From positions 184,996 through 248,995 of the forward strand of contig NZ_LT635450.1 in NCBI RefSeq assembly GCF_900120005.1: a stretch of 64,000 bases of DNA. The letters run 5' to 3'. The notes under the pieces are model-generated. The model was not told where the DNA came from. It saw nothing but the letters and a program-made list of their open reading frames with translations, and searched no databases. Shown piece by piece: positions 1 to 64,000 of the stretch (position 1 is the first letter of the stretch; the number at the start of each line of letters is the position of its first letter). Source of the DNA: Holdemania sp. Marseille-P2844 (GTDB lineage Bacteria; Bacillota_I; Bacilli_A; Erysipelotrichales; Erysipelotrichaceae). The position numbers and the translations under genes were made by a program.

Positions 1-1
1 C

Positions 2-76
2 AGCCAGCCGGTGGAAGACAGCGCGCTGATCCAGGCCGTTACCGATGCGGGATACGAAGTCGTTTCCGTCGCGTAA
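2..76 (+). CDS. Heavy-metal-associated (HMA) domain protein, C-terminal end only
   Basis: Only the last 24 codons are in the window. The end reads VTDAGYEVVSVA before a TAA, which is the typical close of an HMA ferredoxin-like metal-binding domain (the 'DAGYEV' strand). The next ATG follows the TAA with no gap, and that gene is a CsoR-type copper repressor, so the metal is probably copper. The gene could be a CopZ chaperone, or a CopA ATPase with a C-terminal HMA domain; the visible part cannot separate these. Confidence 0.6.
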   Translation, partial: SQPVEDSALIQAVTDAGYEVVSVA

Positions 77-343
77 ATGAAAGCCGACGCCGCCCGCACC
101 CTGCAGCTGTTAAAAACAGCGCGGGGACAGATCGACGGCGTGATCCGGATGGTCGAGGACGACCGCTACTGCATCGACATCTCCAACCAGATCCAGGCCG
201 CCTCGGCGATTCTGGCAAAGGTCAATCAGGAGATTTTAAGCGCCCACATTCACGGCTGCGTGAAGGACGCGATGCATGGCCAACCGGAAGACGCCGAAGC
301 GAAGATTGAAGAAGTGCTGGAGATTCTGGACCGCTGCTTATAG
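77..343 (+). CDS. csoR: CsoR-family copper-sensing transcriptional repressor
   Basis: An 88-residue all-helical repressor of the CsoR/RcnR (DUF156) family, the usual family length. Known members bind operator DNA as tetramers and release it when Cu(I) binds. The copper ligands C32, H57 and C61 are visible (RYC, then HIHGC) with the C-x24-H-x3-C spacing of Cu-type CsoR, which argues against the Ni/Co or sulfide subfamilies. The start codon abuts the stop of the HMA-domain gene, so the two are translationally coupled and the repressor probably controls its own copper operon. A strong terminator follows. No operator is visible because the operon promoter lies before the window. Confidence 0.9.
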   Translation: MKADAARTLQLLKTARGQIDGVIRMVEDDRYCIDISNQIQAASAILAKVNQEILSAHIHGCVKDAMHGQPEDAEAKIEEVLEILDRCL

Positions 344-365
344 CGTCGGATCTCTTTACTTAGAA

Positions 366-391
366 AGCCCGGAATTTTCCGGGTTTTTTTC
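366..391 (+). terminator. Rho-independent terminator after csoR
   Basis: CCCGGAA and TTCCGGG form a 7-bp stem at 368-383, followed directly by a run of seven T at 384-390. It closes the copper operon. Confidence 0.85.
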
Positions 392-495
392 TGCTTCTTA
401 AGCGTTATCCCTGATCCATTCCGTTTTCATCCTTTTTCTACCACTTTCGTTTTCCCGAAATCAGAAACAGTCCGGTAGAGAACAGATCCGCATGC

Positions 496-501
496 TATAA
501 T
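496..501 (+). promoter_or_regulatory. Extended -10 promoter for trkA-trkH
   Basis: TGCTATAAT at 493-501 is an extended -10 element; the matching -35 is weak. A transcript from here would start near 508, after the first possible in-frame ATG at 500. This supports the ATG at 581 as the trkA start. Confidence 0.55.
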
Positions 502-580
502 GAAGAAAAGAACAACCTCACGGACTGCCCGCCAGCTTGTCCGAAGCGGGAAGCCCTCCGATCAATCAGGAGGAACGCTT

Positions 581-1954
581 ATGAATATCATTATTTCCGG
601 CTGCGGCAACGTCGGCTATCATCTGGCCCGCACCTTGATGAAAGAAGGGCATAACGTCACCGTTATCGACGCGGATCCCGAAGTCTGCCAGCGCGTCAGC
701 CGCCAGCTCGACGTTTTATGCCTGCAGGGATCCGCGCTGGACCTCGACGTTCAAAATGCCGCCGGGGCAGATCATGCCTATCTGTTTATCGCCGTAACCC
801 GCGATGAAAAAGCCAACATGCTCAGCGCGTTAATGGCCCGGCATTCAGGCTGTCGGATCGCCTTAATCCGGATGCAGGAATCCACCGCTTTAAAATCTCT
901 GTCCTTACTCAGTCAGGATTTAAACTTATCGCTGTCGCTGAATCCGGACGAACTGGCAGCCCGGGAGCTGGTCAGAATTCTGGAATTTCCGGCGTCGGTC
1001 AATGTCGACAGCTTTTCTGCCGGGCGCGTGGAACTGATGGAATTCGAGGTTCAGCCCGGTTCAGCGCTGATCGGAAAGAATCTGACGGCAATCCGCAAAG
1101 CCTATCCCGGCCGCTATTTGTTCAGCTTGTGTCTGCGCGGCGATCAGGCTTCGATCCCCCGCGGCGATTTCATCGTCCAGGCCCGGGATCATTTAACCCT
1201 GACCGCTTCGCGTTCCCAAGCGCTGGCATTGTTCAGCCGCTTAAAACTGCGGACAACCGGAATCCGGCAGCTTCTTATTCTGGGCGGCGGCGATCTCGGC
1301 TTATCCCTCTGCCAGCAGCTGGCGGATCAGCCGGTTCAGATCACGCTCGTGGAAAAGGATCCGGCCCGCTGCGCCCTCATCAGCACCTGGTTTCATAAAG
1401 TGGACGTCTGCCGGGGCGATGCGACCAATCATCCGTTTTTACAGACATTGAACTTTGATGCGATGGATGCTCTGATCGCCGTGATTGGCAGCGATGAAAT
1501 CAACGCCATGCTTGCGCTGTATGGCAGAAGCCGGCAAATCGGCCTGGTCTTCTGCCGTCAGAATACGCATTCCTATCTGCCGATCCTGCACGAAGCCAAA
1601 ATCCGTACCGTCATGCCCAAGGATCTGGCAACCGAACAGATTCTCGGCTATGTCCGTTCGATCGACAGCCGCGATGAAAATCCGATCATTACGCTGCACA
1701 CGCTGGCCGGCGGTCAGATCGAAGCGCTTGAATTTGAAATCGGGCCGGATGCCCGGCGCATTGTCGCCGCGCCTTTACAGGCGCTGCCGTTGAAGAAAAA
1801 CATTCTGATCACCGCGGTTCTGCGGCATGCCCAGATGATCATCCCGGGCGGCCGGGATCAGCTGCAAACCGGCGATTTCATCATTGTTTTAGCCCCGGCC
1901 GGGCAAGTTCACCGTCTCGCGGATCTGCTTGAAACTCCGCTGCGGTCGGTATGA
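581..1954 (+). CDS. trkA: TrkA, NAD(H)-binding regulatory subunit of Trk potassium uptake
   Basis: A 457-residue cytoplasmic protein with the usual TrkA layout of two tandem RCK_N (Rossmann) and RCK_C domains. The first nucleotide-binding loop is GCGNVG at residues 7-12 and the second is GGGDLG near residue 232. TrkA gates the TrkH/TrkG channel in response to NAD(H) or ATP. The start is placed at 581 because AGGAGG lies 6 bases upstream and the protein then begins directly with the Rossmann strand MNIIISG. An upstream in-frame ATG at 500 would add 27 residues without homology and lies before the predicted transcription start. The stop TGA overlaps the trkH ATG (ATGA), indicating coupling. Confidence 0.92.
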   Translation: MNIIISGCGNVGYHLARTLMKEGHNVTVIDADPEVCQRVSRQLDVLCLQGSALDLDVQNAAGADHAYLFIAVTRDEKANMLSALMARHSGCRIALIRMQESTALKSLSLLSQDLNLSLSLNPDELAARELVRILEFPASVNVDSFSAGRVELMEFEVQPGSALIGKNLTAIRKAYPGRYLFSLCLRGDQASIPRGDFIVQARDHLTLTASRSQALALFSRLKLRTTGIRQLLILGGGDLGLSLCQQLADQPVQITLVEKDPARCALISTWFHKVDVCRGDATNHPFLQTLNFDAMDALIAVIGSDEINAMLALYGRSRQIGLVFCRQNTHSYLPILHEAKIRTVMPKDLATEQILGYVRSIDSRDENPIITLHTLAGGQIEALEFEIGPDARRIVAAPLQALPLKKNILITAVLRHAQMIIPGGRDQLQTGDFIIVLAPAGQVHRLADLLETPLRSV

Positions 1955-3417
1955 ACAGGAAGCTGGCCGGTTGGATCGCCGGCGCTTCACTGCTCGGATC
2001 CGCAGCCGCAATGGCCCTTCCCTTATGTTTCGCAGCAATTTCAGGGGAACGGCTCGACCTTTTTCTGATCCCGATGTTATGCTGCGCGCTGCCCGGCAGC
2101 CTGTTGCTTCGCTACGGCCGCGGCGAACGGGTGATTTCAGCCCGTGAGGGCTTGCTGAGCATCGGACTCTGCTGGCTGATTTTATCGCTGTGCTGAGCGC
2201 TGCCGCTGAGTTTGAGCGGACAGCTTTCGTTCATCGACAGCGTATTTGAAATTATTTCCGGCTATACGACCACCGGAGCGACAATCCTGACCGACGTGGA
2301 AGCGCTGCCCCGCTCACTTCTGTTGTGGCGGGCACTGACGCAGTGGATTGGAGGGGTGGGCTTCGTCGTATTTATGGTCATGCTTGTCCCCGCTTCCCAA
2401 GGCAGCACGATGAATCTGGCGGAAGCAGAAGCCAGTCCGGCGGCGGAGAAATTATTTCCCCGCTTCCGGCAGAGCGCGGCGGTCCTGTGTGGGGTATATG
2501 GCGGATTAACCCTTGTGGAAGCGATCCTCTTATGTTTTGCCAAAATGCCGTTGTGGGAAAGTGTCTGCCACGCTTTGGCAACCGCCGGCACCGGCGGATT
2601 TTCAACCCGGAATCTTGGGATTGCCGCCTATCAGTCCCCGGCCGTGGAATCCATCATCGCATTCTTCATGTTGATTTTCGGCGTCAATCTCAAGCTTGTG
2701 TGGCTGTTTGTCACCGGCCGGGCGGCGCAGGCTTTGAAAAACGAGGAGCTGCGCTGGTATGCCGGATTGTTTCTGGGATTCTGGCTGATCATTGCGGGCA
2801 GTCTGATTCTGGATGGAAAAGCGTTGGTGAATGCCTTGGGGCTGGCCTTCTTCCAAACCGCCAGCGCGATCAGCACCACCGGCTTCGCCAGCGCCGATTT
2901 TAACCGCTGGCCGCAGCTTTGCCGGCTGCTTCTGCCCTTGATCACAATGCTCGGCGCCTGCACCGGCTCCAGCGGCGGCGGTTTGAAGATCGCCCGGGTC
3001 ATCGTGGCAGGAAAAGCCATGAAACGGGAGCTGCACCGCAGCCGTCAGCCGCAGATTGTCAAAATTGCGACGCTGGACGGACAGCCTGTTGCGGAAGCCA
3101 CAATCCAGCGTACGTTAACGTTTATCCTCATTTATCTGTCGTTTTTCCTCGTCGGCTGGATTTTGTTAGCGGCGGCTGGCGCGGATCTGGAAACGGCCGG
3201 CAGCGCCGTGCTTACCTGCATGAATAATTCCGGCACCGGCTTGAACGGCGTTGGTCCGCTGGGCAGCTATGCCGCTTTCCCGCCGTTTTCCAAACTGGTA
3301 TTGTGTCTGGTCATGTTAGCGGGAAGACTGGAATTCTATCCGCTGTTATTGATCTGCCTGCCTGAAACCTGGACCGCTCCGACGTTAAAAATCAACTCGG
3401 AAAAGCGCTCATCTTAG
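1951..3417 (+). pseudogene. trkH: TrkH potassium channel subunit, interrupted by an in-frame TGA
   Basis: The 489-codon reading frame encodes a TrkH/KtrB-type membrane protein of normal length. All four P-loop/filter segments are visible: SGYTTTGAT, TAGTGGFST, ISTTGFAS and SGTGLNGVGP. Codon 82 (2194-2196) is TGA inside an otherwise continuous frame. The flanking residues read WLILSLC, stop, ALPLSLSG, where family members usually have Gly or another small residue before ALP. The stop falls before all four filter segments, so the N-terminal piece alone (81 residues) cannot conduct. A TTG at 2212 could restart translation but would lose the first helices. trkA just upstream ends in a normal TGA, so genetic recoding is unlikely. 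This is a nonsense mutation (one base from GGA) or a sequence error. Confidence 0.8.
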
Positions 3418-3469
3418 CATGATGCGTTTCCCCTTGGAAACACAGCGGCGCAAATCGCTGGTAAAAGAC

Positions 3470-3498
3470 TTGAACAAACACGGAAAGTCGCATACAAT
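3470..3498 (+). promoter_or_regulatory. Promoter of the TetM-like gene, implying a leaderless transcript
   Basis: TTGAAC at 3470-3475 and TACAAT at 3493-3498 are separated by 17 bases, close to the sigma-A consensus. The start codon at 3505 begins only 6 bases after the -10 box, so the expected transcription start coincides with the A of ATG. No Shine-Dalgarno sequence precedes the ATG. Confidence 0.65.
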
Positions 3499-3504
3499 TT
3501 TTCT

Positions 3505-6087
3505 ATGAAACAGATTATTTTAGGCGCGCTGGCGCATGTCGACGCCGGCAAGACAACCTTGTCGGAAAGTCTTCTTTATCAATCCAATCAAATCCGGAAG
3601 CGCGGCCGCGTCGATCATCAGGATACCGTCCTCGATTATGACGATCAGGAACGCAGCCGGGGTATTACGATCTTTTTAAAGCAGGCGATGTTCCCGTGGA
3701 AGCAAACCGAATTCACACTGCTGGACACGCCCGGCCATATCGACTTCAGCGCGGAAATGGAGCGCACGCTGCAGGTGCTGGACTACGCGATCGTGCTGAT
3801 CAGCGGCATCGACGGCGTGCAGGCGCATACGCATACGATCTGGAAGCTGTTGGAAACCTATCATGTCCCGGCGTTTGTGTTCGTCAACAAGATGGATATT
3901 GCTTACGATGACGCGGCGGCGCTGATGACTTCGCTGCAAACCCAGCTTGATCCGCGGATTATCGACTTTACGCAGGTGGACGGGCAGATGGAAAACATCG
4001 CGATGCAGCGCGACGATCTGCTGGAAAGCTATCTTAAGCAGGGGACGCTGACCCCTTCCCAGATCCAGAGCGCGGTCGCTGACCGCTCGCTTTTTCCCTG
4101 TTATTTCGGCTCCGCGCTGAAAGCGGACGGCGTGGAAGCGCTGTTGGACGGACTGGACGCCTACACCGCAATGAAAAGCTATCCGGAAACCTTCGGAGCC
4201 CGAGTTTACAAAGTTTCCCGCGACCGCCAGGGCACGCGCTTGACGCATGTCAAAGTTACCGGCGGTGTTTTAAAGGCCAAACAGGTGCTGGACAACGGTG
4301 AAAAGGTCGATCAGCTGCGGCTGTACTCCGGCGAGCAGTTCACCATGGTCAATGAGGTTCCGGCTGGTCAGGTTTGTTGCCTGAAAGGACCGATGAAATT
4401 AGGGATTCATGACGGATTGGGATTTGAGCAGCCCGCTCGGACGCCGGTGCTTTCCGCCTGTCTGAGCTACAGCCTGATCCCGCCGGCGGGCTGCGATCCG
4501 TTTGCGTTATATCGTCAGCTCAAGCAGCTAGAGGAAGAAGATCCCCAGCTGCATCTGCAATTTCACGCGCCGACGCAGGAAATCCGCATTCAGATCATGG
4601 GCAACGTTCAGATTGAGATCTTGAAACAGCTGATCGCCAGCCGGTTTCACCTGGACGTGGAGTTCGACGAAGGAAAAATCAATTACAAAGAAACGATCTG
4701 CACGCCGGTGGAAGGCGTCGGTCATTACGAGCCGCTGCGCCATTACGCCGAGGTGCATCTGTTGCTTGAACCGCTGCCGCCCGGCTCTGGGGTGCAGGTG
4801 ACTTCCGACTGCCCGGTCGATTGGTTAGCGCTGCCGTGGCAGAAAATGGTGCTGAACTGTCTGGATGAAATCGAAGTTCCCGGCGTATTAACCGGCTCGC
4901 CGATCACCGATATCAAAATCACGCTGATCGCCGGGAAAGCGCACATCAAACATACCGAAGGCGGCGACTTCCGCCAGGCCACGCTTCGGGCGCTGCGTCA
5001 GGGTTTGCGCAGGACAACCTGCCAGCTGCTGGAGCCGGTCTATCAGTTCCGCATGGAGCTGCCCGCCGGTCAGCTGAGCCGTGCGCTGTTCGATCTGCAG
5101 CGGATGCAGGCGCAGTCGGCAATCACGCAGAATCAGACCGACACGGTAATTCTGGAAGGCACGGCCCCAGTTGCCAAAATGCGCAATTACCAAGCCGAGC
5201 TGACCGCTTATACCCATGGCTTAGGCCGGCTGGTCTGCACGTTTCAAGGTTATCAGCCCTGCGCCGATCAACAGGCACTGATCGAAGCGATCGGCTACGA
5301 CTGCGACGGCGATCTCGACTTCCCTGCGGATTCCGTTTTCTGCAGCCACGGCGCAGGATTTCTTGTGCGCTACGACGAAGTTGAGGAACACATGCATATC
5401 GAAGCTCAATGGCATCCGCAGAAAGTGGAGACAGTCGATTCCGGTTATCATCATAACCGCTATACCGTCGACGACGCCGAGCTGAAACGTGTCATGGAAC
5501 GTACGCACAAGCCGAAGGAAAAAGTGGCGGTACGCGCTCCGGTCAAGCGCAAGGAAATGCCGGAACATATTGAAATCCAGCGGCAGAAGCCCAAGACGAA
5601 ATGTCTGTTAGTCGATGGTTACAATATGATTCATTCGTGGAGTGAGCTTGTTGTGCTGGCCCGGGAAGATCTGTCCGCAGCCCGCGATCAGCTGATCCAG
5701 CTGCTTTCCAGCTTCCAGGGAACCCGCACCGGAATTCTGATTCTGGTCTTCGACGCGTATCAGGTCAAGGATAATCCCGGCTCAATTCAGAAGCTGCATA
5801 ACCTGTACGTCGTCTACACGAAAACCTCGCAGACGGCCGATTCCTACATCGAAAAAGCCACGCATCAGCTCGCCGACCAGTTTGAGGTTACCGTCGCAAC
5901 TTCCGATGGGATGGAACAGCTGATCATCATGGGGCAGGGCGCGATGCGCCTCAGCTCACGCGAGCTGGAAGTCCAGGTCCAGCAGCTCCGTCATCAACAT
6001 CGCAAACAGGAACGGGAAAATCTTGAACCCCACCGCCCGCTGAAAGAACTCAAAACCCTGCTTTCTGATCCCGAAGACGATCAGTAA
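3505..6087 (+). CDS. TetM/EF-G-like ribosome-binding GTPase fused to a YacP/Rae1-type NYN nuclease domain
   Basis: An 860-residue fusion. Residues 1-650 follow tetracycline ribosomal protection proteins and EF-G: G1 AHVDAGKTT (10-18), RGITI, DTPGHIDF and NKMD, then domains II to V. After a basic linker, residues 699-840 form a NYN (PIN-like) domain with DGYNMI (D704, N707), VFD, TADSYIEKA and ATSDGMEQ. This matches YacP/Rae1, the B. subtilis nuclease that cuts mRNA in the ribosomal A site. Plain TetM proteins are about 640 residues and lack this domain. The family suggests binding to the A site with GTP hydrolysis; coupling that to mRNA cleavage is inference. A role in tetracycline resistance, or as a housekeeping rescue factor, cannot be decided from sequence. 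The promoter sits directly before the ATG with no ribosome binding site. Confidence 0.88.
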   Translation: MKQIILGALAHVDAGKTTLSESLLYQSNQIRKRGRVDHQDTVLDYDDQERSRGITIFLKQAMFPWKQTEFTLLDTPGHIDFSAEMERTLQVLDYAIVLISGIDGVQAHTHTIWKLLETYHVPAFVFVNKMDIAYDDAAALMTSLQTQLDPRIIDFTQVDGQMENIAMQRDDLLESYLKQGTLTPSQIQSAVADRSLFPCYFGSALKADGVEALLDGLDAYTAMKSYPETFGARVYKVSRDRQGTRLTHVKVTGGVLKAKQVLDNGEKVDQLRLYSGEQFTMVNEVPAGQVCCLKGPMKLGIHDGLGFEQPARTPVLSACLSYSLIPPAGCDPFALYRQLKQLEEEDPQLHLQFHAPTQEIRIQIMGNVQIEILKQLIASRFHLDVEFDEGKINYKETICTPVEGVGHYEPLRHYAEVHLLLEPLPPGSGVQVTSDCPVDWLALPWQKMVLNCLDEIEVPGVLTGSPITDIKITLIAGKAHIKHTEGGDFRQATLRALRQGLRRTTCQLLEPVYQFRMELPAGQLSRALFDLQRMQAQSAITQNQTDTVILEGTAPVAKMRNYQAELTAYTHGLGRLVCTFQGYQPCADQQALIEAIGYDCDGDLDFPADSVFCSHGAGFLVRYDEVEEHMHIEAQWHPQKVETVDSGYHHNRYTVDDAELKRVMERTHKPKEKVAVRAPVKRKEMPEHIEIQRQKPKTKCLLVDGYNMIHSWSELVVLAREDLSAARDQLIQLLSSFQGTRTGILILVFDAYQVKDNPGSIQKLHNLYVVYTKTSQTADSYIEKATHQLADQFEVTVATSDGMEQLIIMGQGAMRLSSRELEVQVQQLRHQHRKQERENLEPHRPLKELKTLLSDPEDDQ

Positions 6088-6122
6088 ACTCAATGTAAAA
6101 ACTTCCGACACATAAAAAAAGC

Positions 6123-6156
6123 GCAGGCTCTAAAAGTCTGTGTTTTCTTTGTTTTT
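6123..6156. terminator. Terminator between two convergent genes
   Basis: GCAGGCT (6123-6129) pairs with AGTCTGT (6135-6141), including G-U pairs, and a T-rich tract follows at 6142-6156. It lies between the plus-strand GTPase gene and the minus-strand lipoprotein gene. Confidence 0.5.
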
Positions 6157-6161
6157 GATCG

Positions 6162-6668
6162 TTATTCCACGCTGTTCATCCAGTTCCTAAATTCTTCAAT
6201 CCGAGCTTGTTCTTCGGCTTCCGTCAAAACAGCAGAGTTCTCATATTCTTCAATGTTATGCGATTTTATGAACTTCGCGCCTTTGTAATAGTGAATGGTT
6301 GGGATTTTTGTGATCGCATAACGATCCAGAAACGCCAGAAAATCCTGAATCGCCTGCTCAGCTGCCTTCGCGTCCTGCGTAGAACAGGCCGTGATGGAAT
6401 CTTCAAGATCAAAGAAATAGTAAGCGGCCGGCTGACTCAGTTTCAGCTTTTGGGTATCTTCAACAATCGCCTGACAGGTAACATCCTTTCCCGCACAAAA
6501 CAATATGAAATAGTTTTCTTCAGTATCCGCCAGACTTTCCAATTCTGCTTCTGTAATCGACTGGATCTTCGGACTGCGGCTGATCTGTGCGCCCAGGCTG
6601 GACTTTTTGTCAGAGGCACAGCCGCAAAGCAATAGACTTATGACAATAAAAGCTATTATTTTCTTCAT
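6162..6668 (-). CDS. Small lipoprotein with a thioredoxin-like domain lacking the CxxC
   Basis: A 168-residue protein with a lipoprotein signal: basic MKK, hydrophobic stretch, lipobox LCGC with C17 as the lipidated residue. The rest resembles a thioredoxin fold: strand YFILFCAGKDVTC, helix, then ITKIPTIHYYKG, where IP is the position of the cis-proline loop. The usual CxxC active site is absent; the equivalent region has two cysteines eight residues apart (FCAGKDVTC). A redox role is therefore doubtful and it may be a scaffold or binding protein. It would sit outside the cell, anchored to the membrane. It stands alone between a convergent terminator and a long intergenic region. Confidence 0.7.
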   Translation of the reverse strand: MKKIIAFIVISLLLCGCASDKKSSLGAQISRSPKIQSITEAELESLADTEENYFILFCAGKDVTCQAIVEDTQKLKLSQPAAYYFFDLEDSITACSTQDAKAAEQAIQDFLAFLDRYAITKIPTIHYYKGAKFIKSHNIEEYENSAVLTEAEEQARIEEFRNWMNSVE

Positions 6669-6732
6669 CGTTAATTTCCTCTTTTCACACTACTCTTGCC
6701 GCTACGAAACTGTGCTGTTCACGAATGAAATA

Positions 6733-6772
6733 AAAGACGAAGCGTTTTCCCATTTTGGAATTCTTCGTCTTT
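6733..6772 (-). terminator. Terminator hairpin ending the cassette-A transcript
   Basis: AAAGACGAAG (6733-6742) and CTTCGTCTTT (6763-6772) form a perfect 10-bp stem. On the minus strand it is followed by TATTT. It would end a transcript of about 350 bases that begins in repeat cassette A. Confidence 0.6.
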
Positions 6773-6920
6773 TTCTCTTATTTTTACACCCTCGGTTAAG
6801 AATCAAGCTTTATCAATCGAAACTTCGTCTTTCGATTGGAAGCCTCGCTTCACTCTTCATTGACTATGGAATAAAAACCAAAGACTTAAATTATTGAATA
6901 AACTCTCCGTTATCCTTGTC

Positions 6921-7183
6921 CATTGGTATGCCCTCTCCAGACTCACTTTTTATTATTGATTCAAAGTCATCGTTTTCTTTTCAGTTTCCTCTCCCCGTTC
7001 TGGTAACGAAGAAGGAAACGGCTTAAAATTCGAGCAGCACCTGTTTCATGAGAACCTCCTGTGAGATCGTTGGATCTTTGTATTGATCCTCATCTCTTTC
7101 TTTATCTATATAATACAAGATATCCAAGAAGGAAACAGTCTGTTTTTTCACACTTTTTTCCTGTATAATTAAATTGTTGAGGG
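6921..7183 (-). repeat. Repeat cassette A (imperfect direct copy of 10064-10332)
   Basis: About 263 bp align closely with the cassette at 10064-10332 in the same orientation. Shared parts, read on the minus strand, are an AT-rich promoter-like region (CTTGTATTATATAG), a leader beginning GAGATGAGGATCA, the ribosome binding site AGGAGG, an 8-codon ORF and a further stretch ending near GAGTCTGGAGAGG. Both copies are followed by an intrinsic terminator. No terminal inverted repeats or target duplications are seen, so it does not look like an insertion sequence or a MITE. Confidence 0.75.
7023..7049 (-). CDS. Eight-residue ORF with a strong ribosome binding site, cassette A
   Basis: ATG to TAA encodes MKQVLLEF. 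AGGAGG ends 5 bases before the ATG, a near-perfect initiation signal. The other cassette has MKKVLLEY at the matching place. The same frame continues after the TAA as AVSFFVTRTGRGN and then TGA, and that continuation is also conserved in the other copy. It could be a leader peptide, a signal peptide precursor or the remnant of a longer gene. No known family is recognised. Confidence 0.45.
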   Translation of the reverse strand: MKQVLLEF

Positions 7184-7202
7184 CAGCGATGAACGCTGCC
7201 CT

Positions 7203-7272
7203 TTATTGTTGGTTTTTCCGCAGCATTCTTCCCGCCGCGGCTTAGTTTTGACGCTTGTGCTCGATCGCCGTA
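7203..7272 (-). pseudogene. Decayed duplicate of the 3' end of the D-aminoacylase gene
   Basis: Positions 7184-7272 match 8000-8088 almost base for base. The last 22 codons correspond to the end of the deacylase: AIEHKRQN, stop, AAAGRMLRKNQQ, stop, against TIDHKRHTQSAAGRMLRKNQQ in the intact gene. An internal TAA and several changes show decay. The small hairpin just after the stop codon (CAGCGATG...CGCTG) is duplicated too. The 7446-7994 lipoprotein gene lies between the two copies. Confidence 0.75.
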
Positions 7273-7445
7273 ACTATGAATCTGTGGTGGGCTTATCGCG
7301 ATATTGTCTATCATTTTTTCAAACACACAGAAGTGTCAATCTATCCCTTTCTCGTCTTTGAACTACTGTACTTTATCCACATTGATTCTAAGAATCAGTC
7401 GTTCAATCAGAGCCTGGCTTATTCTCTGCTGAAGTCCGTTTTGCA

Positions 7446-7994
7446 CTACTCTTTTTCAAACTCATAATTAAGTATCCGGTGAACGGCCTTAATTGTTTCT
7501 TCATCTGGTTGTGTAAATATAGTCGATGGATCTGAAAATAATCTCACGAGTTTATTATTCTGTCTTATATATATAGTATCAAATAGATTATAAACTTCCT
7601 CACATTGCCATAAATCCATATTGTCTAAAGGAAAATAGGATCTAATTTCTGATTCAGTCATCTCATGAGGCAAATAAATACAATCAACACAATTTGATTT
7701 TCTTTTAAACTCTGCTGTCTTTTCTAATAAATCAAGCATATTTTGGACGGCCGCCTCTTTAGAATCATAACTATATAAAGTTATAGAAACTGTTTTTTGA
7801 ATAGTCTCTGTCTTTTGTGAAATAACATAAACATATCGATTCTCTTTCAAGCTGCATTCTTCCACTTTATAATCTTCCAGACCAAATACATCGCCATTAA
7901 CAATCATAGGACCATCGACATCATATTTATTCAAACTACATGACACTAAGAAAAACAGTGTTAATATAAAAAATATCTTTCTGATAGTCTGCAT
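7446..7994 (-). CDS. AT-rich lipoprotein of unknown function
   Basis: A 182-residue protein with a lipobox LVSC (C19 lipidated) after a hydrophobic signal. The mature part begins SLNKYDVDGPMIVNGDVFG and has mixed alpha/beta character with a few cysteines (CSLKEN, NCVDC). No domain is recognised. Its base composition and codon use are clearly more AT-rich than the neighbours (many ATA, TTA and AAT codons), which suggests acquisition. It is flanked by the intact end of the deacylase gene on one side and the decayed copy of that end on the other, so it may have arrived in, or caused, the duplication. No clear Shine-Dalgarno sequence precedes the ATG. Confidence 0.65.
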   Translation of the reverse strand: MQTIRKIFFILTLFFLVSCSLNKYDVDGPMIVNGDVFGLEDYKVEECSLKENRYVYVISQKTETIQKTVSITLYSYDSKEAAVQNMLDLLEKTAEFKRKSNCVDCIYLPHEMTESEIRSYFPLDNMDLWQCEEVYNLFDTIYIRQNNKLVRLFSDPSTIFTQPDEETIKAVHRILNYEFEKE

Positions 7995-8018
7995 AAAATC
8001 AGCGATGATCGCTGCCCT

Positions 8019-9761
8019 TTATTGTTGGTTTTTCCGCAGCATTCTTCCCGCGGCGGATTGGGTATGACGCTTGTGATCGATCGTCACAACGCCGTTGACC
8101 AGAACATAATCAATCCCTTCCGGATACTGGGACATGTTGGCATCACGGTCATAGCTGTGCAGGGCCTCCCGGTCGAAGACGACGATATCCGCGTAATTTC
8201 CAATCTGCAGCGAACCGCGTTTCTCGATGCCGAAGCGAACAGCCGGCTTCATCGTGACGTTATGAATCAATTCCTCCATTGCGATCTGGTTCTGATAGCG
8301 CGTCAGATAGCGGATGATAAAACTGTAATTCATCGGATTCGGCGTCATCTGAATATCCTCATTCAAGCCGAAATTCATTGATTTATCGCCGGTGAATCCG
8401 TCAGAGCATGGCATGGCCATGCGGTGAGTGCAGAGGATATCATTGGATTCGACCGCGCTGGGCATCGCCATATCCGCGCCCATGTCGCAATCCTCAGCAA
8501 ACAGATCCATGACCAGATCAAGCGGATCTTTTTTCAGCTCCGTCGCGTAAGCATACAGATTTTTCCCAAGATGCGCCGGATTTTGATGGCGTGAAATGGT
8601 CAGGATCGGATACATGCTCATCATCAGATTCTTTTCATCGAGCAGCGGATACAGTCCCGCGTCGATCACCGCATGCACCATCTTGCGGAAATCCGGTACC
8701 TTGAAGCTCTCGGCAAGATGCTGACGGCTGCCGCACATCAAGACAAAGGGCCGCAGGAAGGTCGCAAAATACGGCACTGTCATATCCATGCTGTAAGGCG
8801 AAGGAATCACGTCGTAGCTCAGGTCGCAGCCCTGTTTTTCCATTTCTTCAAAATACGCCAGCGTCTTGCGTGCCGCTTCGGCGTTGGATTGTTCATCGAC
8901 GCCCATTCCCAGCGTATGAACATGCGATACATTGGCCCGCACGCCCGCGGCCATCGCCTGTTTCAGCATATCCTGATAACCGCCCATCCGGTCCGGTTTG
9001 CCTTCCGCGTCATAATTCCGCGTATGCGAAGCAAATATCCCATCGTACTCCTTCACGATTTTCAACATCCGCACCGTTTCGTCAAAACTGGCAAACGGTC
9101 CCGGCACATATTGCGGATCGGTGCCTGTCGATAAGCCGAACGCGCCGTCTTCCAAACACTGCCGCGTCAGCTCTTCCATCTTCACGATTTCTTCTTCCGT
9201 GGCCGCCCGGCAGCAATCCATGCCCATGACCGTCCCGCGGATCGCGCTGTAGCCCGCCAATGAGGCGATATTGCCGTCTAACGGCTGTTGATCGCACTTG
9301 TCCAGATACTCTTTAAATGAATGCCAGTCCATATCAATTCCATACTGTTCCTTCAACGCTTTGACAGCTTTCTCTTTTGGCAAAAGCAACGATGTCATCG
9401 TAAAATAGGACGGATCGGCCTGAAACGCAACCTTCGGATCAATGATCGCGCTGCGGTACAATTCGTCGCCGACCGGACCGTAAGAATGACCACAGTTACC
9501 GCCGACCACCGTCGTCACGCCCTGCATCAGATAATTGGTCATCGACGGCTCGAACAAAACAGACAAATCTGAATGCGAATGCGGGTCGATGAATCCCGGA
9601 GTTACCACTTTCCCCCTGGCGTCGATCTCCTGCTTCGCGGATTCTCCGCTTAAATCGCCGATCGCGGCAATCTGATCGCCGACAATGCCCAGATCGGCCA
9701 CCTTTCCCGGCGCAGCGGTCCCATCCAGAATCAAGCCCTGACGAATGATCATGTCAAACAT
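8019..9761 (-). CDS. N-acyl-D-amino-acid deacylase (D-aminoacylase family amidohydrolase)
   Basis: A 580-residue cytoplasmic amidohydrolase that should remove acyl groups from N-acyl-D-amino acids in a zinc-dependent reaction. The metal-binding HxH is in DPHSHSD (H61, H63), the conserved cysteine is in GGNCGHS (C90), and SHVHTLG supplies a further metal histidine. The end has the typical ADIVVFD composite-domain strand. It is somewhat longer than well-studied D-aminoacylases (about 480-530). The start has GGGAGG nine bases upstream and a TATAAT -10 box about 25 bases before the start codon. Dihydroorotase- or hydantoinase-like substrates cannot be excluded. It appears monocistronic. Confidence 0.85.
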   Translation of the reverse strand: MFDMIIRQGLILDGTAAPGKVADLGIVGDQIAAIGDLSGESAKQEIDARGKVVTPGFIDPHSHSDLSVLFEPSMTNYLMQGVTTVVGGNCGHSYGPVGDELYRSAIIDPKVAFQADPSYFTMTSLLLPKEKAVKALKEQYGIDMDWHSFKEYLDKCDQQPLDGNIASLAGYSAIRGTVMGMDCCRAATEEEIVKMEELTRQCLEDGAFGLSTGTDPQYVPGPFASFDETVRMLKIVKEYDGIFASHTRNYDAEGKPDRMGGYQDMLKQAMAAGVRANVSHVHTLGMGVDEQSNAEAARKTLAYFEEMEKQGCDLSYDVIPSPYSMDMTVPYFATFLRPFVLMCGSRQHLAESFKVPDFRKMVHAVIDAGLYPLLDEKNLMMSMYPILTISRHQNPAHLGKNLYAYATELKKDPLDLVMDLFAEDCDMGADMAMPSAVESNDILCTHRMAMPCSDGFTGDKSMNFGLNEDIQMTPNPMNYSFIIRYLTRYQNQIAMEELIHNVTMKPAVRFGIEKRGSLQIGNYADIVVFDREALHSYDRDANMSQYPEGIDYVLVNGVVTIDHKRHTQSAAGRMLRKNQQ

Positions 9762-9785
9762 AAATAAATCCTCCCTTTTGCCTTC

Positions 9786-9791
9786 ATTATA
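9786..9791 (-). promoter_or_regulatory. Probable -10 box for the D-aminoacylase gene
   Basis: TATAAT on the minus strand, about 25 bases upstream of the start codon. The -35 region (TTCTTG at 17-base spacing) is weak. Confidence 0.45.
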
Positions 9792-9824
9792 GCCTCCATC
9801 CGGGGAAACAAGAATACCTTTCAG

Positions 9825-9861
9825 TCAAAAAAAGAGAACAGCCTGACCGCCATTCTCTTTG
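9825..9861 (-). terminator. Terminator ending the cassette-B transcript
   Basis: On the minus strand AAAGAGAA and TTCTCTTT form a perfect 8-bp stem (9831-9860), with seven T after it. It would end an mRNA of about 400 bases that starts in cassette B. Confidence 0.7.
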
Positions 9862-10063
9862 TTCCTACCTTATGTTTCTATAAACTCTAAGCTCTTTCCT
9901 TGGACATCGGACATGATCTTAAAGTGAAATCACGTTTACTTTCAGAATCTACAATTCTTTTTCATAGAAACAGCTTTGAATTTTTTTCATCTCTTTATTT
10001 TTCAAAATTCAGCTCATCACTTCTTTCTGAAATTCAAGTTATGAAATATTACTTTTCTCTGCC

Positions 10064-10332
10064 CATTGGTCTGTCCTCTCCAGACTCACTTTCTATTTTT
10101 GATTCTTTGTTTTCTGATATTTCAGATTCAGTTCCCTCTCCCTGTTCTGGTAACAAAGAAGGGAACGGCTTAATATTCGAGAAGTACCTTCTTCATGAGA
10201 ACCTCCTTTAGAGATCATGGGATCTTTCTGCTTGATCCTCATCTCTTTCTACACCTATATAATACAAGATATAAAAGCAGGAAACAGTCTGTTTTTTTAA
10301 TTTTTTTCGGAGTATAATTAAATTGTTGAGGG
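10064..10332 (-). repeat. Repeat cassette B (imperfect direct copy of 6921-7183)
   Basis: About 269 bp, same orientation and layout as cassette A: promoter-like AT-rich block, GAGATGAGGATCA leader, AGGAGG, an 8-codon ORF, and the tail GAGTCTGGAGAGG. Indels of a few bases relative to copy A occur in the tail and are not multiples of three. The two copies enclose the lipoprotein and deacylase genes. Confidence 0.75.
10170..10196 (-). CDS. Eight-residue ORF with a strong ribosome binding site, cassette B
   Basis: Encodes MKKVLLEY, with AAAGGAGG ending five bases before the ATG. Comparing the two cassettes over 23 codons of this frame (through the TAA to the next TGA), 9 bases differ and 6 of those are third-codon positions. 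That pattern favours selection on the frame both before and after the shared TAA. The continuation reads AVPFFVTRTGRGN. Function unknown. Confidence 0.45.
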   Translation of the reverse strand: MKKVLLEY

Positions 10333-10443
10333 TTGGCATTTTGAGCCGCCCTTTTTCTGTGTTTTCACCACATTTTCCGCATAACAGGCATGGACAAGCA
10401 AAGCCTGTTCGTAAAGTGCTGAGGGCAAAAAAGCATTCCCAAC

Positions 10444-10479
10444 AAAAAAGAGAACTGCCTGTTGTTTGCAGACAGTTCC
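10444..10479 (-). terminator. Terminator of the bgl operon
   Basis: On the minus strand GAACTGTCTG and CAGGCAGTTC form a stem with a single mismatch, followed by TCTTTTTTG. It lies 17 bases after the bglA stop codon. Confidence 0.85.
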
Positions 10480-10495
10480 CATTTCATTAAGCAGC

Positions 10496-13740
<3,245 letters not shown>

Positions 13741-13816
13741 CTTCTCCTCCTTGGCCACAGGAAGCGGCCCTGTTTCTTCACTTTCTGAATCTGGTGAATT
13801 GTCCGGCATCGGGGTA

Positions 13817-13895
13817 CAAAAAAGCCTGTCGCCGCTTCCTCCTTTTCGCTCCACGTTTAAAAACGGGATAGAAAGGGGAAAACGAACGGCAGGCT
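13817..13895 (-). terminator. Conditional terminator between bglG and bglF
   Basis: On the minus strand the arm GCCTGCCG (13887-13894) pairs with CGACAGGC (13824-13831) with one mismatch, and six T follow. Inner helices (TTCG...CGAA, CGTTT...AAACG) extend the stem. The 5' arm overlaps the RAT sequence, as expected for an antiterminator-controlled terminator. Confidence 0.75.
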
Positions 13896-13917
13896 TTGCC
13901 CTTGCGGTTACAATCCT
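13890..13917 (-). promoter_or_regulatory. Ribonucleic antiterminator (RAT) site upstream of bglF
   Basis: On the minus strand it reads AGGATTGTAACCGC followed by AAGGGCAAAGCCT, matching the LicT/BglG RAT consensus (GGATTGTTAC...GGCAAAACCT). It begins at the bglG stop codon and its end overlaps the terminator arm, so the two structures are mutually exclusive. Confidence 0.85.
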
Positions 13918-14767
13918 ACGCTTGGCTCTTTTCTCTTTCTGTCAGTCTCCGGATGTGAAGCATGAAGTAGAGCATTTCCTCATGGGTCAGCTCCACGCCC
14001 AGCTTCGCATCCAGATACGTTTTAATCCGGCTTGCGCAGGCATACGCATCCGGGTATTTTTCTTTTACCTTCTCAAACAGATAATCGTCCTCGCTGACGT
14101 TCAGCGAGCCGCGGATTCGCTGCAGGAAGAACCGGATATGCGTGATAAACCGGCTGTAATTGATCGAATTCTCATTCAAATCGATCTTGTAATGAAACTT
14201 GATAATATTCAGGATGTCTTGAATAATCTGCGTGGCTTCTACCGTTTCGCGGATCGCTTCGCCGCTTTGCTGGCCATTGACAAAATGCATGGCGATGAAA
14301 CTGGCCTCATCCTCCGTCAGCTGCAGTCCTTCGGAATACTCGATCAGCTCCAGCGCTTTCATCGAAGCGGCGAATTCGCGCGGATAGAATTTCTTGATTT
14401 CCCACAACAGCGCGTTTTTGAGCTGTTCATTTTGTTTTGCGCGCTTGATCACAAAATGAATGTGGTCGGTCAGGCCGATGTAAATTACGTCGTCAAATTG
14501 AACGTTCAACTCCTTCTGCGCCATTTCGACGATCTTTTTAGTCAGTTCCAGATGGTTGATCGGAATTTCCTTCATCAGCCTGACAAAATCCTCCTGCTGC
14601 TGATGCGCGGTAATTTTGAAAACCTTATCGATTTTGGATTCATCAGCCGGATCGCCCGGCTTCATGGCATAACCGATGCCGCGTCCCATCAGAATCACTT
14701 CCAGCAAGTTCTCGTCTTCGGCTAACAGAATATTGTTGTTGAACACTTTCTTTACTCGCAATTTCAT
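13916..14767 (-). CDS. bglG: BglG/LicT-family transcriptional antiterminator
   Basis: A 283-residue RNA-binding regulator of normal length. The N-terminal co-antiterminator domain (1-55, MKLRVKKVFNNNILL) binds RAT RNA. Two PTS regulation domains follow (about 65-170 and 175-280), with the phosphorylatable histidines in DHIHF and in AMHFVNG. Family members are inactivated by their own EII in the absence of substrate and activated by HPr, giving substrate induction and catabolite control. AAAGGAGGG precedes the ATG. Two RAT sites are visible, one before this gene and one after it, so it controls its own synthesis and that of bglF-bglA. Confidence 0.95.
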   Translation of the reverse strand: MKLRVKKVFNNNILLAEDENLLEVILMGRGIGYAMKPGDPADESKIDKVFKITAHQQQEDFVRLMKEIPINHLELTKKIVEMAQKELNVQFDDVIYIGLTDHIHFVIKRAKQNEQLKNALLWEIKKFYPREFAASMKALELIEYSEGLQLTEDEASFIAMHFVNGQQSGEAIRETVEATQIIQDILNIIKFHYKIDLNENSINYSRFITHIRFFLQRIRGSLNVSEDDYLFEKVKEKYPDAYACASRIKTYLDAKLGVELTHEEMLYFMLHIRRLTEREKSQA

Positions 14768-14784
14768 CCCTCCTTTCCAAAATA

Positions 14785-14869
14785 AAAGCCTAAACTACAC
14801 CCATAATATCAGATAAACTGATACAATGAAATCCAGTTTAGGCTTTGCCTTTTTCAAGTTACAACCCTA
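14785..14869 (-). promoter_or_regulatory. RAT site with terminator in the bglG leader
   Basis: On the minus strand the RAT reads AGGGTTGTAACTTG then AAAAAGGCAAAGCCT (14840-14868). The terminator stem AAGCCTAAACT / AGTTTAGGCTTTT (14785-14845) shares its 5' arm with the end of the RAT. The switch lets BglG regulate its own gene. Confidence 0.85.
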
Positions 14870-14881
14870 AATACATTTGTT

Positions 14882-14910
14882 ATTCTAGCCAAATCCTCGA
14901 ACTTTGTCAA
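14882..14910 (-). promoter_or_regulatory. Promoter of the bglGFA operon
   Basis: Minus strand TTGACA (14905-14910), a 17-base spacer and TAGAAT (14882-14887): a near-consensus sigma-A promoter immediately before the RAT leader. Confidence 0.85.
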
Positions 14911-14979
14911 CGCTTTCTTTTTTTAAGAATGCCATTTTTTTACATTTTCCAAGTTCCAGTTCAATTCCAAAATCAGGAT

Positions 14980-15711
14980 TTACCAGCCGAATTCCTTATA
15001 ATGCGGATAAACTTCGGTATTGTTGTATTCCGGGCCGCCTGGGAAATTCGCGCTCTTTAACAACAGCGGCGTTTTTCCGCTCTTCATCATTTCTTCCAAT
15101 GCAACCGCGGTCACTGACCAGAGAATGTAGGAGCTGGCGATGCCGCTGGCTGCCGCGAAGTTCGCTTCGATGCCGTCGATTTTCAGCATGGCTTCGGCTG
15201 CCGGAGCGCAGTTGTCGAGCGTCAGATCGACAAATTCATACAGTTTCTTGCCGGATGAATGCACGGCGTCCACGGTCTGCGCATAGCTCATCGAACTCAT
15301 GGCAATGACCTTGATTCCCATTTTCTTGGCTTCCCAAGCCAGGTCGACGACACCTTTAGTCCGTCCGGAAACCGAACCGACAAACAGAATATCGCCCGGC
15401 CGGATCGTCGATGCCTTTAAGATATATTCGCCTAAGCCTTCCATATCCGTATCCAAATCGCTGCGGTCGCGCTCGCGGGCATCCGACTGCACGTCTAATT
15501 TATAATGAAATGTCCGGTAAAATGCCGGTCCGCCGCCGCGGTTGAACAGGTCCATTTCGATGGAATGGCAGATGCCGCTGAGATAAATATTCCCTCCCGC
15601 ATCGATCGTTTCCGCAATCATTTTGCCTGCTGTGATGATGTTTTCCCGCTGTGTCGTTTTGATTTGTTCAAACAGTTGATCTACTCGTTTCTGATAATCG
15701 TCCAGTATCAT
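14980..15711 (-). CDS. SIS-domain sugar-phosphate isomerase-like protein
   Basis: A 243-residue cytoplasmic protein of the SIS (sugar isomerase) fold, similar to the UPF0309/GmhA-like group. The motifs are NIYLSGICHS in the first strand-loop and ILFVGSVSGRTKGVVD, the SIS phosphosugar-binding Ser/Thr loop. The start at 15711 is preferred over 15750 because AAAGGAG lies 8 bases before it and the frame then opens with a predicted helix (MILDDYQKRVDQLF). It lies just upstream of the bgl operon in the same orientation, but the bgl promoter is between them, so it is a separate transcript. A link to amino-sugar or glucoside metabolism is inference; the substrate is not identifiable. Confidence 0.8.
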   Translation of the reverse strand: MILDDYQKRVDQLFEQIKTTQRENIITAGKMIAETIDAGGNIYLSGICHSIEMDLFNRGGGPAFYRTFHYKLDVQSDARERDRSDLDTDMEGLGEYILKASTIRPGDILFVGSVSGRTKGVVDLAWEAKKMGIKVIAMSSMSYAQTVDAVHSSGKKLYEFVDLTLDNCAPAAEAMLKIDGIEANFAAASGIASSYILWSVTAVALEEMMKSGKTPLLLKSANFPGGPEYNNTEVYPHYKEFGW

Positions 15712-16272
15712 TTTTCGTTCTCCTTTGTTCAGTCTTATCATAGCAAACACCCCGGTAAATTACCACAGGATTTGGTTAAAAAATTCAATTAAAACAAATT
15801 GTATTCGGGTTATAATTGCAGTTTTGATTTAACTTAATTATATTTCATACTTGATTATAAAAGTAATCTTCGATTTTCTATACTTAGTAAAGCATGACCA
15901 GCAGCAACAGAACAGACTGACCGGCTGTCAAAAAATCATAAGAAAAATTGTTCGCTAAGACGATTGCCTTGTAAAACAAGCTGCGATATTCAGTTCGAAA
16001 CTGAATTTCGATAAGGAATAATAAAATCCTGATTTGCCTGCTGCTTAAATGACAATCCTCGACTTCGTAAATCGAATCAAAACAAACAGAATTGAAGCTT
16101 ATTTCCGAAAAGTATCTTCAGCGCTCTTTTTTTACTTTGTGAACATGTTTTTCATCATTTTCTTAGGGGGTTATTTTTACTTTTCCGCAATATTAATAGT
16201 GTAGGGTTTTGTTGGACCGCGGATGCCCGTCCGGATAGAATCGCTTTTGGCCTTTTCAATTCGATTCAAGCA
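15712..16272. other. Intergenic stretch without a recognisable gene
   Basis: AT-rich sequence between the divergent SIS-domain gene and the small peptide gene. It must hold the promoters of both, but I see no near-consensus pair. No ORF with a ribosome binding site and no RNA motif was recognised. Confidence 0.4.
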
Positions 16273-16312
16273 GACAGATTTTTGTCGTCTGTCATTAAAG
16301 GAGGGCAATTCT

Positions 16313-16495
16313 ATGGAACATTTCCTGGAACTTTTTGTCAATGTAGTTTTGAAAGTTGGTTTGCCCCTGATCGAATGTTCGATCAAGGTGATTGAATGCC
16401 ACTTAAAAATTATAGAAGCCAAAAAGAAAGGCGCTGTGTCAACTCCCAAGAAAACCCAGCGCTCATCTGTCCGCCGCCATTCTCGTAAGAGATAG
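16313..16495 (+). CDS. Small hydrophobic-basic protein, candidate type I toxin
   Basis: A 60-residue protein starting at the ATG preceded by AAAGGAGGG (10 bases upstream). Residues 4-35 are hydrophobic and amphipathic (FLELFVNVVLKVGLPLIECS and on), long enough to enter a membrane. Residues 37-60 are strongly basic (KKK, RR and RKR clusters). A hairpin, GACAGA...TCTGTC at 16273-16293, lies just before the ribosome binding site. A well-formed promoter on the opposite strand (16537-16564) points back into the 3' end of this gene, as in antisense-controlled type I toxin loci. No known toxin family is recognised; a membrane-active peptide of another kind is possible. Confidence 0.55.
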   Translation: MEHFLELFVNVVLKVGLPLIECSIKVIECHLKIIEAKKKGAVSTPKKTQRSSVRRHSRKR

Positions 16496-16536
16496 CGCAT
16501 GACGGGTGCCGCCTTTCAGCAACACCTTACACCTTT

Positions 16537-16564
16537 AGTATAGACATTCCGGATGGAATTTCAA
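16537..16564 (-). promoter_or_regulatory. Convergent promoter reading into the small peptide gene
   Basis: Minus strand TTGAAA (16559-16564), 16-base spacer, TATACT (16537-16542). A transcript would start near 16530 and run antisense to the last codons of the 60-residue gene. No minus-strand ORF with a ribosome binding site follows, so the product would be an RNA. Confidence 0.5.
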
Positions 16565-16732
16565 CCTTTTTCTTTCATTCCTGAGTTAATTTTACTCAAT
16601 TCGTCCTCGCTCGTTCTGGAACCTGATGCTTCTATTTTAAAAGAATCTTAAATCCTGAAATCCGCAAAAACATCTCTTCGCAATCAACCGGGCTTGCCGT
16701 TCACCAGCTGTATCCTTCGACCATCCCGGGCG

Positions 16733-17524
16733 TCACCGGCCCAGAATCGTCCGGTCGGACAAAACCGCGTGTTCGCTTTCATACAACGCCATGACGTCTT
16801 TGACGCTCAGCCGGCGGCGTTCTTCCCCGCTATAAATATGCAGGATCCGCCCCTCGTTCATAACGATTGTTTTATTGCCATACGCCAGCGCGTTTTCGAT
16901 ATTGTGCGTGATCATCAGCGTCGTGATCTGATCCCGTTCGATAATCCGCTGCGTCAGGTCCATGATCGCCCGGGCTGTGCGCGGATCCAGCGCCGCCGTG
17001 TGTTCGTCCAAAAGCAGCAGTTTCGGCGTGACGACCGTCGCCATCAACAGCGTCAGCGCCTGCCGCTGGCCGCCCGATAAATGGCCGGCCGGGGTTTTCA
17101 TCCGTTCCTCCAGCCCGAGATTCAGCGATTTCAACAAATCATAAAAGAACCGCTCGTCCTTCCGGCTGACGCCCAGCTGCAGCGACCGCCGCTTTCCCCG
17201 GCTGTACGCCAGTCCCAGGTTTTCTTCAATCGTCATTGACGGCGCTGTGCCTTTCAGGGGATCCTGAAACAGCCTGCCGATCGCATGGCTGCGGCGGTGT
17301 TCCTTCATCCGCGTCATGTCCTGCCCCTGCAGCGTGATCTGTCCCGAAGTTAAAGGCAGACTTCCGGCAATCGCGCTCAGCAGCGTGCTTTTCCCCGCGC
17401 CGTTGGAACCGATCACCGTGGCAAAGTCGCCCGCTTCCAGCGTCAGACTGACATGATCCAGCGCCGTTTTCTCATTGACCGTTCCACCGTTAAAGACGAC
17501 GGTCGCCTCCCGTACCTCAAGCAT
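16733..17524 (-). CDS. trpZ: Tryptophan ABC transporter, ATP-binding protein
   Basis: A 263-residue ABC ATPase. Walker A is GSNGAGKST (39-47), the signature is LSGGQRQAL, and Walker B runs into LLLDEHTAALD, with the switch histidine in MITHN. This sequence pattern (DEHTAALD, LSGGQRQALTLLMA) belongs to the ATPases that pair with BMP/PF04392-type binding proteins. It overlaps the permease gene by 8 bases. Tryptophan is inferred from the UGG specifier of the T-box upstream of the operon. The gene is the last of three. Confidence 0.88.
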   Translation of the reverse strand: MLEVREATVVFNGGTVNEKTALDHVSLTLEAGDFATVIGSNGAGKSTLLSAIAGSLPLTSGQITLQGQDMTRMKEHRRSHAIGRLFQDPLKGTAPSMTIEENLGLAYSRGKRRSLQLGVSRKDERFFYDLLKSLNLGLEERMKTPAGHLSGGQRQALTLLMATVVTPKLLLLDEHTAALDPRTARAIMDLTQRIIERDQITTLMITHNIENALAYGNKTIVMNEGRILHIYSGEERRRLSVKDVMALYESEHAVLSDRTILGR

Positions 17525-18395
17525 GACGTTTCCGCCTCCTTTTCAGCCGCCCCTGCATCTGCGGCACAGCCAGCGCCAGGACGACCAGCGCCGAAGAAAA
17601 CAATTTCAGATCGCTCGCCGCCAGTCCCAGCGACAGCGCGAAGGTCAGCACGAAGCGATAGACGATCGTACCTGCGCAGACAGAACTCAGATGATGCGCC
17701 AGTCCGCCTTTGCCAAATAAGGTTTCGCCGATGATGATCGACGCCAAACCCAGCACCAGCATCCCCAAGCCGCCGTTATTGTCTGCGAATTGCTGCTGCT
17801 GCGCCAACAGACCGCCGGATAAGGCGACGAAGCCGTTAGCCAGCGCCAGCCCCAGAATCTTCATCGAATCGGTGTTGATTGACGATGCCCGGACCATCTC
17901 CTCATTGTCGCCTGTCGCTCGTAACGACAAGCCCAGCTGTGTCTTTAAGAACAACGTCAGCAGTGCGGCCAACAAAACAACGATCAGAAACAAAAGCAGA
18001 GTAGGGGTCTGCACCGCTTTCCCTTGAAACAGGGAAAACAGCGTTTCCTTTTTATATAACGACAGGTTCGGCTTGCCGCCCATGATCCTCAGATTCACGG
18101 AATACAGCGCCGTCATCGTCAGAATACCCGCCAGAATCGGCTGGATTTTCAATCGGGTATGAAGCAGACCGGTGACGCTCCCCGCGCCCAAACCGCCCGC
18201 AAAGGCCGCCGCCAGTCCCAGAATCGGATGTCCTGCCAGCGTCAGCACCGCGCTGATCGCCATTCCGGTCACAAAGCTGCCGTCGACGGTTAAGTCCGGC
18301 GTGTTCAGAATCCTGAACGAAAGAAACAACCCCAGCCCCAGCACGGAATACACCAAGCCCAGCTGCAGGGTCGATAAAACGGTATCCAGCGACAT
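17517..18395 (-). CDS. trpY: Tryptophan ABC transporter, permease
   Basis: A 292-residue inner membrane permease of the branched-chain/ribose permease-like family (BPD_transp_2), with about eight or nine hydrophobic segments. The conserved cytoplasmic loop contains RATGDNEEMVRA (family pattern G.n...R..G). It lies between the binding-protein gene (gap 18 bases) and the ATPase gene (overlap 8 bases), forming one operon. The operon is called trpXYZ because of its Trp-type T-box; a related aromatic amino acid or precursor is possible. Confidence 0.87.
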   Translation of the reverse strand: MSLDTVLSTLQLGLVYSVLGLGLFLSFRILNTPDLTVDGSFVTGMAISAVLTLAGHPILGLAAAFAGGLGAGSVTGLLHTRLKIQPILAGILTMTALYSVNLRIMGGKPNLSLYKKETLFSLFQGKAVQTPTLLLFLIVVLLAALLTLFLKTQLGLSLRATGDNEEMVRASSINTDSMKILGLALANGFVALSGGLLAQQQQFADNNGGLGMLVLGLASIIIGETLFGKGGLAHHLSSVCAGTIVYRFVLTFALSLGLAASDLKLFSSALVVLALAVPQMQGRLKRRRKRHA

Positions 18396-18413
18396 TATCA
18401 GCGCCTCCTTTCT

Positions 18414-19403
18414 TTATTGCGGATCTTGAATCATAACCAGCTGCTCATCTTGCGCCAGACTTTCCGGCAGCGTCAGATGCAGCGCTTCCAACGCGTCGGT
18501 ATTGACGTAGACACTCAGATTTTCATTAAAGACCTTGACCGGAATCGCACTGACGTCGGTCCCCTGGAGCACCTGATCGACCATCCGGGCGGTTTCCTTG
18601 CCCAGATCAACATAATTGATGCCGATCGTCGCCGTGCCGCCGTCCATGACCATTGAATCCGCCCCGACGTAGACCGGAATCCCGGCAGACCGCGTGATCT
18701 GCGTAACGGTGCTCATTGCGGTTGCGACAGTATTGTCGTTGGGCGAGAACAGCGCGTCGCATTTTTCACTTAGAACCTGCGCCGCCTGGGCGACTTCCGA
18801 GGTATTGGCCACCGGCGCCTCGATTACCGTTAAGCCCAGCGCTTTGGCCGCTTCTCTGGCCTTGGCGATGTTGGTTTGGGAATTCACTTCCCCAACGTTG
18901 TAAATCATCCCCAGTGTTTTCAGTTCCGGCTGCAGCTGCAGCGCCAGATCCAGAATCTGCGCGACCGCGATTTCGTCGCTGGTGCCGGTGATGTTCTGAT
19001 CCGGATGTTCCAGACTGGACGTCAGCCCGGACGCGATCGGATCCGTGACGGCCGAGAAGATAACCGGCGTCGTTTCCGCCAGCTGCGCCGCGGACTGGGC
19101 GGTCGGCGTCGCAATCGCCACCACGACGTCCAGCTTCTCCGACTGGAACGAGGAAACGATGGAGCCAATGTTGCTTTGCTCCCCCTGCGCGTTTTTGAAG
19201 AGGATCGTACAGTTTACTCCATCCTGATAACCAAGCTCGGCCAGCTCTTCTTCAAAGCTGTCGTAAATCATGTTTAACGAAGTATGCTCCATCAGCTGAA
19301 TCACGCCGATCCGCGGACCATCCGCCGCTTTTCCAGAACAACCGGAGAGCACGAAGCTCAGCCCCAGCACTATGATACTCAATAATCTTTTAAACTTTTT
19401 CAT
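18414..19403 (-). CDS. trpX: Tryptophan ABC transporter, substrate-binding lipoprotein
   Basis: A 329-residue lipoprotein of the ABC substrate-binding family PF04392. The signal ends in the lipobox LSGC. The mature part begins with IGVIQLMEH and contains AIATPTAQSAA and FSAVTDPIASGL, hallmarks of this family. The start is set at 19403: ATGAGGAGA precedes it and MKKFKRLL is a proper signal-peptide start, while the frame extension to 19532 lies in the leader RNA. Transcription begins near 19900 and passes through a Trp T-box, so the gene should be expressed when uncharged tRNA-Trp accumulates. Confidence 0.9.
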   Translation of the reverse strand: MKKFKRLLSIIVLGLSFVLSGCSGKAADGPRIGVIQLMEHTSLNMIYDSFEEELAELGYQDGVNCTILFKNAQGEQSNIGSIVSSFQSEKLDVVVAIATPTAQSAAQLAETTPVIFSAVTDPIASGLTSSLEHPDQNITGTSDEIAVAQILDLALQLQPELKTLGMIYNVGEVNSQTNIAKAREAAKALGLTVIEAPVANTSEVAQAAQVLSEKCDALFSPNDNTVATAMSTVTQITRSAGIPVYVGADSMVMDGGTATIGINYVDLGKETARMVDQVLQGTDVSAIPVKVFNENLSVYVNTDALEALHLTLPESLAQDEQLVMIQDPQ

Positions 19404-19512
19404 TTTTCTTTTCTCCTCATAATTTTCACCCTGACTTGTTGAAAATCGGCTGTCCCCATCGTTCTTTCCCACGCCGCGGACTTCCGATTTTTCTGTTCTT
19501 GAGCGCAGCGGC

Positions 19513-19563
19513 TTACGGCCGCCGCGCCTCAAACCACATGCGGATGTTTTTTCCCATCCTCAT
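19513..19563 (-). CDS. Sixteen-residue leader ORF containing Trp, upstream of trpX
   Basis: ACAGGAGGCG precedes an ATG that opens MRMGKNIRMWFEARRP and a TAA. It lies between the T-box terminator and trpX. Its stop codon sits in the loop of a strong hairpin (19499-19532, TTGAGGCGCGGCGGC against GCCGCTGCGCTCAA). It could act as a translated leader that couples Trp supply to folding of this hairpin, or it may be fortuitous. Only one Trp codon is present. Confidence 0.4.
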   Translation of the reverse strand: MRMGKNIRMWFEARRP

Positions 19564-19611
19564 CGCCTCCTGTTCTTTCTGGCTTTATAGCGAGAGGACG
19601 CCGGAGAATGT

Positions 19612-19900
19612 AAAAAGCCCGCCCTCATGGAAAGTTTAAAACTCTCCTTCAAGGGCAGGCTGAATTTCCTGCGGTACCACCTTGTTTGAAAAAAGACTGC
19701 GTCTCTTATCTTTTCTCCACTCACCAAAAATGCCAACACATTTTCTGCCTTTTAACGTCGGCTCACGTCCTCAGCTACTCGGCTTCCCTTTCGCCTGGCC
19801 CTCCGGGGTCCATTTACACAGCGGCTTCTCTGTCTGGCTTCCACCTTGCCCAAACTCTCTTTAAGCGCCTGTCCGTGCTTGATCTCCCCATCACCGGTTT
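19612..19900 (-). promoter_or_regulatory. Tryptophan-specific T-box riboswitch upstream of trpXYZ
   Basis: Read on the minus strand: a long Stem I region, the T-box sequence GGTGGTACCGCA (19670-19681) and an intrinsic terminator, AGCCTGCCCT against AGGGCGGGCT then TTTTT (19612-19661). The probable specifier codon is TGG (19810-19812), in the context GTAAATGGACC, with the purine that normally follows the specifier. Uncharged tRNA-Trp would stabilise the antiterminator and allow transcription of the transporter. Confidence 0.88.
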
Positions 19901-19906
19901 AATTTC

Positions 19907-19934
19907 ATTCTACTCGCATGAAGGGAAATGTCAA
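19907..19934 (-). promoter_or_regulatory. Promoter of the T-box/trpXYZ transcript
   Basis: Minus strand TTGACA (19929-19934), 16-base spacer, TAGAAT (19907-19912), right before the T-box leader. Confidence 0.8.
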
Positions 19935-20027
19935 TGGGAATTTCACCCGGCAATTCCCGGAATTCTTCTGTTTTTCGTTTTTTCCTTCGGAATTCTGCGC
20001 TTTTTGCCACTTTTTATCCTCTCTTTT

Positions 20028-20055
20028 TTGCCAATCGAATAGATTGTGGTAAAAT
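20028..20055 (+). promoter_or_regulatory. Promoter of the class A PBP gene
   Basis: TTGCCA (20028-20033), 16-base spacer, TAAAAT (20050-20055), about 65 bases before the start codon. Confidence 0.65.
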
Positions 20056-20120
20056 AAAGAATGATTCATCAAAATGGATTTCCGCGGAAATCCCCCACAG
20101 AGTAAGGAGAATCAAAACGC

Positions 20121-22622
20121 ATGTCAGAACAAAACAAATCCATGGATCCCCAAGAATCCCAAAATAAACCCGGGAAGAAAAAACGCAAGGTATCGCTGGG
20201 TAAGAAAATCGCGATCTTCTTCGTCTATTTTCTTCTGATCGTCGGATTGATCGTCGGATGCGGAGGTTTGTATATCGCTTCAGATATGATCAAGGACGCA
20301 CCTGCGATCAGCCTGTCGGACTTTGAAGGTCTGGAATCTTCTCAGGTTTATGATCAAGACGGCAACCTGATCACCGAACTGGGCGCTTACCTGCGCGAAA
20401 ACATCACCTACGACGAGATGCCGGCCTCGCTGGTCGACGCCTTTGTCGCCATTGAAGACTCGCGTTTCTTCGAACATCCCGGCTTCGACGTTCCCCGTTT
20501 CGCCAAAGCGGCGCTGGAGAATCTGAAGTCCAAGAGCTTCGGTCAGGGTGGTTCGACGTTTACGATGCAGTTAGTGAAAAACACCTACTTCCAGGTCGAC
20601 GATCTGGAGAATTCGACGATTGCGGAAAAATCGGTCGACCGCAAGGTTCAGGAAATCTGGACGGCATTGAAGCTGGAAAAGCTGATTGATAAGAAACAGA
20701 TCTTCCAGCTGTATTTAAACAAGCTGAACTTCGGCGGCAACATCCGCGGCGTGCAGAAAGCGGCGCAGTATTACTTTGGTAAGGACGCCAAAGACTTGAG
20801 CCTGAGCGAGAGCGCGCTGCTGGCGGGTATCATCAACCGGCCGAACGCCTACAATCCTTACGAAAATCTTGATTATGCCACCAACCGGCGCAACACTGTG
20901 CTGGATATGATGGTTTATCATGGCTATATCAGCGAACAGGAAGCCGATCTGGCCAAGTCGATCCGCGTGGAGGATCTGTTAGTCGGCGAGGATTACACGA
21001 TCTCCGAAAGCGGCGGGCCATATCAGGCTTATGTCGACGCGGTGATCGAAGAAGTCAAGCAGATCACAGGCAAGGATCCGGCCCTGACGCCGATGAAGGT
21101 CTACACCAACATGGACCGGACGGTTCAGGAACAGATCGACGCCATTCAGAAAGGCGAAAATATCGAGTATCCGGACGAGCTGATGCAGATCGCGATCGTG
21201 TCGATGAACAACCAGACCGGCGAGATCCGCGGCTTAGGCGGCGGACGGAATTATTCCGGAGCGCGCTTGTTGAACCGGGCGACCAGCCAGTTTAAACAGC
21301 CAGGCTCGGCGGTCAAGCCGTTCTTGTCCTATGCCCTGGCGTTTGAACATCTGGGCTGGGCGACCGATCACGTCATCACCGACCGGCCGATCGTTTACCG
21401 CGGCACCAAGAAAGTCATCAACAACTTCGACGGCCAGTACCGCGGCGACGTCACGCTGCAGCAGGCTGTCGGACAGTCGCTGAATACCCCGGCGATTCAG
21501 ACACTGCAGGAAGTCATCGACACGATCGGACGTTCCAAGGTCATCGACTATCTGCAAAGTCTGGGCTTCTCGCGTGTCGATAACGATCATTTCGACACCG
21601 GCTACGCAATCGGCGGTTCTTCCTTCGAAGCCAGCGCCACGGAAATGGCGAGCGCGCATGCCGCGATGGTCAACGGCGGCCGGTATGTGAAGCCGCATAC
21701 CGTCGCACGGATTGAGTTTGGCGACGGCAGCGCGGATTATGTCGCGGATCACGAAGGCAGGCAGGTTATCAGCGAGGAAGCGGCCTACATGGCCAGCACC
21801 TTGATGCAGTATTGCGTTGAAGGTCCGTATTTCAACTACATGCAGGTCTTAAAGCGCAGCTATCCAGTCTATGCCAAGACCGGCACGACCGACTGGGGCA
21901 AGGATGGCCTGCGGTTTGGTATTCCGGAAGGCGCGGCCAAGGATAAATGGATGATCGCCTCCACGAGCCAGACGACCAACGTCGTGTGGGTCGGCTACGA
22001 CAAGGGCGTTAAAGATGAAAAAACTTACTTTGACAACAGGAAAAGCCAGAAAAATATCCCGGGCCAGATCTGCGAGCTTCTGCTGGACGCCAACTATGAT
22101 GAAAAGAATCCGCCGAAGGCGCTGGTTCAGCCGGACGGCGTGGAAAGCATCACCCACATTATCGGTACCTTCCCATATGCCGCAGTGGACGGCGTGGATC
22201 CGAATCTGTCCACAACCGGTTTGATCAAGAAGGAATACAACACGCTGGTTTCGCCATGGGGCAATTCCGAACAGAAGCTGGAAAGCACGGTCAGCGGTTA
22301 TATCGACGAATGGGGCGGCCTGACGATCAACTGGGGCGGCTACCGCGGCGATCTGCCGGAAAACCAGAAAGAAATCAGCCTGTCTCAAGGCGATATCTAC
22401 GTTTATGCCGTCGGTCAGAAGCTGTTCGACTGGAACTGGATCCTCGGCAATCCTTACTATTACGCCAAAGTTTATCTCAATGGCAATCTGTACCACGAAG
22501 TTACCTCAGATCAGCCGACCTATTACGATTGGGTGGAAGGCGGCGGCAGCGTCAAGGTCTGCGGTTATTACGTTTACAGTACAGGATTGCACAGCGAGGA
22601 ACAGTGCGTTACCGTCCGATAA
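20121..22622 (+). CDS. Class A penicillin-binding protein (glycosyltransferase and transpeptidase)
   Basis: An 833-residue PBP1A-type enzyme that polymerises and cross-links peptidoglycan outside the membrane. A basic cytoplasmic tail (KKKRK) leads into one membrane helix (about 29-51). The GT51 domain shows EDSRFFEHPGFD (catalytic glutamate) and GGSTFTMQLVKN. The transpeptidase domain has S396-A-V-K399, S453-L-N and K586-T-G-T. The C-terminal 100 residues are a beta-rich extension rich in Trp, Gly and Tyr, beyond the catalytic core. AAGGAG lies upstream of the ATG. The gene is monocistronic, divergent from the trpXYZ leader, and closed by a terminator. Confidence 0.95.
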   Translation: MSEQNKSMDPQESQNKPGKKKRKVSLGKKIAIFFVYFLLIVGLIVGCGGLYIASDMIKDAPAISLSDFEGLESSQVYDQDGNLITELGAYLRENITYDEMPASLVDAFVAIEDSRFFEHPGFDVPRFAKAALENLKSKSFGQGGSTFTMQLVKNTYFQVDDLENSTIAEKSVDRKVQEIWTALKLEKLIDKKQIFQLYLNKLNFGGNIRGVQKAAQYYFGKDAKDLSLSESALLAGIINRPNAYNPYENLDYATNRRNTVLDMMVYHGYISEQEADLAKSIRVEDLLVGEDYTISESGGPYQAYVDAVIEEVKQITGKDPALTPMKVYTNMDRTVQEQIDAIQKGENIEYPDELMQIAIVSMNNQTGEIRGLGGGRNYSGARLLNRATSQFKQPGSAVKPFLSYALAFEHLGWATDHVITDRPIVYRGTKKVINNFDGQYRGDVTLQQAVGQSLNTPAIQTLQEVIDTIGRSKVIDYLQSLGFSRVDNDHFDTGYAIGGSSFEASATEMASAHAAMVNGGRYVKPHTVARIEFGDGSADYVADHEGRQVISEEAAYMASTLMQYCVEGPYFNYMQVLKRSYPVYAKTGTTDWGKDGLRFGIPEGAAKDKWMIASTSQTTNVVWVGYDKGVKDEKTYFDNRKSQKNIPGQICELLLDANYDEKNPPKALVQPDGVESITHIIGTFPYAAVDGVDPNLSTTGLIKKEYNTLVSPWGNSEQKLESTVSGYIDEWGGLTINWGGYRGDLPENQKEISLSQGDIYVYAVGQKLFDWNWILGNPYYYAKVYLNGNLYHEVTSDQPTYYDWVEGGGSVKVCGYYVYSTGLHSEEQCVTVR

Positions 22623-22632
22623 GCATGGCCAG

Positions 22633-22662
22633 CCGCATCCTCTTCAGGGATGCGGTTTTCTT
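22633..22662 (+). terminator. Terminator of the PBP gene
   Basis: CCGCATCC (22633-22640) and GGATGCGG (22648-22655) form a perfect 8-bp stem, followed by TTTTCTTT. Confidence 0.9.
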
Positions 22663-22771
22663 TATCATGCGCTCAAGGAAGGCTTCAATGCGGTTTCATT
22701 TTACCTGTGATTCCCTTCGCCTGCACACTTTCACAGATTTTCTTTTCTTTACTTTGCGATCTCATTCATAC

Positions 22772-22799
22772 AAAAAGAACGTCGGTCAATTCCGGCGTT
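22772..22799 (-). terminator. Terminator downstream of yqeY
   Basis: On the minus strand AACGCCGG and CCGACGTT pair (one G-U), followed by CTTTTTG. It lies about 160 bases after the yqeY stop codon. Confidence 0.65.
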
Positions 22800-22957
22800 C
22801 CTTTCCAATTTACCCCATTTCAAAGTTTGTGATCCGCAATCATTTTCTGCTTCAATTCAGTTCATCATCAGAAAATACGTTATTCCGGCGCAGACTGCCT
22901 CTGGCGGACAAGTTCTTTCCCTGCGCCTTTCAGCGCCCGGCCTGGCTGTCAGAGAGT

Positions 22958-23404
22958 TCAGGCATGCAGTGCGCGGCCGACGGCGGCGTTGACCGATTTT
23001 CCATCCGTTTTTCCTTTGTAGCGCGCCATCATTTCCTTGATCAACATCCCTTTGTTTTTCATTACCGGTTCCAGCTGAAGCTCCGTAATTACAGCCTGAA
23101 CCGCTTCATCCAGCTCTGCTTCGCTCATCTGCGCGGGCAGATAGGCTTCGATAATTTCAATTTTACGCTGCGTTTCCGCGATCAGATCCGCGCGGCTGGC
23201 CGGCGTCTGCGCCAGCGCGTCCTTTGTCTGCTTCAGTTCTTTCTGAACATAGGCCAGCTCTTCTTCTTCGCTTAACGGCTGGCCGGCCTCCTTTTCCGCC
23301 AGCGCGATCGCCGAGATCAACAAGCTGCATACGCCGTTTTTCACGTGATCCTTCGCTTTTAAAGCTTCCATTTTATCTTTTCTTAACGTTGTTAATAATG
23401 CCAT
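22958..23404 (-). CDS. yqeY: YqeY, GatB/YqeY domain protein
   Basis: A 148-residue cytoplasmic protein of normal YqeY length. It has the N-terminal helical part (LRKDKMEALKAKD...LLISAI) and the C-terminal GatB/YqeY tail domain (IEIIEAYLPAQMSEAELDE, then GKTDGKSVNAAVGRAL). The tail domain resembles the tRNA-binding tail of GatB; the cellular role is not established. AGAAGGATG lies upstream of the ATG. It is often near rpsU or dnaG in other Firmicutes, but here it stands alone. Confidence 0.92.
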   Translation of the reverse strand: MALLTTLRKDKMEALKAKDHVKNGVCSLLISAIALAEKEAGQPLSEEEELAYVQKELKQTKDALAQTPASRADLIAETQRKIEIIEAYLPAQMSEAELDEAVQAVITELQLEPVMKNKGMLIKEMMARYKGKTDGKSVNAAVGRALHA

Positions 23405-23468
23405 TCTTCATCCTTCTTTCTAATGTTTATTATACCTTTTTTCACCGCAGCATTTCAATCCGCGGTCT

Positions 23469-24632
23469 TTATTTATCATGCTGCAGAGCAGCCTGCGGAT
23501 TATTCTGTTCAATTTTCTGAACATGGTAATAAACCCGAACCTGCGCCGCCGGATACTTGCGGTTTAAGCGCTGGCTGAGCCGGCTGACAACTTTATGCAC
23601 GTCATTTTCGGCTTTCATCATCAACATCACAGCCAGCTGACAGTTTGCCGTGCGGGTGAATATGTCGCAGGAGCGCAGCTGCGTCTTGACAATCTGAATC
23701 AGCGCGTCGGTTGCCCGCGTTCCCAGTTCCATGGCCTCGCTTTGTACGTCCAGCACCAGTAAGTAGGAGTTGATATCCAGTCGTTTGCTTTCCCGCATTC
23801 GGGCCTGATACAATTTGCGGAAAACCGGCTGTTCACAATAAAAAGCGCTGCCGTCTTCCTTAGTGTTCATTTCCTCAATCAATTCCTGAATTGAATGCGA
23901 AGGCTCGCGGTCTGAACTTAAAAAGTAGATCAGCGATTTTGAACGGCCCTCAAACTCAACGCCGAACTCATGATAAAACTGTTCGGAAATTTGATCGAAA
24001 TGTTTCAATGCCCGATTGTATTCCCTGGCTTTTACCAGCTCGGATAAATAACAATAATTCAGATCATCTGAATATGGATCCAGCGTCAGCGCCCAGTGCG
24101 TCAGCCGCAGCGCCGCTTCCGCCTGTCCTTTCTGATCCAGCATGGCGGCAGCTTCCTGTGTCAGTGTTTTGACTTTTTCCTTCCAGAATTCCCGAATCGG
24201 CAGGATCCACATCGAAGAATACCCTTCCATCAGTTCGCCGCGGACCAGCGCTTCAATCTGCCGCGGTTGTTCCGCAAGAAGCGCAGGCGTCAGTCCGGAA
24301 AGCTGATCCAGATCGGTATCCACAGGCGCCTGCGGCGAGAATAGATAGCCCCGTTTTCCAGTCACAATCCATTCCTGATCCTTGGTTTGAGCATACGGCT
24401 GCGTCAATTTCCGCAGCCGGTGAATCGCAAATTTTAAAGCATTTTGCGGATTGACAGATTCCGGCCAGAACAATTCGATCAACCGTTCATGACTGACCAG
24501 CTCGCCGCGGTGAATGAGAAAATAGCACAGCAATTCCGTCAGCTGCTTCCCCAGGCTTTCGTTCAGCGCCTGAGATCGCTCTTCTTCCTGCAGCGTTGGA
24601 GCGCCCCAAAGTCTTATAAAATATTTTTTCAC
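23469..24632 (-). CDS. SARP-like regulator: winged helix, BTAD and a degenerate GGDEF-like domain
   Basis: A 387-residue cytoplasmic protein. Residues 1-100 are an OmpR-type winged helix (ELVSHERLIELFWPES..., ALKFAIHRLRKL). Residues 105-250 match the bacterial transcriptional activator domain of SARP regulators (GELMEGYSSMW, ALTLDPYSDDLNYCYLSELVKAREYNRALKHF). Residues 275-380 look like a diverged GGDEF fold: the position of the GGDEF motif reads RTANCQLAVML, so it cannot be catalytic. The same type of domain ends the protein at 50559-51629. It probably activates transcription in response to a ligand; the target is unknown. No operon partner lies downstream; yqeY follows in the same direction. 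Confidence 0.72.
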   Translation of the reverse strand: MKKYFIRLWGAPTLQEEERSQALNESLGKQLTELLCYFLIHRGELVSHERLIELFWPESVNPQNALKFAIHRLRKLTQPYAQTKDQEWIVTGKRGYLFSPQAPVDTDLDQLSGLTPALLAEQPRQIEALVRGELMEGYSSMWILPIREFWKEKVKTLTQEAAAMLDQKGQAEAALRLTHWALTLDPYSDDLNYCYLSELVKAREYNRALKHFDQISEQFYHEFGVEFEGRSKSLIYFLSSDREPSHSIQELIEEMNTKEDGSAFYCEQPVFRKLYQARMRESKRLDINSYLLVLDVQSEAMELGTRATDALIQIVKTQLRSCDIFTRTANCQLAVMLMMKAENDVHKVVSRLSQRLNRKYPAAQVRVYYHVQKIEQNNPQAALQHDK

Positions 24633-24946
24633 TTTGAACTCCTCCCTTCTGGTTCAAAAATCTCATCCGGCCATTTTAGATTAATTCAATTTTATCAGAT
24701 CGGCTGCCGAACCACAAGCCCGCCTTGCCTTGATCGCTTCAGCGTTGTATGCCTGTCAAACAGGATGGGAAATCAGACGAAAAGCGACGCGTCCCCGCTG
24801 CGCTTGCCCGGTTCAGCCGGACGGCGTTAAAGGCAGGTGGAAACCTGCCTGACGATTTTTCTGCAGCGCTTTTCGGCTCGCTTTCACCCATTCCTTTTCA
24901 GCGTGCCCCTCCATGGTTTTCTGAAGTGTTGAAGATTGCCTTTCGA
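24633..24946. other. Intergenic stretch with one strong hairpin
   Basis: No credible ORF. AGGCAGGT-GGAA-ACCTGCCT at 24831-24850 is a perfect 8-bp hairpin, with TTTTT six bases later on the plus strand. It may terminate minus-strand dapB transcription inefficiently, or be a processed RNA. The rest shows nothing. Confidence 0.4.
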
Positions 24947-25669
24947 TCAGTGAAATTCATTCGGATGGCGTTGTAAAAAACGCTGTTCCAGCAGATCTTC
25001 CATCGAAAACAGGCCGGGCTTTAAACCGGGAATCGCCTCGACCGCTTCCAGAATTCCGCGTATGAAGATCTCCCGACTGTCGGCGGTGTGCGTGATTGTA
25101 ATCTGTTCGTGATCTCCGCACAGAATCACGGTGTGCTCGCCGGCAATCTGACGGTGCCGCAGGGAAGTAACGGAAATCGGTTTCTGATAGCCATACCGGT
25201 CCTTCGCCGGCCCCTGCAATGTTTTTTTCAACATCAGCGCGCTGCCGCTGGGTTTGTCTTTTTTCTGTTCATGATGAATTTCCAGGATATCGCAGTCAAA
25301 ATACTGCCCGATCTCCCGCTGACAACATTTCAGCATTTTGTTAACGATCGTCATCCCGATCGAAAAATTGCTTGTCATGACGATGGGGACGCGCCGGGCC
25401 CAACTCTCAATGATCTTTTTCTGATCATCGCTGTATCCTGTCGTCGCCAGCACCAGCGGAATGGGCTGGCGTTCCATCGCCCGCTGGATCCGGACGAAAT
25501 TGTCCGGGTGACTGACGTCGACGATCACCTCGGGATGCTGCGGCAGCTCGGAAATCTCCTGATAATAGGAGGAAGCGATCAAACCGACGCACTGCAGGTC
25601 TTCCTTTTCTTCAATCCGGCTTAATAACAAATGTCCCATCGTTCCATATCCGACAATTACGATTTTCAT
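24947..25669 (-). CDS. dapB: 4-hydroxy-tetrahydrodipicolinate reductase
   Basis: A 240-residue NAD(P)H-dependent reductase of the lysine and diaminopimelate pathway. The nucleotide-binding loop is GYGTMG at the N-terminus, and the active-site signature is EIHHEQKKDKPSGSA, close to the family E(L/I)HHxxKxDAPSGTA. The start is placed at the ATG six bases after GGGAGG; the earlier in-frame ATG touches the ribosome binding site. Length is slightly shorter than E. coli DapB (273), as in many Firmicutes. No other lysine genes are adjacent. Confidence 0.9.
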   Translation of the reverse strand: MKIVIVGYGTMGHLLLSRIEEKEDLQCVGLIASSYYQEISELPQHPEVIVDVSHPDNFVRIQRAMERQPIPLVLATTGYSDDQKKIIESWARRVPIVMTSNFSIGMTIVNKMLKCCQREIGQYFDCDILEIHHEQKKDKPSGSALMLKKTLQGPAKDRYGYQKPISVTSLRHRQIAGEHTVILCGDHEQITITHTADSREIFIRGILEAVEAIPGLKPGLFSMEDLLEQRFLQRHPNEFH

Positions 25670-25784
25670 GGCCATCCTCCCTTGACCAGTGTATGCCGCC
25701 CGGAAATTTTCATAACTCAGGGGCATTGGCCCGGGTTCTTTCGCCCGGGTCGAATAGGATGTCAGTGTAAGGAGGAATTAACTT

Positions 25785-26057
25785 ATGGGAATGCCTGAAA
25801 TCAGAAGCAGCAACGTCACCCGTTCACAAGCCATTACCGATATTCTGCAGTCGATCGCTTTGGAGGAAGCCGCGCTCGCGCATATCCTCAACGCTGAGGG
25901 AGAAAAGTTACAATGCGCCATTTCGATGGACTGCATTACAATCGACAAATTGATCGAGGTCAACGAAACGGTTCAGTGCACGATGGAAGCCGCAGCGAAA
26001 TTTGAACAGGCGCTGCAGGCGAAGCTGGCCAGTTTGTTCCAGGATTGCTACAAATAA
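25785..26057 (+). CDS. Small conserved protein of the 'IALEEAALAHILNAEGEKLQ' type
   Basis: A 90-residue soluble helical protein with the strong ribosome binding site TAAGGAGG before its ATG and a terminator after it. The central segment SIALEEAALAHILNAEGEKL resembles small proteins found in spore-forming Firmicutes, where similar segments occur in spore surface or collagen-like proteins. That assignment is from memory of the motif and uncertain. No signal peptide or membrane segment. It forms a single-gene transcript between dapB (divergent) and an ABC transporter gene. Confidence 0.6.
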   Translation: MGMPEIRSSNVTRSQAITDILQSIALEEAALAHILNAEGEKLQCAISMDCITIDKLIEVNETVQCTMEAAAKFEQALQAKLASLFQDCYK

Positions 26058-26082
26058 CGGAATTCGACTAAGGATAGTGAAA

Positions 26083-26116
26083 AGCGGCTCCGGGCCTTGA
26101 ACCGGAGTCGTTTTTC
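26083..26116 (+). terminator. Terminator after the 90-residue protein gene
   Basis: CGGCTCCGG and CCGGAGTCG (one G-U pair) form a 9-bp stem, followed by TTTTTC. Confidence 0.85.
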
Positions 26117-26393
26117 GACTGTCCGCCATCATGGCTTTCCCTGCCTTGCCCTGATGTCTTAGCCCTGCAGCGAAACCTGGAATATACCGCCTTGTCTGCC
26201 GTGCGGCTTAATATGAGCCGCAGCACAGGCACCATGGTCCTGCAAGTTATCCGTTTCTGACATCACCATCGAGGAATTCTACCAAAATGATCAGCGGGGA
26301 CAGCCTTTTACGGAACTGCGAACCTCAGGAAGCAAAGCCAGTCCCTTTACGCCGCCGCTGATTCCAAAAAAGTATCGGAAAAGGTTGGAATGA

Positions 26394-26422
26394 TTGAAGT
26401 TTCCATCAATTTGGGCTACACT
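26394..26422 (+). promoter_or_regulatory. Promoter of the ABC transporter gene
   Basis: TTGAAG (26394-26399), 17-base spacer, TACACT (26417-26422). The rest of the 330-base stretch 26117-26446 shows no gene. Confidence 0.65.
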
Positions 26423-26446
26423 TATGTCTAACTAAAAGGGGGAATT

Positions 26447-28189
26447 GTGTTGCTTAACGCCAGAGGTAAAAAGTTTCTTTCGTATTACCGGCCTTATTTA
26501 AAGCTGTTTATCGCAGATATGATCTGTGCTTTCATCGTCGCGGCGATCTCGCTGATCTTTCCGCTGTTAACGCGCTACATCACCAATACCGTGCTCGTCT
26601 CGTCGCAATCCGTCCAGCTGGACCTGATTTTCAAGATCGGCCTGGTCATGGTCGGCTTGATCATCATCGAGCTGCTCTGCAACTTCTTCATCACCTATAA
26701 GGGACATTATATGGGCGTCATGATGGAACATGATATGCGCAACGAGCTGTTCAGTCATTATCAGAAATTGTCGTTCAGCTTCTATGACGAACAGAAAACC
26801 GGGCAGCTGATGTCACGGCTGACTAACGATCTGTTTTCCTTAACCGAGCTGTACCACCACGGCCCGGAGGATGTCGTCATTTCGATCATCAAGTTTTTCG
26901 GCGCGTTCTTCATCTTACTTTCCATCAACGTGCCGCTGACATTGATCATCTTCTCAATCCTGCCGATCATGCTTGTCTTCGCCTTGTATTTTAATAAGAA
27001 AATGGGCAAAGCTTTTAAGCAGAATAAAGAACGGGTCGGCGATATCAATGCCCGGATCGAGGACAATCTCTCCGGTATCCGCGTCGTTAAATCGTTTACC
27101 AGCGAAGGCAGCGAACTGGAAAAATTCGGGGTGGAAAACAATCGCTATGTCAAGTCGCGTAAAAACAGCTATCGGATCATGGCTTATTATCATTCCGGTC
27201 TTAACGCATTCACCACGATGATCACCGTTGTCGTCATTCTTGCCGGTTCAACGTTTATCTCCCTGAAATGGATTCTGTTAGGCGATTTGTTAACCTATCT
27301 GCTTTATATCAACAACCTGACCGAGCCGGTCAAGAAGCTGATCAACTTTACCGAACAATTTCAGGAAGGCATTACCGGCTTCCAGCGGTTTATGGAAATC
27401 ATGGAAGTCGAGCCGGACATCAAGGATCAGCCGCACGCGGCAGTGCTGGCGAACGTTAAAGGCGCGGTGGATTTCGAAAATGTCGGATTTCAATACGCCT
27501 CTTCCAAGGATTATGTCCTCAAGCACATTGATCTGCATGTCGAACCGGGCGAGTATCTGGCGCTGGTCGGCTCCTCCGGCGCGGGCAAAACAACGTTGTG
27601 TTCCCTGATTCCGCGATTTTACGAGGTCAGCGAAGGCCGGATTCTGGTCGATGGTCAGGATATCCGCAGCGTGACAATGAAATCGCTGCGTTCCTGCATC
27701 GGCATCGTCCAGCAGGATGTCTATCTGTTCGCCGGCAACGTCATGGACAACATCCGCTACGGCCGGCCGGAGGCAAGCGAGGAAGAAGTGATCGCCGCCG
27801 CCAAGGCCGCCAATGCGCATGATTTCATTATGGAGCTGCCAAACGGGTATAATACAGATATCGGGCAGCGCGGCGTTAAATTATCCGGCGGTCAGAAACA
27901 GCGCTTATCCATTGCGCGCGTCTTCCTGAAGAATCCGCCGATTCTGATTTTTGACGAAGCGACCAGCGCGCTGGACAACGAAAGTGAAAAGGTCGTTCAG
28001 GATTCGCTGGAACGGCTGGCCCGCAACCGCACGACATTTGTCATCGCACACCGCCTGTCCACCATCCGCAACGCCAGACGCATCGTCGTGCTGGGCGAGG
28101 AAGGTATTCTGGAACAAGGCAATCATGCCGAGCTGATGGCTGCGGACGGGGCTTACGCGCATCTGTACCGCATGCAATTTGAACATTGA
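26447..28189 (+). CDS. ABC exporter, fused membrane and ATPase domains (MsbA/LmrA type)
   Basis: A 580-residue half-transporter that should act as a homodimer exporting lipids, peptides or drugs. Six membrane helices span residues 17-310. The ATPase domain has Walker A GSSGAGKTT (about 375), signature LSGGQKQRLS and Walker B ILIFDEATSALD, with the switch histidine in VIAHRLS. The start is a GTG at 26447, or the next-door TTG at 26450, following AAAAGGGGGAATT; no ATG is nearby. The TMEM164-like gene begins 18 bases later, so the two are probably co-transcribed. The substrate cannot be inferred. Confidence 0.88.
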   Translation: MLLNARGKKFLSYYRPYLKLFIADMICAFIVAAISLIFPLLTRYITNTVLVSSQSVQLDLIFKIGLVMVGLIIIELLCNFFITYKGHYMGVMMEHDMRNELFSHYQKLSFSFYDEQKTGQLMSRLTNDLFSLTELYHHGPEDVVISIIKFFGAFFILLSINVPLTLIIFSILPIMLVFALYFNKKMGKAFKQNKERVGDINARIEDNLSGIRVVKSFTSEGSELEKFGVENNRYVKSRKNSYRIMAYYHSGLNAFTTMITVVVILAGSTFISLKWILLGDLLTYLLYINNLTEPVKKLINFTEQFQEGITGFQRFMEIMEVEPDIKDQPHAAVLANVKGAVDFENVGFQYASSKDYVLKHIDLHVEPGEYLALVGSSGAGKTTLCSLIPRFYEVSEGRILVDGQDIRSVTMKSLRSCIGIVQQDVYLFAGNVMDNIRYGRPEASEEEVIAAAKAANAHDFIMELPNGYNTDIGQRGVKLSGGQKQRLSIARVFLKNPPILIFDEATSALDNESEKVVQDSLERLARNRTTFVIAHRLSTIRNARRIVVLGEEGILEQGNHAELMAADGAYAHLYRMQFEH

Positions 28190-28207
28190 CCTGAAGGGGG
28201 TTTTACT

Positions 28208-28963
28208 ATCTCGCAATTCTTCTGCTTCTGGGATGAGGTACTTCCCGGCACGGCTTATGGTTTTCTAAGTCCGCTGCACATTCTGGAAATTCTAATGATT
28301 CCGCTGAGCTGCTTCTGGCTGATTCGCTGGACGCGCACCCATTCCCGCCAGTTCGGCCGGCGGCTGCTTCATGGATTTGCGATTGCGATTCCTCTGCTGG
28401 AACTGACGCGCATTCTATGGCTGTACCGCTTGGGCGAGGGATATTGGGTAAAACTGCTGCCGCTGCATTTATGCGGCCTGCAGATCTTCTTTATCCCGCT
28501 GGCGGTCTTTACGCGCCATCCGGCGCTGCGCAGTTATGTCTGGGCGACGTCTATTCTGGGCGGAATCACGGCGATTGTCTATCCGGCGGGGATTGTCGGC
28601 ACTTATCCGTTTTTCCACTTTCAAACCCTCCAAAGCTTCGCCCTGCATCTACTTCTAATCCTGGCGCCCCTTCTGATGTTTCTGACTGACGATGACTCGC
28701 CGCGCTTAAATCAACTGCCTTCCGTCATCCTGATTCTGAGCGGCAGCGCACTGTGCGCCTTTGCCGTGGACTGGATCTGGGGGCAGAATTACATGTTCTT
28801 ACGGGAAGTCCCCCAGATCGCCTTCCTGCAGGCGATCAAGAACTGGGGCGGCTATCCGGCTTACTGGCTGACGCTGGCAGCAGCGGTCATCGCCGGATGC
28901 GCTCTTCTGCTTGTTCTGGGCGAACAATGGCATAGAAAAAAACTGGAATCTTCTGCGGATTGA
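28208..28963 (+). CDS. YwaF/TMEM164-type integral membrane protein, probably starting at ATC
   Basis: A 251-residue protein with about seven membrane helices resembling the TIGR02206 (TP0381/YwaF) family: FLSPLHILEI near the start, LPLHLCGLQIFFIPLA in the middle and YPAYW near the end. The first ATG (28295) would remove the conserved SPLHIL segment. Upstream, the frame is open to the stop of the ABC gene, and no ATG, GTG or TTG occurs in it. The codon best placed after the Shine-Dalgarno sequence GAAGGGGG (7-base spacing) is ATC at 28208, giving ISQFFCFWDEVLPG. A rare AUC start is the simplest reading; a sequence error is the alternative. Function unknown, possibly linked to lipid remodelling in eukaryotic relatives. 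Confidence 0.68.
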   Translation: MSQFFCFWDEVLPGTAYGFLSPLHILEILMIPLSCFWLIRWTRTHSRQFGRRLLHGFAIAIPLLELTRILWLYRLGEGYWVKLLPLHLCGLQIFFIPLAVFTRHPALRSYVWATSILGGITAIVYPAGIVGTYPFFHFQTLQSFALHLLLILAPLLMFLTDDDSPRLNQLPSVILILSGSALCAFAVDWIWGQNYMFLREVPQIAFLQAIKNWGGYPAYWLTLAAAVIAGCALLLVLGEQWHRKKLESSAD

Positions 28964-28981
28964 GAAAATTCCAGCTTTTTT
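28943..28981 (+). terminator. Terminator overlapping the end of the membrane protein gene
   Basis: CTGGAAT (28943-28949) and ATTCCAG (28968-28974) form the stem, followed by CTTTTTT. The stop codon lies inside the hairpin. Confidence 0.85.
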
Positions 28982-29027
28982 CTGCTCTGTAACAACGATT
29001 CCCAATTCTCAGTTCTGGATTGAACTG

Positions 29028-29327
29028 TCAAATTTCCCGTGATTTTTCCCAGGCTTCGTCCAGCAGCGTTTTCTGATAGCGGCGGGATAATTCCATCTGT
29101 TTCACTAATAACTCCTCATAATACGGTTTTAACACGGGATCCTGAATCCGGGCGCACCCCTTTTCAATAACGGCCTGTTCCCGGGCGGCATCCAGAATCG
29201 GCAGGTTGTGTTCCTTCTTATACGCGAGCACCTGACGAACAGCTTCCATTCGTTTTTCAAACAATTCCGCCATCTGTGCATCGACTTCATTAATCGTTTT
29301 TCGTGCCCGTTGTAAACAATCTTGCAT
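29028..29327 (-). CDS. Monofunctional chorismate mutase (AroQ class)
   Basis: A 99-residue all-helical enzyme that converts chorismate to prephenate in the phenylalanine and tyrosine pathway. It matches the CM type 2 fold: ARKTINEVDAQMAELFEKR (active-site Arg and helix 1), VLAYKKEHNLPILDAAREQAV (conserved K and D-x-x-R-E), then a C-terminal helix. The start at 29327 has TAAGGAGG upstream, while the frame extension to 29354 overlaps the ribosome binding site. The start codon lies close to a divergent tRNA-Ala promoter. No other aromatic pathway gene is adjacent. Confidence 0.88.
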   Translation of the reverse strand: MQDCLQRARKTINEVDAQMAELFEKRMEAVRQVLAYKKEHNLPILDAAREQAVIEKGCARIQDPVLKPYYEELLVKQMELSRRYQKTLLDEAWEKSREI

Positions 29328-29347
29328 AACTTCCTCCTTATAAGATC

Positions 29348-29375
29348 TTGACAATTCGAAAAATGGTGGTAAACT
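29348..29375 (+). promoter_or_regulatory. Promoter of tRNA-Ala
   Basis: TTGACA (29348-29353), 16-base spacer, TAAACT (29370-29375), 13 bases before the tRNA. Confidence 0.8.
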
Positions 29376-29388
29376 TAATATCGTGTCT

Positions 29389-29464
29389 GGGGCCGTAGCT
29401 CAGCTGGGAGAGCGTTGCGTTCGCAATGCAAAGGTCGCGAGTTCGATCCTCGTCGGCTCCACCA
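29389..29464 (+). tRNA. tRNA-Ala (anticodon CGC)
   Basis: A full cloverleaf of 76 bases with encoded CCA. The acceptor GGGGCCG pairs with CGGCTCC and contains the G3-U70 pair that marks alanine tRNAs. The anticodon loop TTCGCAA gives CGC, reading GCG codons. The T arm has GTTCGATC. It is transcribed alone, with its own promoter and terminator. Confidence 0.95.
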
Positions 29465-29476
29465 GATTTCCAATTC

Positions 29477-29507
29477 GACAGGAACAATCGTTCCTGTCTT
29501 TTATTTT
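29477..29507 (+). terminator. Terminator of tRNA-Ala
   Basis: GACAGGAAC (29477-29485) and GTTCCTGTC form a perfect 9-bp stem, followed by TTTTATTTT. Confidence 0.9.
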
Positions 29508-29671
29508 GTATTATACACGAGTTGGCGGATAAAAAAAAGATTTTCTGTCCTTCCCGTTCTATAAAACAAAGTTCGACGCTGAAATCAGCCTGACGCGCAT
29601 CATCCCCCCTCGCCATCATCCTGAAACTGTCTGTGTCTAAACTGAATCCCGGTCAATTTTCAAAGCTTCAA

Positions 29672-29708
29672 TTAAAAGAAGCCCAGAGAATCAGCATGAT
29701 CTCTGGGC
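29672..29708 (-). terminator. Terminator of the PH-domain gene
   Basis: On the minus strand GCCCAGAG and CTCTGGGC pair perfectly (29681-29708), followed by TTCTTTTAATT. Confidence 0.85.
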
Positions 29709-29746
29709 TTGATTTGAAACCTGTCTGTCTGGCCAGCAGCCGGAAA

Positions 29747-30130
29747 TTAAGCAACCTCCACGCCGGCTTTTTCCGCCATGAAGTTCAGCCATTTATCCCG
29801 CTTCATCAAGGATATCCGGTCGGTAGTCATATTCCCGGTTTCCGGATCCTCATGCGTAATCGTAATTCCAATCGGCATCAAACTCTGAGAACATTTTCCA
29901 AGCTCCCGAATGGTTTTGTAGGGAATGACGATATTCTCTTCCAGCAACCCGGTAATGACGATCACCCGGTTTTCGGTGAAATACGCCCAGCCTTGCTTCC
30001 ATTTGCCCATTTTCCCGATCAGCCGTTCAACATAACTGGCCTGCAGGAAATCAACGAGCGTATCCTCCGGTTCCATGACGCCCAATTCAATCAGTTTCTG
30101 TTTTTGCTTTTCCATTTTTGATAATCCCAT
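29747..30130 (-). CDS. Small bacterial PH-like domain protein
   Basis: A 127-residue cytoplasmic protein. After a helical start (MEKQKQKLIELGVMEPED), the body is beta-rich and reads like a bacterial pleckstrin-homology-type fold: GWAYFTENRVIVITGL, NIVIPYKTIRELGK, then the closing helix DKWLNFMAEKAG. Such proteins usually bind partners or membranes rather than catalyse. GGGAGG lies upstream of the ATG and a terminator follows, so it is a single-gene unit. The specific role is unknown. Confidence 0.65.
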   Translation of the reverse strand: MGLSKMEKQKQKLIELGVMEPEDTLVDFLQASYVERLIGKMGKWKQGWAYFTENRVIVITGLLEENIVIPYKTIRELGKCSQSLMPIGITITHEDPETGNMTTDRISLMKRDKWLNFMAEKAGVEVA

Positions 30131-30301
30131 ATTAGCCTCCCTGCTTATTCAGATTTAATTATAAACCTTTCCTCCGCCTTTTTCTTGTAAGATATTCCAC
30201 AAAAGCTGATGTTTTAATTTTTTCTGCAGCGAAAATTGCCAACTCCCGCCGTTCTGTGGATGTTCGCCATCCCGACATCACCTCGTTTATGAGCCCGTCG
30301 C

Positions 30302-30338
30302 AAAGGGACGTCTGCCTGATTCGCCAGGACGTCCCTTT
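30302..30338. terminator. Palindromic hairpin after the GGDEF-EAL gene
   Basis: AAAGGGACGTC (30302-30312) and GACGTCCCTTT (30328-30338) pair perfectly over 11 bp. It lies 23 bases after the minus-strand stop codon. The T-tract is short on that strand (TTT), and longer on the plus strand. Confidence 0.6.
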
Positions 30339-30360
30339 CTGTTTGATTTTTGACTCAAGT

Positions 30361-33360
30361 CTAAGACTCGTCGTTTTTCTTTTTCACCGCGTTCCGCAAA
30401 GCTTCCATCGCTTCCGGACTTGGATCTGGCGGAATCAGTTCGCCTTTCCGGAAATAGAATCCCTGCATGTAATCCGTGCCGCAATCGACCAGCGCTTCCA
30501 TTTCCTCGCGGGTTTCCACGCCTTCTGCCAGAATTTTTATCTTCCGGCTGCGGAAATAAACGACCAATCCTTCATAGAATTCGCGACGGTTGAGATCGCG
30601 GTCAAGACCGCGAATGATGCTCATATCGACTTTCACGTAGTTGGGCATCAGATCCAGCAGCGTCGCTTCGCCATTATAGCCGGTTCCGTAATCATCCAGC
30701 GCGATTTCCTGATGTTGATCAAGACAGCGCTGCCGCTTGTGGATCGTTGCCATTTCGCCCATTTTTTCGCTTTCCGTCAGCTCAATGACGACCTGCGAAT
30801 TGTAGCGGCCGAACCGGCAATCCAGTTCTTCCAGATCCTGCGGCGTCAGGCGCAGGCTGGAAATCGAGTTGATGAACAATTTTTTCCCTTGCAGCCGCTG
30901 ATGATACCGATCAATGGCCTCCATCGCTTTAAACCAGGTCAATCGTTCAATCTGATACAGCCGCGACTGGGCGCGGGCAATCCGCAGCACTTCGGACGGC
31001 GTCTTCAGCTTTTCCATCTTTGGCCGCATCAGCATTTCATAACCATAGACGGTCTGCGACTGGACGTCGATAATCGGCTGGAATACAAAATCGATCAGTT
31101 CGTTTTCAATCAGCCGGTTGAGATCTTCGCTGCTGTGCAGCATAAACGAATCCTTACGGTAGCTTTCAATCTCAAAATCCTTTATTCCGCCCTTGACGGA
31201 ATTTTTAATCTCATACATCGCGAAATCAGCGTATTTGATCAACTCTTCCAGATTGCGGCTGTCCTTCGGATACCACGATACGCCGAAGGAAGCGCGGATC
31301 CGGATACTCTTGCCATCCGGCAGCTCCATTTCATAAGCAGCCATGGCCTTCCGGATCTGTTCAATCTTCTGACGAATCTGGAAGTCTGTCTCATAACCAT
31401 AAAACAGAACATAGAACTCATCGCCCGACATCCGCGCCGCAATTTCATGCGGACCGGCGTTATTGCGCAGCACATCCGCAGCGCTGCGGATATAACCATC
31501 GCCGCAATCGTGACCATAGGTATCATTGATATATTTCAGATTATCCAGATCCATCATCATAAACGCCGTAATCTTCAGCCGTTCCGGATGCTCGAAGCGT
31601 TCCTGAGCAAAGCGCTGGAATGCCCGCCGGTTCAGCAGGTTGGTCAGCACGTCGTAATCGCGTTCATATTCTATGCGGTGCCGCTCGACCATTTCCGCCG
31701 TTATATCCTGCACCACGCCCAGAATCGTGTGCGCCCGCGCCGCGGTTTTCAACCGCATCCAGCGAGCTCCGCCGCCGTCCTGTTCCAATTTGACGGTCTT
31801 TTCCCGCAGCCGGCCCAGTTCATCCAGATCCAGATCCAATAAGCGCAGCTGTCTGGAAAATTCATCCAGCGTCAGCATCTGATCTTCATGGTCAGCCTGC
31901 GGGTCCAGCACATCGAAGAAACCGGAAGTACAGAAGACGGAATTCTTTTCAAGCTCAATCTCAAACGCACCGATCTGAATTGAAAGCATGCCGATGATCT
32001 GTGAGAGCCGCGAACTGTTCTCCGCCACGCTCTTGCTTAATTCCTCAATCGCCTGGCTTAACTGATCGATTTCCGTAATCCGGATCGGATCCAGATGGAT
32101 CGGTTTGTTCGGATTGGAATTGCGCACCTTGCGGGCCAGCGCGCCGATCTGCCGGGATGGGCGGTAGCTGGCATACATCGTCGCCGCCAGTCCCACCAGC
32201 ATGGATAAAATCATAAAGGTCAGAATGCTGTTCTGCATTTTACCCGAGAACCCGTACAACGCTTCCTGCGATTCCAGACCGACCAGAACCCAGCGCTGAT
32301 GGGAAAACGGCGCATTGGAATTGTAGAGATCCAGCGGCTGCAGACTGCCGTAAATTTTCTGCTTCAGTTTTAAAGCGGATGTATGGATTAAAGCGCCGTC
32401 GCCGGAGACGTCGGCATCCTTTTGAAAGATGAGCTCTTCCGCTTCTCCGAACATCGCGATGAACACGCCGCCGCTGTGCGTCACCTTCTGCAAGGTCAAT
32501 CCATCCGTCTGCGGCTGCGTCTCGTCAAGAATCGCAAGCATGTAGGAACCGGATTGATCCGCCAGCAACTCCTTCGACGGCAAGATGGTTTTCAGATAAT
32601 CCTCCGCCAGCGAAACGCCCAGCACGCCTAACACCGTTCCCTCGCTGTCTGCCAGCGGCTGCGTATAGGTAATCGTTTTGATCAGGTCTTCGTTCAACAT
32701 GGAGCCATAGCCCCAATACCCGGCGTCTTCACTGGACAGATCCGGATTGGAGCGAATCGCCTGCACCGGGTTGTTATAAAAATAACTCTCGCCGCCGATC
32801 TTAAAACGTGGACTCCAACTGACGTCCATCGCAATGTCCAGACTCTGCGCCACATCGGTCGGCGAACGTTCCATCAACAAGTCCGAATTGTCGTAAGGGT
32901 TATTGATCGGATCCAGATCCCGCAGATAAATACCACTTTTCTCCTTTTCCTCAGCCCTGTCGTTCAGAGGACCTTCAAAAACGAGAAAAACGCCGGTTAC
33001 CGTATTTCTGCGCATCAGCGCAATCAGATCCGGACCGATTTTTTTCAAAATTTCGCTGGTCACAGCCGCCCCCGGCACCAGGTCGGCGACGGTCATGCCC
33101 GCTTCGCTCAGCTGCTGCTCAATTTCTTCTTCGATCTTCGTCTGATAGATGGAGAAATTACTCCAGCGCTGAATCATTTCATTCTCTAAATAATTCTTCC
33201 GATTGATGACCCGTTCGTTCAGGATTTCCTCAGCGTTGCGGTCAAGCTTGGTAATAACGCCGCCGCTGAAAACCAACATCCCAAACAGACTGATCTGAAA
33301 AATTTGAACGACGATCAAAGGGATCAGAATACGATTGAAAACACTTCTTTTTTTCAGCAT
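30361..33360 (-). CDS. Membrane sensor with Cache, HAMP, PAS-like, GGDEF and EAL domains
   Basis: A 999-residue c-di-GMP turnover protein. A membrane helix (about 12-34) precedes an extracellular dCache-like sensor (40-360, with WSPRFKIGGESYFYNNPVQAIR), a second helix (about 375-397), HAMP, a PAS-like region and then GGDEF (about 590-745) and EAL (about 760-990). The cyclase motif is SGDEF (near 643), preceded by the metal site DLDNLKYINDTYGH. The phosphodiesterase motif is EML in place of EAL, but the catalytic residues are kept: E of EML, ELTESE, DDYGTGY, VKVDMS and AEGVET. It is probably an active phosphodiesterase with an active or regulatory GGDEF. It is co-transcribed with an upstream solute-binding lipoprotein (28-base gap), which may feed ligand to the Cache domain. 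Confidence 0.9.
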   Translation of the reverse strand: MLKKRSVFNRILIPLIVVQIFQISLFGMLVFSGGVITKLDRNAEEILNERVINRKNYLENEMIQRWSNFSIYQTKIEEEIEQQLSEAGMTVADLVPGAAVTSEILKKIGPDLIALMRRNTVTGVFLVFEGPLNDRAEEKEKSGIYLRDLDPINNPYDNSDLLMERSPTDVAQSLDIAMDVSWSPRFKIGGESYFYNNPVQAIRSNPDLSSEDAGYWGYGSMLNEDLIKTITYTQPLADSEGTVLGVLGVSLAEDYLKTILPSKELLADQSGSYMLAILDETQPQTDGLTLQKVTHSGGVFIAMFGEAEELIFQKDADVSGDGALIHTSALKLKQKIYGSLQPLDLYNSNAPFSHQRWVLVGLESQEALYGFSGKMQNSILTFMILSMLVGLAATMYASYRPSRQIGALARKVRNSNPNKPIHLDPIRITEIDQLSQAIEELSKSVAENSSRLSQIIGMLSIQIGAFEIELEKNSVFCTSGFFDVLDPQADHEDQMLTLDEFSRQLRLLDLDLDELGRLREKTVKLEQDGGGARWMRLKTAARAHTILGVVQDITAEMVERHRIEYERDYDVLTNLLNRRAFQRFAQERFEHPERLKITAFMMMDLDNLKYINDTYGHDCGDGYIRSAADVLRNNAGPHEIAARMSGDEFYVLFYGYETDFQIRQKIEQIRKAMAAYEMELPDGKSIRIRASFGVSWYPKDSRNLEELIKYADFAMYEIKNSVKGGIKDFEIESYRKDSFMLHSSEDLNRLIENELIDFVFQPIIDVQSQTVYGYEMLMRPKMEKLKTPSEVLRIARAQSRLYQIERLTWFKAMEAIDRYHQRLQGKKLFINSISSLRLTPQDLEELDCRFGRYNSQVVIELTESEKMGEMATIHKRQRCLDQHQEIALDDYGTGYNGEATLLDLMPNYVKVDMSIIRGLDRDLNRREFYEGLVVYFRSRKIKILAEGVETREEMEALVDCGTDYMQGFYFRKGELIPPDPSPEAMEALRNAVKKKNDES

Positions 33361-33388
33361 ATTCCGGTTACTCCTTTTCTTAAAAACG

Positions 33389-34849
33389 TTATTCCTGGAC
33401 GATTTTTTGCATCTGTTGACTCAACGCCGCGAACCAGGCGTCGAAATAGGCTTCCGTTTCAAATTCAGCAGTTGCTTCATCAAGGCTCTGCCCCTGCGCC
33501 AGACGTTCAACGACCTGCTCGCGATCCGCCTTCGCCAGATCCTGCATCGAAGTATCCAGCAGAGACCGCGCGTCGCTGCCGCCTTCAAAAGCCTTTGTCG
33601 TATACAGCTGAACTTCACTCAGCTGTTTCTCGGCCACTTCAACAACGTCAATCATTTCTGCCGAGTCCAGCTCCGCATTGTTTTCAATAACTTTTTTGAT
33701 CGTCTCAAAATCATTCGCGGCTTTCTTTACCGGCAGATATCCGGAAGCCAGTGAGAACTGAATATTCCGACGTTCCTCTGTGAACCATTTTAAGAAAAGA
33801 ACCGATGCGTATTCATGCTGGGTATCCGAAGCGGTCACAACCATGCCCGCCCCCTGCTGAACGGCAATTTTCTCACCCTGTTCAAACATCGGAGCCGGCG
33901 CCACGATCGATTCAATCGGATAACTTTCAACGTCGCTGACCGCCACTTCCTTCGGAAAATAAGCCGCCCCGCTGCTGGATCCGACCAGCGCGATCAAATC
34001 GCCGGTCTTCGCGTCGTCGGAACGGAAACGGCCCTGCGCCGTGAAGTAACCCCGGATATATGGCACATAATAATTATCCCACAGTTTTTTAAAGACATCG
34101 CGGTCCAGATTCAGCGTCACCTGATTTCCTTCCACCGCAAAGATTTCCTGCCCCAGCTGACGGCTGCCGATGATCATGTAATTCGCCATCGCATCCCGGC
34201 CGAAGAACGCCTTGCCATCATTCGGCTGCGGCGTCAGGCTGTCGGTCCATTCATAGTACGTCCGCGCGGTCTTCGTCACGCCTTCAAGCGTCTTCAGATC
34301 GTCCAGCGTGACGCCGCAGGCTTCCGCGAACCGATCCCAGTCTGTTTTGTTCAACATCATCAATTCCGTCGACTTGGCGATCGGAAAAATTTTCAGGCTG
34401 CCGTCCTCTCCGATCTGACCTTCGTTTAAATATTCGTCGCGATAGGACGCCAGTTCCTCCTTGCTCATATACTTGTCAATCGAAGCGACCAGTCCCAATT
34501 TATCGACTTTGTACGCGGTATCGGCATAAGCCGCGAAAATATCGGGAATTTCACCGGCGCCGACTTTCTTCTCCGCCGCTTCCTCAACCTTGGTGATCAG
34601 ATCGTTGACATTGCCCTGACTGTACGCTTCAACAACAATGCCTTTCTCCGCGCCCACCGTGTCGTTGAATTCTGTAACCAGTTCGTCAAACGCCGCTTTC
34701 TGCGTACCGTTGTAATAAGTCCAAATCTCCAGCGTAACCGGTTTATTCGGATCGAGCAGTTTGTCATAATTCTCCTTTTCAGCGGCGCAGCCCTGCATCA
34801 TAAGCATGGCCGCAGCAGCTAAAACCCCAAGTTTTGTTATTTTTTTCAT
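33389..34849 (-). CDS. Orphan extracellular solute-binding lipoprotein (sugar-type)
   Basis: A 486-residue lipoprotein: MKK signal, lipobox MQGC, then the family 1 extracellular solute-binding fold (PVTLEIWTYYNGTQKAAFDELVTEF, GEIPDIFAAYADTAY, the cluster near SGAAYFPKEVAVS and TEERRNIQFSLASGYLPV). Such proteins normally deliver sugars to ABC importers, but no permease or ATPase gene lies in this part of the window. Its only partner is the Cache-GGDEF-EAL gene 28 bases downstream. I infer that it serves sensing rather than import, presenting a ligand to that receptor. Transcription probably starts from a TATAAT about 30 bases upstream of the gene. Confidence 0.85.
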   Translation of the reverse strand: MKKITKLGVLAAAAMLMMQGCAAEKENYDKLLDPNKPVTLEIWTYYNGTQKAAFDELVTEFNDTVGAEKGIVVEAYSQGNVNDLITKVEEAAEKKVGAGEIPDIFAAYADTAYKVDKLGLVASIDKYMSKEELASYRDEYLNEGQIGEDGSLKIFPIAKSTELMMLNKTDWDRFAEACGVTLDDLKTLEGVTKTARTYYEWTDSLTPQPNDGKAFFGRDAMANYMIIGSRQLGQEIFAVEGNQVTLNLDRDVFKKLWDNYYVPYIRGYFTAQGRFRSDDAKTGDLIALVGSSSGAAYFPKEVAVSDVESYPIESIVAPAPMFEQGEKIAVQQGAGMVVTASDTQHEYASVLFLKWFTEERRNIQFSLASGYLPVKKAANDFETIKKVIENNAELDSAEMIDVVEVAEKQLSEVQLYTTKAFEGGSDARSLLDTSMQDLAKADREQVVERLAQGQSLDEATAEFETEAYFDAWFAALSQQMQKIVQE

Positions 34850-34877
34850 CTTCCTGCACCTTTTCTTTATTAGTTTT

Positions 34878-34883
34878 ATTATA
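34878..34883 (-). promoter_or_regulatory. Probable -10 box for the binding-protein/GGDEF-EAL operon
   Basis: TATAAT on the minus strand in the context CTACTATAATAA; the -35 is weak. It lies about 30 bases before the start codon. Confidence 0.45.
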
Positions 34884-35055
34884 GTAGCTTTCCGTTTAAA
34901 TTACCACGTTTTTACAGGTATGAAGATCGTTCTTACCTAACCCTAAATTGTTCTGAATATCACGTTTTCCCATTCCTGCCCCGGTTCGCAAATCACATTC
35001 AGGTTCCGTGCGTTTCCCCGCCAAAAACTTTCCGGCTTATTTCGATTCGATGTAG

Positions 35056-35074
35056 CGGCGGGAAAATCCCGCCG
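35056..35074. terminator. Strong GC-rich hairpin after cotJC
   Basis: CGGCGGGA and TCCCGCCG form a perfect 8-bp stem just downstream of the minus-strand cotJC stop codon. No T-run follows on the minus strand, so intrinsic termination is uncertain. Confidence 0.4.
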
Positions 35075-35087
35075 GTTTCGCTTTTGA

Positions 35088-35684
35088 TCAGCGGTCAAAA
35101 GCTGGATTGTAACGATAGAAGTTGCGGCAGTCCAGATCCTTGCGGACGAATTCCAGAGCTTCGCCGAAACGCTGGAAGTGAACGATCTCGCGCTGGCGTA
35201 AAAATACCAGCGGTCCATAGACTTCCGGATCCTTCGCTAAACGCATCAGGTTCTCATACGTTGTACGGGCTTTCTGTTCCGCCGCCATATCCTCGGACAG
35301 ATCGGTAATCGGATCGCCCTTGGACTGGATATACGCCGTCGTGTACGGCATGCCGCTGGCGCCTTGCGGATAAACGCCGGCAGTATGATCGACGTAATAG
35401 TCCGCCGCATTGGCAGCCTTGATCTGCTGCGCTGAACAGCCCTTGAGCAGCTGGTAAACCATCGTGGCGATCATTTCCTCATGCGCCATTTCTTCCGTTC
35501 CAATGTCCGTCAATAACGCGCGGATTTCCGGATACGGCATCGCGTAGCGTTGGTTCAGATACCGATCAGACGCACCCTTTTCGCCATCCGGGCCGCCCAG
35601 CTGCGTGATGATCAGCTTGGCCATCGCCGGGTCCGGCTTCCGGATATTCACAGGATACTGCAATTTTTTCTCATAGATCCACAT
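35088..35684 (-). CDS. cotJC: CotJC, manganese-catalase-like spore coat protein
   Basis: A 198-residue protein of the CotJC/manganese catalase family. It opens with MWIYEKKLQYPVNI, as in B. subtilis CotJC. The dimanganese ligands lie in the ferritin-like helices, including GTEEMAHEEMIATMV (E-x-x-H) and the later E-x-x-H in LRQREIVHFQ. In spore formers it is made in the mother cell and built into the coat. It is the last gene of a cotJA-cotJB-cotJC operon, with a 3-base gap after cotJB. Confidence 0.92.
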   Translation of the reverse strand: MWIYEKKLQYPVNIRKPDPAMAKLIITQLGGPDGEKGASDRYLNQRYAMPYPEIRALLTDIGTEEMAHEEMIATMVYQLLKGCSAQQIKAANAADYYVDHTAGVYPQGASGMPYTTAYIQSKGDPITDLSEDMAAEQKARTTYENLMRLAKDPEVYGPLVFLRQREIVHFQRFGEALEFVRKDLDCRNFYRYNPAFDR

Positions 35685-35687
35685 GGT

Positions 35688-35933
35688 TTATCCCTCCCTT
35701 TCCCACGGCCATGGACTATTGATCCAATCCCAGCGGCGTCCGCGGCTGTCGCGGTTGGTCAGCGGACCGCAGACGCGATTGTATTCCTCCGCCGCTTTGC
35801 GGCGCAGGCCGGTAACATAACGGTAATAGCTCAGCGCGACTTCGTTTTGCGGATGGGTGTCCAGAAATAAGACCGCTTCCTGAATCGCGAAATCCAGTTC
35901 CTGCAGCTCCCGCAGCATTTCATTTCTATTCAT
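35688..35933 (-). CDS. cotJB: CotJB spore coat protein
   Basis: An 81-residue protein matching CotJB: MLRELQELDFAIQEAVLFLD, then HPQNEVALSYY and a Trp-rich end (WDWINSPWPWE). The start at 35933 has AAAGGGAGG upstream, and the preceding residues of the longer frame have no homology. It overlaps the end of cotJA by 8 bases and lies 3 bases before cotJC. In B. subtilis the operon is expressed in the mother cell under sigma-E. Confidence 0.92.
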   Translation of the reverse strand: MNRNEMLRELQELDFAIQEAVLFLDTHPQNEVALSYYRYVTGLRRKAAEEYNRVCGPLTNRDSRGRRWDWINSPWPWEREG

Positions 35934-36753
35934 CCTGACAGCCTCCCTTTCCCGTAAACGGCAAGTCCAGCTCAACAAACAGCGTTCCTCTTAACAAGGC
36001 GCGCGGGCGGCTGTAGATTTCCCGTTTTCCAGTCCAGCGCTGGCGGGCGACATACGCCATTGCCAGGCTCATATCCGGGCAGCGGTGATGATTACCGCAG
36101 CCCGGACGGCCATCGTCATCCTGATCATCGGTATCATTGCCGCAGCCACAGCCGCAGCCATCACCCGGACGGTTGCCATGGTCATGATCGCCGCAGCCGC
36201 AGCCCGGACGGCCATCGTCATCCTGATCATCCGTATCGTTGCCGCAGCCACAGCCGCAGCCATCACCCGGACGGTTGCCATGGTCATGATCGCCGCAGCC
36301 GCAGCCTGGACGGCCATCGTCATCCTGATCGTCGGTATCGTTGCCGCAGCCACAGCCGCAGCCGTTGCCCGGACGGTTGCCGTGGTCATGATCGCCGCAG
36401 CCGCAGCCCGGACGGCCATCGTCATCCTGATCGTCGGTATCGTTGCCGCAGCCACAGCCGTTGCCCGGACGGTTGCCATGGTCATGATCGCCGCAGCCGC
36501 AGTCTGGCGGACATACCGGAGGCTTCGGACGGCAGCCGCAGCCCGCAGACAGGTTCACGGCCTCCTCCACAAACATTTCATCCTCCATAAAATCGGCTTC
36601 GTCAAAACGCGTGCGGAAATCATCGCTCCACCCTGCGCAATGCGGTCTGCGCGGCGGGGTCGGACGGTGTGGACGGCCGCATTCCATAGCGAAATCTTCG
36701 TCCGTTTCCATCCAGCTGCGAGGAATCCGCGGTTCTCTTCCTACGTTTTCCAT
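35926..36753 (-). CDS. cotJA: CotJA spore coat protein with a Cys/His/Asp-rich tandem repeat insert
   Basis: A 275-residue protein; ordinary CotJA is about 80 residues. Residues 220-275 are the CotJA core (MSLAMAYVARQRW, ALLRGTLFVELDLPF). Residues 1-80 are acidic and contain Pro/His/Arg stretches. Residues about 90-215 consist of four near-identical units of 32-34 residues, built from CGCGDHDHGNRPG, GCGCGCGNDTDDQ and DDDGRPG. Clusters of Cys, His and Asp suggest metal binding or disulfide cross-linking in the coat; this is inference. The ATG at 36753 is preferred because AAGGAG lies 7 bases upstream; the ATG at 36759 is too close to it. First gene of the cotJ operon. Confidence 0.82.
   Translation of the reverse strand: MENVGREPRIPRSWMETDEDFAMECGRPHRPTPPRRPHCAGWSDDFRTRFDEADFMEDEMFVEEAVNLSAGCGCRPKPPVCPPDCGCGDHDHGNRPGNGCGCGNDTDDQDDDGRPGCGCGDHDHGNRPGNGCGCGCGNDTDDQDDDGRPGCGCGDHDHGNRPGDGCGCGCGNDTDDQDDDGRPGCGCGDHDHGNRPGDGCGCGCGNDTDDQDDDGRPGCGNHHRCPDMSLAMAYVARQRWTGKREIYSRPRALLRGTLFVELDLPFTGKGGCQDE
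36101..36502 (-). repeat. Tandem repeat of 102 bp inside cotJA
   Basis: Four units start at 36101, 36203, 36305 and 36407, a period of exactly 102 bp; the last unit is 6 bp shorter. Units differ by only a few bases, so recent expansion or slippage is likely and copy number may vary among strains. The period is a multiple of three, so frame is kept. Confidence 0.9.
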
Positions 36754-36846
36754 CGACATTCTCCTTTCCGGTCAAAATCTCGTTGACCCACTGTATACTA
36801 TTGTTCCTGTATGCCGGGATCTGGGAGATCGCCAAGAAAGAAACAA

Positions 36847-36875
36847 TAAAAAAGCACAGAGTTTTCCTCCATGCT
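36847..36875 (-). terminator. Terminator of mgtE
   Basis: On the minus strand AGCATGGAG and CTCTGTGCT pair over 9 bp (two G-U), followed by TTTTTTA. Confidence 0.75.
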
Positions 36876-36889
36876 TGTTAAAAACCACG

Positions 36890-38221
36890 CTACAACGCAA
36901 ACAGATGCGTCGCAATCGCAAAATAAATCATGATCGAGCAGGTGTCGACAATCGTCGTGATTAACGGAGCGGCCATGATCGCCGGATCCAGATGTACCTT
37001 TTTCGCCAATAACGGAAGCAGACAGCCAATCAGTTCCGCCAGAAAAACCGTACACATTAACGAAACACCCAGCAGGATCGCCAGCCGCGGATCCTGATAC
37101 ATAACAACGATCCGCAGACCGTTGACCGCCGCCAGCGCCGCGCCGACAAGCAGCGCGATCCGGCTTTCCTTAAACGCAACTTTGAACAGATCGCCAAAGC
37201 GGATCTCATCGGTGGCGATGCCGCGGATGACCAGCGTCGAGCTTTGGGTGCCGCAGTTGCCGCCGGTATCCATCAACATGGGAATAAACGAAACCAGCAG
37301 CGGAATCGCGGAAATTGTTTCTTCATAGCGGGAGATGATCGTACCGGTGATCGTTGCCGAAAGCATTAAAAACAACAGCCACAGAATCCGGTGTTTGGCG
37401 TGATTGAATACCGAAGTTCCAAAATAGGAATCATCACCGGGCTGCACCGCCGCCATCAATGCGATATCCTCCGCCATTTCTTCCTGATAAACTTCCATCG
37501 CATCGTCAAAGGTAACGATCCCGACCATGCAGTTTTCCGTGTCCACGACCGGAATGGAAATCAGCCGGTATTTCTGGAACAGCTTGGAGACTTCTTCCTG
37601 ATCGTCATGGGTGCGCACGGCAATGACGTGTGTTTCCATCAAATCGCCGATCAAGACGTTTTCGTCGTTGAGAAGCAGACTTTTCGCCGTGACGATGCCC
37701 AGCAGTTTTTTGTTTTCAATGACATAACACGTGTAAATCGTTTCCTGATCAATACCGACCCGTTTGATCTTCGCGATCGCTTCACGCACGCTCATGGTCT
37801 TTTTCAGATCGACATATTCCGTCGTCATGATGCTGCCGGCGCTGTCTTGCGGATATTGAAGCAGCTCGTTAATGCGCGAGCGGGTTTCCTTATCGGTAAC
37901 GTCGAGAATCCGTTCAACCACATTGGCCGGCATTTCTTCCAGAATATCGACGGTATCATCCAGAAACATATCCTCGAAGATATCTTTCAGTTCTTTCTCG
38001 GTAAATGTGCTGATCAAAGCCTGCTGCATCTCCGTATTCATGTTGGTGAAGACTTCCGCGGCCGTCTCTTTGGCGATCAGGCGGAAAAGGACGACCATGT
38101 TTTCCTGCGGGAATTGTTCCAGCAATTCCGCCAGGTCCACGCTGTTCATCTCGTTGAGTTCTTTTTTGATCTGAGCGTATTTTTTCGCATGCAAAAGCTC
38201 AGTGATGTTTTTAACCGTCAT
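36890..38221 (-). CDS. mgtE: MgtE-family magnesium transporter
   Basis: A 443-residue Mg2+ channel/transporter of usual length. The N-terminal helical domain (1-125, LAELLEQFPQENMVVLFRLI) and tandem CBS domains (about 130-250, with SAGSIMTTEYVDL and SIPVVDTENCMVGIVT) sense Mg2+ in the cytoplasm. Five membrane helices follow, including the pore segment PMLMDTGGNCGTQSSTLVIRG and the Mg2+-site helix ending in a conserved Asp (TTIVDTCSIMIYF). The start at 38221 has GAAGGAGGG upstream. A 30-codon ORF with its own ribosome binding site lies in the 200-base leader, which may regulate expression. No M-box riboswitch was recognised. Confidence 0.92.
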   Translation of the reverse strand: MTVKNITELLHAKKYAQIKKELNEMNSVDLAELLEQFPQENMVVLFRLIAKETAAEVFTNMNTEMQQALISTFTEKELKDIFEDMFLDDTVDILEEMPANVVERILDVTDKETRSRINELLQYPQDSAGSIMTTEYVDLKKTMSVREAIAKIKRVGIDQETIYTCYVIENKKLLGIVTAKSLLLNDENVLIGDLMETHVIAVRTHDDQEEVSKLFQKYRLISIPVVDTENCMVGIVTFDDAMEVYQEEMAEDIALMAAVQPGDDSYFGTSVFNHAKHRILWLLFLMLSATITGTIISRYEETISAIPLLVSFIPMLMDTGGNCGTQSSTLVIRGIATDEIRFGDLFKVAFKESRIALLVGAALAAVNGLRIVVMYQDPRLAILLGVSLMCTVFLAELIGCLLPLLAKKVHLDPAIMAAPLITTIVDTCSIMIYFAIATHLFAL

Positions 38222-38284
38222 ACTTTGCCCTCCTTCAAGTTTGTTCTTCAAGTTCGCAAAGCATGAATAAAACGTCCTGAAGCT

Positions 38285-38377
38285 TTAATTTCGGGCAGAC
38301 TCGCCCTCCAGGAGAGGAAAGAATGAACTTCCCGTTTTATTGATGCCTTGCCTGCAACTACCGCCCGGGTTATCCAT
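38285..38377 (-). CDS. Thirty-residue leader ORF upstream of mgtE
   Basis: GGGAGGTGGAAAGC precedes an ATG opening MDNPGGSCRQGINKTG, then SSFFPLLEGESARN and TAA. It starts about 45 bases after the -10 box, so it is the first ORF on the mgtE mRNA, and ends 63 bases before mgtE. The opening Asp-Asn-Pro and the Pro/acidic end recall leader peptides that sense low Mg2+ by destabilising ribosomes; that analogy is inference. It might also be an ordinary small protein. Confidence 0.5.
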   Translation of the reverse strand: MDNPGGSCRQGINKTGSSFFPLLEGESARN

Positions 38378-38425
38378 GCTTTCCACCTCCCTCTTTCGCC
38401 GGTTTATCTTCCGGCTGCCGTTTTT

Positions 38426-38454
38426 AGTGTATTTCCAATTTGTTAGGTTGTCAA
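38426..38454 (-). promoter_or_regulatory. Promoter of the mgtE transcript
   Basis: Minus strand TTGACA (38449-38454), 17-base spacer, TACACT (38426-38431). It gives a leader of about 200 bases before mgtE. Confidence 0.8.
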
Positions 38455-38662
38455 TGTTTTTAACAAAGAATTTTATCCCGGGACGACTGTCGTTTTACCG
38501 CTTCCTCCTCCCGTTCAACGCTTATGCATGGGTCAGAGGCAGGTGAGCGCTCAGCGCGGTCCATCCTGATCGTTCTTCTGGAATAAGAAGCGGTAAAAAA
38601 ACATCGCCGCCCCTGTCTTTTTTCATCTGTTGCTTTATAATAAAAAAAAGAGGATACAAAAG

Positions 38663-39157
38663 ATGAAAAGACTTCATTGGAAAGCGCTGTTACGGGTCGA
38701 AGAAATTCCCGCCGTGTTTTTATTGATTCAGCTGGGCCTTGGAATTTGGGAAAAACGAGGCTGGCCGATCCCGGTCCTCCTGTGTCCCATTACAGCCGCA
38801 GGTACGTGCCCGGATATCGACCTGATCACGCCTTATTGTACTGACATCACGGTCTATGATTACGCTTTTCTATTCACCGTCTTCTTTCTCATCACGCTTA
38901 TTCTGTTCTGGAAAACCCGGAAGAAGTCCCTGCTTCCGGATATCGTCTACTGGCTGGGAGTCAGTCTTTATGCTTGGAGCGCCTGGGTTAGTGAATTTTA
39001 TCTTACAGCCCAAACTTCGCTGCTTTACCTGGCGTTTCTGCGTTGGATCACGCTGACGTTTTTCCTTGATCCGATCAATTTCAGCGGCTTTCTGCTGCTG
39101 GTTGGAGTCAGCTTAAAATCGTTGTTCACATCGCTTCGCGCGGTGGCAGGAGGGTAA
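38663..39157 (+). CDS. Membrane protein of unknown function
   Basis: A 164-residue protein with about four hydrophobic segments (VFLLIQLGLGIW; YAFLFTVFFLITLILFW; WLGVSLYAWSAWVSEF; the C-terminal FLLLVGVSLKSLF). A cysteine-containing loop after the first helix reads CPITAAGTCPDIDLITPYC. The ATG at 38663 is chosen because GAGG lies 10 bases upstream and the earlier in-frame start at 38630 opens in an AT-rich leader. It is followed after 4 bases by a zinc-ribbon membrane protein gene, so both form one operon. No family recognised. Confidence 0.6.
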   Translation: MKRLHWKALLRVEEIPAVFLLIQLGLGIWEKRGWPIPVLLCPITAAGTCPDIDLITPYCTDITVYDYAFLFTVFFLITLILFWKTRKKSLLPDIVYWLGVSLYAWSAWVSEFYLTAQTSLLYLAFLRWITLTFFLDPINFSGFLLLVGVSLKSLFTSLRAVAGG

Positions 39158-39161
39158 ATTT

Positions 39162-39476
39162 ATGCGTCAGGAAGTTGTTTGTTCCCATTGTCAGAAAAGT
39201 TTTCATATCCGTCCCGGATCGCTTTTGTCGATGCGGCTGGAATGTCCGCATTGTCATGCCCGTTACAAATTATCGCTTTCCTGGATTGGCTGTGTTCTAG
39301 TGGCAATTCTCGCTGTTCTGTTTTCTGACAAGTCGCTTTGGGAAGGAATGATTTGTTTTCTGATTGCGCTTTTCGCCGTCTTCTATCTGTTTCTGCCATT
39401 TTGGCTGCAAAACGATCTGATTCGGATCAAACCGGTGAAGAATAAAACCGATCCCACCATAAAACAAGAATCTTAA
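39162..39476 (+). CDS. Zinc-ribbon membrane protein
   Basis: A 104-residue protein. Residues 1-40 form a zinc ribbon with two CxxC pairs (CSHC and CPHC, with HARY after the second). Two membrane helices follow (about 43-57 and 65-85) and then a short basic cytoplasmic tail. GGAGGG lies 9 bases upstream. It probably belongs with the membrane protein four bases upstream, and a terminator follows. Proteins of this type are common, with no assigned role. Confidence 0.65.
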   Translation: MRQEVVCSHCQKSFHIRPGSLLSMRLECPHCHARYKLSLSWIGCVLVAILAVLFSDKSLWEGMICFLIALFAVFYLFLPFWLQNDLIRIKPVKNKTDPTIKQES

Positions 39477-39481
39477 AAAAG

Positions 39482-39507
39482 CCGCTGGCATGTCAGCGGT
39501 TTTTTTT
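39482..39507. terminator. Terminator between convergent operons
   Basis: CCGCTG-GCATGT-CAGCGG followed by eight T on the plus strand and A-rich sequence before it, so it can serve both the two-gene plus operon and the eight-gene minus operon. Confidence 0.9.
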
Positions 39508-41371
39508 ATTTATTCAATTCGCACCGGTCAATCAACTCCCGGCTGTCAACGGCATAGGTTTCCAGGACCAGCTGATTCCCGGAAATGGTAATCAGCGAAA
39601 CTGTCGCTTCCTGTTTAAGAATGCGGTAAGCGAGATACGCGGCCGGATTATCCTTAAGCTCATAGAACTTGCTTCCGGATGGGGTGCCGCCGGAAACATA
39701 GAGCGTTTCGCCGCTGCGTTTGTCCCCATCCGCCCGGCCGGTGGCCGTTTCGCCCTGCATCAGCAAAGAGCGGCAGTACACATGATCGTGTCCTGAAAGC
39801 ACGACGTCGACGTTCAGGTCAGAAAAAGCCTGCGCATAGGCCTCGCGGGCAGCCATGACCTTTTCATCCGCAGAGCGATCCTTGCCGCCAAAGAGCGAAT
39901 AGTGCATCGTGACGATGACCCAACGCGGTTTGTGCCGCGTGATCGTCTGGCTGAGTTTATCCAGATGTGCCTGCGTATCCGTGTTCATACAGTTCAAGGA
40001 GTAGAACAAGATATCGCCGTAATCATAATAGAAATCTGATCCGTTCTTCAGCCGGTCAAACTGGCTGTCGAGCAGGTCGGTATTGCTCTCGTGGTTGCCG
40101 ATGTTGATCGTAACCGGAATTTGTCTCAACGCGGCCGGACTGCGGAAGGCGTTATATTCCTCCAGCGCTTTCTCGTTGTCGCTGCTGTTGACCTGATCGC
40201 CGGCAGTCAAAATAAAGCTGAGGTCCGGCTGCAGCTGCAAGAGTGTATTGACCGCTTTCTCCCATCCAGCCTGATTCTCCTTAAGATGCTCCGTCCGGAT
40301 CTGAACGTCGCCGACAAACCCGAAAGTAAGCGGCGCGGCCGGCCGGACTTCAAACGAGAAGACTTCCGAGCTGAGATTGTGCTGCAAATCGACGATTTGA
40401 TACACCAGCGGCTGGCCCGGAGGCAGGTTGCTCAGCTTGCCATGATAGCTGAACGCGCCGCCGACGCCGGTTTTCCGGCCACCCATCAGCTTCCGGCCAT
40501 CCGGGGTGCGCAGCGCGCTTTTATCCGTGCCCTGCGCCCAGATCAGCTCGTAGGTTCCTTTTTTATCCGTCAGCCAGTTGACGATGACCTCGTCGTTCTT
40601 TGAACCCTGTTCCAGAATCAGTCCGGACAGATCGAGCGTCTGACTGAGCGAGGTTTCGCTGGAGGTTTCCAGACTTTTCAGATCGAAATAAATATCCGAA
40701 CTGGTCTGGTCGCGCTGATGCAGCTCAACCGCCAGAACGTTGCGTCCCGGCTTCAGCGAATTCAGATTGCTGATAACAAAAATATCGTTTTCTACTTCAC
40801 CGACGCGGGCGGAAGAACCATACGGATTTTCCGCGGTATACCCGCCGTCCGGAATATTCGAGGCATAGATCAGCTCGCCGTTAAGATACATCATCACGGC
40901 GTCGTCATAACGAAGCTTACCGGTCAGGCACCGGACATTCCCCAGATCTCCGACTTCAAATTCCGTGCGGAAATAATAAACCGGAATCGCCCGCTGATCC
41001 GCTAAAGCATAGTTCAGCAGATTGCGCGGCGCTTTTCGGTCAACCATTTTTTTCAACTGACCATAATAGGAACCGAATGTACCGGTCCCGCTCTTCCAGG
41101 CGGAATCGTCGTAATCCGGCTCAGTCCACCGCAGACTTGCCGAAGGATCGGGATTTTCTCCCTCATCCCAATAGCGCCAGGATGTTCGGCCGCTTTCCAC
41201 CAGCGTGACCGTGCGTTCCTGCGCGATCGTTTTCAGCGTGCCGTTGCGTTCCTTGTCCGTATAGCTCTGCCGCGTCAAAACGCCATAGACCAGAACAAAA
41301 CCGATCAGAAACAAAGCGAGCAGCGTACCGAAAATCAGCTTGCGCTCTTCCCGGCGCGAATTGTTGTTCAT
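39506..41371 (-). CDS. Membrane-anchored metallophosphoesterase
   Basis: A 621-residue protein with an N-terminal membrane anchor (about 14-33) and the rest outside the cell. Residues 55-240 form a beta-rich, carbohydrate-binding-like region (SWRYWDEGENP, DDAVMMYLNGELIYASN). A fibronectin-like segment (245-345) then precedes a calcineurin-type phosphoesterase. The metal motifs are GDVQ, AGDQVN, GNHESN, VTMHYS and SGHDHVY, in the correct order. The layout resembles purple acid phosphatases and PhoD-like exported enzymes. Its ATG overlaps the stop of the GT2 gene (ATGA), and it is the last of eight coupled genes. It may trim phosphate or phosphodiester groups from the surface polymer; this is inference. 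Confidence 0.85.
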   Translation of the reverse strand: MNNNSRREERKLIFGTLLALFLIGFVLVYGVLTRQSYTDKERNGTLKTIAQERTVTLVESGRTSWRYWDEGENPDPSASLRWTEPDYDDSAWKSGTGTFGSYYGQLKKMVDRKAPRNLLNYALADQRAIPVYYFRTEFEVGDLGNVRCLTGKLRYDDAVMMYLNGELIYASNIPDGGYTAENPYGSSARVGEVENDIFVISNLNSLKPGRNVLAVELHQRDQTSSDIYFDLKSLETSSETSLSQTLDLSGLILEQGSKNDEVIVNWLTDKKGTYELIWAQGTDKSALRTPDGRKLMGGRKTGVGGAFSYHGKLSNLPPGQPLVYQIVDLQHNLSSEVFSFEVRPAAPLTFGFVGDVQIRTEHLKENQAGWEKAVNTLLQLQPDLSFILTAGDQVNSSDNEKALEEYNAFRSPAALRQIPVTINIGNHESNTDLLDSQFDRLKNGSDFYYDYGDILFYSLNCMNTDTQAHLDKLSQTITRHKPRWVIVTMHYSLFGGKDRSADEKVMAAREAYAQAFSDLNVDVVLSGHDHVYCRSLLMQGETATGRADGDKRSGETLYVSGGTPSGSKFYELKDNPAAYLAYRILKQEATVSLITISGNQLVLETYAVDSRELIDRCELNK

Positions 41372-42798
41372 CCTTCACTCCCTCCTTCCTGCGTTTCCCG
41401 GCGGTTATGTGTATACCGCTTCAGATCGCCCCAGACGTTCTTCTTGCGGCGATAGCCGATCAGCGCGTTCATCCGCACCAGCATCAGAATAAACCGGAGG
41501 CCGACCAGCTCAAAGCCGCTTAAGAGAATTGTGCGGACAACGTCGAGAAAGGTCAGCCGGATATGCCGGGTATGGATCTGCGTAAAGAACGCGATGACCG
41601 TCAGTAGACAGCCGAAACCGGCATACACCGCGAAGAATAAAAGCATAAACGGAACGTTGATGAGATTGACGAAATACGATAAAACAATCGTAAACAAACC
41701 GAAGACTTCAATATACGGCGACATCAGCTCATACAGCCAGAAATACAGAAACGAAATCGTTCCCATCAGACCGTATTCCTTCTTGCCGATCGCATACCGG
41801 TAACGCGTCAGACTTTCAAACAAGCCGATATGCCAGCGCCGCCGCTGCTTCATCAGATCGAGCAGATTCCCCGGTCCCTGCGTCCAGCAGATCGCATCCG
41901 GGGCATAGCGGATGCTGTAATCAAGATGATTCGCACGGCAGAAAACATGCAGCTTGACGACCAGCTCCATATCCTCGCCCATCGTCGAAGGATCGTAGCC
42001 GCCAGCCAGAATCACCATCTTTTTCTGAAACAGACCGAATGCGCCGGAAATGATCAGATTACCGTTGAAGTGATCCATAAAAATCCGCGAAGCCAGAAAC
42101 GAACGATCGTATTCCAGCACCTGCATCGCGACGATGATCCGCTTCGGCAGGGTATATTTTGTGACCTCGCCGTCGACCATTTCAATGCCGTTGGAGATTC
42201 GCACCTGGCCGCCGCAGGCTACGACCTTATCGTTTTCCAGCACCGGCTTGGCGATCTCAAACAACGAATCCTTTTGAAGCATCGAATCGGCGTCCATGCA
42301 GATAAAGTACGGAAAGCGGGATACGTTGATGCCCATGTTCAGCGTATCCCCCTTGCCGCCGTTTTCTTTCAGGATCAGCGTCAGCTGAATCTTGTTGGAT
42401 TTCGCTTCGTAAATCGCGGTTTCCGGCTTGCAGCGAAGCTGACGGCGGATCGGCCGCTCGATCTTGCGCATCTGGAAATAGTCGATCATCCGCTGCGCGG
42501 TTTCATCGGTGGATCCGTCGTCGATCACCACGATTTCAAACAGCGGATAATCCTGTCTCAGCAGCGTGCAGACGGTGTCCACAATCGTGGTTTCCTCGTT
42601 GTGGGCGGGAACCAGAATGCTGATCGGGATAAAAAACTTCCGCTTGAGGTTATTTTTCAGCTCGTCGTCGCGGCGTTTCTGATACAAATCCACCGAGCCG
42701 ACAATCACTGACAAAAATAAAAACGTACTGTATCCGAATAAATAGAGAACGAAGAAAACATCGACGCAGAACAGAAAGGTTTTTACAAATTCAATCAT
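41368..42798 (-). CDS. Processive family 2 glycosyltransferase (BcsA/PgaC-like)
   Basis: A 476-residue membrane glycosyltransferase. One N-terminal helix, a cytoplasmic GT-A domain (55-330) and about four C-terminal helices, as in synthases that extrude beta-linked polysaccharides. Signature residues: VIDDGSTD, MDADS, GED (catalytic region) and QRRRW, the Q-x-x-R-W motif of processive enzymes. No PilZ domain is present. The ATG at 42798 is chosen because it overlaps the upstream stop (ATGA) and has GGGGGA 7 bases before it. It should build the polymer handled by this operon. Sugar identity (glucose, N-acetylglucosamine or other) cannot be read from sequence. Confidence 0.9.
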   Translation of the reverse strand: MIEFVKTFLFCVDVFFVLYLFGYSTFLFLSVIVGSVDLYQKRRDDELKNNLKRKFFIPISILVPAHNEETTIVDTVCTLLRQDYPLFEIVVIDDGSTDETAQRMIDYFQMRKIERPIRRQLRCKPETAIYEAKSNKIQLTLILKENGGKGDTLNMGINVSRFPYFICMDADSMLQKDSLFEIAKPVLENDKVVACGGQVRISNGIEMVDGEVTKYTLPKRIIVAMQVLEYDRSFLASRIFMDHFNGNLIISGAFGLFQKKMVILAGGYDPSTMGEDMELVVKLHVFCRANHLDYSIRYAPDAICWTQGPGNLLDLMKQRRRWHIGLFESLTRYRYAIGKKEYGLMGTISFLYFWLYELMSPYIEVFGLFTIVLSYFVNLINVPFMLLFFAVYAGFGCLLTVIAFFTQIHTRHIRLTFLDVVRTILLSGFELVGLRFILMLVRMNALIGYRRKKNVWGDLKRYTHNRRETQEGGSEG

Positions 42799-44036
42799 TC
42801 TGCATTCCCCCATTTCTGCAAGGCTGGAAGCGCTTCTTCCGATGAATCCGCTTCAATGACTGCGCTTAGAATTTCATTCGATGACCCCCTCGGACTTTTC
42901 GCCATTCGATTTTCTGCGACCCTCAGTTCGCCCTTTTCATCCAGCTGAAGCAGTCCGGCGCTCAGCGCCTTGTAGCGCAGCATGTCCCGGCCGTAAGAAT
43001 CCTTCAGCTGCCGGATCATTTCCAGAATGGCCAGCGGCTTCGTCAGCTGCAGCAGCGAATCGGAAGCATTGTCGCGGACATACCAGTTATCGCTCTGCAC
43101 GCCGACCAGCAGCGCCTTGACGGTTTCCATCTCGGGATAACTCTCCAGGGAAGCCGCCGCGATCGCCGCATATTCCCAATCCTGTTTTTCCCAGTCGATG
43201 ACAGTCTGACGCAGCACCGTTCCGGCCGGACGGTAAGGATATTTGCGGAAATAGCGCATGACGGCAAAGGTCACTTCCCGATCCAGCTCCGTTTGACTCA
43301 GCAGCGGAAATAAGGTTTCCCGAAAATTCCCGGAAACCATCCGGATAAAATCAATGAACGCAACCTGATAATGCGGTGTGAATTCATCCCAGTTTTGCCA
43401 CAAAGCCTGCGCCAGCTGCTCCCGGTCGCCATGAAATTCCAGCAATCCGTCGGTCACCAGCTTGCGGCTGTGTTCGATTTCATGGCGTCCCATGACGCGA
43501 TACGCTTTGACAATGTGATCAATACTTCCGCACTGATACAAGGCGCCCAACGCATTCTCCCGGCAATAAATCGAAGCTTGCGCCGTCAGCTGGATCATCG
43601 CCGTCGCGATCGGATCATTGCGGCTTTGTCCGCACAGTCTAAAACGTGTAACAAGATAGGCAAAGTAGGAACGTTCCATTACGCTTTTTTTCATCGTCCC
43701 GTCAATCAGCTCCGCAAACACCGGCTTCAGCGTCGGCAGCCAGGCCTGCAGCAGTTTTACCGTCAGTGGATTCTGTTCCAGCACGTCGACGGTTCCTTCC
43801 AGCACAACCAGATGATGTGTGTTCTTCAGATCTTTCTTTATTTTCTCATCCACGTTGGCGGCCGTCTTCTCGGGAAATAACAACAAGCGTTGTAAGCGGC
43901 GGGCCTGGTTTTGGATTTGTTTCTCCGTCCGCCGCTGCATCCACTTGTTTTTTCCCAGATAAAACAGATTGTACGCCAGCATGCACAAACACAGCGTCAT
44001 GTAAACGTAAATCAGATAGTCAATCCGGATTACCAT
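42795..44036 (-). CDS. Membrane-anchored HEAT-like repeat protein
   Basis: A 413-residue protein with one N-terminal membrane helix (about 6-28) followed by basic cytoplasmic sequence. The rest is almost entirely helical pairs resembling HEAT/armadillo repeats (for example YCRENALGALYQCGS, DNWYVRDNASDSLLQL, SYGRDMLRYKALSAGLLQL). It carries no catalytic motif. It is coupled to the glycosyltransferase by an ATGA overlap and lies 10 bases after the glycoside hydrolase gene. A HEAT partner placed directly before the synthase suggests a scaffold or regulatory subunit of the synthase complex; this is inference. Confidence 0.72.
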   Translation of the reverse strand: MVIRIDYLIYVYMTLCLCMLAYNLFYLGKNKWMQRRTEKQIQNQARRLQRLLLFPEKTAANVDEKIKKDLKNTHHLVVLEGTVDVLEQNPLTVKLLQAWLPTLKPVFAELIDGTMKKSVMERSYFAYLVTRFRLCGQSRNDPIATAMIQLTAQASIYCRENALGALYQCGSIDHIVKAYRVMGRHEIEHSRKLVTDGLLEFHGDREQLAQALWQNWDEFTPHYQVAFIDFIRMVSGNFRETLFPLLSQTELDREVTFAVMRYFRKYPYRPAGTVLRQTVIDWEKQDWEYAAIAAASLESYPEMETVKALLVGVQSDNWYVRDNASDSLLQLTKPLAILEMIRQLKDSYGRDMLRYKALSAGLLQLDEKGELRVAENRMAKSPRGSSNEILSAVIEADSSEEALPALQKWGNAE

Positions 44037-44046
44037 GCATGCCGCC

Positions 44047-46227
44047 TCACTTTCCCGCCCAGATATCCTGCATCGCGTAATAGCCTTGTTTCAGACGTTC
44101 ATGCGAAGTCGGATGCCGGCCCCAGCCTTGAAGCGGAAGATCGGTCATCGGAATCGGCGTTGCTTCATCAGCGGCCAGTCCGACTCCGGCATAAATCTCA
44201 TGGATCTTCAGCCCTTCGATCCCGTAATGCTCATAGTAATCGTCGTGAATCATCATTTCCGACGGATTGAGGAAATTCAGCAGCGACCAGGGCAGACGGA
44301 TTTCAATCGCATCGCCCCGGATCATAAAATCGGCCAGCGAATCAAAGTCCGGATTCTCCGGATTCGCGTTGCCATGGCGAAGCTGACCGGTATTGTAGGT
44401 TTCCGCCTTATCCGCTTTCGTATTGGCCAGCTCGTCATGCGGATCGTCAGGAATCTGCAGCACCAGATTGATGTCGACAAATTCCGAGGTATCCTTTGCC
44501 GGGGCGTTGAGATAAGCGTCTTCGAAATATACGCGATGGGAATAGATCGCCCGCAGCGCTTCGTAGCGCTTCTGCACGATCAGCTTACTGTTTTCCTTCC
44601 CGTCCAGGATCAGCACAAAGTCGGCCGGCCGCTCAAACGACCGCGGGATTCCATCGCAGTGGGTACTGCCGGTCTTCGGCGTCGTATCAAATGGAATCCA
44701 GAGCTTCTCTGTCTGCGGATCATAATTTTCTTTGTTGACGTACAGATACAGATATTTTTCATCGTATTTATAAGCCAGCGAAAGTTGTCCGGTGGGCGTG
44801 TCCGTCAGCTGGACTTGATCGTCCGCGGTCCATTCGCTCACGTCGCCGTCGACATAACAGACACTTTTCTCCTCGCCCGGATCGAAGGCGAGCACGCCGA
44901 AGAATTGTTCGTTGGTCTGAACGTCGCTCCAATACGGTGTTTTCGTCAAATCGGTATAGGCCATCGTGTTCCACGTCCGCTTAAACCATTCATCCTGCCA
45001 CGTGAAGACGATCGATCCCGCACAGCCGGCGCTCATGATATCCTGATAACAGGTTTTCAGCGCTTCTGCCTGATCCGCTTCGGACATGCCGCCCTGGGCG
45101 CGGTGGGTGTTGCGGTCGCTCTGCGCCCGCCCGCGTGAGCTCGGCACCCCGAATTCCGCGATGACAACCGGCATCGTGTGATACGCGTTGAGCGTCGTCA
45201 GATAAGCCTGATAGGAATTGAAGACGCCGTCAGCGTCGACAAACTGCCGCTTGTTTTCAACATCAATGTCCATGACGTCCATAAAGCCATAGTAATCGGG
45301 ATAGTAGGGATAGACGTGGTAGGAAGCAAACTGCCCCGACAGAAACCGGTCGGTTGTCTGGATATGCTCGACGTCGACCTGTTCAAATTTACGGAAGTAG
45401 TATTCGACCAGCGAATCCCATTCAAGCGGGTCCGTCGTCGGCCAGTTGGCAAACGCGATCAGCCGCTGGGCTTTGTAGGTCTGCGTCTCATATTCGATGA
45501 TTTTATCGCCGACCTGCGCCAGCATCGCCTCAAACGGCGACGCATCGTCAGTGGTCGTCATGTACTTCCCATGATATTGATTCTTTTTGTCCTGCATGTG
45601 ATCCGTGAAGGCGACCGTCGTGTCTTCCCATTCCACACCCAGAATATACCCCAGAACCCATTGCGAAATATCATGGTTGTAAGAGCCGCTGCCCAGACCC
45701 TCGCCTAAGGAAAACCGTTTGTTTCCATGGATGATATCGACTAACGTCCGGCTGTCCTGGATCATCGTGTTCATGAAGTCCGGATCGTAGGCGTCGCGGT
45801 GGGAGAACAGCGTGTAATCATTCACCCACAAGCCGTGGATCAAATAGAGCGGTTGTTCGCGGTCCTTGTTGTATTCCCAAAACGCATTGTAGAAATCATC
45901 CTGAAGCAGCGTGTAGACACGGATGCAATTCGCGCCCATCGCCTGAATTTCGGCGAACCACCGCAGATAGGTTTCCTTATCAATCGCGTAATCCGTCGCA
46001 AAATGGCCCGGAATCCCGCTGCCCAGATTGGCGCCGCGGATCTCGAAAGGTTCCATGCCCTGCCCCTGATCGACAAGAATCGTCTTGCCCTCAACTTTTG
46101 TAAACGTCTCCACCGACGTTTTCCGCAGGCTTTCCCATTGAAAGGTCAGTCCGATGCGGGAAGACAGAAACAACCCGCCGGCGGCGAGCATCACGATCAC
46201 GGCGCAGGCGATAATAAATTTTTTCAT
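44047..46227 (-). CDS. Exported TIM-barrel glycoside hydrolase with a C-terminal CBM9/DOMON-like domain
   Basis: A 726-residue protein with an N-terminal signal anchor (7-23). Residues 40-450 form a clan-A-type (beta/alpha)8 hydrolase: FEIRGANLGSG, MGANCIRVYTLLQDDFY, LGYILGVEWED with a likely acid/base glutamate, and VVIAEFGVPSSRG with the nucleophile glutamate. Residues 470-715 are a beta sandwich starting VDGDVSEWTADDQVQL, typical of CBM9/DOMON-like carbohydrate-binding modules. A glycanase beside a processive synthase is a recurring pattern in exopolysaccharide operons (for example BcsZ, CcsZ). Substrate not identified. It lies 21 bases after cotH and 10 before the HEAT gene. Confidence 0.78.
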   Translation of the reverse strand: MKKFIIACAVIVMLAAGGLFLSSRIGLTFQWESLRKTSVETFTKVEGKTILVDQGQGMEPFEIRGANLGSGIPGHFATDYAIDKETYLRWFAEIQAMGANCIRVYTLLQDDFYNAFWEYNKDREQPLYLIHGLWVNDYTLFSHRDAYDPDFMNTMIQDSRTLVDIIHGNKRFSLGEGLGSGSYNHDISQWVLGYILGVEWEDTTVAFTDHMQDKKNQYHGKYMTTTDDASPFEAMLAQVGDKIIEYETQTYKAQRLIAFANWPTTDPLEWDSLVEYYFRKFEQVDVEHIQTTDRFLSGQFASYHVYPYYPDYYGFMDVMDIDVENKRQFVDADGVFNSYQAYLTTLNAYHTMPVVIAEFGVPSSRGRAQSDRNTHRAQGGMSEADQAEALKTCYQDIMSAGCAGSIVFTWQDEWFKRTWNTMAYTDLTKTPYWSDVQTNEQFFGVLAFDPGEEKSVCYVDGDVSEWTADDQVQLTDTPTGQLSLAYKYDEKYLYLYVNKENYDPQTEKLWIPFDTTPKTGSTHCDGIPRSFERPADFVLILDGKENSKLIVQKRYEALRAIYSHRVYFEDAYLNAPAKDTSEFVDINLVLQIPDDPHDELANTKADKAETYNTGQLRHGNANPENPDFDSLADFMIRGDAIEIRLPWSLLNFLNPSEMMIHDDYYEHYGIEGLKIHEIYAGVGLAADEATPIPMTDLPLQGWGRHPTSHERLKQGYYAMQDIWAGK

Positions 46228-46248
46228 GCAGGCTCTCCTCCTTCCGGC

Positions 46249-47796
46249 TTAATGGTTATACTTCTTGACCGCGGATTCATGACAATACTGCCTGAGCACT
46301 TCGATATGCTCATCCAGCCAGGCCAGCCGCTGCAGATACGCGTCATGAAACTGTTTCACCGCCGCTTCATAGGACCGCAGATTCTTTTCATCCGGCAACA
46401 ATTTATTGCGTTTGTCCAGATTTTCCGGATCAAAGCTGTAGCCCCAGACCGCAAAATTCCGGTCGACGGCCGGTCCCAGATAATCGACGACTTCCTGGAT
46501 ATAGGCGGATACCTGTTCATCGCTCAGAATCCCTGCGCGCAGCTGGCGATACCGGTAGATGACCTGATTGATAAAGTCCTCGTCCTTGATCAGCATCGTG
46601 AACCACGGCGCCTGTACGGAGACGAATTGGCGGATCAGAAAGTCATCGTCGGAGCTGTCGGAAACATTGCCCAGACTGTTGTTGAAATCCCAGACGACCG
46701 GTTTGAATTTCCCGTTGACGTCTTTGTAGAAGAAGGTCGAAAGGTTGCCGGTGTCATGTTGCACAAAGACTTCCATAAGAATGAAGTAATCAACGAATTC
46801 GTCGATGTCGATGAAATTTTTATAACCGTAGCGCGAGCTGTCGTAATCGAAAGAATACAGCGCTTTTTCAAACCGGCTGAGATCGCGTTCAATAAAGTCC
46901 TTCAACGGAGGCGTCAGCGCTTCGCTGCCCGGATAGCGGATATCGAAGAACGCACTTTTACGCAGAATCTGCACGTATTTTGTAAAATTATCCGCTTTGC
47001 TGCGCGGGTCCGGCTGGGCCGCATTGTCCAGCTCCACGATATAACCGGTAACGTTGCGGGTATTATTCGGCTTTTCGATTTCGATCCGGCCCTTGCCGGT
47101 GCTGACGGTTTCCATCATCACGTACACGCCGCGGTATTCACCGTTGATCACCACTTCGCAAAACCGCACGTCCGGCGCATAGTCCATCAGCTCGCCCGCC
47201 AGGTTCATCGCGACATAGTTGCGCATTAACGTCTTGTCCAGAAACGGCCCATGCAGCGCCCAGTCATGATCCGCTTCCATGCCCATGATTGATACATTTT
47301 TATTTTCTCCGTCGTGGTGGATTGTCTTGATCGCAAAAGACTGTTTATCAAACCAGCGCGAAGTGTTGCCGCGCACGCGGATCCGAATCTGTGTCTTCAG
47401 CGACGACGGATCCTGAAGCGTGTTCAGCTTATCATCCTGATTGATAATTTTCATATTTGCGACCAGAAACTCCTCGCCGGTTGACGTCATCGTCATCTTG
47501 CGGTGGGAGCGATCGTCGCCATAATAAGGCACGCCGGGAATTGCTTCGTCCGTTTCGATCACCACCAACGGCAGATGCGTGCTCAGCTGGTCCACGTCGA
47601 CGGCCGCTTCATCATATTGATATTTCGAGATTTCCGTCTCCCGAATGCAGTCCAGCGCCGCGGATGGATCGTAGGCGGGCGCCGCTTCCCGGTGCTGATG
47701 AATCCGTGTCTGCATTTTTCCAAAGGTCAGCTGGGCTGTACCGCTGACCACGACCACAGCCGCCAGCGTCAGCCAGGCCATTGTCCGTTTACGCAT
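46249..47796 (-). CDS. cotH: CotH-family kinase-like exported protein
   Basis: A 515-residue protein with an N-terminal membrane anchor (about 7-25). It matches the CotH fold: LVVIETDEAIPG, RIRVRGNTSRWFDKQSFAIK, LDKTLMRNYVAMNLA, CEVVINGEYRGVYVMMET, YIVELDN and VWDFNNSLGN, the last with the metal-binding Asp-Phe-Asn. B. subtilis CotH is a protein kinase that phosphorylates spore coat proteins, while homologues in other operons have unknown targets. Here it is fifth from the end of an eight-gene operon with a polysaccharide synthase, and is anchored outside. Its substrate may be an extracellular protein or a polymer; this is not determined. Confidence 0.88.
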   Translation of the reverse strand: MRKRTMAWLTLAAVVVVSGTAQLTFGKMQTRIHQHREAAPAYDPSAALDCIRETEISKYQYDEAAVDVDQLSTHLPLVVIETDEAIPGVPYYGDDRSHRKMTMTSTGEEFLVANMKIINQDDKLNTLQDPSSLKTQIRIRVRGNTSRWFDKQSFAIKTIHHDGENKNVSIMGMEADHDWALHGPFLDKTLMRNYVAMNLAGELMDYAPDVRFCEVVINGEYRGVYVMMETVSTGKGRIEIEKPNNTRNVTGYIVELDNAAQPDPRSKADNFTKYVQILRKSAFFDIRYPGSEALTPPLKDFIERDLSRFEKALYSFDYDSSRYGYKNFIDIDEFVDYFILMEVFVQHDTGNLSTFFYKDVNGKFKPVVWDFNNSLGNVSDSSDDDFLIRQFVSVQAPWFTMLIKDEDFINQVIYRYRQLRAGILSDEQVSAYIQEVVDYLGPAVDRNFAVWGYSFDPENLDKRNKLLPDEKNLRSYEAAVKQFHDAYLQRLAWLDEHIEVLRQYCHESAVKKYNH

Positions 47797-47807
47797 GGAT
47801 CAGACCT

Positions 47808-48485
47808 CTAGCTGCTGATATCATCGTCCTGGGCGACGATATTCACATACTGGACATGTTCGATCTGATATAATTCCTCGTCAATGCTCGAGGTCTTCCT
47901 GAGGTTCTTTTCATAGGTTTTCCGCGGAATTTCATAGATCAGTTCGATCGTTTCGCGGGTTGTGTTCTTGACGCGCAGATCCAGGCGGCCGTCAAAATAA
48001 TGCGTGATAACCGACATGATCCGCTCCTCCGTACTGCGTGCGCCGCGCACGATCAATAGCATCCTGTTTTCATTCTTGATCCGCCCCAGCACCAACAGCA
48101 CCAGAAAAACCCCGGCGGAACCCAGCCCCGCCGTCATATAATCGCCGACGCCGCAGGACAGACCGGCGACGATCGCCCAGAAGATATAAACGGTGTCGCG
48201 GGAATCCTTGATCGCCGTTCTGAAACGCACGATCGACAGCGCGCCGACCATGCCCAGCGACAGCGCGACGTTGTTGCCGATCGCCGTCATGACGACTGTC
48301 GTCAGCACGGTCAAAACGACCAGACTGACGTTGAATTTGCGGCTGTAAACGGTTCCGGCATGCGCCAGATAATAAGAAAGATAAATGACGAAGCCCAGCA
48401 CGATCGCGATCAGAATCTGCGCCAGAATCTGCCCGGCGTTCAGCGCCTCGATCTGCTGCATTAAATTCGATAAATAAGAACTCAC
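47808..48485 (-). CDS. DUF4956 membrane protein
   Basis: A 225-residue protein with about four or five membrane helices in the first 150 residues (LAQILIAIVLGFVIYLSYYL; the conserved LSLGMVGALSIVRFRTAIKD; IFWAIVAGLSCGVGDY; GVFLVLLVLG), then a soluble C-terminal domain of about 80 residues. GALSIVRFRT is the family hallmark. It lies 11 bases before cotH and 17 bases after the VTC gene. DUF4956, VTC and CotH genes are often neighbours, which suggests one complex for making or exporting a phosphate-containing polymer. The biochemical role is unknown. Confidence 0.87.
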   Translation of the reverse strand: MSSYLSNLMQQIEALNAGQILAQILIAIVLGFVIYLSYYLAHAGTVYSRKFNVSLVVLTVLTTVVMTAIGNNVALSLGMVGALSIVRFRTAIKDSRDTVYIFWAIVAGLSCGVGDYMTAGLGSAGVFLVLLVLGRIKNENRMLLIVRGARSTEERIMSVITHYFDGRLDLRVKNTTRETIELIYEIPRKTYEKNLRKTSSIDEELYQIEHVQYVNIVAQDDDISS

Positions 48486-48502
48486 TCGATGTTACCCCCT
48501 TT

Positions 48503-49213
48503 TTAATAAAATTCAGTGTATCGCAGCCCGATCCGCCGCGCCATGCAATACTTGCTCGCGGACAGTTCGCTCTGATTGCAGCTGCGGAGAATGTCGCGCA
48601 CATACGTCAGCAGGAAATGATTGTATTTCACTTCCAGAATGGTTTTCCACGGGTCCAGCATCGGCGCCATCGCCAGCTCCCCGTCAAAAATATCATAATG
48701 AAACTCGTTGGCCCGGATCTCACTGTCCAGCGTGATGCGGATGCTGTTCTCCGGCAGCACATACGCCTTGCGGCGATATTCGACCACCGTTTTCGGCCGG
48801 TAATGCTCACGGTTTAAAATGGCGTAACATTCCGCCGCGAACGCTTCCTTGTATTTTAACAGCGGACTGAAATCCCCTGCGATCAGCCGCACGGCGTCTT
48901 CGCACCTGATGGGCAGCGAACGCTTGAGCTGATTGGAACCCTGTTTCTGCTTCATTTCCAGAAAGGCAGTTTTATCCTGAGGATGATACACACGCAGACG
49001 CATTTTCCGCCGTTCCTCCACGCCGTCCATCTTTGCGTTGAAATCCCGGTCGCTCAGCGTATCGAAATATAACGATCGCACCCGATATCCCCCCTGCACA
49101 AGATCGCCGTTATGGGTATCCTGATGCAGCAGCGCGTCCAGCTGGCCCTCGAAACGAGCCCGCTGCGTCGCTGAAATCAGAAATTTCCGTTCCTGCCGCA
49201 GTACCTCGTTCAT
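48503..49213 (-). CDS. VTC-domain (polyphosphate polymerase-type) protein
   Basis: A 236-residue cytoplasmic protein with the VTC domain of the triphosphate tunnel metalloenzyme superfamily. Tunnel residues are visible: ERKFLI at the start, YRVRSLYFDT, RLRVYHP, FLEMKQK and ILEVKYN, together supplying the alternating basic and acidic residues. In yeast Vtc4 this domain makes polyphosphate from ATP; in bacterial operons its product is not established. Its ATG overlaps the stop of the upstream TIM-barrel gene, and it lies 17 bases before the DUF4956 gene, likely its membrane partner. Confidence 0.88.
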   Translation of the reverse strand: MNEVLRQERKFLISATQRARFEGQLDALLHQDTHNGDLVQGGYRVRSLYFDTLSDRDFNAKMDGVEERRKMRLRVYHPQDKTAFLEMKQKQGSNQLKRSLPIRCEDAVRLIAGDFSPLLKYKEAFAAECYAILNREHYRPKTVVEYRRKAYVLPENSIRITLDSEIRANEFHYDIFDGELAMAPMLDPWKTILEVKYNHFLLTYVRDILRSCNQSELSASKYCMARRIGLRYTEFY

Positions 49214-50088
49214 TGACTCTCCTCCATCATTTCAATCAGCGGCTTCGACCAGTGATAATCATGAACGATGCTGATCAATGGAAATGCCTGATCGACTTGT
49301 TTCCAGGCCGCCTCTGCCGCGGCCAGCCCCTTGTTGCGGTAAGTCTTGTCTTCCGTCAGACCGTGCTTGCCCACCTGCTGAAATTCCAGGATGCAGTGCA
49401 GAACCTTCCCATATTTCTTTGTAAGCTGGGCTTCCGTTTCCAGTTTCTCGACTTCCGCCCCGCAGTCATAATCCATGACCGCCACCTCATCGCAGCCGTC
49501 CCGGATCAGGATTTCCAGAAGCTCCGTCAGGCCCTGGTCATCATAATGGCGGGGAATGCAGGCGATGAAGATCAGATCGTGCTTCTGCGCGTAGCGGTAA
49601 GCTGCGATCATCCCGGAAACATAGGTTTCCATGTGTCCGGCAGGATCTTCCTTCCAGCGCGAACGAGTGTACGGCTCCACGTCGACCATCACGCCGACAA
49701 GCTGTTCCGCCGGTGTGACCTGATCGTTATACCGGACGAGTTCTTCCAGATATGCAATCAGGGATGCACCGTCGGCCTCATAGCCCCAATCGGTTTCGCC
49801 AACCAGCGCGTAAGTTTTCACCTTTGCCTGATGCAGATGACGGACAAAAGCGGCTGTCGTTTTGCGGTCAACCGGAACGCTCAGTTCCTGAACCCAGTCG
49901 GTAATCTGAAATCTGCCGATCAGCTCGTCAACGTCTTTTCGATCAACCACCCGCTCCTCCTGCCATTCAAACATTCCCCGGCGCAGCGGCGGGCTTTTGC
50001 TTTCCATCGGGCGAACAACGAGGAATGAGGCCGCAGCGCCGATCCCCAGAATCACGAATGCCGCGATTTTCCATGTCTGTTTTTTCAT
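49210..50088 (-). CDS. Exported TIM-barrel-like protein, first gene of the polymer operon
   Basis: A 292-residue protein with an N-terminal signal anchor (about 7-27). The body looks like an alpha/beta barrel: strands such as VKTYALVGETDWG, QLVGVMVDVEPYT, LIFIACIPRHYDD and DEVAVMDYD alternate with helices, and acidic residues at strand ends (VEPY, MDYD) suggest a glycoside-hydrolase-like active site. No family is recognised with confidence. The ATG at 50088 follows GGGGGAATTTG; a TTG one codon upstream is less likely. The stop overlaps the VTC start (ATGA). The operon promoter must lie in the 470-base stretch upstream. Confidence 0.68.
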   Translation of the reverse strand: MKKQTWKIAAFVILGIGAAASFLVVRPMESKSPPLRRGMFEWQEERVVDRKDVDELIGRFQITDWVQELSVPVDRKTTAAFVRHLHQAKVKTYALVGETDWGYEADGASLIAYLEELVRYNDQVTPAEQLVGVMVDVEPYTRSRWKEDPAGHMETYVSGMIAAYRYAQKHDLIFIACIPRHYDDQGLTELLEILIRDGCDEVAVMDYDCGAEVEKLETEAQLTKKYGKVLHCILEFQQVGKHGLTEDKTYRNKGLAAAEAAWKQVDQAFPLISIVHDYHWSKPLIEMMEESQ

Positions 50089-50558
50089 CAAATTCCCCCT
50101 CCCTCACTTATCAAAGATGCTATCTGCGTTTCTTCTTTCATCATTTCAGTCAAATTAACGGAAATTTGCCAGTCTTTTTATGATGATCCGGACCACGGTC
50201 GCTGTCACAAAATGGCAGCCCTATGCCAAAGATGGCCGCGTTAGTTTCTATTTACAGTATGATCTGGCTGATTCCCTCATACCTGCAATATGCCCTCTCC
50301 TTTTGAACCTTGTCTTTTTTCCTGCGTCCGCCATCCACCGCTTTCGCATCTTTCCTTTTACGCAGAATGCGAATCACCGCAGTCTCACCGAACGAAGGAC
50401 TTATAACCGTCAGGTTTTTAAATAGATCAAATACCCCCTATATCTGATTATGGATACAAAAGATTGACCGCTGCTTTGAGGCCGCTGACGCAAAACAGTT
50501 TTTTCAGCTTTGCTTCTAAGGATTTAAGATGCCGCGCCGACTTTTACGCCGGGATGCT
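50089..50558. other. Intergenic stretch upstream of the eight-gene operon
   Basis: It must carry the operon promoter, but no convincing -35/-10 pair was found. TTGACT on the minus strand near 50144-50149 lacks a -10 at normal spacing. No plus-strand ORF has a ribosome binding site. Nothing else recognised. Confidence 0.35.
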
Positions 50559-51629
50559 TTAGCGGCGTGAAGCCGCATTTTCTTCATTTCTCCGGTGCAC
50601 TTCGACGCGAGTCGGCTGCAGCGGATAGCTGTAACGCAACAGGATGTGCGGACAACCGTTTGTATGTTTCTGATAAAAAGTCCGGGTGATCCGATCCGCG
50701 AGCTTATCTGCGTTATCAAGGGTTATATCAGAAACCATAACCAGATACTGACAACTGCTGTACTGCGTAAAAACATCGCTCATCCGCAGATGATCATGAA
50801 TAATCACCCCCAGAATATCCATTTCCTCATCGCGGCGCACCAATGCCGGAAAGTCGCCCTTGTTGTCCGTCAGAGTGAATAAAAGAAGAAAGGCCGATTC
50901 CTGAGAACGGCACATTTTCCGTTCGGCAAAGCGGTAAATTGCTTTAAACGTTTCATAATCCTGACAGAAGGAACCCGGGCGGGCGTGACTTTCGTGCATT
51001 TGTGAAGCGATTAACTTCATATCGAGCGTCACTCCGCCGTTTTCTTCCTGCCGCTTTAACTCCATCTTGCGGATATTGCGGACATGTTTTTTCTGTATGA
51101 TCTGCTGATCCGCCCGATCGTACATTCTCTGATACGTATCGCCAGGCATGGAAGCCGTTTGAAAAATCGTGACGTCCAATCGCAGATTCGGGCATTCGCG
51201 AAGACGTATATGCCGCAGTCGCTGGCGAAGCTGCGTGCACAGCTGCTCAGCTTTCTTTTCATCCTGTCCTCTGAGCAATACTGTGAATTCATCGCCGCCC
51301 ACACGGCTGATCAGACTGTCGGGCGGCAGCATTTTTATCAACACATAACCAACGTTCTGCAGGACCTGATCGCCGGTGATATGACCATACCGGTCGTTCA
51401 CCTGCTTGAAATAATCCAGATCCATCATGATTAAAATTCCTGTATTTTTATCAAGCAGCCATTCATTGCACAGCCGTTCCATGGCTTTGCGATTATACAG
51501 ACCCGTCAGCCAGTCATGTTCCGCGTCGTATTGCAGCGCCTGATTTTCCTCTTCAAGCTGTTCCCGGGACTTGACGTTGCGTTTCACAGTCCGGATTTTT
51601 TGATCAGATTCCTGTACTGTTGGATTCAT
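50559..51629 (-). CDS. Diguanylate cyclase with a second, degenerate GGDEF-like domain
   Basis: A 356-residue cytoplasmic protein. A short coiled-coil-like segment (about 15-30) leads to a complete GGDEF domain (35-190): DLDYFKQVNDRYGH (metal site) and RVGGDEF (active site), with no RxxD inhibitory site at the normal position. Residues about 225-340 form a second domain in which the GGDEF site reads TQYSSCQYLVMV. This half resembles the end of the SARP-like regulator at 23469-24632. The start at 51629 has AAGGAG upstream, while the frame extension to 51695 has no homology. It probably makes c-di-GMP and lies next to the polymer operon in the same orientation. Confidence 0.88.
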   Translation of the reverse strand: MNPTVQESDQKIRTVKRNVKSREQLEEENQALQYDAEHDWLTGLYNRKAMERLCNEWLLDKNTGILIMMDLDYFKQVNDRYGHITGDQVLQNVGYVLIKMLPPDSLISRVGGDEFTVLLRGQDEKKAEQLCTQLRQRLRHIRLRECPNLRLDVTIFQTASMPGDTYQRMYDRADQQIIQKKHVRNIRKMELKRQEENGGVTLDMKLIASQMHESHARPGSFCQDYETFKAIYRFAERKMCRSQESAFLLLFTLTDNKGDFPALVRRDEEMDILGVIIHDHLRMSDVFTQYSSCQYLVMVSDITLDNADKLADRITRTFYQKHTNGCPHILLRYSYPLQPTRVEVHRRNEENAASRR

Positions 51630-51899
51630 ATTTATTTTTCTCCTTCTTTTCTTTCTGCGGTTGGAAAACGATGACCTCTTTAAGCTCAACGTCAAAACTA
51701 AATGCTCAACTCAAAACCACCGGTCGGGCCTGAGCCTCGCTGTAAACTCCAATCGGCAATTTTATCCTGCCTGCACCTTCAGGAACTCGGCGTATTGCGG
51801 CTTTAAATAACCATGCCGGTCTTCAAGCTCGCCTTACGCCGGCCCACGACTAAAATCCCCATCGTGATCACCTCAATTTTAATAATGTTACCACACGTC

Positions 51900-51920
51900 C
51901 CGTTACAAATCCGTTACAAA
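51900..51920 (-). promoter_or_regulatory. Two direct repeats in the upstream region of the diguanylate cyclase gene
   Basis: CCGTTACAAA occurs at 51900-51909 and again at 51911-51920, spaced 11 bp, one helical turn. On the minus strand (TTTGTAACGG twice) they lie before a weak AT-rich promoter-like region reading toward the cyclase gene. Spaced repeats like this are typical binding sites for OmpR/SARP-type winged-helix activators, and such a regulator is encoded next door. Confidence 0.45.
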
Positions 51921-51939
51921 CCGGCTATGCATTTCACGC

Positions 51940-51965
51940 AAAAAAAAGACTCCCATGAGGAAGCC
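51940..51965 (-). terminator. Terminator of the two-component operon
   Basis: On the minus strand GGCTTCC-TCAT-GGGAGTC (two G-U pairs) followed by eight T. It lies about 30 bases after the response regulator stop codon. Confidence 0.75.
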
Positions 51966-51993
51966 GGATATGCTGATGATGAAAGTTCTGCGT

Positions 51994-52761
51994 TTATTCC
52001 AGGCGGAATTCCGCCCATTCATAGCAGCAGAGATAATCGTGACGATAACTGTTGACAGCTTGCGGATCGCCGTCCAGGAAGTGATAACTGTCGCAATCCA
52101 GCCGTTCCGGAAGGATCGCGAGGCTGTTCCATGAGCGCAGCAGAATTTCTTCGATGCCCGCCGCCTGCAGCGCTTCCCGCAATCCCTTGACAACAATCCG
52201 GAAGTACCCTTTTTTACTGGCCTTAATCGAAGCATCGCCCCACAATGCGGCACAGGCGTCCGCCGCCGTCACGCTGACGCCGCGCCGGTCGATCAGATAA
52301 GCCAGCAGTTCTTTGGATTTTGCGCGTTTAAACGTGACAGGACGGCCATCCACAAAAATATCAAAGCCGCCGAAGGTCTGCACCCGCACCCGCTTTTGCC
52401 GCAGCGCTTCGCCATAGGCAAAGGTCAGTTCCCGGCGCAGAGCCTCCGCTGTGACCGGCTTTAACAAATAACCTGTCGCATGCATCTGAATCGCGCCCAG
52501 CGCGTATTGTTTATAGCTCGTGACAAAAATGATATGCGCCTGCGGACAAAGATCTTTCAATTTTTTTGCCAGCACCAATCCGTTCATACTTCCCAATTCG
52601 ATGTCCAGAAACGCGGCGTCGAAAGGATGATCACGAACATAAGCCAGCGCCTCGCTGGGAACGCCGAACGTTCGTAAGACACTGTCCGGCGCCGCTTCCG
52701 CCAGCGCTTCCTCCAGATCTTTCAGCGCGAAAGGTTCGTCGTCGACTGCGATATAATTCAT
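51994..52761 (-). CDS. Response regulator with receiver and SARP/OmpR-type winged-helix domains
   Basis: A 255-residue cytoplasmic regulator. The receiver domain (1-120) shows the acidic pair in VDDEPFAL, the phospho-acceptor in FLDIELG, the Ser/Thr in IFVTSY and the lysine in LLKPV. The output domain (130-225) is a winged helix (RVRVQTFGGFDIFVDGRPV, KELLAYLIDRRGVSV, FRIVVKGLREAL), not the LytTR domain normally paired with LytS-like kinases. The ATG overlaps the kinase stop by 4 bases, and GGAAGGAGC lies upstream of it. It pairs with the adjacent membrane kinase; targets unknown, although the direct repeats at 51900-51920 are a candidate site. Confidence 0.88.
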   Translation of the reverse strand: MNYIAVDDEPFALKDLEEALAEAAPDSVLRTFGVPSEALAYVRDHPFDAAFLDIELGSMNGLVLAKKLKDLCPQAHIIFVTSYKQYALGAIQMHATGYLLKPVTAEALRRELTFAYGEALRQKRVRVQTFGGFDIFVDGRPVTFKRAKSKELLAYLIDRRGVSVTAADACAALWGDASIKASKKGYFRIVVKGLREALQAAGIEEILLRSWNSLAILPERLDCDSYHFLDGDPQAVNSYRHDYLCCYEWAEFRLE

Positions 52762-54044
52762 AACGTTGCTCCTTCCTTGGGAATCATGATGGTCGCCACA
52801 GTCCCTTTGCCCGGCGTACTTTGCAAGGTCAGCGTTCCGCCGCATAACATCCCCAGCCGCTCCCTTACATTTTTAATTCCGATATGAGATTGATTGTCTT
52901 CTTCAAATTTATCAGAGAAACCCAAACCATCGTCAGCGACGATGACAAGGTAAGCGTCTGGCGTTTCCTCAGTCCGGATCGTAACGGTGCCTCCTTCTTC
53001 CCTTCTCAATACGCCATGGCGCACGGCGTTTTCCACAATCGGCTGCAGCGTGAGCGAGGGAATCGAAAAATCCCGCGCTGTAATTTCATAAACCACTTTA
53101 AGCCGGTTCTGAAAGCGCTGACGTTCCAGTGACAGATAATTTTCCGCATGGAGAAGCTCCTGTTCAAAAGGAATCGGCGCCTTGCTTTCCAGCGAATCCA
53201 TATTTCCGCGCAAAAACAATGAAAAATCCCGGATTGCCGCTTTCGCTTGATGGGGATCCACATCGCAAAGCTGGCAGATTGTTGTCAACGTGTTGTATAG
53301 AAAGTGCGGCTGGATTTGCGAAAGCATGATTTCAACCCGGGATTCCGCCAATTCTTTTTCCTGCTGCCGGATCAGCAGATCACGCTCGGACTGAATATTG
53401 ACAAAGATAAACAACAGCGCCAGCGTTACGCCGACATTCACCACCGCGATCCCGCGAAGAAACATCTGCGACGCCCCGGCGCCAAGCGGAATAAAGATAT
53501 ACAACAAAAAGAAGATCACTTCACGGCGGATGAGCTTTTTTCGATTCAGTACGACCAGCCAGGTAAACGACAAATAACAGAACAGCGGAACCAGCTGGGA
53601 TATCAAAAACAGCGAACCCCGCTGATAGCCGGCGGCGGTAATGGTAAAAATCGCTCCGGTCAGCGGACTGATCAGCGCGAAGAAAATCTGTACGCCGCAC
53701 AACAGCGTGATACTCCGCAAAAAGATCGTTCTTACAGGATGCGTCAGTTTCAAATATTCATCGATGTAACGGGCAAAAAAATACAGGACAAAGGCGGAGC
53801 TGACATAATACAGGACAACCAGCAAGATTGCCGCTGTCATCATCAACGGAGTTGTGATATCCCGGAAGCACCAGTCGCCCAGATCACCGATAATCATCAA
53901 TCCGTTGGAAACGCTGACCCCCAGAAAATAGCGGTTTAATTTCTGATGCCAACGATGATCGTTTCCAAGATAGATGATCGGGATGAGCGATAAGATCAGG
54001 CAGAAAATGTCCAGCGCAATATTGGCAATCAAGAAGTTATCCAC
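52758..54044 (-). CDS. LytS-like membrane sensor histidine kinase
   Basis: A 428-residue kinase. Seven predicted membrane helices fill residues 5-215. A short coiled linker (SERDLLIRQQEKELAESR) leads to the His_kinase domain with QIQPHFLYNTLTTI (phospho-histidine) and a HATPase domain (LTLQPIVENAVRHGV, DDGLGFS, GIKNVRERL). This is the LytS/YehU-type (HPK7/8) arrangement. The GTG at 54044 is chosen because AGGGGGA lies 6 bases before it; the GTG at 54050 abuts the ribosome binding site. Ligand not identifiable. It forms an operon with the winged-helix response regulator. Confidence 0.87.
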   Translation of the reverse strand: MDNFLIANIALDIFCLILSLIPIIYLGNDHRWHQKLNRYFLGVSVSNGLMIIGDLGDWCFRDITTPLMMTAAILLVVLYYVSSAFVLYFFARYIDEYLKLTHPVRTIFLRSITLLCGVQIFFALISPLTGAIFTITAAGYQRGSLFLISQLVPLFCYLSFTWLVVLNRKKLIRREVIFFLLYIFIPLGAGASQMFLRGIAVVNVGVTLALLFIFVNIQSERDLLIRQQEKELAESRVEIMLSQIQPHFLYNTLTTICQLCDVDPHQAKAAIRDFSLFLRGNMDSLESKAPIPFEQELLHAENYLSLERQRFQNRLKVVYEITARDFSIPSLTLQPIVENAVRHGVLRREEGGTVTIRTEETPDAYLVIVADDGLGFSDKFEEDNQSHIGIKNVRERLGMLCGGTLTLQSTPGKGTVATIMIPKEGATL

Positions 54045-54193
54045 AGCCACTCCCCCTGTCTCTTCTATTGAATTGAGACCATTATAACAGAGTGCGCCAA
54101 AAAAGAAAATGCAGATATTCTGACCTGAGAAAGCGGTTTCACGCTGCGTCGTCTCCGTGAAAGGCCGCGGCTGTCCGGCTGCTTGATCGCCGC

Positions 54194-54226
54194 CAAAAAA
54201 GCGAGACGATTTTCATCCTCTCGCTG
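54194..54226 (-). terminator. Terminator downstream of the LRR surface protein gene
   Basis: On the minus strand AGCGAGA and TCTCGCT pair perfectly (54200-54225), followed by TTTTTTGG. Confidence 0.75.
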
Positions 54227-54338
54227 TAAGCTCTCACTGCAGGTTCTGCCGCTGATTCCGCTTGTCCTGCGCGCCGGGTTCACCCGGTTTGCGCCTCGTC
54301 AAGGAGCGTGTGACCGATGTCTTTCCCCGTGGTTTTGA

Positions 54339-57203
54339 TCAGCCCTGAGACTGATCAATCTGCCGCTTCAAGAACACGGCGCCGCCGATCAGTACGACCG
54401 CCGCAAAGACCAGAATCCCAATCGCAAACGGAACGATGCTTCCGGTTTTCTTTACTTCCGGTTCAGGTTCCGCCGCTTTCTCTGCGACTTGAACTTTCAG
54501 ACTGAACCGCTCGCCGCCCGCTGAATAGGTAATCGTCGTTTCACCGGTCTTCAGCGCTTTTACAGTATAGCTGTCCTGTCCTGTGATTTCCAGAACTGAG
54601 GGATCGTATTCCCAACTGCCGCCCTCCGGCTGCGGTTTCAGCGTCGTTTGTTCGCCGACCGTTAAATTCAGGGAACCTGGAAGTCCGCTGATCACAACCG
54701 GTACTTCAGAGAATCCAATATAATCAGGCCAGCTGTCCATAGTGAGGGTTATCGTTTTGGACGTCACTTTTTTCGTATCTTTCACCCATGTTTTATTCTG
54801 ACAAATCCATACGTTTAATTCCGTTCCGTCTTTTTGATCCACCGGAATTTCAATCGTCAGCGAGCCGCGGTATTTTCCCGCCTTCAGCTGCAGCCGATAG
54901 CCAGACAGCCAGCCGTCCTTCTTCTGCTGCTCACGAATTGCGTCGCATGCATCGCAAGACCCTTCCTTATGCGGCAGTTCCGCGGAGGCCGCCAGCGCCG
55001 AGTTAAAGCTGAACTCGCCGTGAATCTGAATCCCGTTCTCTTTGGACTTCAATGTTTTCTGCGCATATTCCGGACCGGTGGCCGGGATTTCCTGCCACTC
55101 CAGTTGTCTTCCGCAAACGGTGCAGACTTTCTTTTTGCTTCCCGGTTTCGTCGCGGTGGCCTTTTCAATGATGATCCAGTCGCCCGGCGTGTGCTCCGCG
55201 ATTTCCGCCTTGGCGCCGTCGCCGTCAAGGCATTCGCGGTAATGCCAGGTCGGATCGGACTGCATCGGCCCATAATTGTGTTCGTGCACCGGCTGCGGTT
55301 TCGGGGTCGGGGTCGGCGTTGGCGTCGGGGTTGGCGTTGGTATGATTTCCGTCACTTTTACCGTCTTTTCCGCCCGCTGAACAAAAGGTCCCCAAATCAC
55401 GTCGCACTGATAGACGCCGCTGTGGCTGGCCAGCGCCTGATCAATTTTCAAAGTCGGATTTGTCTGCGCACTCAGCGGAGTTCCGTTAAAGCTCCATTGA
55501 TATGTGACGTTCACGTTGATCTGCGGTTTTATCGTCAATTCCAGCGTTTCCCCGGCCTGGATATCCTTTCCTTCGATGACCGGAACGGAAGAACCGGAAG
55601 GAAATACAGATAAATCCGCATACGTCTGACTGTTTTCAAACAGCAGTAAGACGGCCGGCACATTCTCAAACGGAGTAGTTTGCCAGTTCGGCTTGTTCGC
55701 CGGCATTCCCAGCACGCTCAAGCCTGTGCAGTTTTTAAAGGCTCCGGCGCCCAGCGTCGTCGTTTTGATCAGATTGGCTTCGCTGATCGAAGCGCAATGA
55801 GCGAAAGCTTCCTCACCGATCGTTTCGACATGTGACAAATCAATCTGCGTCAGGGCTGAACATTGGCTGAACGCCCGGTTGCCGATGACGCTTAATCCCG
55901 GATTCAAATTCGTCGAGGCCTTGAGCTTTAATTGATGACAGTCTTCAAACGCAGAGTCCTGCAGCAGGGTAACCTGCGATAAATTCACTTCGCCCAGACG
56001 ACCGCAGTTCTTAAACGCACTGCCGCCGATCATGGCGACATGCGATAAATCGACGGCCGTCAGATAAGTGCAGCTGGTGAAGGTGAACGGATGAATTATC
56101 GTTACTTTCTCATTCAGATTGGTTCCAGCTTTCAGCGTCAGCTTTTCGCAGTTTTTGAAAGCGGCGGTCCCGATCGCCTCAACTTGGGACAGATCCACAC
56201 CCGTCAGTTTTCCGCAATTCTCAAAAGCAGATTCGCCGATCGTTTTCAGCGCCTGGCTTAAATTGGTATCCGCCGCCAGCGTCAGATTGGAACAGCCGGC
56301 AAAGGCTTTTTCTCCCAAGGTCTGAACCTGGGAGAGATTAACGGCTCCCAGACTGGCGCAGCCTTCAAACGCACTGTCGCCAACGACATTGACCCCCGCC
56401 AGATTCACCGCGGTCAAATGCGTGCAGTCCTTCAACGCCTGTTCACCGATCGTCTTCACTGACGTGGGCAAAACGAGGTTTTCCAGGGAAGTCATGCTTG
56501 AGAAAGCCGCGTTGGGAATGGTAATCAGCGCTGTTTTTTCCAAATCCAATGTTTTTAAATTCGTCAAGGTTCCGCGAATGTACTTCATATCCTGTTCATT
56601 CAGCGTACCTTCGATAAACAAGGCCGCGATCTTCTGCGGCAAGACCGGTCCCTTTTCCACCTTGGTCTTCAGCTCGCCCGCCCTCACCGTGACGCGCACA
56701 TAGTTTTCAGGCAGCGTCGTCGGCTCGAAGCCGGTCACCGTGACCACAATTTCCGGCAGCGCCGCAGCCGGCGCCAGAACATAGCCTGAGCCAGGTTCAG
56801 CGATAAATATATAATCCTGCGGTTTTGACGGATCGTAAGCCGCGTCCTTCGTTTTCCATGTGACCGGAATGTCTGGCAGCGGATTCTTTTCCAAATCCGT
56901 CCCGGACAATGATTCCGGAAGGTTCAATTTTGACAGAGCCGTGCCCACCGCTACGGTTTGTTCGGCAACGTTCGGTTCCAACGGGTCAAAGGAGGCGATC
57001 GTCACTTCGCCAGCCTGTCTGGCCGTCCGTTTCCCGGTCCGGTTCATGCCGGTATCCAGGACAAGCCGTCCCGGGGCGGCCGCAGGCAAAACCTCGCCTG
57101 TTCGCTCTTCCGCAAGCGTCTGAGCTGCAGCCGGCTGCAGCGAGAAGAACAATCCCAGCGACAATCCGCCGATCATGATCAGATGTCTTAATCTTTTCTT
57201 CAT
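54339..57203 (-). CDS. Large surface protein with BspA-type leucine-rich repeats and Ig-like domains
   Basis: A 954-residue secreted protein. The signal peptide (1-27) ends in PAAAQT. Residues 60-180 include Ig-like YSIRK-free sequence with NVAEQTVAVGTALSKL. Residues about 195-510 hold at least ten LRR_5 (BspA/TpLRR) repeats of about 23 residues with the pattern IGxxAFxxCxxLxxVxLS. An Ig-like domain and a Thr-Pro linker (six TP pairs) follow, then a Cys-containing domain (CTVCGRQ), a beta-rich region and a final Ig-like domain. One membrane helix near the C-terminus and a short basic tail (KRQID) anchor it; no LPxTG. The ATG at 57203 has AAAGGAGGG upstream. Probably a host- or cell-adhesion protein. 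Confidence 0.85.
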   Translation of the reverse strand: MKKRLRHLIMIGGLSLGLFFSLQPAAAQTLAEERTGEVLPAAAPGRLVLDTGMNRTGKRTARQAGEVTIASFDPLEPNVAEQTVAVGTALSKLNLPESLSGTDLEKNPLPDIPVTWKTKDAAYDPSKPQDYIFIAEPGSGYVLAPAAALPEIVVTVTGFEPTTLPENYVRVTVRAGELKTKVEKGPVLPQKIAALFIEGTLNEQDMKYIRGTLTNLKTLDLEKTALITIPNAAFSSMTSLENLVLPTSVKTIGEQALKDCTHLTAVNLAGVNVVGDSAFEGCASLGAVNLSQVQTLGEKAFAGCSNLTLAADTNLSQALKTIGESAFENCGKLTGVDLSQVEAIGTAAFKNCEKLTLKAGTNLNEKVTIIHPFTFTSCTYLTAVDLSHVAMIGGSAFKNCGRLGEVNLSQVTLLQDSAFEDCHQLKLKASTNLNPGLSVIGNRAFSQCSALTQIDLSHVETIGEEAFAHCASISEANLIKTTTLGAGAFKNCTGLSVLGMPANKPNWQTTPFENVPAVLLLFENSQTYADLSVFPSGSSVPVIEGKDIQAGETLELTIKPQINVNVTYQWSFNGTPLSAQTNPTLKIDQALASHSGVYQCDVIWGPFVQRAEKTVKVTEIIPTPTPTPTPTPTPKPQPVHEHNYGPMQSDPTWHYRECLDGDGAKAEIAEHTPGDWIIIEKATATKPGSKKKVCTVCGRQLEWQEIPATGPEYAQKTLKSKENGIQIHGEFSFNSALAASAELPHKEGSCDACDAIREQQKKDGWLSGYRLQLKAGKYRGSLTIEIPVDQKDGTELNVWICQNKTWVKDTKKVTSKTITLTMDSWPDYIGFSEVPVVISGLPGSLNLTVGEQTTLKPQPEGGSWEYDPSVLEITGQDSYTVKALKTGETTITYSAGGERFSLKVQVAEKAAEPEPEVKKTGSIVPFAIGILVFAAVVLIGGAVFLKRQIDQSQG

Positions 57204-58057
57204 GATATCCCTCCTTTTTTGTCCAGGCAATTCATTACAATCTTTCAGCAGAAGCTTAAAAACCTGTATTCTGTCATCCTGAGGCTGCGCAAAAACACCC
57301 GGGCTGAATCCGTTTTCGCAGAGATCTTCAAGCTGTCGAATTCTGTTTTTCTGAAATCTGCTTCTTCGGTGCGCTTCAACCGTCACTTTCGCCTGCAGGA
57401 TAACATCGTTTCTTTTCTGATTTTATTATACACGGAATTTTTCCGGTTTCTCCTGCCGCCTGTTCAAAGTCATGGAAATGTAAGACTCTCATTCGAATTT
57501 CGCAATGATTGAAAGCAAAATCCCGTCTTTCCCCCTGCTTTCACGCAGTCAGGGGAACCGCCGGCAGCAGTCTTGATCATGGATCAAAGCATGGCTTTGA
57601 TGATTTGTGAGCGGTCTTCCTGCCCTGCGGCCTTTTCCAAAGAAGCCGCAATTTCACACGTTGCAATCCCTGCTGTCTGATCGGTGATCATGACTGTTTT
57701 TTATCATTTTGAATGATCACAAGCGATAGTGGCGTATTGTAGGCGTTCAGATTGCATTGGCAGCGCATCCGCGATGCCGCTCCCCTGCAATTCCTCCATT
57801 GAATCCGGCTTCACCCTGCACTTTAAAAATCCGCTGCTTTATTGCTTCCACTCTGGCAGCACTTTTATCCATCGCCGCACTAAAAAAGGAAAAGGAAGAA
57901 ATTTATCCAGACGAGCTGCAGCCCAACACTGGCCCGCAATCCGCTGACGATAAATATCAAAATTCCTTTTCCATAAACCATCCTGCTTAACGAAAACAAT
58001 CATCGCTGCAGCGATCCAAACCGCAGTTGCCTGTTCTCAGACTGAATATAGATTCTT
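57204..58057. other. Long intergenic stretch of about 850 bp
   Basis: No ORF here has a ribosome binding site or recognisable product. A TATAAT on the minus strand at 57425-57430 is a plausible -10 for the LRR gene and would give a 5' leader of about 215 bases. The part from 57480 to 58057 shows no feature; it may be a decayed gene. Confidence 0.4.
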
Positions 58058-59929
58058 TTATTCACAATCCTCAAACTGTGAGTTATACAGGGAAGCGTAG
58101 AAGCCGTTATCCGCCATCAGCGAATCATGCGTGCCCGCTTCGACGATGTCGCCGTCCTTCATGACCAGAATCAGATCGGCGTCGCGGATCGTGGACAGAC
58201 GGTGCGCGATGATGAAGCTTGTGCGGCCTTTCATCAACGTTTCCATGCCCTTCTGAATCAGGACCTCCGTCCGCGTATCGACCGAGGACGTCGCTTCGTC
58301 CAGAATCAGAATCTTCGGATCCGCCAGGAACGCCCGCGCAATCGTTAACAACTGCTTCTGCCCTTGCGAAATATTGCCGGAATCCTCGTCGATCATCGTT
58401 TGATAGCCATGATCAAGCGTGCGGATAAAGTGGTCCACATGCGCCGCCCTGGCCGCCGCGATGACTTCCTGATCCGTCGCGTCCAGCCGTCCGTAACGCA
58501 GGTTCTCCATGACCGTGCCGTCAAACAGCCACGCGTCCTGAAGCACCATGCCAAACAGCGAGCGCAGATCTGACCGCTTGTAATTTCTGATATCCTGTCC
58601 ATCGACATAAATCGTTCCGCCGTTGAGCTCATAGAACCGCATAAGCAGCTTGACGATCGTCGTTTTACCCGCGCCGGTTGGCCCGACGATGGCAACCCGC
58701 TTGCCGGCGTTGATGAACATCGAGAAATCATTGATGATGATCTTGTCCGGATTGTAGCCGAAATGAACGTTTTCAAACGTCACCTGTCCCTGAATCAGGG
58801 ATTTGCCGTGCCGGTCGCGAACTGGCGCCGGCGTTGTGGTTTCAGCGACTTCTTCTTCCTCGTTTAAGAATTCGAAGACCCGCTCTGCCGCCGCCGCTGT
58901 CGACTGCAGGACGTTCATCGACTGAGACAGCTGGTTGATCGGCTGATTAAAGTTGCGGACATAGGCGATAAAAGCCTGAATGTCGCCGATTTCAATCGCG
59001 CCCCTGATCGCCAGCCAGCCGCCCAGGATACAGACGCCGACATAGCCGAGGTTGCCGATCAGCGTTGTTAACGGCTGCATCATGCCGCTTAAGAACTGCG
59101 ATTTCCACGCGGAATCGTACAGCCGCTGGTTATTCTCACTGAATTCCGCGATCGAACGTTCCTCGCCGTTGAACGCTTTCATGACGATATGCCCGGAATA
59201 CATTTCTTCAATATGGCCGTTGACTGCGCCCAAAGCTTCCTGCTGACGGGCGAAGAACCGCTGCGAACGCTTGACGATCTGCATGACCAGGATCGCTGAA
59301 AGCGGCAGAACACAGAAGGCCATCAGCGTCATTTCCCAGCTGATGGACAACATCACAATCGTGAAGCCGAACAGCTGGACAAGCGCCGTGATGATATTCG
59401 CCAGCGACTGATTCAGCGTCTGCGAGACCGTGTCGACGTCGTTGGTCGCCCGCGACAGAAGATCTCCATGCGAATGCGTGTCAAAATATTTAAACGGCAG
59501 CCGGTCGATCTTCTCGGCCAGCGCTTTGCGCAGGTTGTAGGAAACCTTCTGCGCGACACTGGCCATCAGCCAGTTCTGGAAATAATGAAACAGGGCTGAT
59601 AAACCGAACAAACATAATAAGAAAATCAGAATTTCAGCGATCCTGCCGAAATTAATGCCTCCGGTTCCCATCGCTTTCGCACTCAGTCCAACAGCCAGTT
59701 CCGTCGTCGCTTTGCCTAAAATTTTCGGACCGACAACCGTCATGACGGTCGCGACGGCCGCAAACAGAATTCCAAACACCATGGATAAAGAATATGGCTT
59801 GATGTAGCGCAGCAGCTGCTTCATCGTGCCCTTGAAATCTTTGGCCTTTTCGCCGGCGCCGCGCATTCCATGTCCCCGTCCCATCGGACCGCGCATCATC
59901 GGTTTCGGATTATGCTTCGTGTTCGTCAT
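58058..59929 (-). CDS. Heterodimeric ABC exporter subunit (second gene)
   Basis: A 623-residue ABC half-transporter. A basic, Gly/Met/Arg-rich cytoplasmic tail (residues 1-30) precedes six membrane helices (40-330). The ATPase domain has Walker A GPTGAGKTT, signature ISQGQKQLL, and Walker B ILILDEATSSVD with the canonical E; the switch histidine is in IIAHRLS. The ISQGQ signature replaces LSGGQ, which is common in one half of heterodimeric exporters (BmrCD/TM287-288 type). The start at 59929 has AAAGGAGG upstream and overlaps the partner gene by 20 bases. It should export drugs or lipids together with the upstream subunit under MarR control. Confidence 0.87.
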   Translation of the reverse strand: MTNTKHNPKPMMRGPMGRGHGMRGAGEKAKDFKGTMKQLLRYIKPYSLSMVFGILFAAVATVMTVVGPKILGKATTELAVGLSAKAMGTGGINFGRIAEILIFLLCLFGLSALFHYFQNWLMASVAQKVSYNLRKALAEKIDRLPFKYFDTHSHGDLLSRATNDVDTVSQTLNQSLANIITALVQLFGFTIVMLSISWEMTLMAFCVLPLSAILVMQIVKRSQRFFARQQEALGAVNGHIEEMYSGHIVMKAFNGEERSIAEFSENNQRLYDSAWKSQFLSGMMQPLTTLIGNLGYVGVCILGGWLAIRGAIEIGDIQAFIAYVRNFNQPINQLSQSMNVLQSTAAAAERVFEFLNEEEEVAETTTPAPVRDRHGKSLIQGQVTFENVHFGYNPDKIIINDFSMFINAGKRVAIVGPTGAGKTTIVKLLMRFYELNGGTIYVDGQDIRNYKRSDLRSLFGMVLQDAWLFDGTVMENLRYGRLDATDQEVIAAARAAHVDHFIRTLDHGYQTMIDEDSGNISQGQKQLLTIARAFLADPKILILDEATSSVDTRTEVLIQKGMETLMKGRTSFIIAHRLSTIRDADLILVMKDGDIVEAGTHDSLMADNGFYASLYNSQFEDCE

Positions 59930-62156
59930 GATCCAATTCCTCCTTTGACAGCTGCGAATACGCAATTTCCTGATACACCTCGCAGGTCTTCATCAGCTCA
60001 TCATGCGTTCCGATTCCGGCAATACGGCCTTTATCCAGCACAACAATCTGATCGGCATGCATGATCGACGAAATTCGCTGCGCGACCAACAGCACCGTGC
60101 TGCCGGTCCGCTGGCACAGCTCGTTGAGGGCTTTGCGCAGCGCCGCATCGGTCTTGAAGTCCAGCGCGGAGAACGAATCGTCGAAAATATAGATTTCCGG
60201 ATTGCGGACCAGAGCGCGGGCAATCGACAGCCGCTGCTTCTGTCCGCCGGAAACGTTGGTGCCGCCCTGTGCGATCGGCGCGTCGTAGCCTTCCGGTTTG
60301 GCGTTGATGAACTCGCTCGCCTGAGCAATTTCCGCTGCCTGCTTAAGCTGATGCCAGTCGGCATCGGCGTCGGCATAGCGCAGGTTGGATTCGATGGTGC
60401 CGGAGAACAACACGCCCTTCTGCGGTACATAACCGATCTTATGGCGCAGTTCCTGCTGACTGACCTCGCGGATATCCACGCCGTCAACCTCGATCGAGCC
60501 CGCCGTGACATCAAAGAAGCGCGGTACCAGATTGACGATCGTGGATTTGCCGGAACCGGTCGAACCGATAAAGGCCGTCGTCTGTCCCGGACGGGCCAGG
60601 AACGAAATGTTTTCCAGAACGTTTTCCTCAGCGCCCGGATAGCGAAACGCCACGTCTTTAAACTCAACGTAGCCATGCTGCTGAGGATCAAACGACTTCG
60701 GCTGCTGCGGATCGGCGATCGACAGCGGGCAATTCAGCACTTCCAGCACACGCTTGATCGAAACCACCGCCCGCGGCAGCATGATCGAAACCATCGTAAT
60801 CATTAAGAACGCCATGATGATCTGCATGCTGTACTGAATAAACGCCATCATGTCGCCGACCTGCAGCGTGCCCAGATTGATCTGATGGCCGCCGACCCAG
60901 ACGATCAGGATGCCGACGCAGTTCATCACCAGCATCATCATCGGCATTAACAGCGCCAGTGTGCGGTTGACAAACAGGTTGGTTTTCGTCACATCGGTAT
61001 TGACCTGATCAAATTTCTTTTCTTCATACCCCTGGGTATTGAACGCCCGGATAACCGGCAGGCCGTCCAGAAATTCGCGCAGGACGGAGTTCATCTTATC
61101 CAGCAGTTTCTGGATGATTGAGAACTTCGGCATGACGACCGCAAACGCCACGCCCATGATCGCCATGATGACCACGACGACCAGGGCGATGATCCAGGTC
61201 ATCGACGCGTTGGTGTTCAGCACCTTGATGATCGCGCCGACGCCGATGATCGGCGCATACACGACAATCCGCATAAACATGACCAGCACCTGCTGAATCT
61301 GCTGAACGTCGTTGGTCGTCCGGGTGATCAGCGTGCCGGTGGAAAACTGATTGAATTCCGCAGATGAGAAATTTTCAACCTTGCTGAAAACCGCCAGCCG
61401 CAGATTGCGGGAAACGCCGGCCGCAATCCGCGAAGCCAGAAACGTTACGATGATCGCGCAGATCGTTCCAAACAACGCGATTCCCAACATCCGCAAGCCG
61501 CTGCTGAAAATGTAATTGAGCTGAATTGAATCGGTATTGATGCCGATTGCCCGATACTCCATTTTAATAAACTGGGCTGACGCTACCGGTGACGCATTTT
61601 CACCAGCCACTTCCAGACTGGCGTCGATCCTGGCAACGATGTCGTCAATGACTTCCTGCGGCAGCTGCCTCAGCAGGGAAAACAGATCGACGTCCTCCGG
61701 CAGATTTAATTCTTTGAATTCCTCGCTATTCTTTAAGCCGGGGAGACTGACGACGATCATTTCCGCCCGCGCCAACATCGAATTGAGCGAGGCACGTGCC
61801 TCGTCAGTCAGCGAATTCAGGAAATATACCGGTTCCTGTTCGACTAACGGAGCTTGTTTGATCTGTTTTGCGCTGGCCTGTCCGGCGTCCACCAGCGTAT
61901 AGCTTGAAAGAAACAGCTGCTGCTGTTCGTCATTAAGAAACATTGCCAGTTTTTCCGCTTCGCTTTTCCGGATCACTTCCGGAACCGCGCTGCGAATGCC
62001 GCCGGATTGAATCCCGACGTCGACGATGTCGGCCATGTAATCCGGCAGCGCCAGCTCGCATTGAGCCTGGGCAAACAACAGCACGATAACCGCCGCGATG
62101 GAGAGCGCGAACGGTTTCAAATACTGGGTGATTCTCACCTTTTTGATCCTGACCAT
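59910..62156 (-). CDS. Heterodimeric ABC exporter subunit with a large extracellular insertion
   Basis: A 748-residue ABC half-transporter, about 150 residues longer than usual. The extra sequence lies between the first two membrane helices (about residues 45-210) and is predominantly helical and acidic, presumably extracellular. The remaining helices lead to an ATPase domain with Walker A GSTGSGKST, signature VSGGQKQRLS and IYIFDDSFSALD: the catalytic position after Walker B is D-D-S instead of D-E, the degenerate site typical of one subunit in heterodimeric exporters, and the switch residue is Q in VAQRISS. AAAGGAG precedes the ATG. It lies 15 bases after marR. Confidence 0.87.
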   Translation of the reverse strand: MVRIKKVRITQYLKPFALSIAAVIVLLFAQAQCELALPDYMADIVDVGIQSGGIRSAVPEVIRKSEAEKLAMFLNDEQQQLFLSSYTLVDAGQASAKQIKQAPLVEQEPVYFLNSLTDEARASLNSMLARAEMIVVSLPGLKNSEEFKELNLPEDVDLFSLLRQLPQEVIDDIVARIDASLEVAGENASPVASAQFIKMEYRAIGINTDSIQLNYIFSSGLRMLGIALFGTICAIIVTFLASRIAAGVSRNLRLAVFSKVENFSSAEFNQFSTGTLITRTTNDVQQIQQVLVMFMRIVVYAPIIGVGAIIKVLNTNASMTWIIALVVVVIMAIMGVAFAVVMPKFSIIQKLLDKMNSVLREFLDGLPVIRAFNTQGYEEKKFDQVNTDVTKTNLFVNRTLALLMPMMMLVMNCVGILIVWVGGHQINLGTLQVGDMMAFIQYSMQIIMAFLMITMVSIMLPRAVVSIKRVLEVLNCPLSIADPQQPKSFDPQQHGYVEFKDVAFRYPGAEENVLENISFLARPGQTTAFIGSTGSGKSTIVNLVPRFFDVTAGSIEVDGVDIREVSQQELRHKIGYVPQKGVLFSGTIESNLRYADADADWHQLKQAAEIAQASEFINAKPEGYDAPIAQGGTNVSGGQKQRLSIARALVRNPEIYIFDDSFSALDFKTDAALRKALNELCQRTGSTVLLVAQRISSIMHADQIVVLDKGRIAGIGTHDELMKTCEVYQEIAYSQLSKEELDHDEHEA

Positions 62157-62171
62157 AAAAAAACTCCTTTC

Positions 62172-62630
62172 TTACTTTTCCTGCGAATCCCGGCTTGCCA
62201 GACTCTGACAATATTCAATCGTCCGTTCCAGCGTGCGGATTAAAGCCAGGCTGTCGGATTCGCCCAGATAGCGGAAATAGGCGGTCAGCTGATCACAGAA
62301 TTCCTGTTCTCTTTTCTGCATCAGCTCGCGGCCTTTCTCCGTCACCCGAATGTAGACGCTGCGCCGGTCGTTGTCCAGGAGTACCCGCTCGACCCATCCC
62401 TGCTGCTCAAAGGAACGGATTCCCTGCGATACCGCTGCCGGACTGACGTGGAAATAGTCCTTGATCTGGCTCATTTTGATCATTCCTTCGGGGTTGAGAT
62501 GAAGAATTCCGTGCAGAATCATCATATCCCGGGAATTCATCGTTTTCTTCTTGCGTCCGCGAGATTCGCTGCGCTGGCGCATGTCGTAAATCAGCCGCAT
62601 CAGTTTTTGAGCAATTTCCTGTTCATCCAT
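62172..62630 (-). CDS. MarR-family repressor of the ABC exporter operon
   Basis: A 152-residue winged-helix dimer-type regulator. It has the MarR recognition region MSQIKDYFHVSPAAVSQGIRSFEQQGWV and the wing VLLDNDRRSVYIRVTEKGREL (family DxRxxxxxLT-like). It is the first gene of a marR-ABC-ABC operon and probably represses it until a toxic compound binds. The ATG at 62630 has AGAGGTGA at good spacing; the GTG at 62639 is inside the ribosome binding site. Palindromes around the promoter (62655-62686) are likely its own operator. Confidence 0.9.
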   Translation of the reverse strand: MDEQEIAQKLMRLIYDMRQRSESRGRKKKTMNSRDMMILHGILHLNPEGMIKMSQIKDYFHVSPAAVSQGIRSFEQQGWVERVLLDNDRRSVYIRVTEKGRELMQKREQEFCDQLTAYFRYLGESDSLALIRTLERTIEYCQSLASRDSQEK

Positions 62631-62654
62631 ACCGGTCACCTCTTTTGTCTGGAT

Positions 62655-62716
62655 AGTTAAGTTACTTAATATTTAACTATGTTAACCAATTATACTCTAC
62701 TCTTTATAAAATGCAA
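62655..62716 (-). promoter_or_regulatory. Promoter and palindromic operator of the marR-ABC operon
   Basis: Minus strand TTGCAT (62711-62716), 16-base spacer and TATAAT (62689-62694). Just downstream, TAGTTAA (62654-62660) and TTAACTA (62673-62679) form an inverted repeat around the perfect palindrome TTAAGTTACTTAA; a further GTTAAC lies at 62681-62686. This is the pattern of a MarR operator that blocks the promoter. Confidence 0.7.
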
Positions 62717-62883
62717 TATGGTTTGCAGAGTTTCCTACAAACTGCCTAAATTGTCTTTTTTGCTTGCGTGCCGGGATATCGTTATGAATGCTTCTTTATC
62801 CTGATTTTCGCTCTCAAACACCGGCGGTGAAGTCGAAAAGAGAAAAAATTCAGTTTAACCGGTTAGAAAAAATAAAAAAACTC

Positions 62884-62912
62884 TTGCACTGCGCAGCGTT
62901 TTAGTGTAATAT
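62884..62912 (+). promoter_or_regulatory. Promoter of tRNA-Leu
   Basis: TTGCAC (62884-62889), 17-base spacer, TAATAT (62907-62912), 37 bases before the tRNA. Confidence 0.7.
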
Positions 62913-62949
62913 ATAAAAGCAGTCGGAAAAATGACTGTTTAACGATCAT

Positions 62950-63034
62950 GCGGTAGTGGCGAAATCGGCAGACGCGCACGTTTCAGGGGCGTGTGGGTAA
63001 AACCATGTGGGTTCAAGTCCCACCTACCGCACCA
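62950..63034 (+). tRNA. tRNA-Leu (anticodon CAG)
   Basis: An 85-base class II tRNA with encoded CCA and a long variable arm (TGGGTAAAACCATG). The acceptor GCGGTAG pairs with CTACCGC; the anticodon loop TTCAGGG gives CAG, reading CTG codons. The T loop reads TTCAAGT. Confidence 0.95.
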
Positions 63035-63047
63035 GATAAAAACAAAC

Positions 63048-63077
63048 AGCTGAACGCGAAAGCGGGCAGCTTTTTTT
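63048..63077 (+). terminator. Terminator of tRNA-Leu
   Basis: AGCTG...CGC-GAAA-GCG...CAGCT followed by seven T. Confidence 0.85.
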
Positions 63078-63214
63078 ATGTCTGCCGCGGAATTAACCGC
63101 AGATTGTGCATTTGAAATCCCGTTGTCCACCACTCTTCTTCCCTCAGCCTTTCCTGTGGAATCCCGGACACTCTGGAAATTCCGCAATCGGGCAAGGATG
63201 TAAAATGATTTATT

Positions 63215-63243
63215 TTGACATACAAACTAAATTCTGCTATACT
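63215..63243 (+). promoter_or_regulatory. Promoter of the alpha/beta hydrolase gene
   Basis: TTGACA (63215-63220), 17-base spacer, TATACT (63238-63243): near-consensus sigma-A, about 50 bases before the start codon. Confidence 0.85.
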
Positions 63244-63295
63244 GTTTCCTCGTTCAGGTTCTCAACGAACCGACCTGAAAAGAGGATGAATCCGC

Positions 63296-64000
63296 ATGAA
63301 GAAAAAAACGAAAATTTTCATATCGGTGCTCGTCGTCATGATTGCCGCCTTGACTGCAGGCAGCTTCTGGGCCGGCAATTATCTGGTCGATTACGCGCTC
63401 TACCGCGCCGATCAGGCACCGCAATCCGCCAATGACGGCAAAGCGCCGGTCAATGAAACCTATGGCAACGAGGAAGCGAACAAAGCCGAGGAACAGCGGC
63501 TGACCGACCTCTGGCTGAAAACCGTCTCCATGGAAAAGAAAGAAATCGTCAGTCAGGATGGGCTGACACTGCGCGCGCTGCAATACACCGCGGATCCTGC
63601 GTCGCATCGCTACGCTCTGGTCATCCACGGTTATACCTCGAATAAAGAAGCGATGCAGACGGAAGCCCGGCATTTTTCCCAGCTGGGCTACACGGTCATC
63701 ACACCGGATAACCGCGCGCATGGCGAAAGCAACGGATCCTATATCGGGATGGGCTGGCTGGACCGCAAGGACCTTTTACTCTGGATCGATCAGGTTGTAA
63801 GCCAGGATCCGGATGCGGAAATCGTATTGTACAGCGTTTCGATGGGCGGGGCGGCCGTGATGATGACCGCAGGGGAAGCCTTGCCTTCCCAAGTCAAAGC
63901 GATCATTGAAGACTGCGGCTACACTTCGGTATATGATATGTTTAAAAATCAGCTGGATTACCGCTTCGGCTTGCCGGAATTTCCGTTTCTGGCAACCGCG
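63296..64000 (+). CDS. Membrane-anchored alpha/beta hydrolase (YqkD-like), cut by the window end
   Basis: The first 235 codons of an open frame that runs off the window. The ATG has AAAGAGGATG upstream. An N-terminal membrane helix (about 7-25) places the body outside. The hydrolase core begins near residue 80: YALVIHGYTSNKEAM (oxyanion HGYT), TVITPDNRAHGES, and the nucleophile elbow LYSVSMGGAAVM, with Ser in S-V-S-M-G, where most family members have G-x-S-x-G. The Asp and His of the triad should follow; the Asp may be in IIEDCGY and the His lies beyond the end. Related proteins are uncharacterised esterases or acyltransferases of the bacterial surface. Confidence 0.85.
   Translation, partial: MKKKTKIFISVLVVMIAALTAGSFWAGNYLVDYALYRADQAPQSANDGKAPVNETYGNEEANKAEEQRLTDLWLKTVSMEKKEIVSQDGLTLRALQYTADPASHRYALVIHGYTSNKEAMQTEARHFSQLGYTVITPDNRAHGESNGSYIGMGWLDRKDLLLWIDQVVSQDPDAEIVLYSVSMGGAAVMMTAGEALPSQVKAIIEDCGYTSVYDMFKNQLDYRFGLPEFPFLATA

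Follow-up and report, generated by a model that had tools for sequence, protein, structure and literature searches.

A candidate ribosome-directed mRNA nuclease in Holdemania: fusion of an EF-G/Tet-related GTPase to a Rae1-type NYN domain

Introduction

The nucleases that act on mRNA in stalled bacterial ribosomes, and the way in which they are recruited, are still being worked out, and the list of these enzymes has been called incomplete (PMC12320835). In the stretch of DNA analyzed here, a window of 64,000 nucleotides from Holdemania sp. Marseille-P2844 (contig NZ_LT635450.1), a single gene encodes a translational GTPase extended by an NYN domain of the Rae1/YacP type. Does this protein protect the ribosome from tetracycline, or does it bring a nuclease to the ribosome? 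An architecture combining Tet with a YacP-like NYN domain was reported in ten Clostridiales species by Atkinson 2015, who suggested that it mediates antibiotic resistance through RNase activity (PMC4342817). Both the fusion architecture and the resistance-by-RNase idea have therefore been known since 2015. We did not find the fusion stated elsewhere than in PMC4342817, in a search that stopped short of the main Rae1 papers; Condon 2018 may treat fused forms. What is new here is the placement of the GTPase outside the Tet proteins, the fit of two trees to a single fusion, the near-exclusion between fused and free Rae1, and the invariant residues and purifying selection of both halves.

Results

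Layout of the gene and of the encoded protein

The features of the gene are given below, with residue numbers referring to the predicted protein.

3505..6087, + strand: gene for the fusion of a GTPase, a linker, and a Rae1/YacP NYN nuclease (ATG start, open reading frame of 860 aa)
3514..4167, + strand: G domain, residues 4-221 (Pfam GTP_EFTU, E 1.5e-50; G1-G5 and PGH [His78] intact in the alignment)
4198..4668, + strand: domains II and III, residues 232-388 (Pfam EFG_III above and EF-G_D2 below the cut-off; EF-G fold in the model)
4672..5013, + strand: domain IV, residues 390-503 (Pfam EFG_IV, E 2.7e-15)
4933..4977, + strand: domain IV tip loop III GKAHIKHTEGGDFRQ, residues 477-491 (alignment; Lys482 at the position of TetM Pro509)
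5023..5271, + strand: domain V, residues 507-589 (Pfam EFG_C, E 5.6e-16)
5272..5400, + strand: family-specific tail, residues 590-632 (common to unfused relatives, missing from Tet and EF-G rows)
5401..5595, + strand: linker of 65 residues, 633-697 (mostly of low confidence in the model)
5467..5508, + strand: helical motif of the linker, residues 655-668, consensus I-S-D-E-E-L-x-R-I-F-x-R-T-Y (fusions only)
5596..6030, + strand: Rae1/YacP NYN nuclease domain, residues 698-842 (Pfam; sequence and structure match to Rae1)
5614-5616, 5623-5625, 5752-5754, 5839-5841, and 5905-5907, + strand: codons of NYN residues Asp704, Asn707, Asp750, Asp779, and Asp801, respectively

Pfam placed GTP_EFTU at residues 4-221, EFG_III at 322-388, EFG_IV at 390-503, EFG_C at 507-589, and NYN_YacP at 701-842. 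Domain II was covered by an NCBIfam match and by the structure model despite the score of EF-G_D2 (residues 232-296), which was below the Pfam cut-off (19.9 versus 27 bits). All the GTPase motifs claimed by the initial annotation were indeed intact in the alignment (AHVDAGKTT, RGITI, DTPGH, NKMD, and GSA), and the histidine of PGH was present in 39/39 fusions. By its G1-G5 motifs and its domains I to V, the protein is a translational GTPase of the EF-G/Tet superfamily. The same fusion occurs in Holdemania filiformis DSM 12042 (97% protein identity) and in H. massiliensis (88%), indicating that it is no sequencing accident. A relative from a Monoglobus record carries the annotation "translation factor GTPase family protein."

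The model of the whole fusion had a mean pLDDT of 83.5 and a pTM of 0.63, with confident GTPase and NYN parts. The linker was of low confidence except for a helix (residues 657-668), and the placement of the nuclease relative to the GTPase is therefore not fixed by the model. Within the linker motif, E659 was conserved in 36 of the 39 fusions, I/V663 in 38, and T667 in 33. The Foldseek rows shown for the whole model were of EF-G/EF-2 types plus one TetM, none of them being Rae1, and the NYN domain was therefore modeled separately.

The nuclease half is of the Rae1 type

NYN_YacP matched the fusion with an E value of 1.3e-44 (152.5 bits versus a Pfam cut-off of 24.6), and the sequence of the NYN half matched B. 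subtilis Rae1 (5mq8/5mq9) with an E value of 1.1e-23. Modeled alone from an alignment (A3) of 20 fused and 5 free rows, the NYN part (pLDDT 89.9) superimposed on 5mq8 and 5mq9 with Z scores of 17.8 and 20.0, respectively, the latter over 135 residues at 1.9 Å, versus a Z score of 9.0 for the next non-Rae1 row. Two other alignments, A1 and A2, each take in 35/39 fusions. The Pfam domains and the Rae1 sequence and structure matches together bear out the GTPase-Rae1/YacP fusion seen by the initial annotation. That annotation had also pointed to D704, N707, and further acidic residues of the NYN domain, and the conservation check found D704, N707, D750, D779, and D801 invariant in 41/41 fused and 27/27 free Rae1 rows of the alignment, as well as in all of the 39 fusions aligned for the GTPase motifs. 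Variation of these acidic residues, on which the annotation would have fallen, was thus not observed. From the alignment with 5mq9, we take these five residues to be catalytic. The NYN half is, judged by fold and conserved residues, an active-looking Rae1-type nuclease.

The GTPase half lies outside the Tet proteins

Curated NCBI models for Tet proteins scored the fusion far below their cut-offs (393.8 versus 775 for tet_protect and 291.1 versus 1100 bits for tet_protect_M_W). Pro509 of TetM has been placed in the tetracycline site (review PMC8161019). The corresponding residue was Pro in 4/4 Tet rows, versus Lys in 38/39 fusions (Lys482 in the window's protein) and in 19/19 unfused relatives, a count from which the divergent unfused row L162 is excluded. 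The tip loops GHFEPLRHYAEVHL and KHTEGGDFR were common to the 39 fusions and the 19 unfused relatives and differed from their counterparts in the rows of Tet (4) and EF-G (2). A quick tree of the GTPase was built from 56 rows, including 30 of the 39 fusions and only 4 Tet rows; in it, all 30 fusions formed one clade with a support of 100 and were joined with the 19 unfused relatives at 99. The 4 Tet rows formed their own clade at 100, apart from the fusions, with a long-branch warning attached to the join of Tet and EF-G. L162 branched outside the group of fusions and unfused relatives, on a long branch, and the second unfused copy of genome G617 was not among the rows. Thus, scores, loops, and tree place the GTPase of the fusion not with the Tet proteins but in a family of its own, related to EF-G and Tet, of which unfused members occur as well. 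The claim that the protein has domains II to V of ribosomal protection proteins stands for the fold but not for the Tet-specific tip loop.

An ordinary Tet ribosomal protection protein, 639 aa long and containing YSPVSTPADFR, is encoded elsewhere in the source genome (L135, 5703-7622, - strand). A role of the fusion in tetracycline resistance was rejected on the tip loop, the model scores, the tree, and this separate Tet gene.

Unfused GTPases were searched for with a profile of domains IV and V plus the tail in 80 chosen genomes, comprising 5 controls, 48 genomes with free Rae1, 12 Clostridia without Rae1, and 15 Rae1-less genomes of the order of the source organism. They were detected (E of about 3e-60 or better) in 18 of the 48 genomes with free Rae1 (including a doubtful case, G887), in 2 of the 12 Rae1-less Clostridia, and in none of the 15 genomes of the same order. 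Because 30 of the 48 genomes with free Rae1 lacked such a GTPase in this profile search and 2 of the 12 Rae1-less Clostridia had one, neither half strictly needs the other. Strict codependence of the GTPase and Rae1 was rejected on the same grounds, the GTPase being found without Rae1 and Rae1 without the GTPase. Two genomes of 2.3 Mb called 98-99% complete (G226 and G315) gave no candidate EF-G-like domain, an unexpected outcome for a universal factor, perhaps owing to masked or mislabeled data.

Fused and free Rae1 rarely coexist

The only NYN_YacP match in the source genome was the fusion, and a single Rae1, in fused form, was likewise found in 4/4 other genomes (H. filiformis, H. massiliensis, and two Clostridia metagenome-assembled genomes). 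In a draw of 394 genomes from the class of the source organism, NYN_YacP exceeded the cut-off in 43, with one copy in each; the reading frame was of at least 823 aa in 41 of these, the exceptions being G053 (615 aa) and G238 (160 aa). No NYN_YacP match at all was found in 348 of the 394 genomes, indicating that many lineages can dispense with the function. A draw from the phylum gave 39 matching genomes out of 392, largely the same as those of the class.

Among Clostridia, NYN_YacP exceeded the cut-off in 249 of 393 genomes. Among the 150 rows listed, of 250 matching genomes, 65 matches were of free length, 80 of fused length, and 5 in between. Five genomes had more than one match, but inspection left G795 as the sole one in which a complete fusion stands beside a complete free Rae1. 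Under independence of the two forms, the 150 rows listed predict 13.4 genomes carrying both (P = 1.3e-6, kinship being ignored); the exclusion is confounded by kinship, since one lineage-wide replacement after one fusion event would give the same counts. Coexistence of the fusion with free Rae1 is very rare, at 1 genome out of the 249 that have Rae1. This near-absence of coexistence and the lack of another Rae1 in the source genome make the fusion appear to be the cell's Rae1, in place of the free form.

Origin and variants of the fusion

In a tree of 68 NYN domains, 41 fused rows were split from 27 free rows at 98, with one exception. Together, the GTPase and NYN trees look like the outcome of a single fusion event. 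The exception was the free Rae1 of G720 (L067), which grouped with the fused rows at 86; an unfused GTPase is encoded elsewhere in that genome (L160), and this Rae1 may represent a pre-fusion or re-split state. In comparison with H. massiliensis, dN/dS values were 0.063 for the GTPase, 0.052 for the NYN domain, and 0.177 for the linker, so that both halves are, by this measure, under purifying selection.

Two variants were observed. The 615-aa protein of G053 (L081, 4846-6690, - strand) lacks domains IV and V and keeps the G domain, the NYN residues, and the linker motif, whose helix is thus retained even in this deletion form. G905, from the same genus, has a full-length fusion, and the deletion is therefore a single case. 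In G238 (L080, 6443-9015, + strand), the two halves lie in overlapping frames in an A-rich stretch, which may be due to a slip in sequencing, a frameshift, or a genuine split of the gene. Two fusion rows (L072 and L101) carry a start codon set too late.

Flanking signals and neighborhood

The following signals flank the gene.

3470..3498, + strand: candidate promoter TTGAAC-17-TACAAT (pattern scan, consensus match only; the -10 box ends 6 nt before the ATG)
6118..6146, + strand: terminator-like hairpin and T tract (pattern scan; 3 such sites in the region versus 3.5 expected)

The terminator-like hairpin is weak, given the number of such sites expected. No Shine-Dalgarno sequence was found upstream of the ATG (positions 3470-3507), which, with the location of the -10 box, suggests that the mRNA may be leaderless. 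The same layout was observed for 6 of 19 fusion genes of the order (the gene of the window plus L002, L003, L078, L082, and L083), three of which are Holdemania-like, leaving about three lineages; a lenient control returned 18 of 211 open reading frames, the six included.

No neighbor family was widely shared across the 39 fusion loci, the commonest other family being present at 7 of them, and an operon or defense context was rejected on this ground. At the same 39 loci, there was no resistance neighborhood and there were no conserved neighbors pointing to ribosome rescue. Spread by phages was also rejected, since no fusion was present among the 80 viral-contig loci kept of 95 relatives. The best two viral loci matched residues 1-633 at 44% identity, at contig starts and without the NYN half, and the query ranges listed for the other 78 stop short of the NYN domain.

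Discussion

We propose that the fusion is a GTPase-borne sole Rae1, in which a translational GTPase brings Rae1 to ribosomes that are stalled or have a vacant A site, for mRNA cleavage, and we give this reading a probability of roughly 0.6. A ribosome-directed mRNA nuclease is the most economical reading, because Rae1 of B. subtilis is reported to attack A-site mRNA (PMC12320835) and has been proposed to enter stalled ribosomes at that site (PMC10100781). A screen for EF-P suppressors placed Rae1 and an rRNA methyltransferase homolog in the same pathway (PMC6613710). The proposal is supported by the presence of one fused Rae1 per genome, the single origin suggested by the trees, the invariant active sites, the low dN/dS values, and the Rae1 fold. 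Counting against it are G795 with both forms, the unfused GTPases, the 348 of 394 genomes without a match, and the absence of rescue-related neighbors. For the fusion itself, we infer ribosome dependence, GTP coupling, and the site of cleavage from sequence.

Mechanistically, the GTP form of the GTPase half would bind ribosomes with an empty or stalled A site, as EF-G and Tet proteins do, and the tethered nuclease would then reach mRNA lying in the A site or next to it and cut it there. GTP hydrolysis would free or reset the protein, and the truncated message would be left for tmRNA rescue and decay. Since the A site has no room for domain IV and the nuclease at once, cutting would have to take place before domain IV settles, after its withdrawal, or at the mRNA entry side. 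The single genome in which the G domain and nuclease are kept without domains IV and V (G053) counts against a requirement for domain IV. A more specific version of the proposal, in which the GTPase senses an empty or blocked A site, positions its own nuclease, and takes the place of free Rae1 in cutting mRNA as a general step of rescue in the order of the source organism and in many Clostridia, is one that we advance tentatively, the odds being somewhat against it.

The two halves may instead exert two functions on one chain, an EF-G-like factor acting in rescue, recycling, or drug tolerance being linked to an independent Rae1, so that the fusion would fix only stoichiometry or proximity to the ribosome without any GTP-gated cutting. 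What speaks most against a strictly joint function is the unfused GTPase family, which has the same tip loops and occurs both beside free Rae1 and, in two Clostridia, without any Rae1. Free Rae1, for its part, functions without such a GTPase in B. subtilis. The linker evolves faster than either domain, which speaks for this explanation, but its helix motif is conserved across the fused clade. The fusion has, moreover, been stable over 39 aligned loci in two broad groups; apart from these, a split gene in G238 and an internal deletion in G053 were observed. Except in G795, free Rae1 has not been retained beside the fusion. We consider two independent functions rather unlikely.

A tetracycline ribosomal protection protein in which an added RNase aids resistance, as suggested for this architecture in PMC4342817, would account for the shared overall fold and for the identity of about 31% to TetM and TetO. 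The TetM-like, antibiotic-response reading of the initial annotation is not supported: Lys replaces TetM Pro509, the tip loops differ, the Tet models score far under their cut-offs, and the fusions form a separate clade. The source genome has its own Tet gene, and in a family draw of 57 genomes the fusion was also present in 4 of the 5 that had a Tet-like match of 643-647 aa. With no resistance neighborhood and no fusion among the viral contig matches, this explanation is most improbable. Ribosome assembly or processing of rRNA or tRNA, with a BipA/EF-G-like GTPase acting on subunits and the NYN domain trimming the RNA, is very unlikely as well. Maturation of rRNA and tRNA was the role first put forward for NYN domains (quoted in PMC4342817), and rae1 of B. 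subtilis is cotranscribed with an rRNA methyltransferase gene (PMC6613710). However, Rae1, the closest characterized relative, is described as a translation-dependent mRNA nuclease (PMC6613710, PMC10100781, and PMC12320835), and in the structure comparison the nuclease half scores far higher against Rae1 than against other PIN folds.

The natural joining of Rae1 to a translational GTPase suggests that both act on the same ribosome, and it allows GTP state and cutting to be studied within one protein. As the only Rae1 in the genomes of many gut bacteria, the fusion points to a putative GTP-driven message-cutting machine on stuck ribosomes. Correcting the tetracycline-resistance reading also matters, since that reading would cause too many resistance genes to be counted in gut bacteria.

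Comparison with known systems

The fusion resembles Tet(M) and Tet(O) (PDB 3j9y and 4v6v) as a five-domain GTPase with a loop I that is short relative to that of EF-G and with DFR after loop III, but it differs from them by Lys482, its two tip loops, the extra tail and NYN domain, and its separate clade. With EF-G, it shares the domain order, the overall fold (Foldseek E 7.2e-53), and His480 at the tip, whereas it lacks the long glycine-rich loop I, has another loop III, and carries the appended NYN domain. The unfused GTPases of Clostridia (618-724 aa in the rows examined) have the same tip loops and the same tail and form the sister group of the fusions; their sequences stop near the position of fusion residue 632 and have neither the linker motif nor the NYN domain. 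Rae1/YacP of B. subtilis (PDB 5mq8 and 5mq9) corresponds to the whole NYN domain, with the same invariant Asp and Asn residues, but is a free protein of about 170-190 aa instead of the C-terminal part of an 860-aa GTPase. The Tet-NYN proteins of Atkinson 2015 (PMC4342817) have the same architecture as the fusion. They were filed in the Tet subfamily and tied to resistance, whereas the fusion is placed here outside the Tet clade and appears to replace free Rae1.

Follow-up and report, generated by a model that had tools for sequence, protein, structure and literature searches.

Six of the eight genes in a minus-strand operon of the window (the whole 64,000-nucleotide stretch of Holdemania sp. 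Marseille-P2844 DNA analysed here) constitute a real conserved system. In loci found by the glycoside hydrolase (GH) alone, the genes for VTC, DUF4956, CotH, the hydrolase, a HEAT-repeat protein and a GT2 synthase follow in the same order in 68 of 80, which places the arrangement beyond chance; most of the other 12 loci are interrupted by contig ends. The best explanation, which we hold with moderate confidence, is a synthase-dependent exopolysaccharide system that is linked to c-di-GMP and makes a beta-linked glucan or aminoglucan; VTC, DUF4956 and CotH would form its polyphosphate/phosphoryl module. The genes present and their order, their motifs, the relationships between folds and the c-di-GMP elements were computed directly.

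Operon layout and conserved core

The ORF list of the window contains all eight minus-strand genes that the first-pass annotation had placed here, tightly packed at 39506-50088, with the first start at 50088, the last stop at 39506, and seven ATG and one GTG start codons. The features of the operon and of the region upstream are:

39482..39499, minus strand: intrinsic terminator, 3' of the operon's last stop
39506..41371, minus strand: exported calcineurin-like phosphoesterase, optional accessory (Pfam Metallophos, 7.5e-14; in 5/87 loci)
41368..42813, minus strand: processive GT2 polysaccharide synthase without PilZ (DDGS, DxD, GED and QxxRW motifs; Pfam 2.7e-24)
42795..44036, minus strand: protein with N-terminal TM segment and HEAT repeats (weak Pfam HEAT_2 match; in 85/87 loci)
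44047..46227, minus strand: exported glycoside hydrolase, GH157/GH72-like, clan GH-A fold, with C-terminal beta-sandwich (fold match, conserved Glu)
46249..47796, minus strand: CotH kinase-fold protein with N-terminal membrane anchor, predicted extracytoplasmic (Pfam 1.1e-57; match to 5jd9)
47808..48485, minus strand: DUF4956 membrane protein, MgtC-like, five predicted TM helices and C-terminal ACT-like domain (Pfam 1.5e-11)
48503..49213, minus strand: VTC domain, triphosphate-tunnel polyphosphate polymerase fold, cytosolic (Pfam 1.6e-41)
49210..50088, minus strand: TIM-like exported protein of 293 aa, accessory (in 22/87 loci, operon-first or -last)
50559..51695, minus strand: diguanylate cyclase with intact GGDEF motif, upstream of the operon on the same strand (Pfam 7.7e-32)
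51994..52845, minus strand: response regulator, in a cassette upstream of the cyclase
52758..54050, minus strand: sensor histidine kinase, in the same cassette as the response regulator and cyclase

The TIM-like and VTC genes share an ATGA overlap of 4, followed by spacings of 17 bp (VTC to DUF4956), 11 bp (DUF4956 to CotH), 21 bp (CotH to hydrolase) and 10 bp (hydrolase to HEAT); the GT2 and phosphoesterase genes again overlap by 4. The gaps of 10-21 bases and ATGA overlaps reported earlier are thus correct, but the 19-base overlap of the HEAT and GT2 genes had been missed. The sequence GAGGGAGGGGG lies 5' of the operon's first ATG, and promoter-like matches in the operon region showed no excess over shuffles.

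Co-occurrence, suggested earlier as a check on all eight families, holds for the six-gene core; the genes for the TIM-like protein and for the phosphoesterase are accessory. The low count of the phosphoesterase rules it out as a core partner. For the TIM-like protein no Pfam or PDB family was found; PDB matches to APOBEC3G at 5e-4 were judged spurious. Related loci span Clostridia, Bacilli, Paenibacillus and Actinomycetota. A control set of 74 VTC loci without the hydrolase served for comparison; a polysaccharide deacetylase is present in 8 hydrolase loci and in none of these controls. The same genome carries a second copy (L068), which comes after collagen-like/BclA genes.

Synthase, hydrolase and phosphoryl module

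In agreement with the assignment of the GT2 protein as a processive synthase, its catalytic motifs D, DxD, (T/G)ED and QxxRW are invariant in 79/79 relatives, and it carries hydrophobic segments (membrane helices). The top-scoring family was PgaC, with 140 bits, below the PgaC cut-off of 422.

The hydrolase has no Pfam match, and a single-sequence search against the PDB gave none. Its predicted model, however, folds like GH157 endo-beta-1,3-glucanases, with LaGH157 (PDB 9g4n) as the best fold match (Z 32.9, 2.4 A over 311 residues). E199 and E358 are kept in 84/84 family members, and E358 aligns with E224 of LaGH157, at the nucleophile position. The two proteins are only ~18% identical in the aligned part, and the operon hydrolase has an extra N-terminal anchor and another C-terminal domain. 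Weak matches to GH72 were obtained for 19 of 50 family members (best 1.1e-5). The operon thus appears to contain the glycanase expected by the first-pass annotation, a cognate exported enzyme whose activity is predicted from fold and conserved Glu residues. One characterised GH157 enzyme is active on linear beta-1,3-glucan (PMC10229575).

The VTC protein matches the yeast Vtc4 profile (7.3e-8), and its tunnel residues K10, R72, R74, K88, R148, R159, E194, K196 and K221 are each kept in 77/77 sequences. By alignment these include the equivalents of Vtc4 R264 and R266; K200, K281, R361 and R373 are further Vtc4 tunnel positions with equivalents here. With every checked tunnel residue retained, polyphosphate synthesis is predicted; in yeast, R264 and R266 are essential for it (PMC8749416). 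The likeness to the yeast VTC complex covers the polymerase domain and catalytic residues, and we draw the analogy of a synthesis coupled to a membrane partner. The operon protein differs in having no SPX domain, and its membrane partner is DUF4956, with no demonstrated kinship to Vtc1.

DUF4956 is distantly related to MgtC. Its top two fold matches are MgtC C-terminal domains (Z 9.6 and 9.4), hhalign against one MgtC gave an E-value of 1.1e-5 (probability 82), and it has the MgtC/SapB layout of an N-terminal TM domain followed by a C-terminal ACT-like domain; the Pfam MgtC score of 16.7 bits lies below the cut-off of 31.4. VTC and DUF4956 are adjacent in 72/74 control loci. The putative catalytic Asp pair of CotH, aligned to 5jd9, is conserved (D348 in 79/80, D370 in 80/80), and D348 would correspond to D228, which is required in B. 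subtilis CotH, an ATP-using protein kinase (PMC7821199). The proposal of a phosphoryl-related module in the operon is borne out by the place of all three genes in the core order, and a phosphate decoration of the polymer is possible.

Association with c-di-GMP elements

The link to c-di-GMP, absent from the first-pass annotation, is strong across the family. A c-di-GMP riboswitch lies directly upstream in ~40% of loci and in 0/74 controls. The c-di-GMP-I or -II aptamers, found in 33 loci, are on the coding strand and nearly all end at most ~90 nt from VTC; type I aptamers were absent from all 80 comparison loci, the 74 controls among them. A GGDEF or EAL gene is present in 66/87 hydrolase loci, compared with 4/74 VTC loci without the hydrolase, and in most loci a GGDEF-EAL gene adjoins the synthase. 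By alignment, the operon-linked EAL domains retain their catalytic residues in ~80%, while the GGDEF motifs are mostly lost. Upstream of VTC, a GGDEF cyclase gene occurs in 28/79 hydrolase loci and 0/74 controls.

The window copy has only this upstream GGDEF gene, a probable c-di-GMP source for the operon, and its order of histidine kinase, response regulator, GGDEF and VTC is also found in two other loci (L177 and L185). Neither Rfam nor the aptamer models detected a riboswitch in this copy, no EAL gene lies inside its operon, and the core showed neither a PilZ domain nor any other known receptor for c-di-GMP; these points speak against the explanation favoured here.

Interpretation and relation to known systems

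In the exopolysaccharide system we favour, GT2 would polymerise and extrude a beta-linked polymer, with the HEAT protein, probably a cytosolic scaffold, acting as scaffold or regulator at the synthase, and the exported enzyme would trim or transglycosylate the chain as it emerges. From its GH157/GH72-like character, the polymer may be beta-1,3-glucan-like or partly aminated. GT2, on the other hand, scores best against PgaC, and the deacetylases point to an N-acetylated sugar, which sits uneasily with a beta-1,3-glucanase relative. Across the family, c-di-GMP would act through 5' leader riboswitches, the upstream cyclase and the GGDEF-EAL protein beside the synthase, of which only the upstream cassette remains in the window. 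VTC and DUF4956 may, as a pair, make polyphosphate in the cytosol and couple it to, or move it through, the membrane, and anchored CotH may transfer phosphate from ATP or polyphosphate to the polymer or to a wall protein. We infer the polymer's identity, the topology and each step of this phosphoryl branch.

Other explanations were weighed. VTC could be a tripolyphosphatase or nucleotidase of the TTM superfamily, whose enzymes include phosphatases, and the MgtC-like DUF4956 could sense or lower ATP or phosphate, so that the trio tunes the synthase to the energy or phosphate state. We consider this unlikely, as the profile that VTC matches is specifically that of the Vtc4 polymerase and the exported CotH beside VTC-DUF4956 would be left unexplained. 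Somewhat more plausible, if still doubtful, is regulation of the synthase through protein phosphorylation, with CotH as an extracytoplasmic protein kinase and polyphosphate not a product. Whitfield et al. propose such control of Pel by CotH (PMC7112168), the B. subtilis enzyme is a D228-dependent kinase (PMC7821199), and both putative catalytic Asp residues are retained; the tunnel residues of VTC, including the R264 and R266 equivalents (PMC8749416), argue against it, as does the N-terminal anchor of CotH, which should place the protein where ATP is scarce.

A spore-coat or exosporium polymer, as the name of CotH and the collagen-like/BclA genes before the second copy might suggest, is very improbable. 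Elements of the c-di-GMP type are characteristic of biofilm loci, and streptococci that do not sporulate have CotH in their Pel loci as well (PMC7112168). Among the genes annotated here no spore gene was found beside the window copy, and the spore link raised earlier is not supported for this copy. A bolder extension of the favoured reading makes VTC and DUF4956 a polyphosphate synthase-translocase whose exported product would be the phosphoryl donor of CotH where ATP is lacking, CotH phosphorylating polysaccharide or wall proteins as part of a portable module of several unrelated exopolysaccharide synthases; we rate its chances as low.

The combination, which the first-pass annotation had not recognised as described, is on record as a parts list in one bacterium. 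C. perfringens NELoc-2 (CP4_0459-CP4_0468; Lepp et al. 2010, PMC2879425) lists, by published table rather than sequence, these genes in an identical order and with similar sizes: 348 aa, VTC 232, '226 aa tubulin', CotH 497, 685 aa, HEAT 377 and GT2 466. The '226 aa tubulin' has the size of DUF4956 and may be its counterpart; compared with Table 4 of that paper, the window has the same succession of VTC, DUF4956, CotH, ~700 aa protein, HEAT and GT2. There, GT2 is named chitin synthase and DUF4956 tubulin/FtsZ, VTC-DUF4956 occurs twice, flanking a resolvase, and the locus, as tabulated, is strain-associated, without an assigned function or a proposed exopolysaccharide system. In a later survey the locus also includes a polysaccharide deacetylase (PMC11677781).

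CotH, polyphosphate polymerase (VTC) and DUF4956 are a known accessory set beside another synthase-dependent system, the Gram-positive Pel locus (cotH-PPP-DUF4956-DUF4832; Whitfield et al. 2020, PMC7112168). The synthase, HEAT protein and hydrolase of the window are different, and Pfam found no Pel component among its eight genes (PF09587 PGA_cap sub-threshold only). The clostridial cellulose operon ccsZABHI (PMC7710045) likewise pairs a GT2 synthase with a cognate hydrolase. As maintained earlier, it is distinct: its PilZ GT2, CcsB, GH5 and MBOAT/DHHW acetylation pair are unmatched in the window operon (PilZ, MBOAT and DHHW by Pfam), which has VTC, DUF4956, CotH and HEAT instead. Beyond NELoc-2 and Pel we found no literature naming this system, and no paper treating the six genes as a polysaccharide synthase. 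New here are the riboswitch, GGDEF-EAL and upstream-cyclase associations.

The system occurs in dozens of Bacillota or more and in some Actinomycetota, with many gut residents and also soil bacteria among the carriers, and it gives context to an unexplained locus tied to C. perfringens poultry disease strains. The c-di-GMP riboswitches provide it with a testable regulator. As VTC-DUF4956-CotH recurs with different synthases, a single enzyme assay would be informative for several systems, and also for the phosphate source of exported kinases.

Conservation and layout of the operon

VTC loci were gathered from relatives and the phylum, and loci of the hydrolase, the exported GH157/GH72-like enzyme of the operon, were gathered separately by a search of 84,980 species genomes, which gave at least 557 confirmed relatives. 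In 68 of the 80 loci used (the best 80 of at least 557), the order VTC, DUF4956, CotH, hydrolase, HEAT, GT2 is found on a single strand; the remaining 12 are mostly interrupted by contig ends. As only these 80 were used, the set is skewed to close relatives, and therefore does not give the carrier total. Because the loci were chosen by the hydrolase alone, the other five families constitute independent evidence. HEAT, CotH and GT2 occur in 85, 84 and 83 of 87 hydrolase-bearing loci, but only 22 have the TIM-like gene and only 5 the phosphoesterase. The core is these six genes, the first two of which share one reading frame in locus L147. Among the hosts are Blautia, Flavonifractor, Eisenbergiella, Anaerotignum, Paenibacillus agaridevorans and Eggerthellaceae/Gordonibacter MAGs.

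For NELoc-2 of C. perfringens, Lepp et al. (PMC2879425) give an identical family list and order, a likeness that rests on their published table; the available part of their description proposes no exopolysaccharide role for the locus. Later surveys (PMC11677781 among them) repeat the gene list. New here are the recognition of the six-gene set as a conserved system, its c-di-GMP linkage, the predicted GH157-like identity of the hydrolase and the relationship between DUF4956 and MgtC.

In the window, 39506-50088 (minus strand) is filled by eight ORFs that overlap or lie at most 21 bp apart. Pfam matched VTC, DUF4956, CotH, GT2, Metallophos and, weakly, HEAT, with no match for the TIM-like protein or the hydrolase. 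VTC lacks the N-terminal hydrophobic anchor present in the CotH, hydrolase, TIM-like and phosphoesterase proteins. The operon appears to share a bidirectional terminator with a convergent gene:

39499-39482, minus strand: operon terminator, directly 3' of the last stop
39162-39476, convergent to the operon: gene for a 104 aa protein

A hairpin at 39475-39506 has T runs on each strand. Elsewhere, 35926-36759 (minus strand) encodes a protein of 277 aa containing tandem repeats rich in Cys, His and Asp (CGCGDHDHGNRPGNGCGCG...).

The congener Holdemania massiliensis has the same eight genes (hydrolase identity 88%). The 3.68 Mb host genome itself holds a second operon set on contig 14 (L068:2700-10364), downstream of another GT2 and of collagen-like and BclA-like (BclA_C) genes. 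In this copy the hydrolase is broken mid-gene into two frames, a break that may be genuine or an artefact of assembly.

Linkage to c-di-GMP

By Rfam, 19 loci have a c-di-GMP-I riboswitch and two a c-di-GMP-II riboswitch, and type I and type II aptamer models were built from these. In the hydrolase set these gave 30 type I candidates at E≤0.01, most of them strong (weakest: L198, L170, L202), and 3 type II matches, a total of 33 of the best 80 of at least 557 loci. The type I model, the one run on 80 comparison loci including the 74 VTC loci without hydrolase (controls), gave no match there; Rfam and both models found no c-di-GMP aptamer in the window. In nearly all aptamer-bearing loci the aptamer ends at most ~90 nt from VTC (210 nt in L149; negative distances stem from long ORF starts), a proximity that points to control at translation initiation. 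In L144 the leader riboswitch (190-278) is followed by a deacetylase as first operon gene.

Proteins with a GGDEF or EAL domain occur in 66/87 hydrolase loci versus 4/74 controls. In most loci GT2 is directly followed by a gene whose product joins an N-terminus resembling solute-binding proteins to a degenerate GGDEF and an EAL domain; by alignment, the EAL catalytic residues are intact in ~80% of operon copies, and the GGDEF motif is gone in nearly all. In L144, GT2 is in frame with this protein (1109 aa ORF), possibly through erroneous loss of a stop codon, the locus being from a MAG. A same-strand GGDEF gene lies upstream of VTC in 28/79 hydrolase loci versus 0/74 controls, and in the window:

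50559-51695, minus strand: GGDEF gene, motif intact, upstream of the operon

Response regulator and histidine kinase genes also precede the window operon on the same strand, and this HK-RR-GGDEF-VTC order recurs in L177 and L185. Another gene, 30361-33360 (minus strand), lies roughly 8 kb downstream of the synthase and encodes a 999 aa protein with GGDEF and EAL profile matches.

The VTC-DUF4956-CotH module

VTC matches Vtc4 at 7.3e-8, and the tunnel residues checked are all intact in 77/77 proteins; R72 and R74 of the window protein are equivalent to yeast R264 and R266, which are essential for polyphosphate synthesis (PMC8749416). For DUF4956, prediction gives five TM helices, with an alpha-beta domain at the C-terminus; the top two fold matches of this domain are C-terminal domains of MgtC (Z 9.6 and 9.4). 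Profile comparison with one MgtC gave E 1.1e-5 (probability 82); as DUF4956 stays under the Pfam MgtC cut-off, it is a remote relative rather than a listed member of the family. In DUF4956, R87-F88-R89 shows no variation across the core loci (77/77).

VTC and DUF4956 are neighbours in 72 of the 74 controls, where CotH is the third gene in 27 and a Cthe_2159 carbohydrate-binding protein takes that place in 24, the two never occurring together. Examples with Cthe_2159 in place of CotH are:

L061:10984-12879
L062:6971-8722
L063:9604-11190
L107:7442-8905

The module also lies beside a PilZ GT2 (L081) and a BcsB-like/GT2/GGDEF set (L107), and likewise accompanies Pel (PMC7112168), which favours a module that is portable and serves several synthases. 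In the proposed scheme, polyphosphate would be produced inside the cell, moved by DUF4956 and used outside by CotH.

Synthase, hydrolase and polymer

The GT2 motifs are invariant among 79 relatives. The closest curated model, PgaC/IcaA, scores 140.7 bits, far under its cut-off, and therefore no product is named from this match. The predicted hydrolase structure (pLDDT 84.6) best matches a GH157 endo-beta-1,3-glucanase (Z 32.9; next family GH2, Z 27.9). E358 aligns with catalytic E224 of LaGH157, and E199 and E358 are invariant (84/84). Weak matches to GH72 beta-1,3-glucanosyltransferases occur in 19/50 members, and one characterised GH157 cleaves linear beta-1,3-glucan (PMC10229575). These leads point to a beta-1,3-glucan. 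Against this, polysaccharide deacetylases, present in 8 hydrolase loci versus 0 controls and, per a survey, in NELoc-2 (PMC11677781), suggest an N-acetylated sugar. The polymer is left as a predicted beta-linked glucan or aminoglucan.
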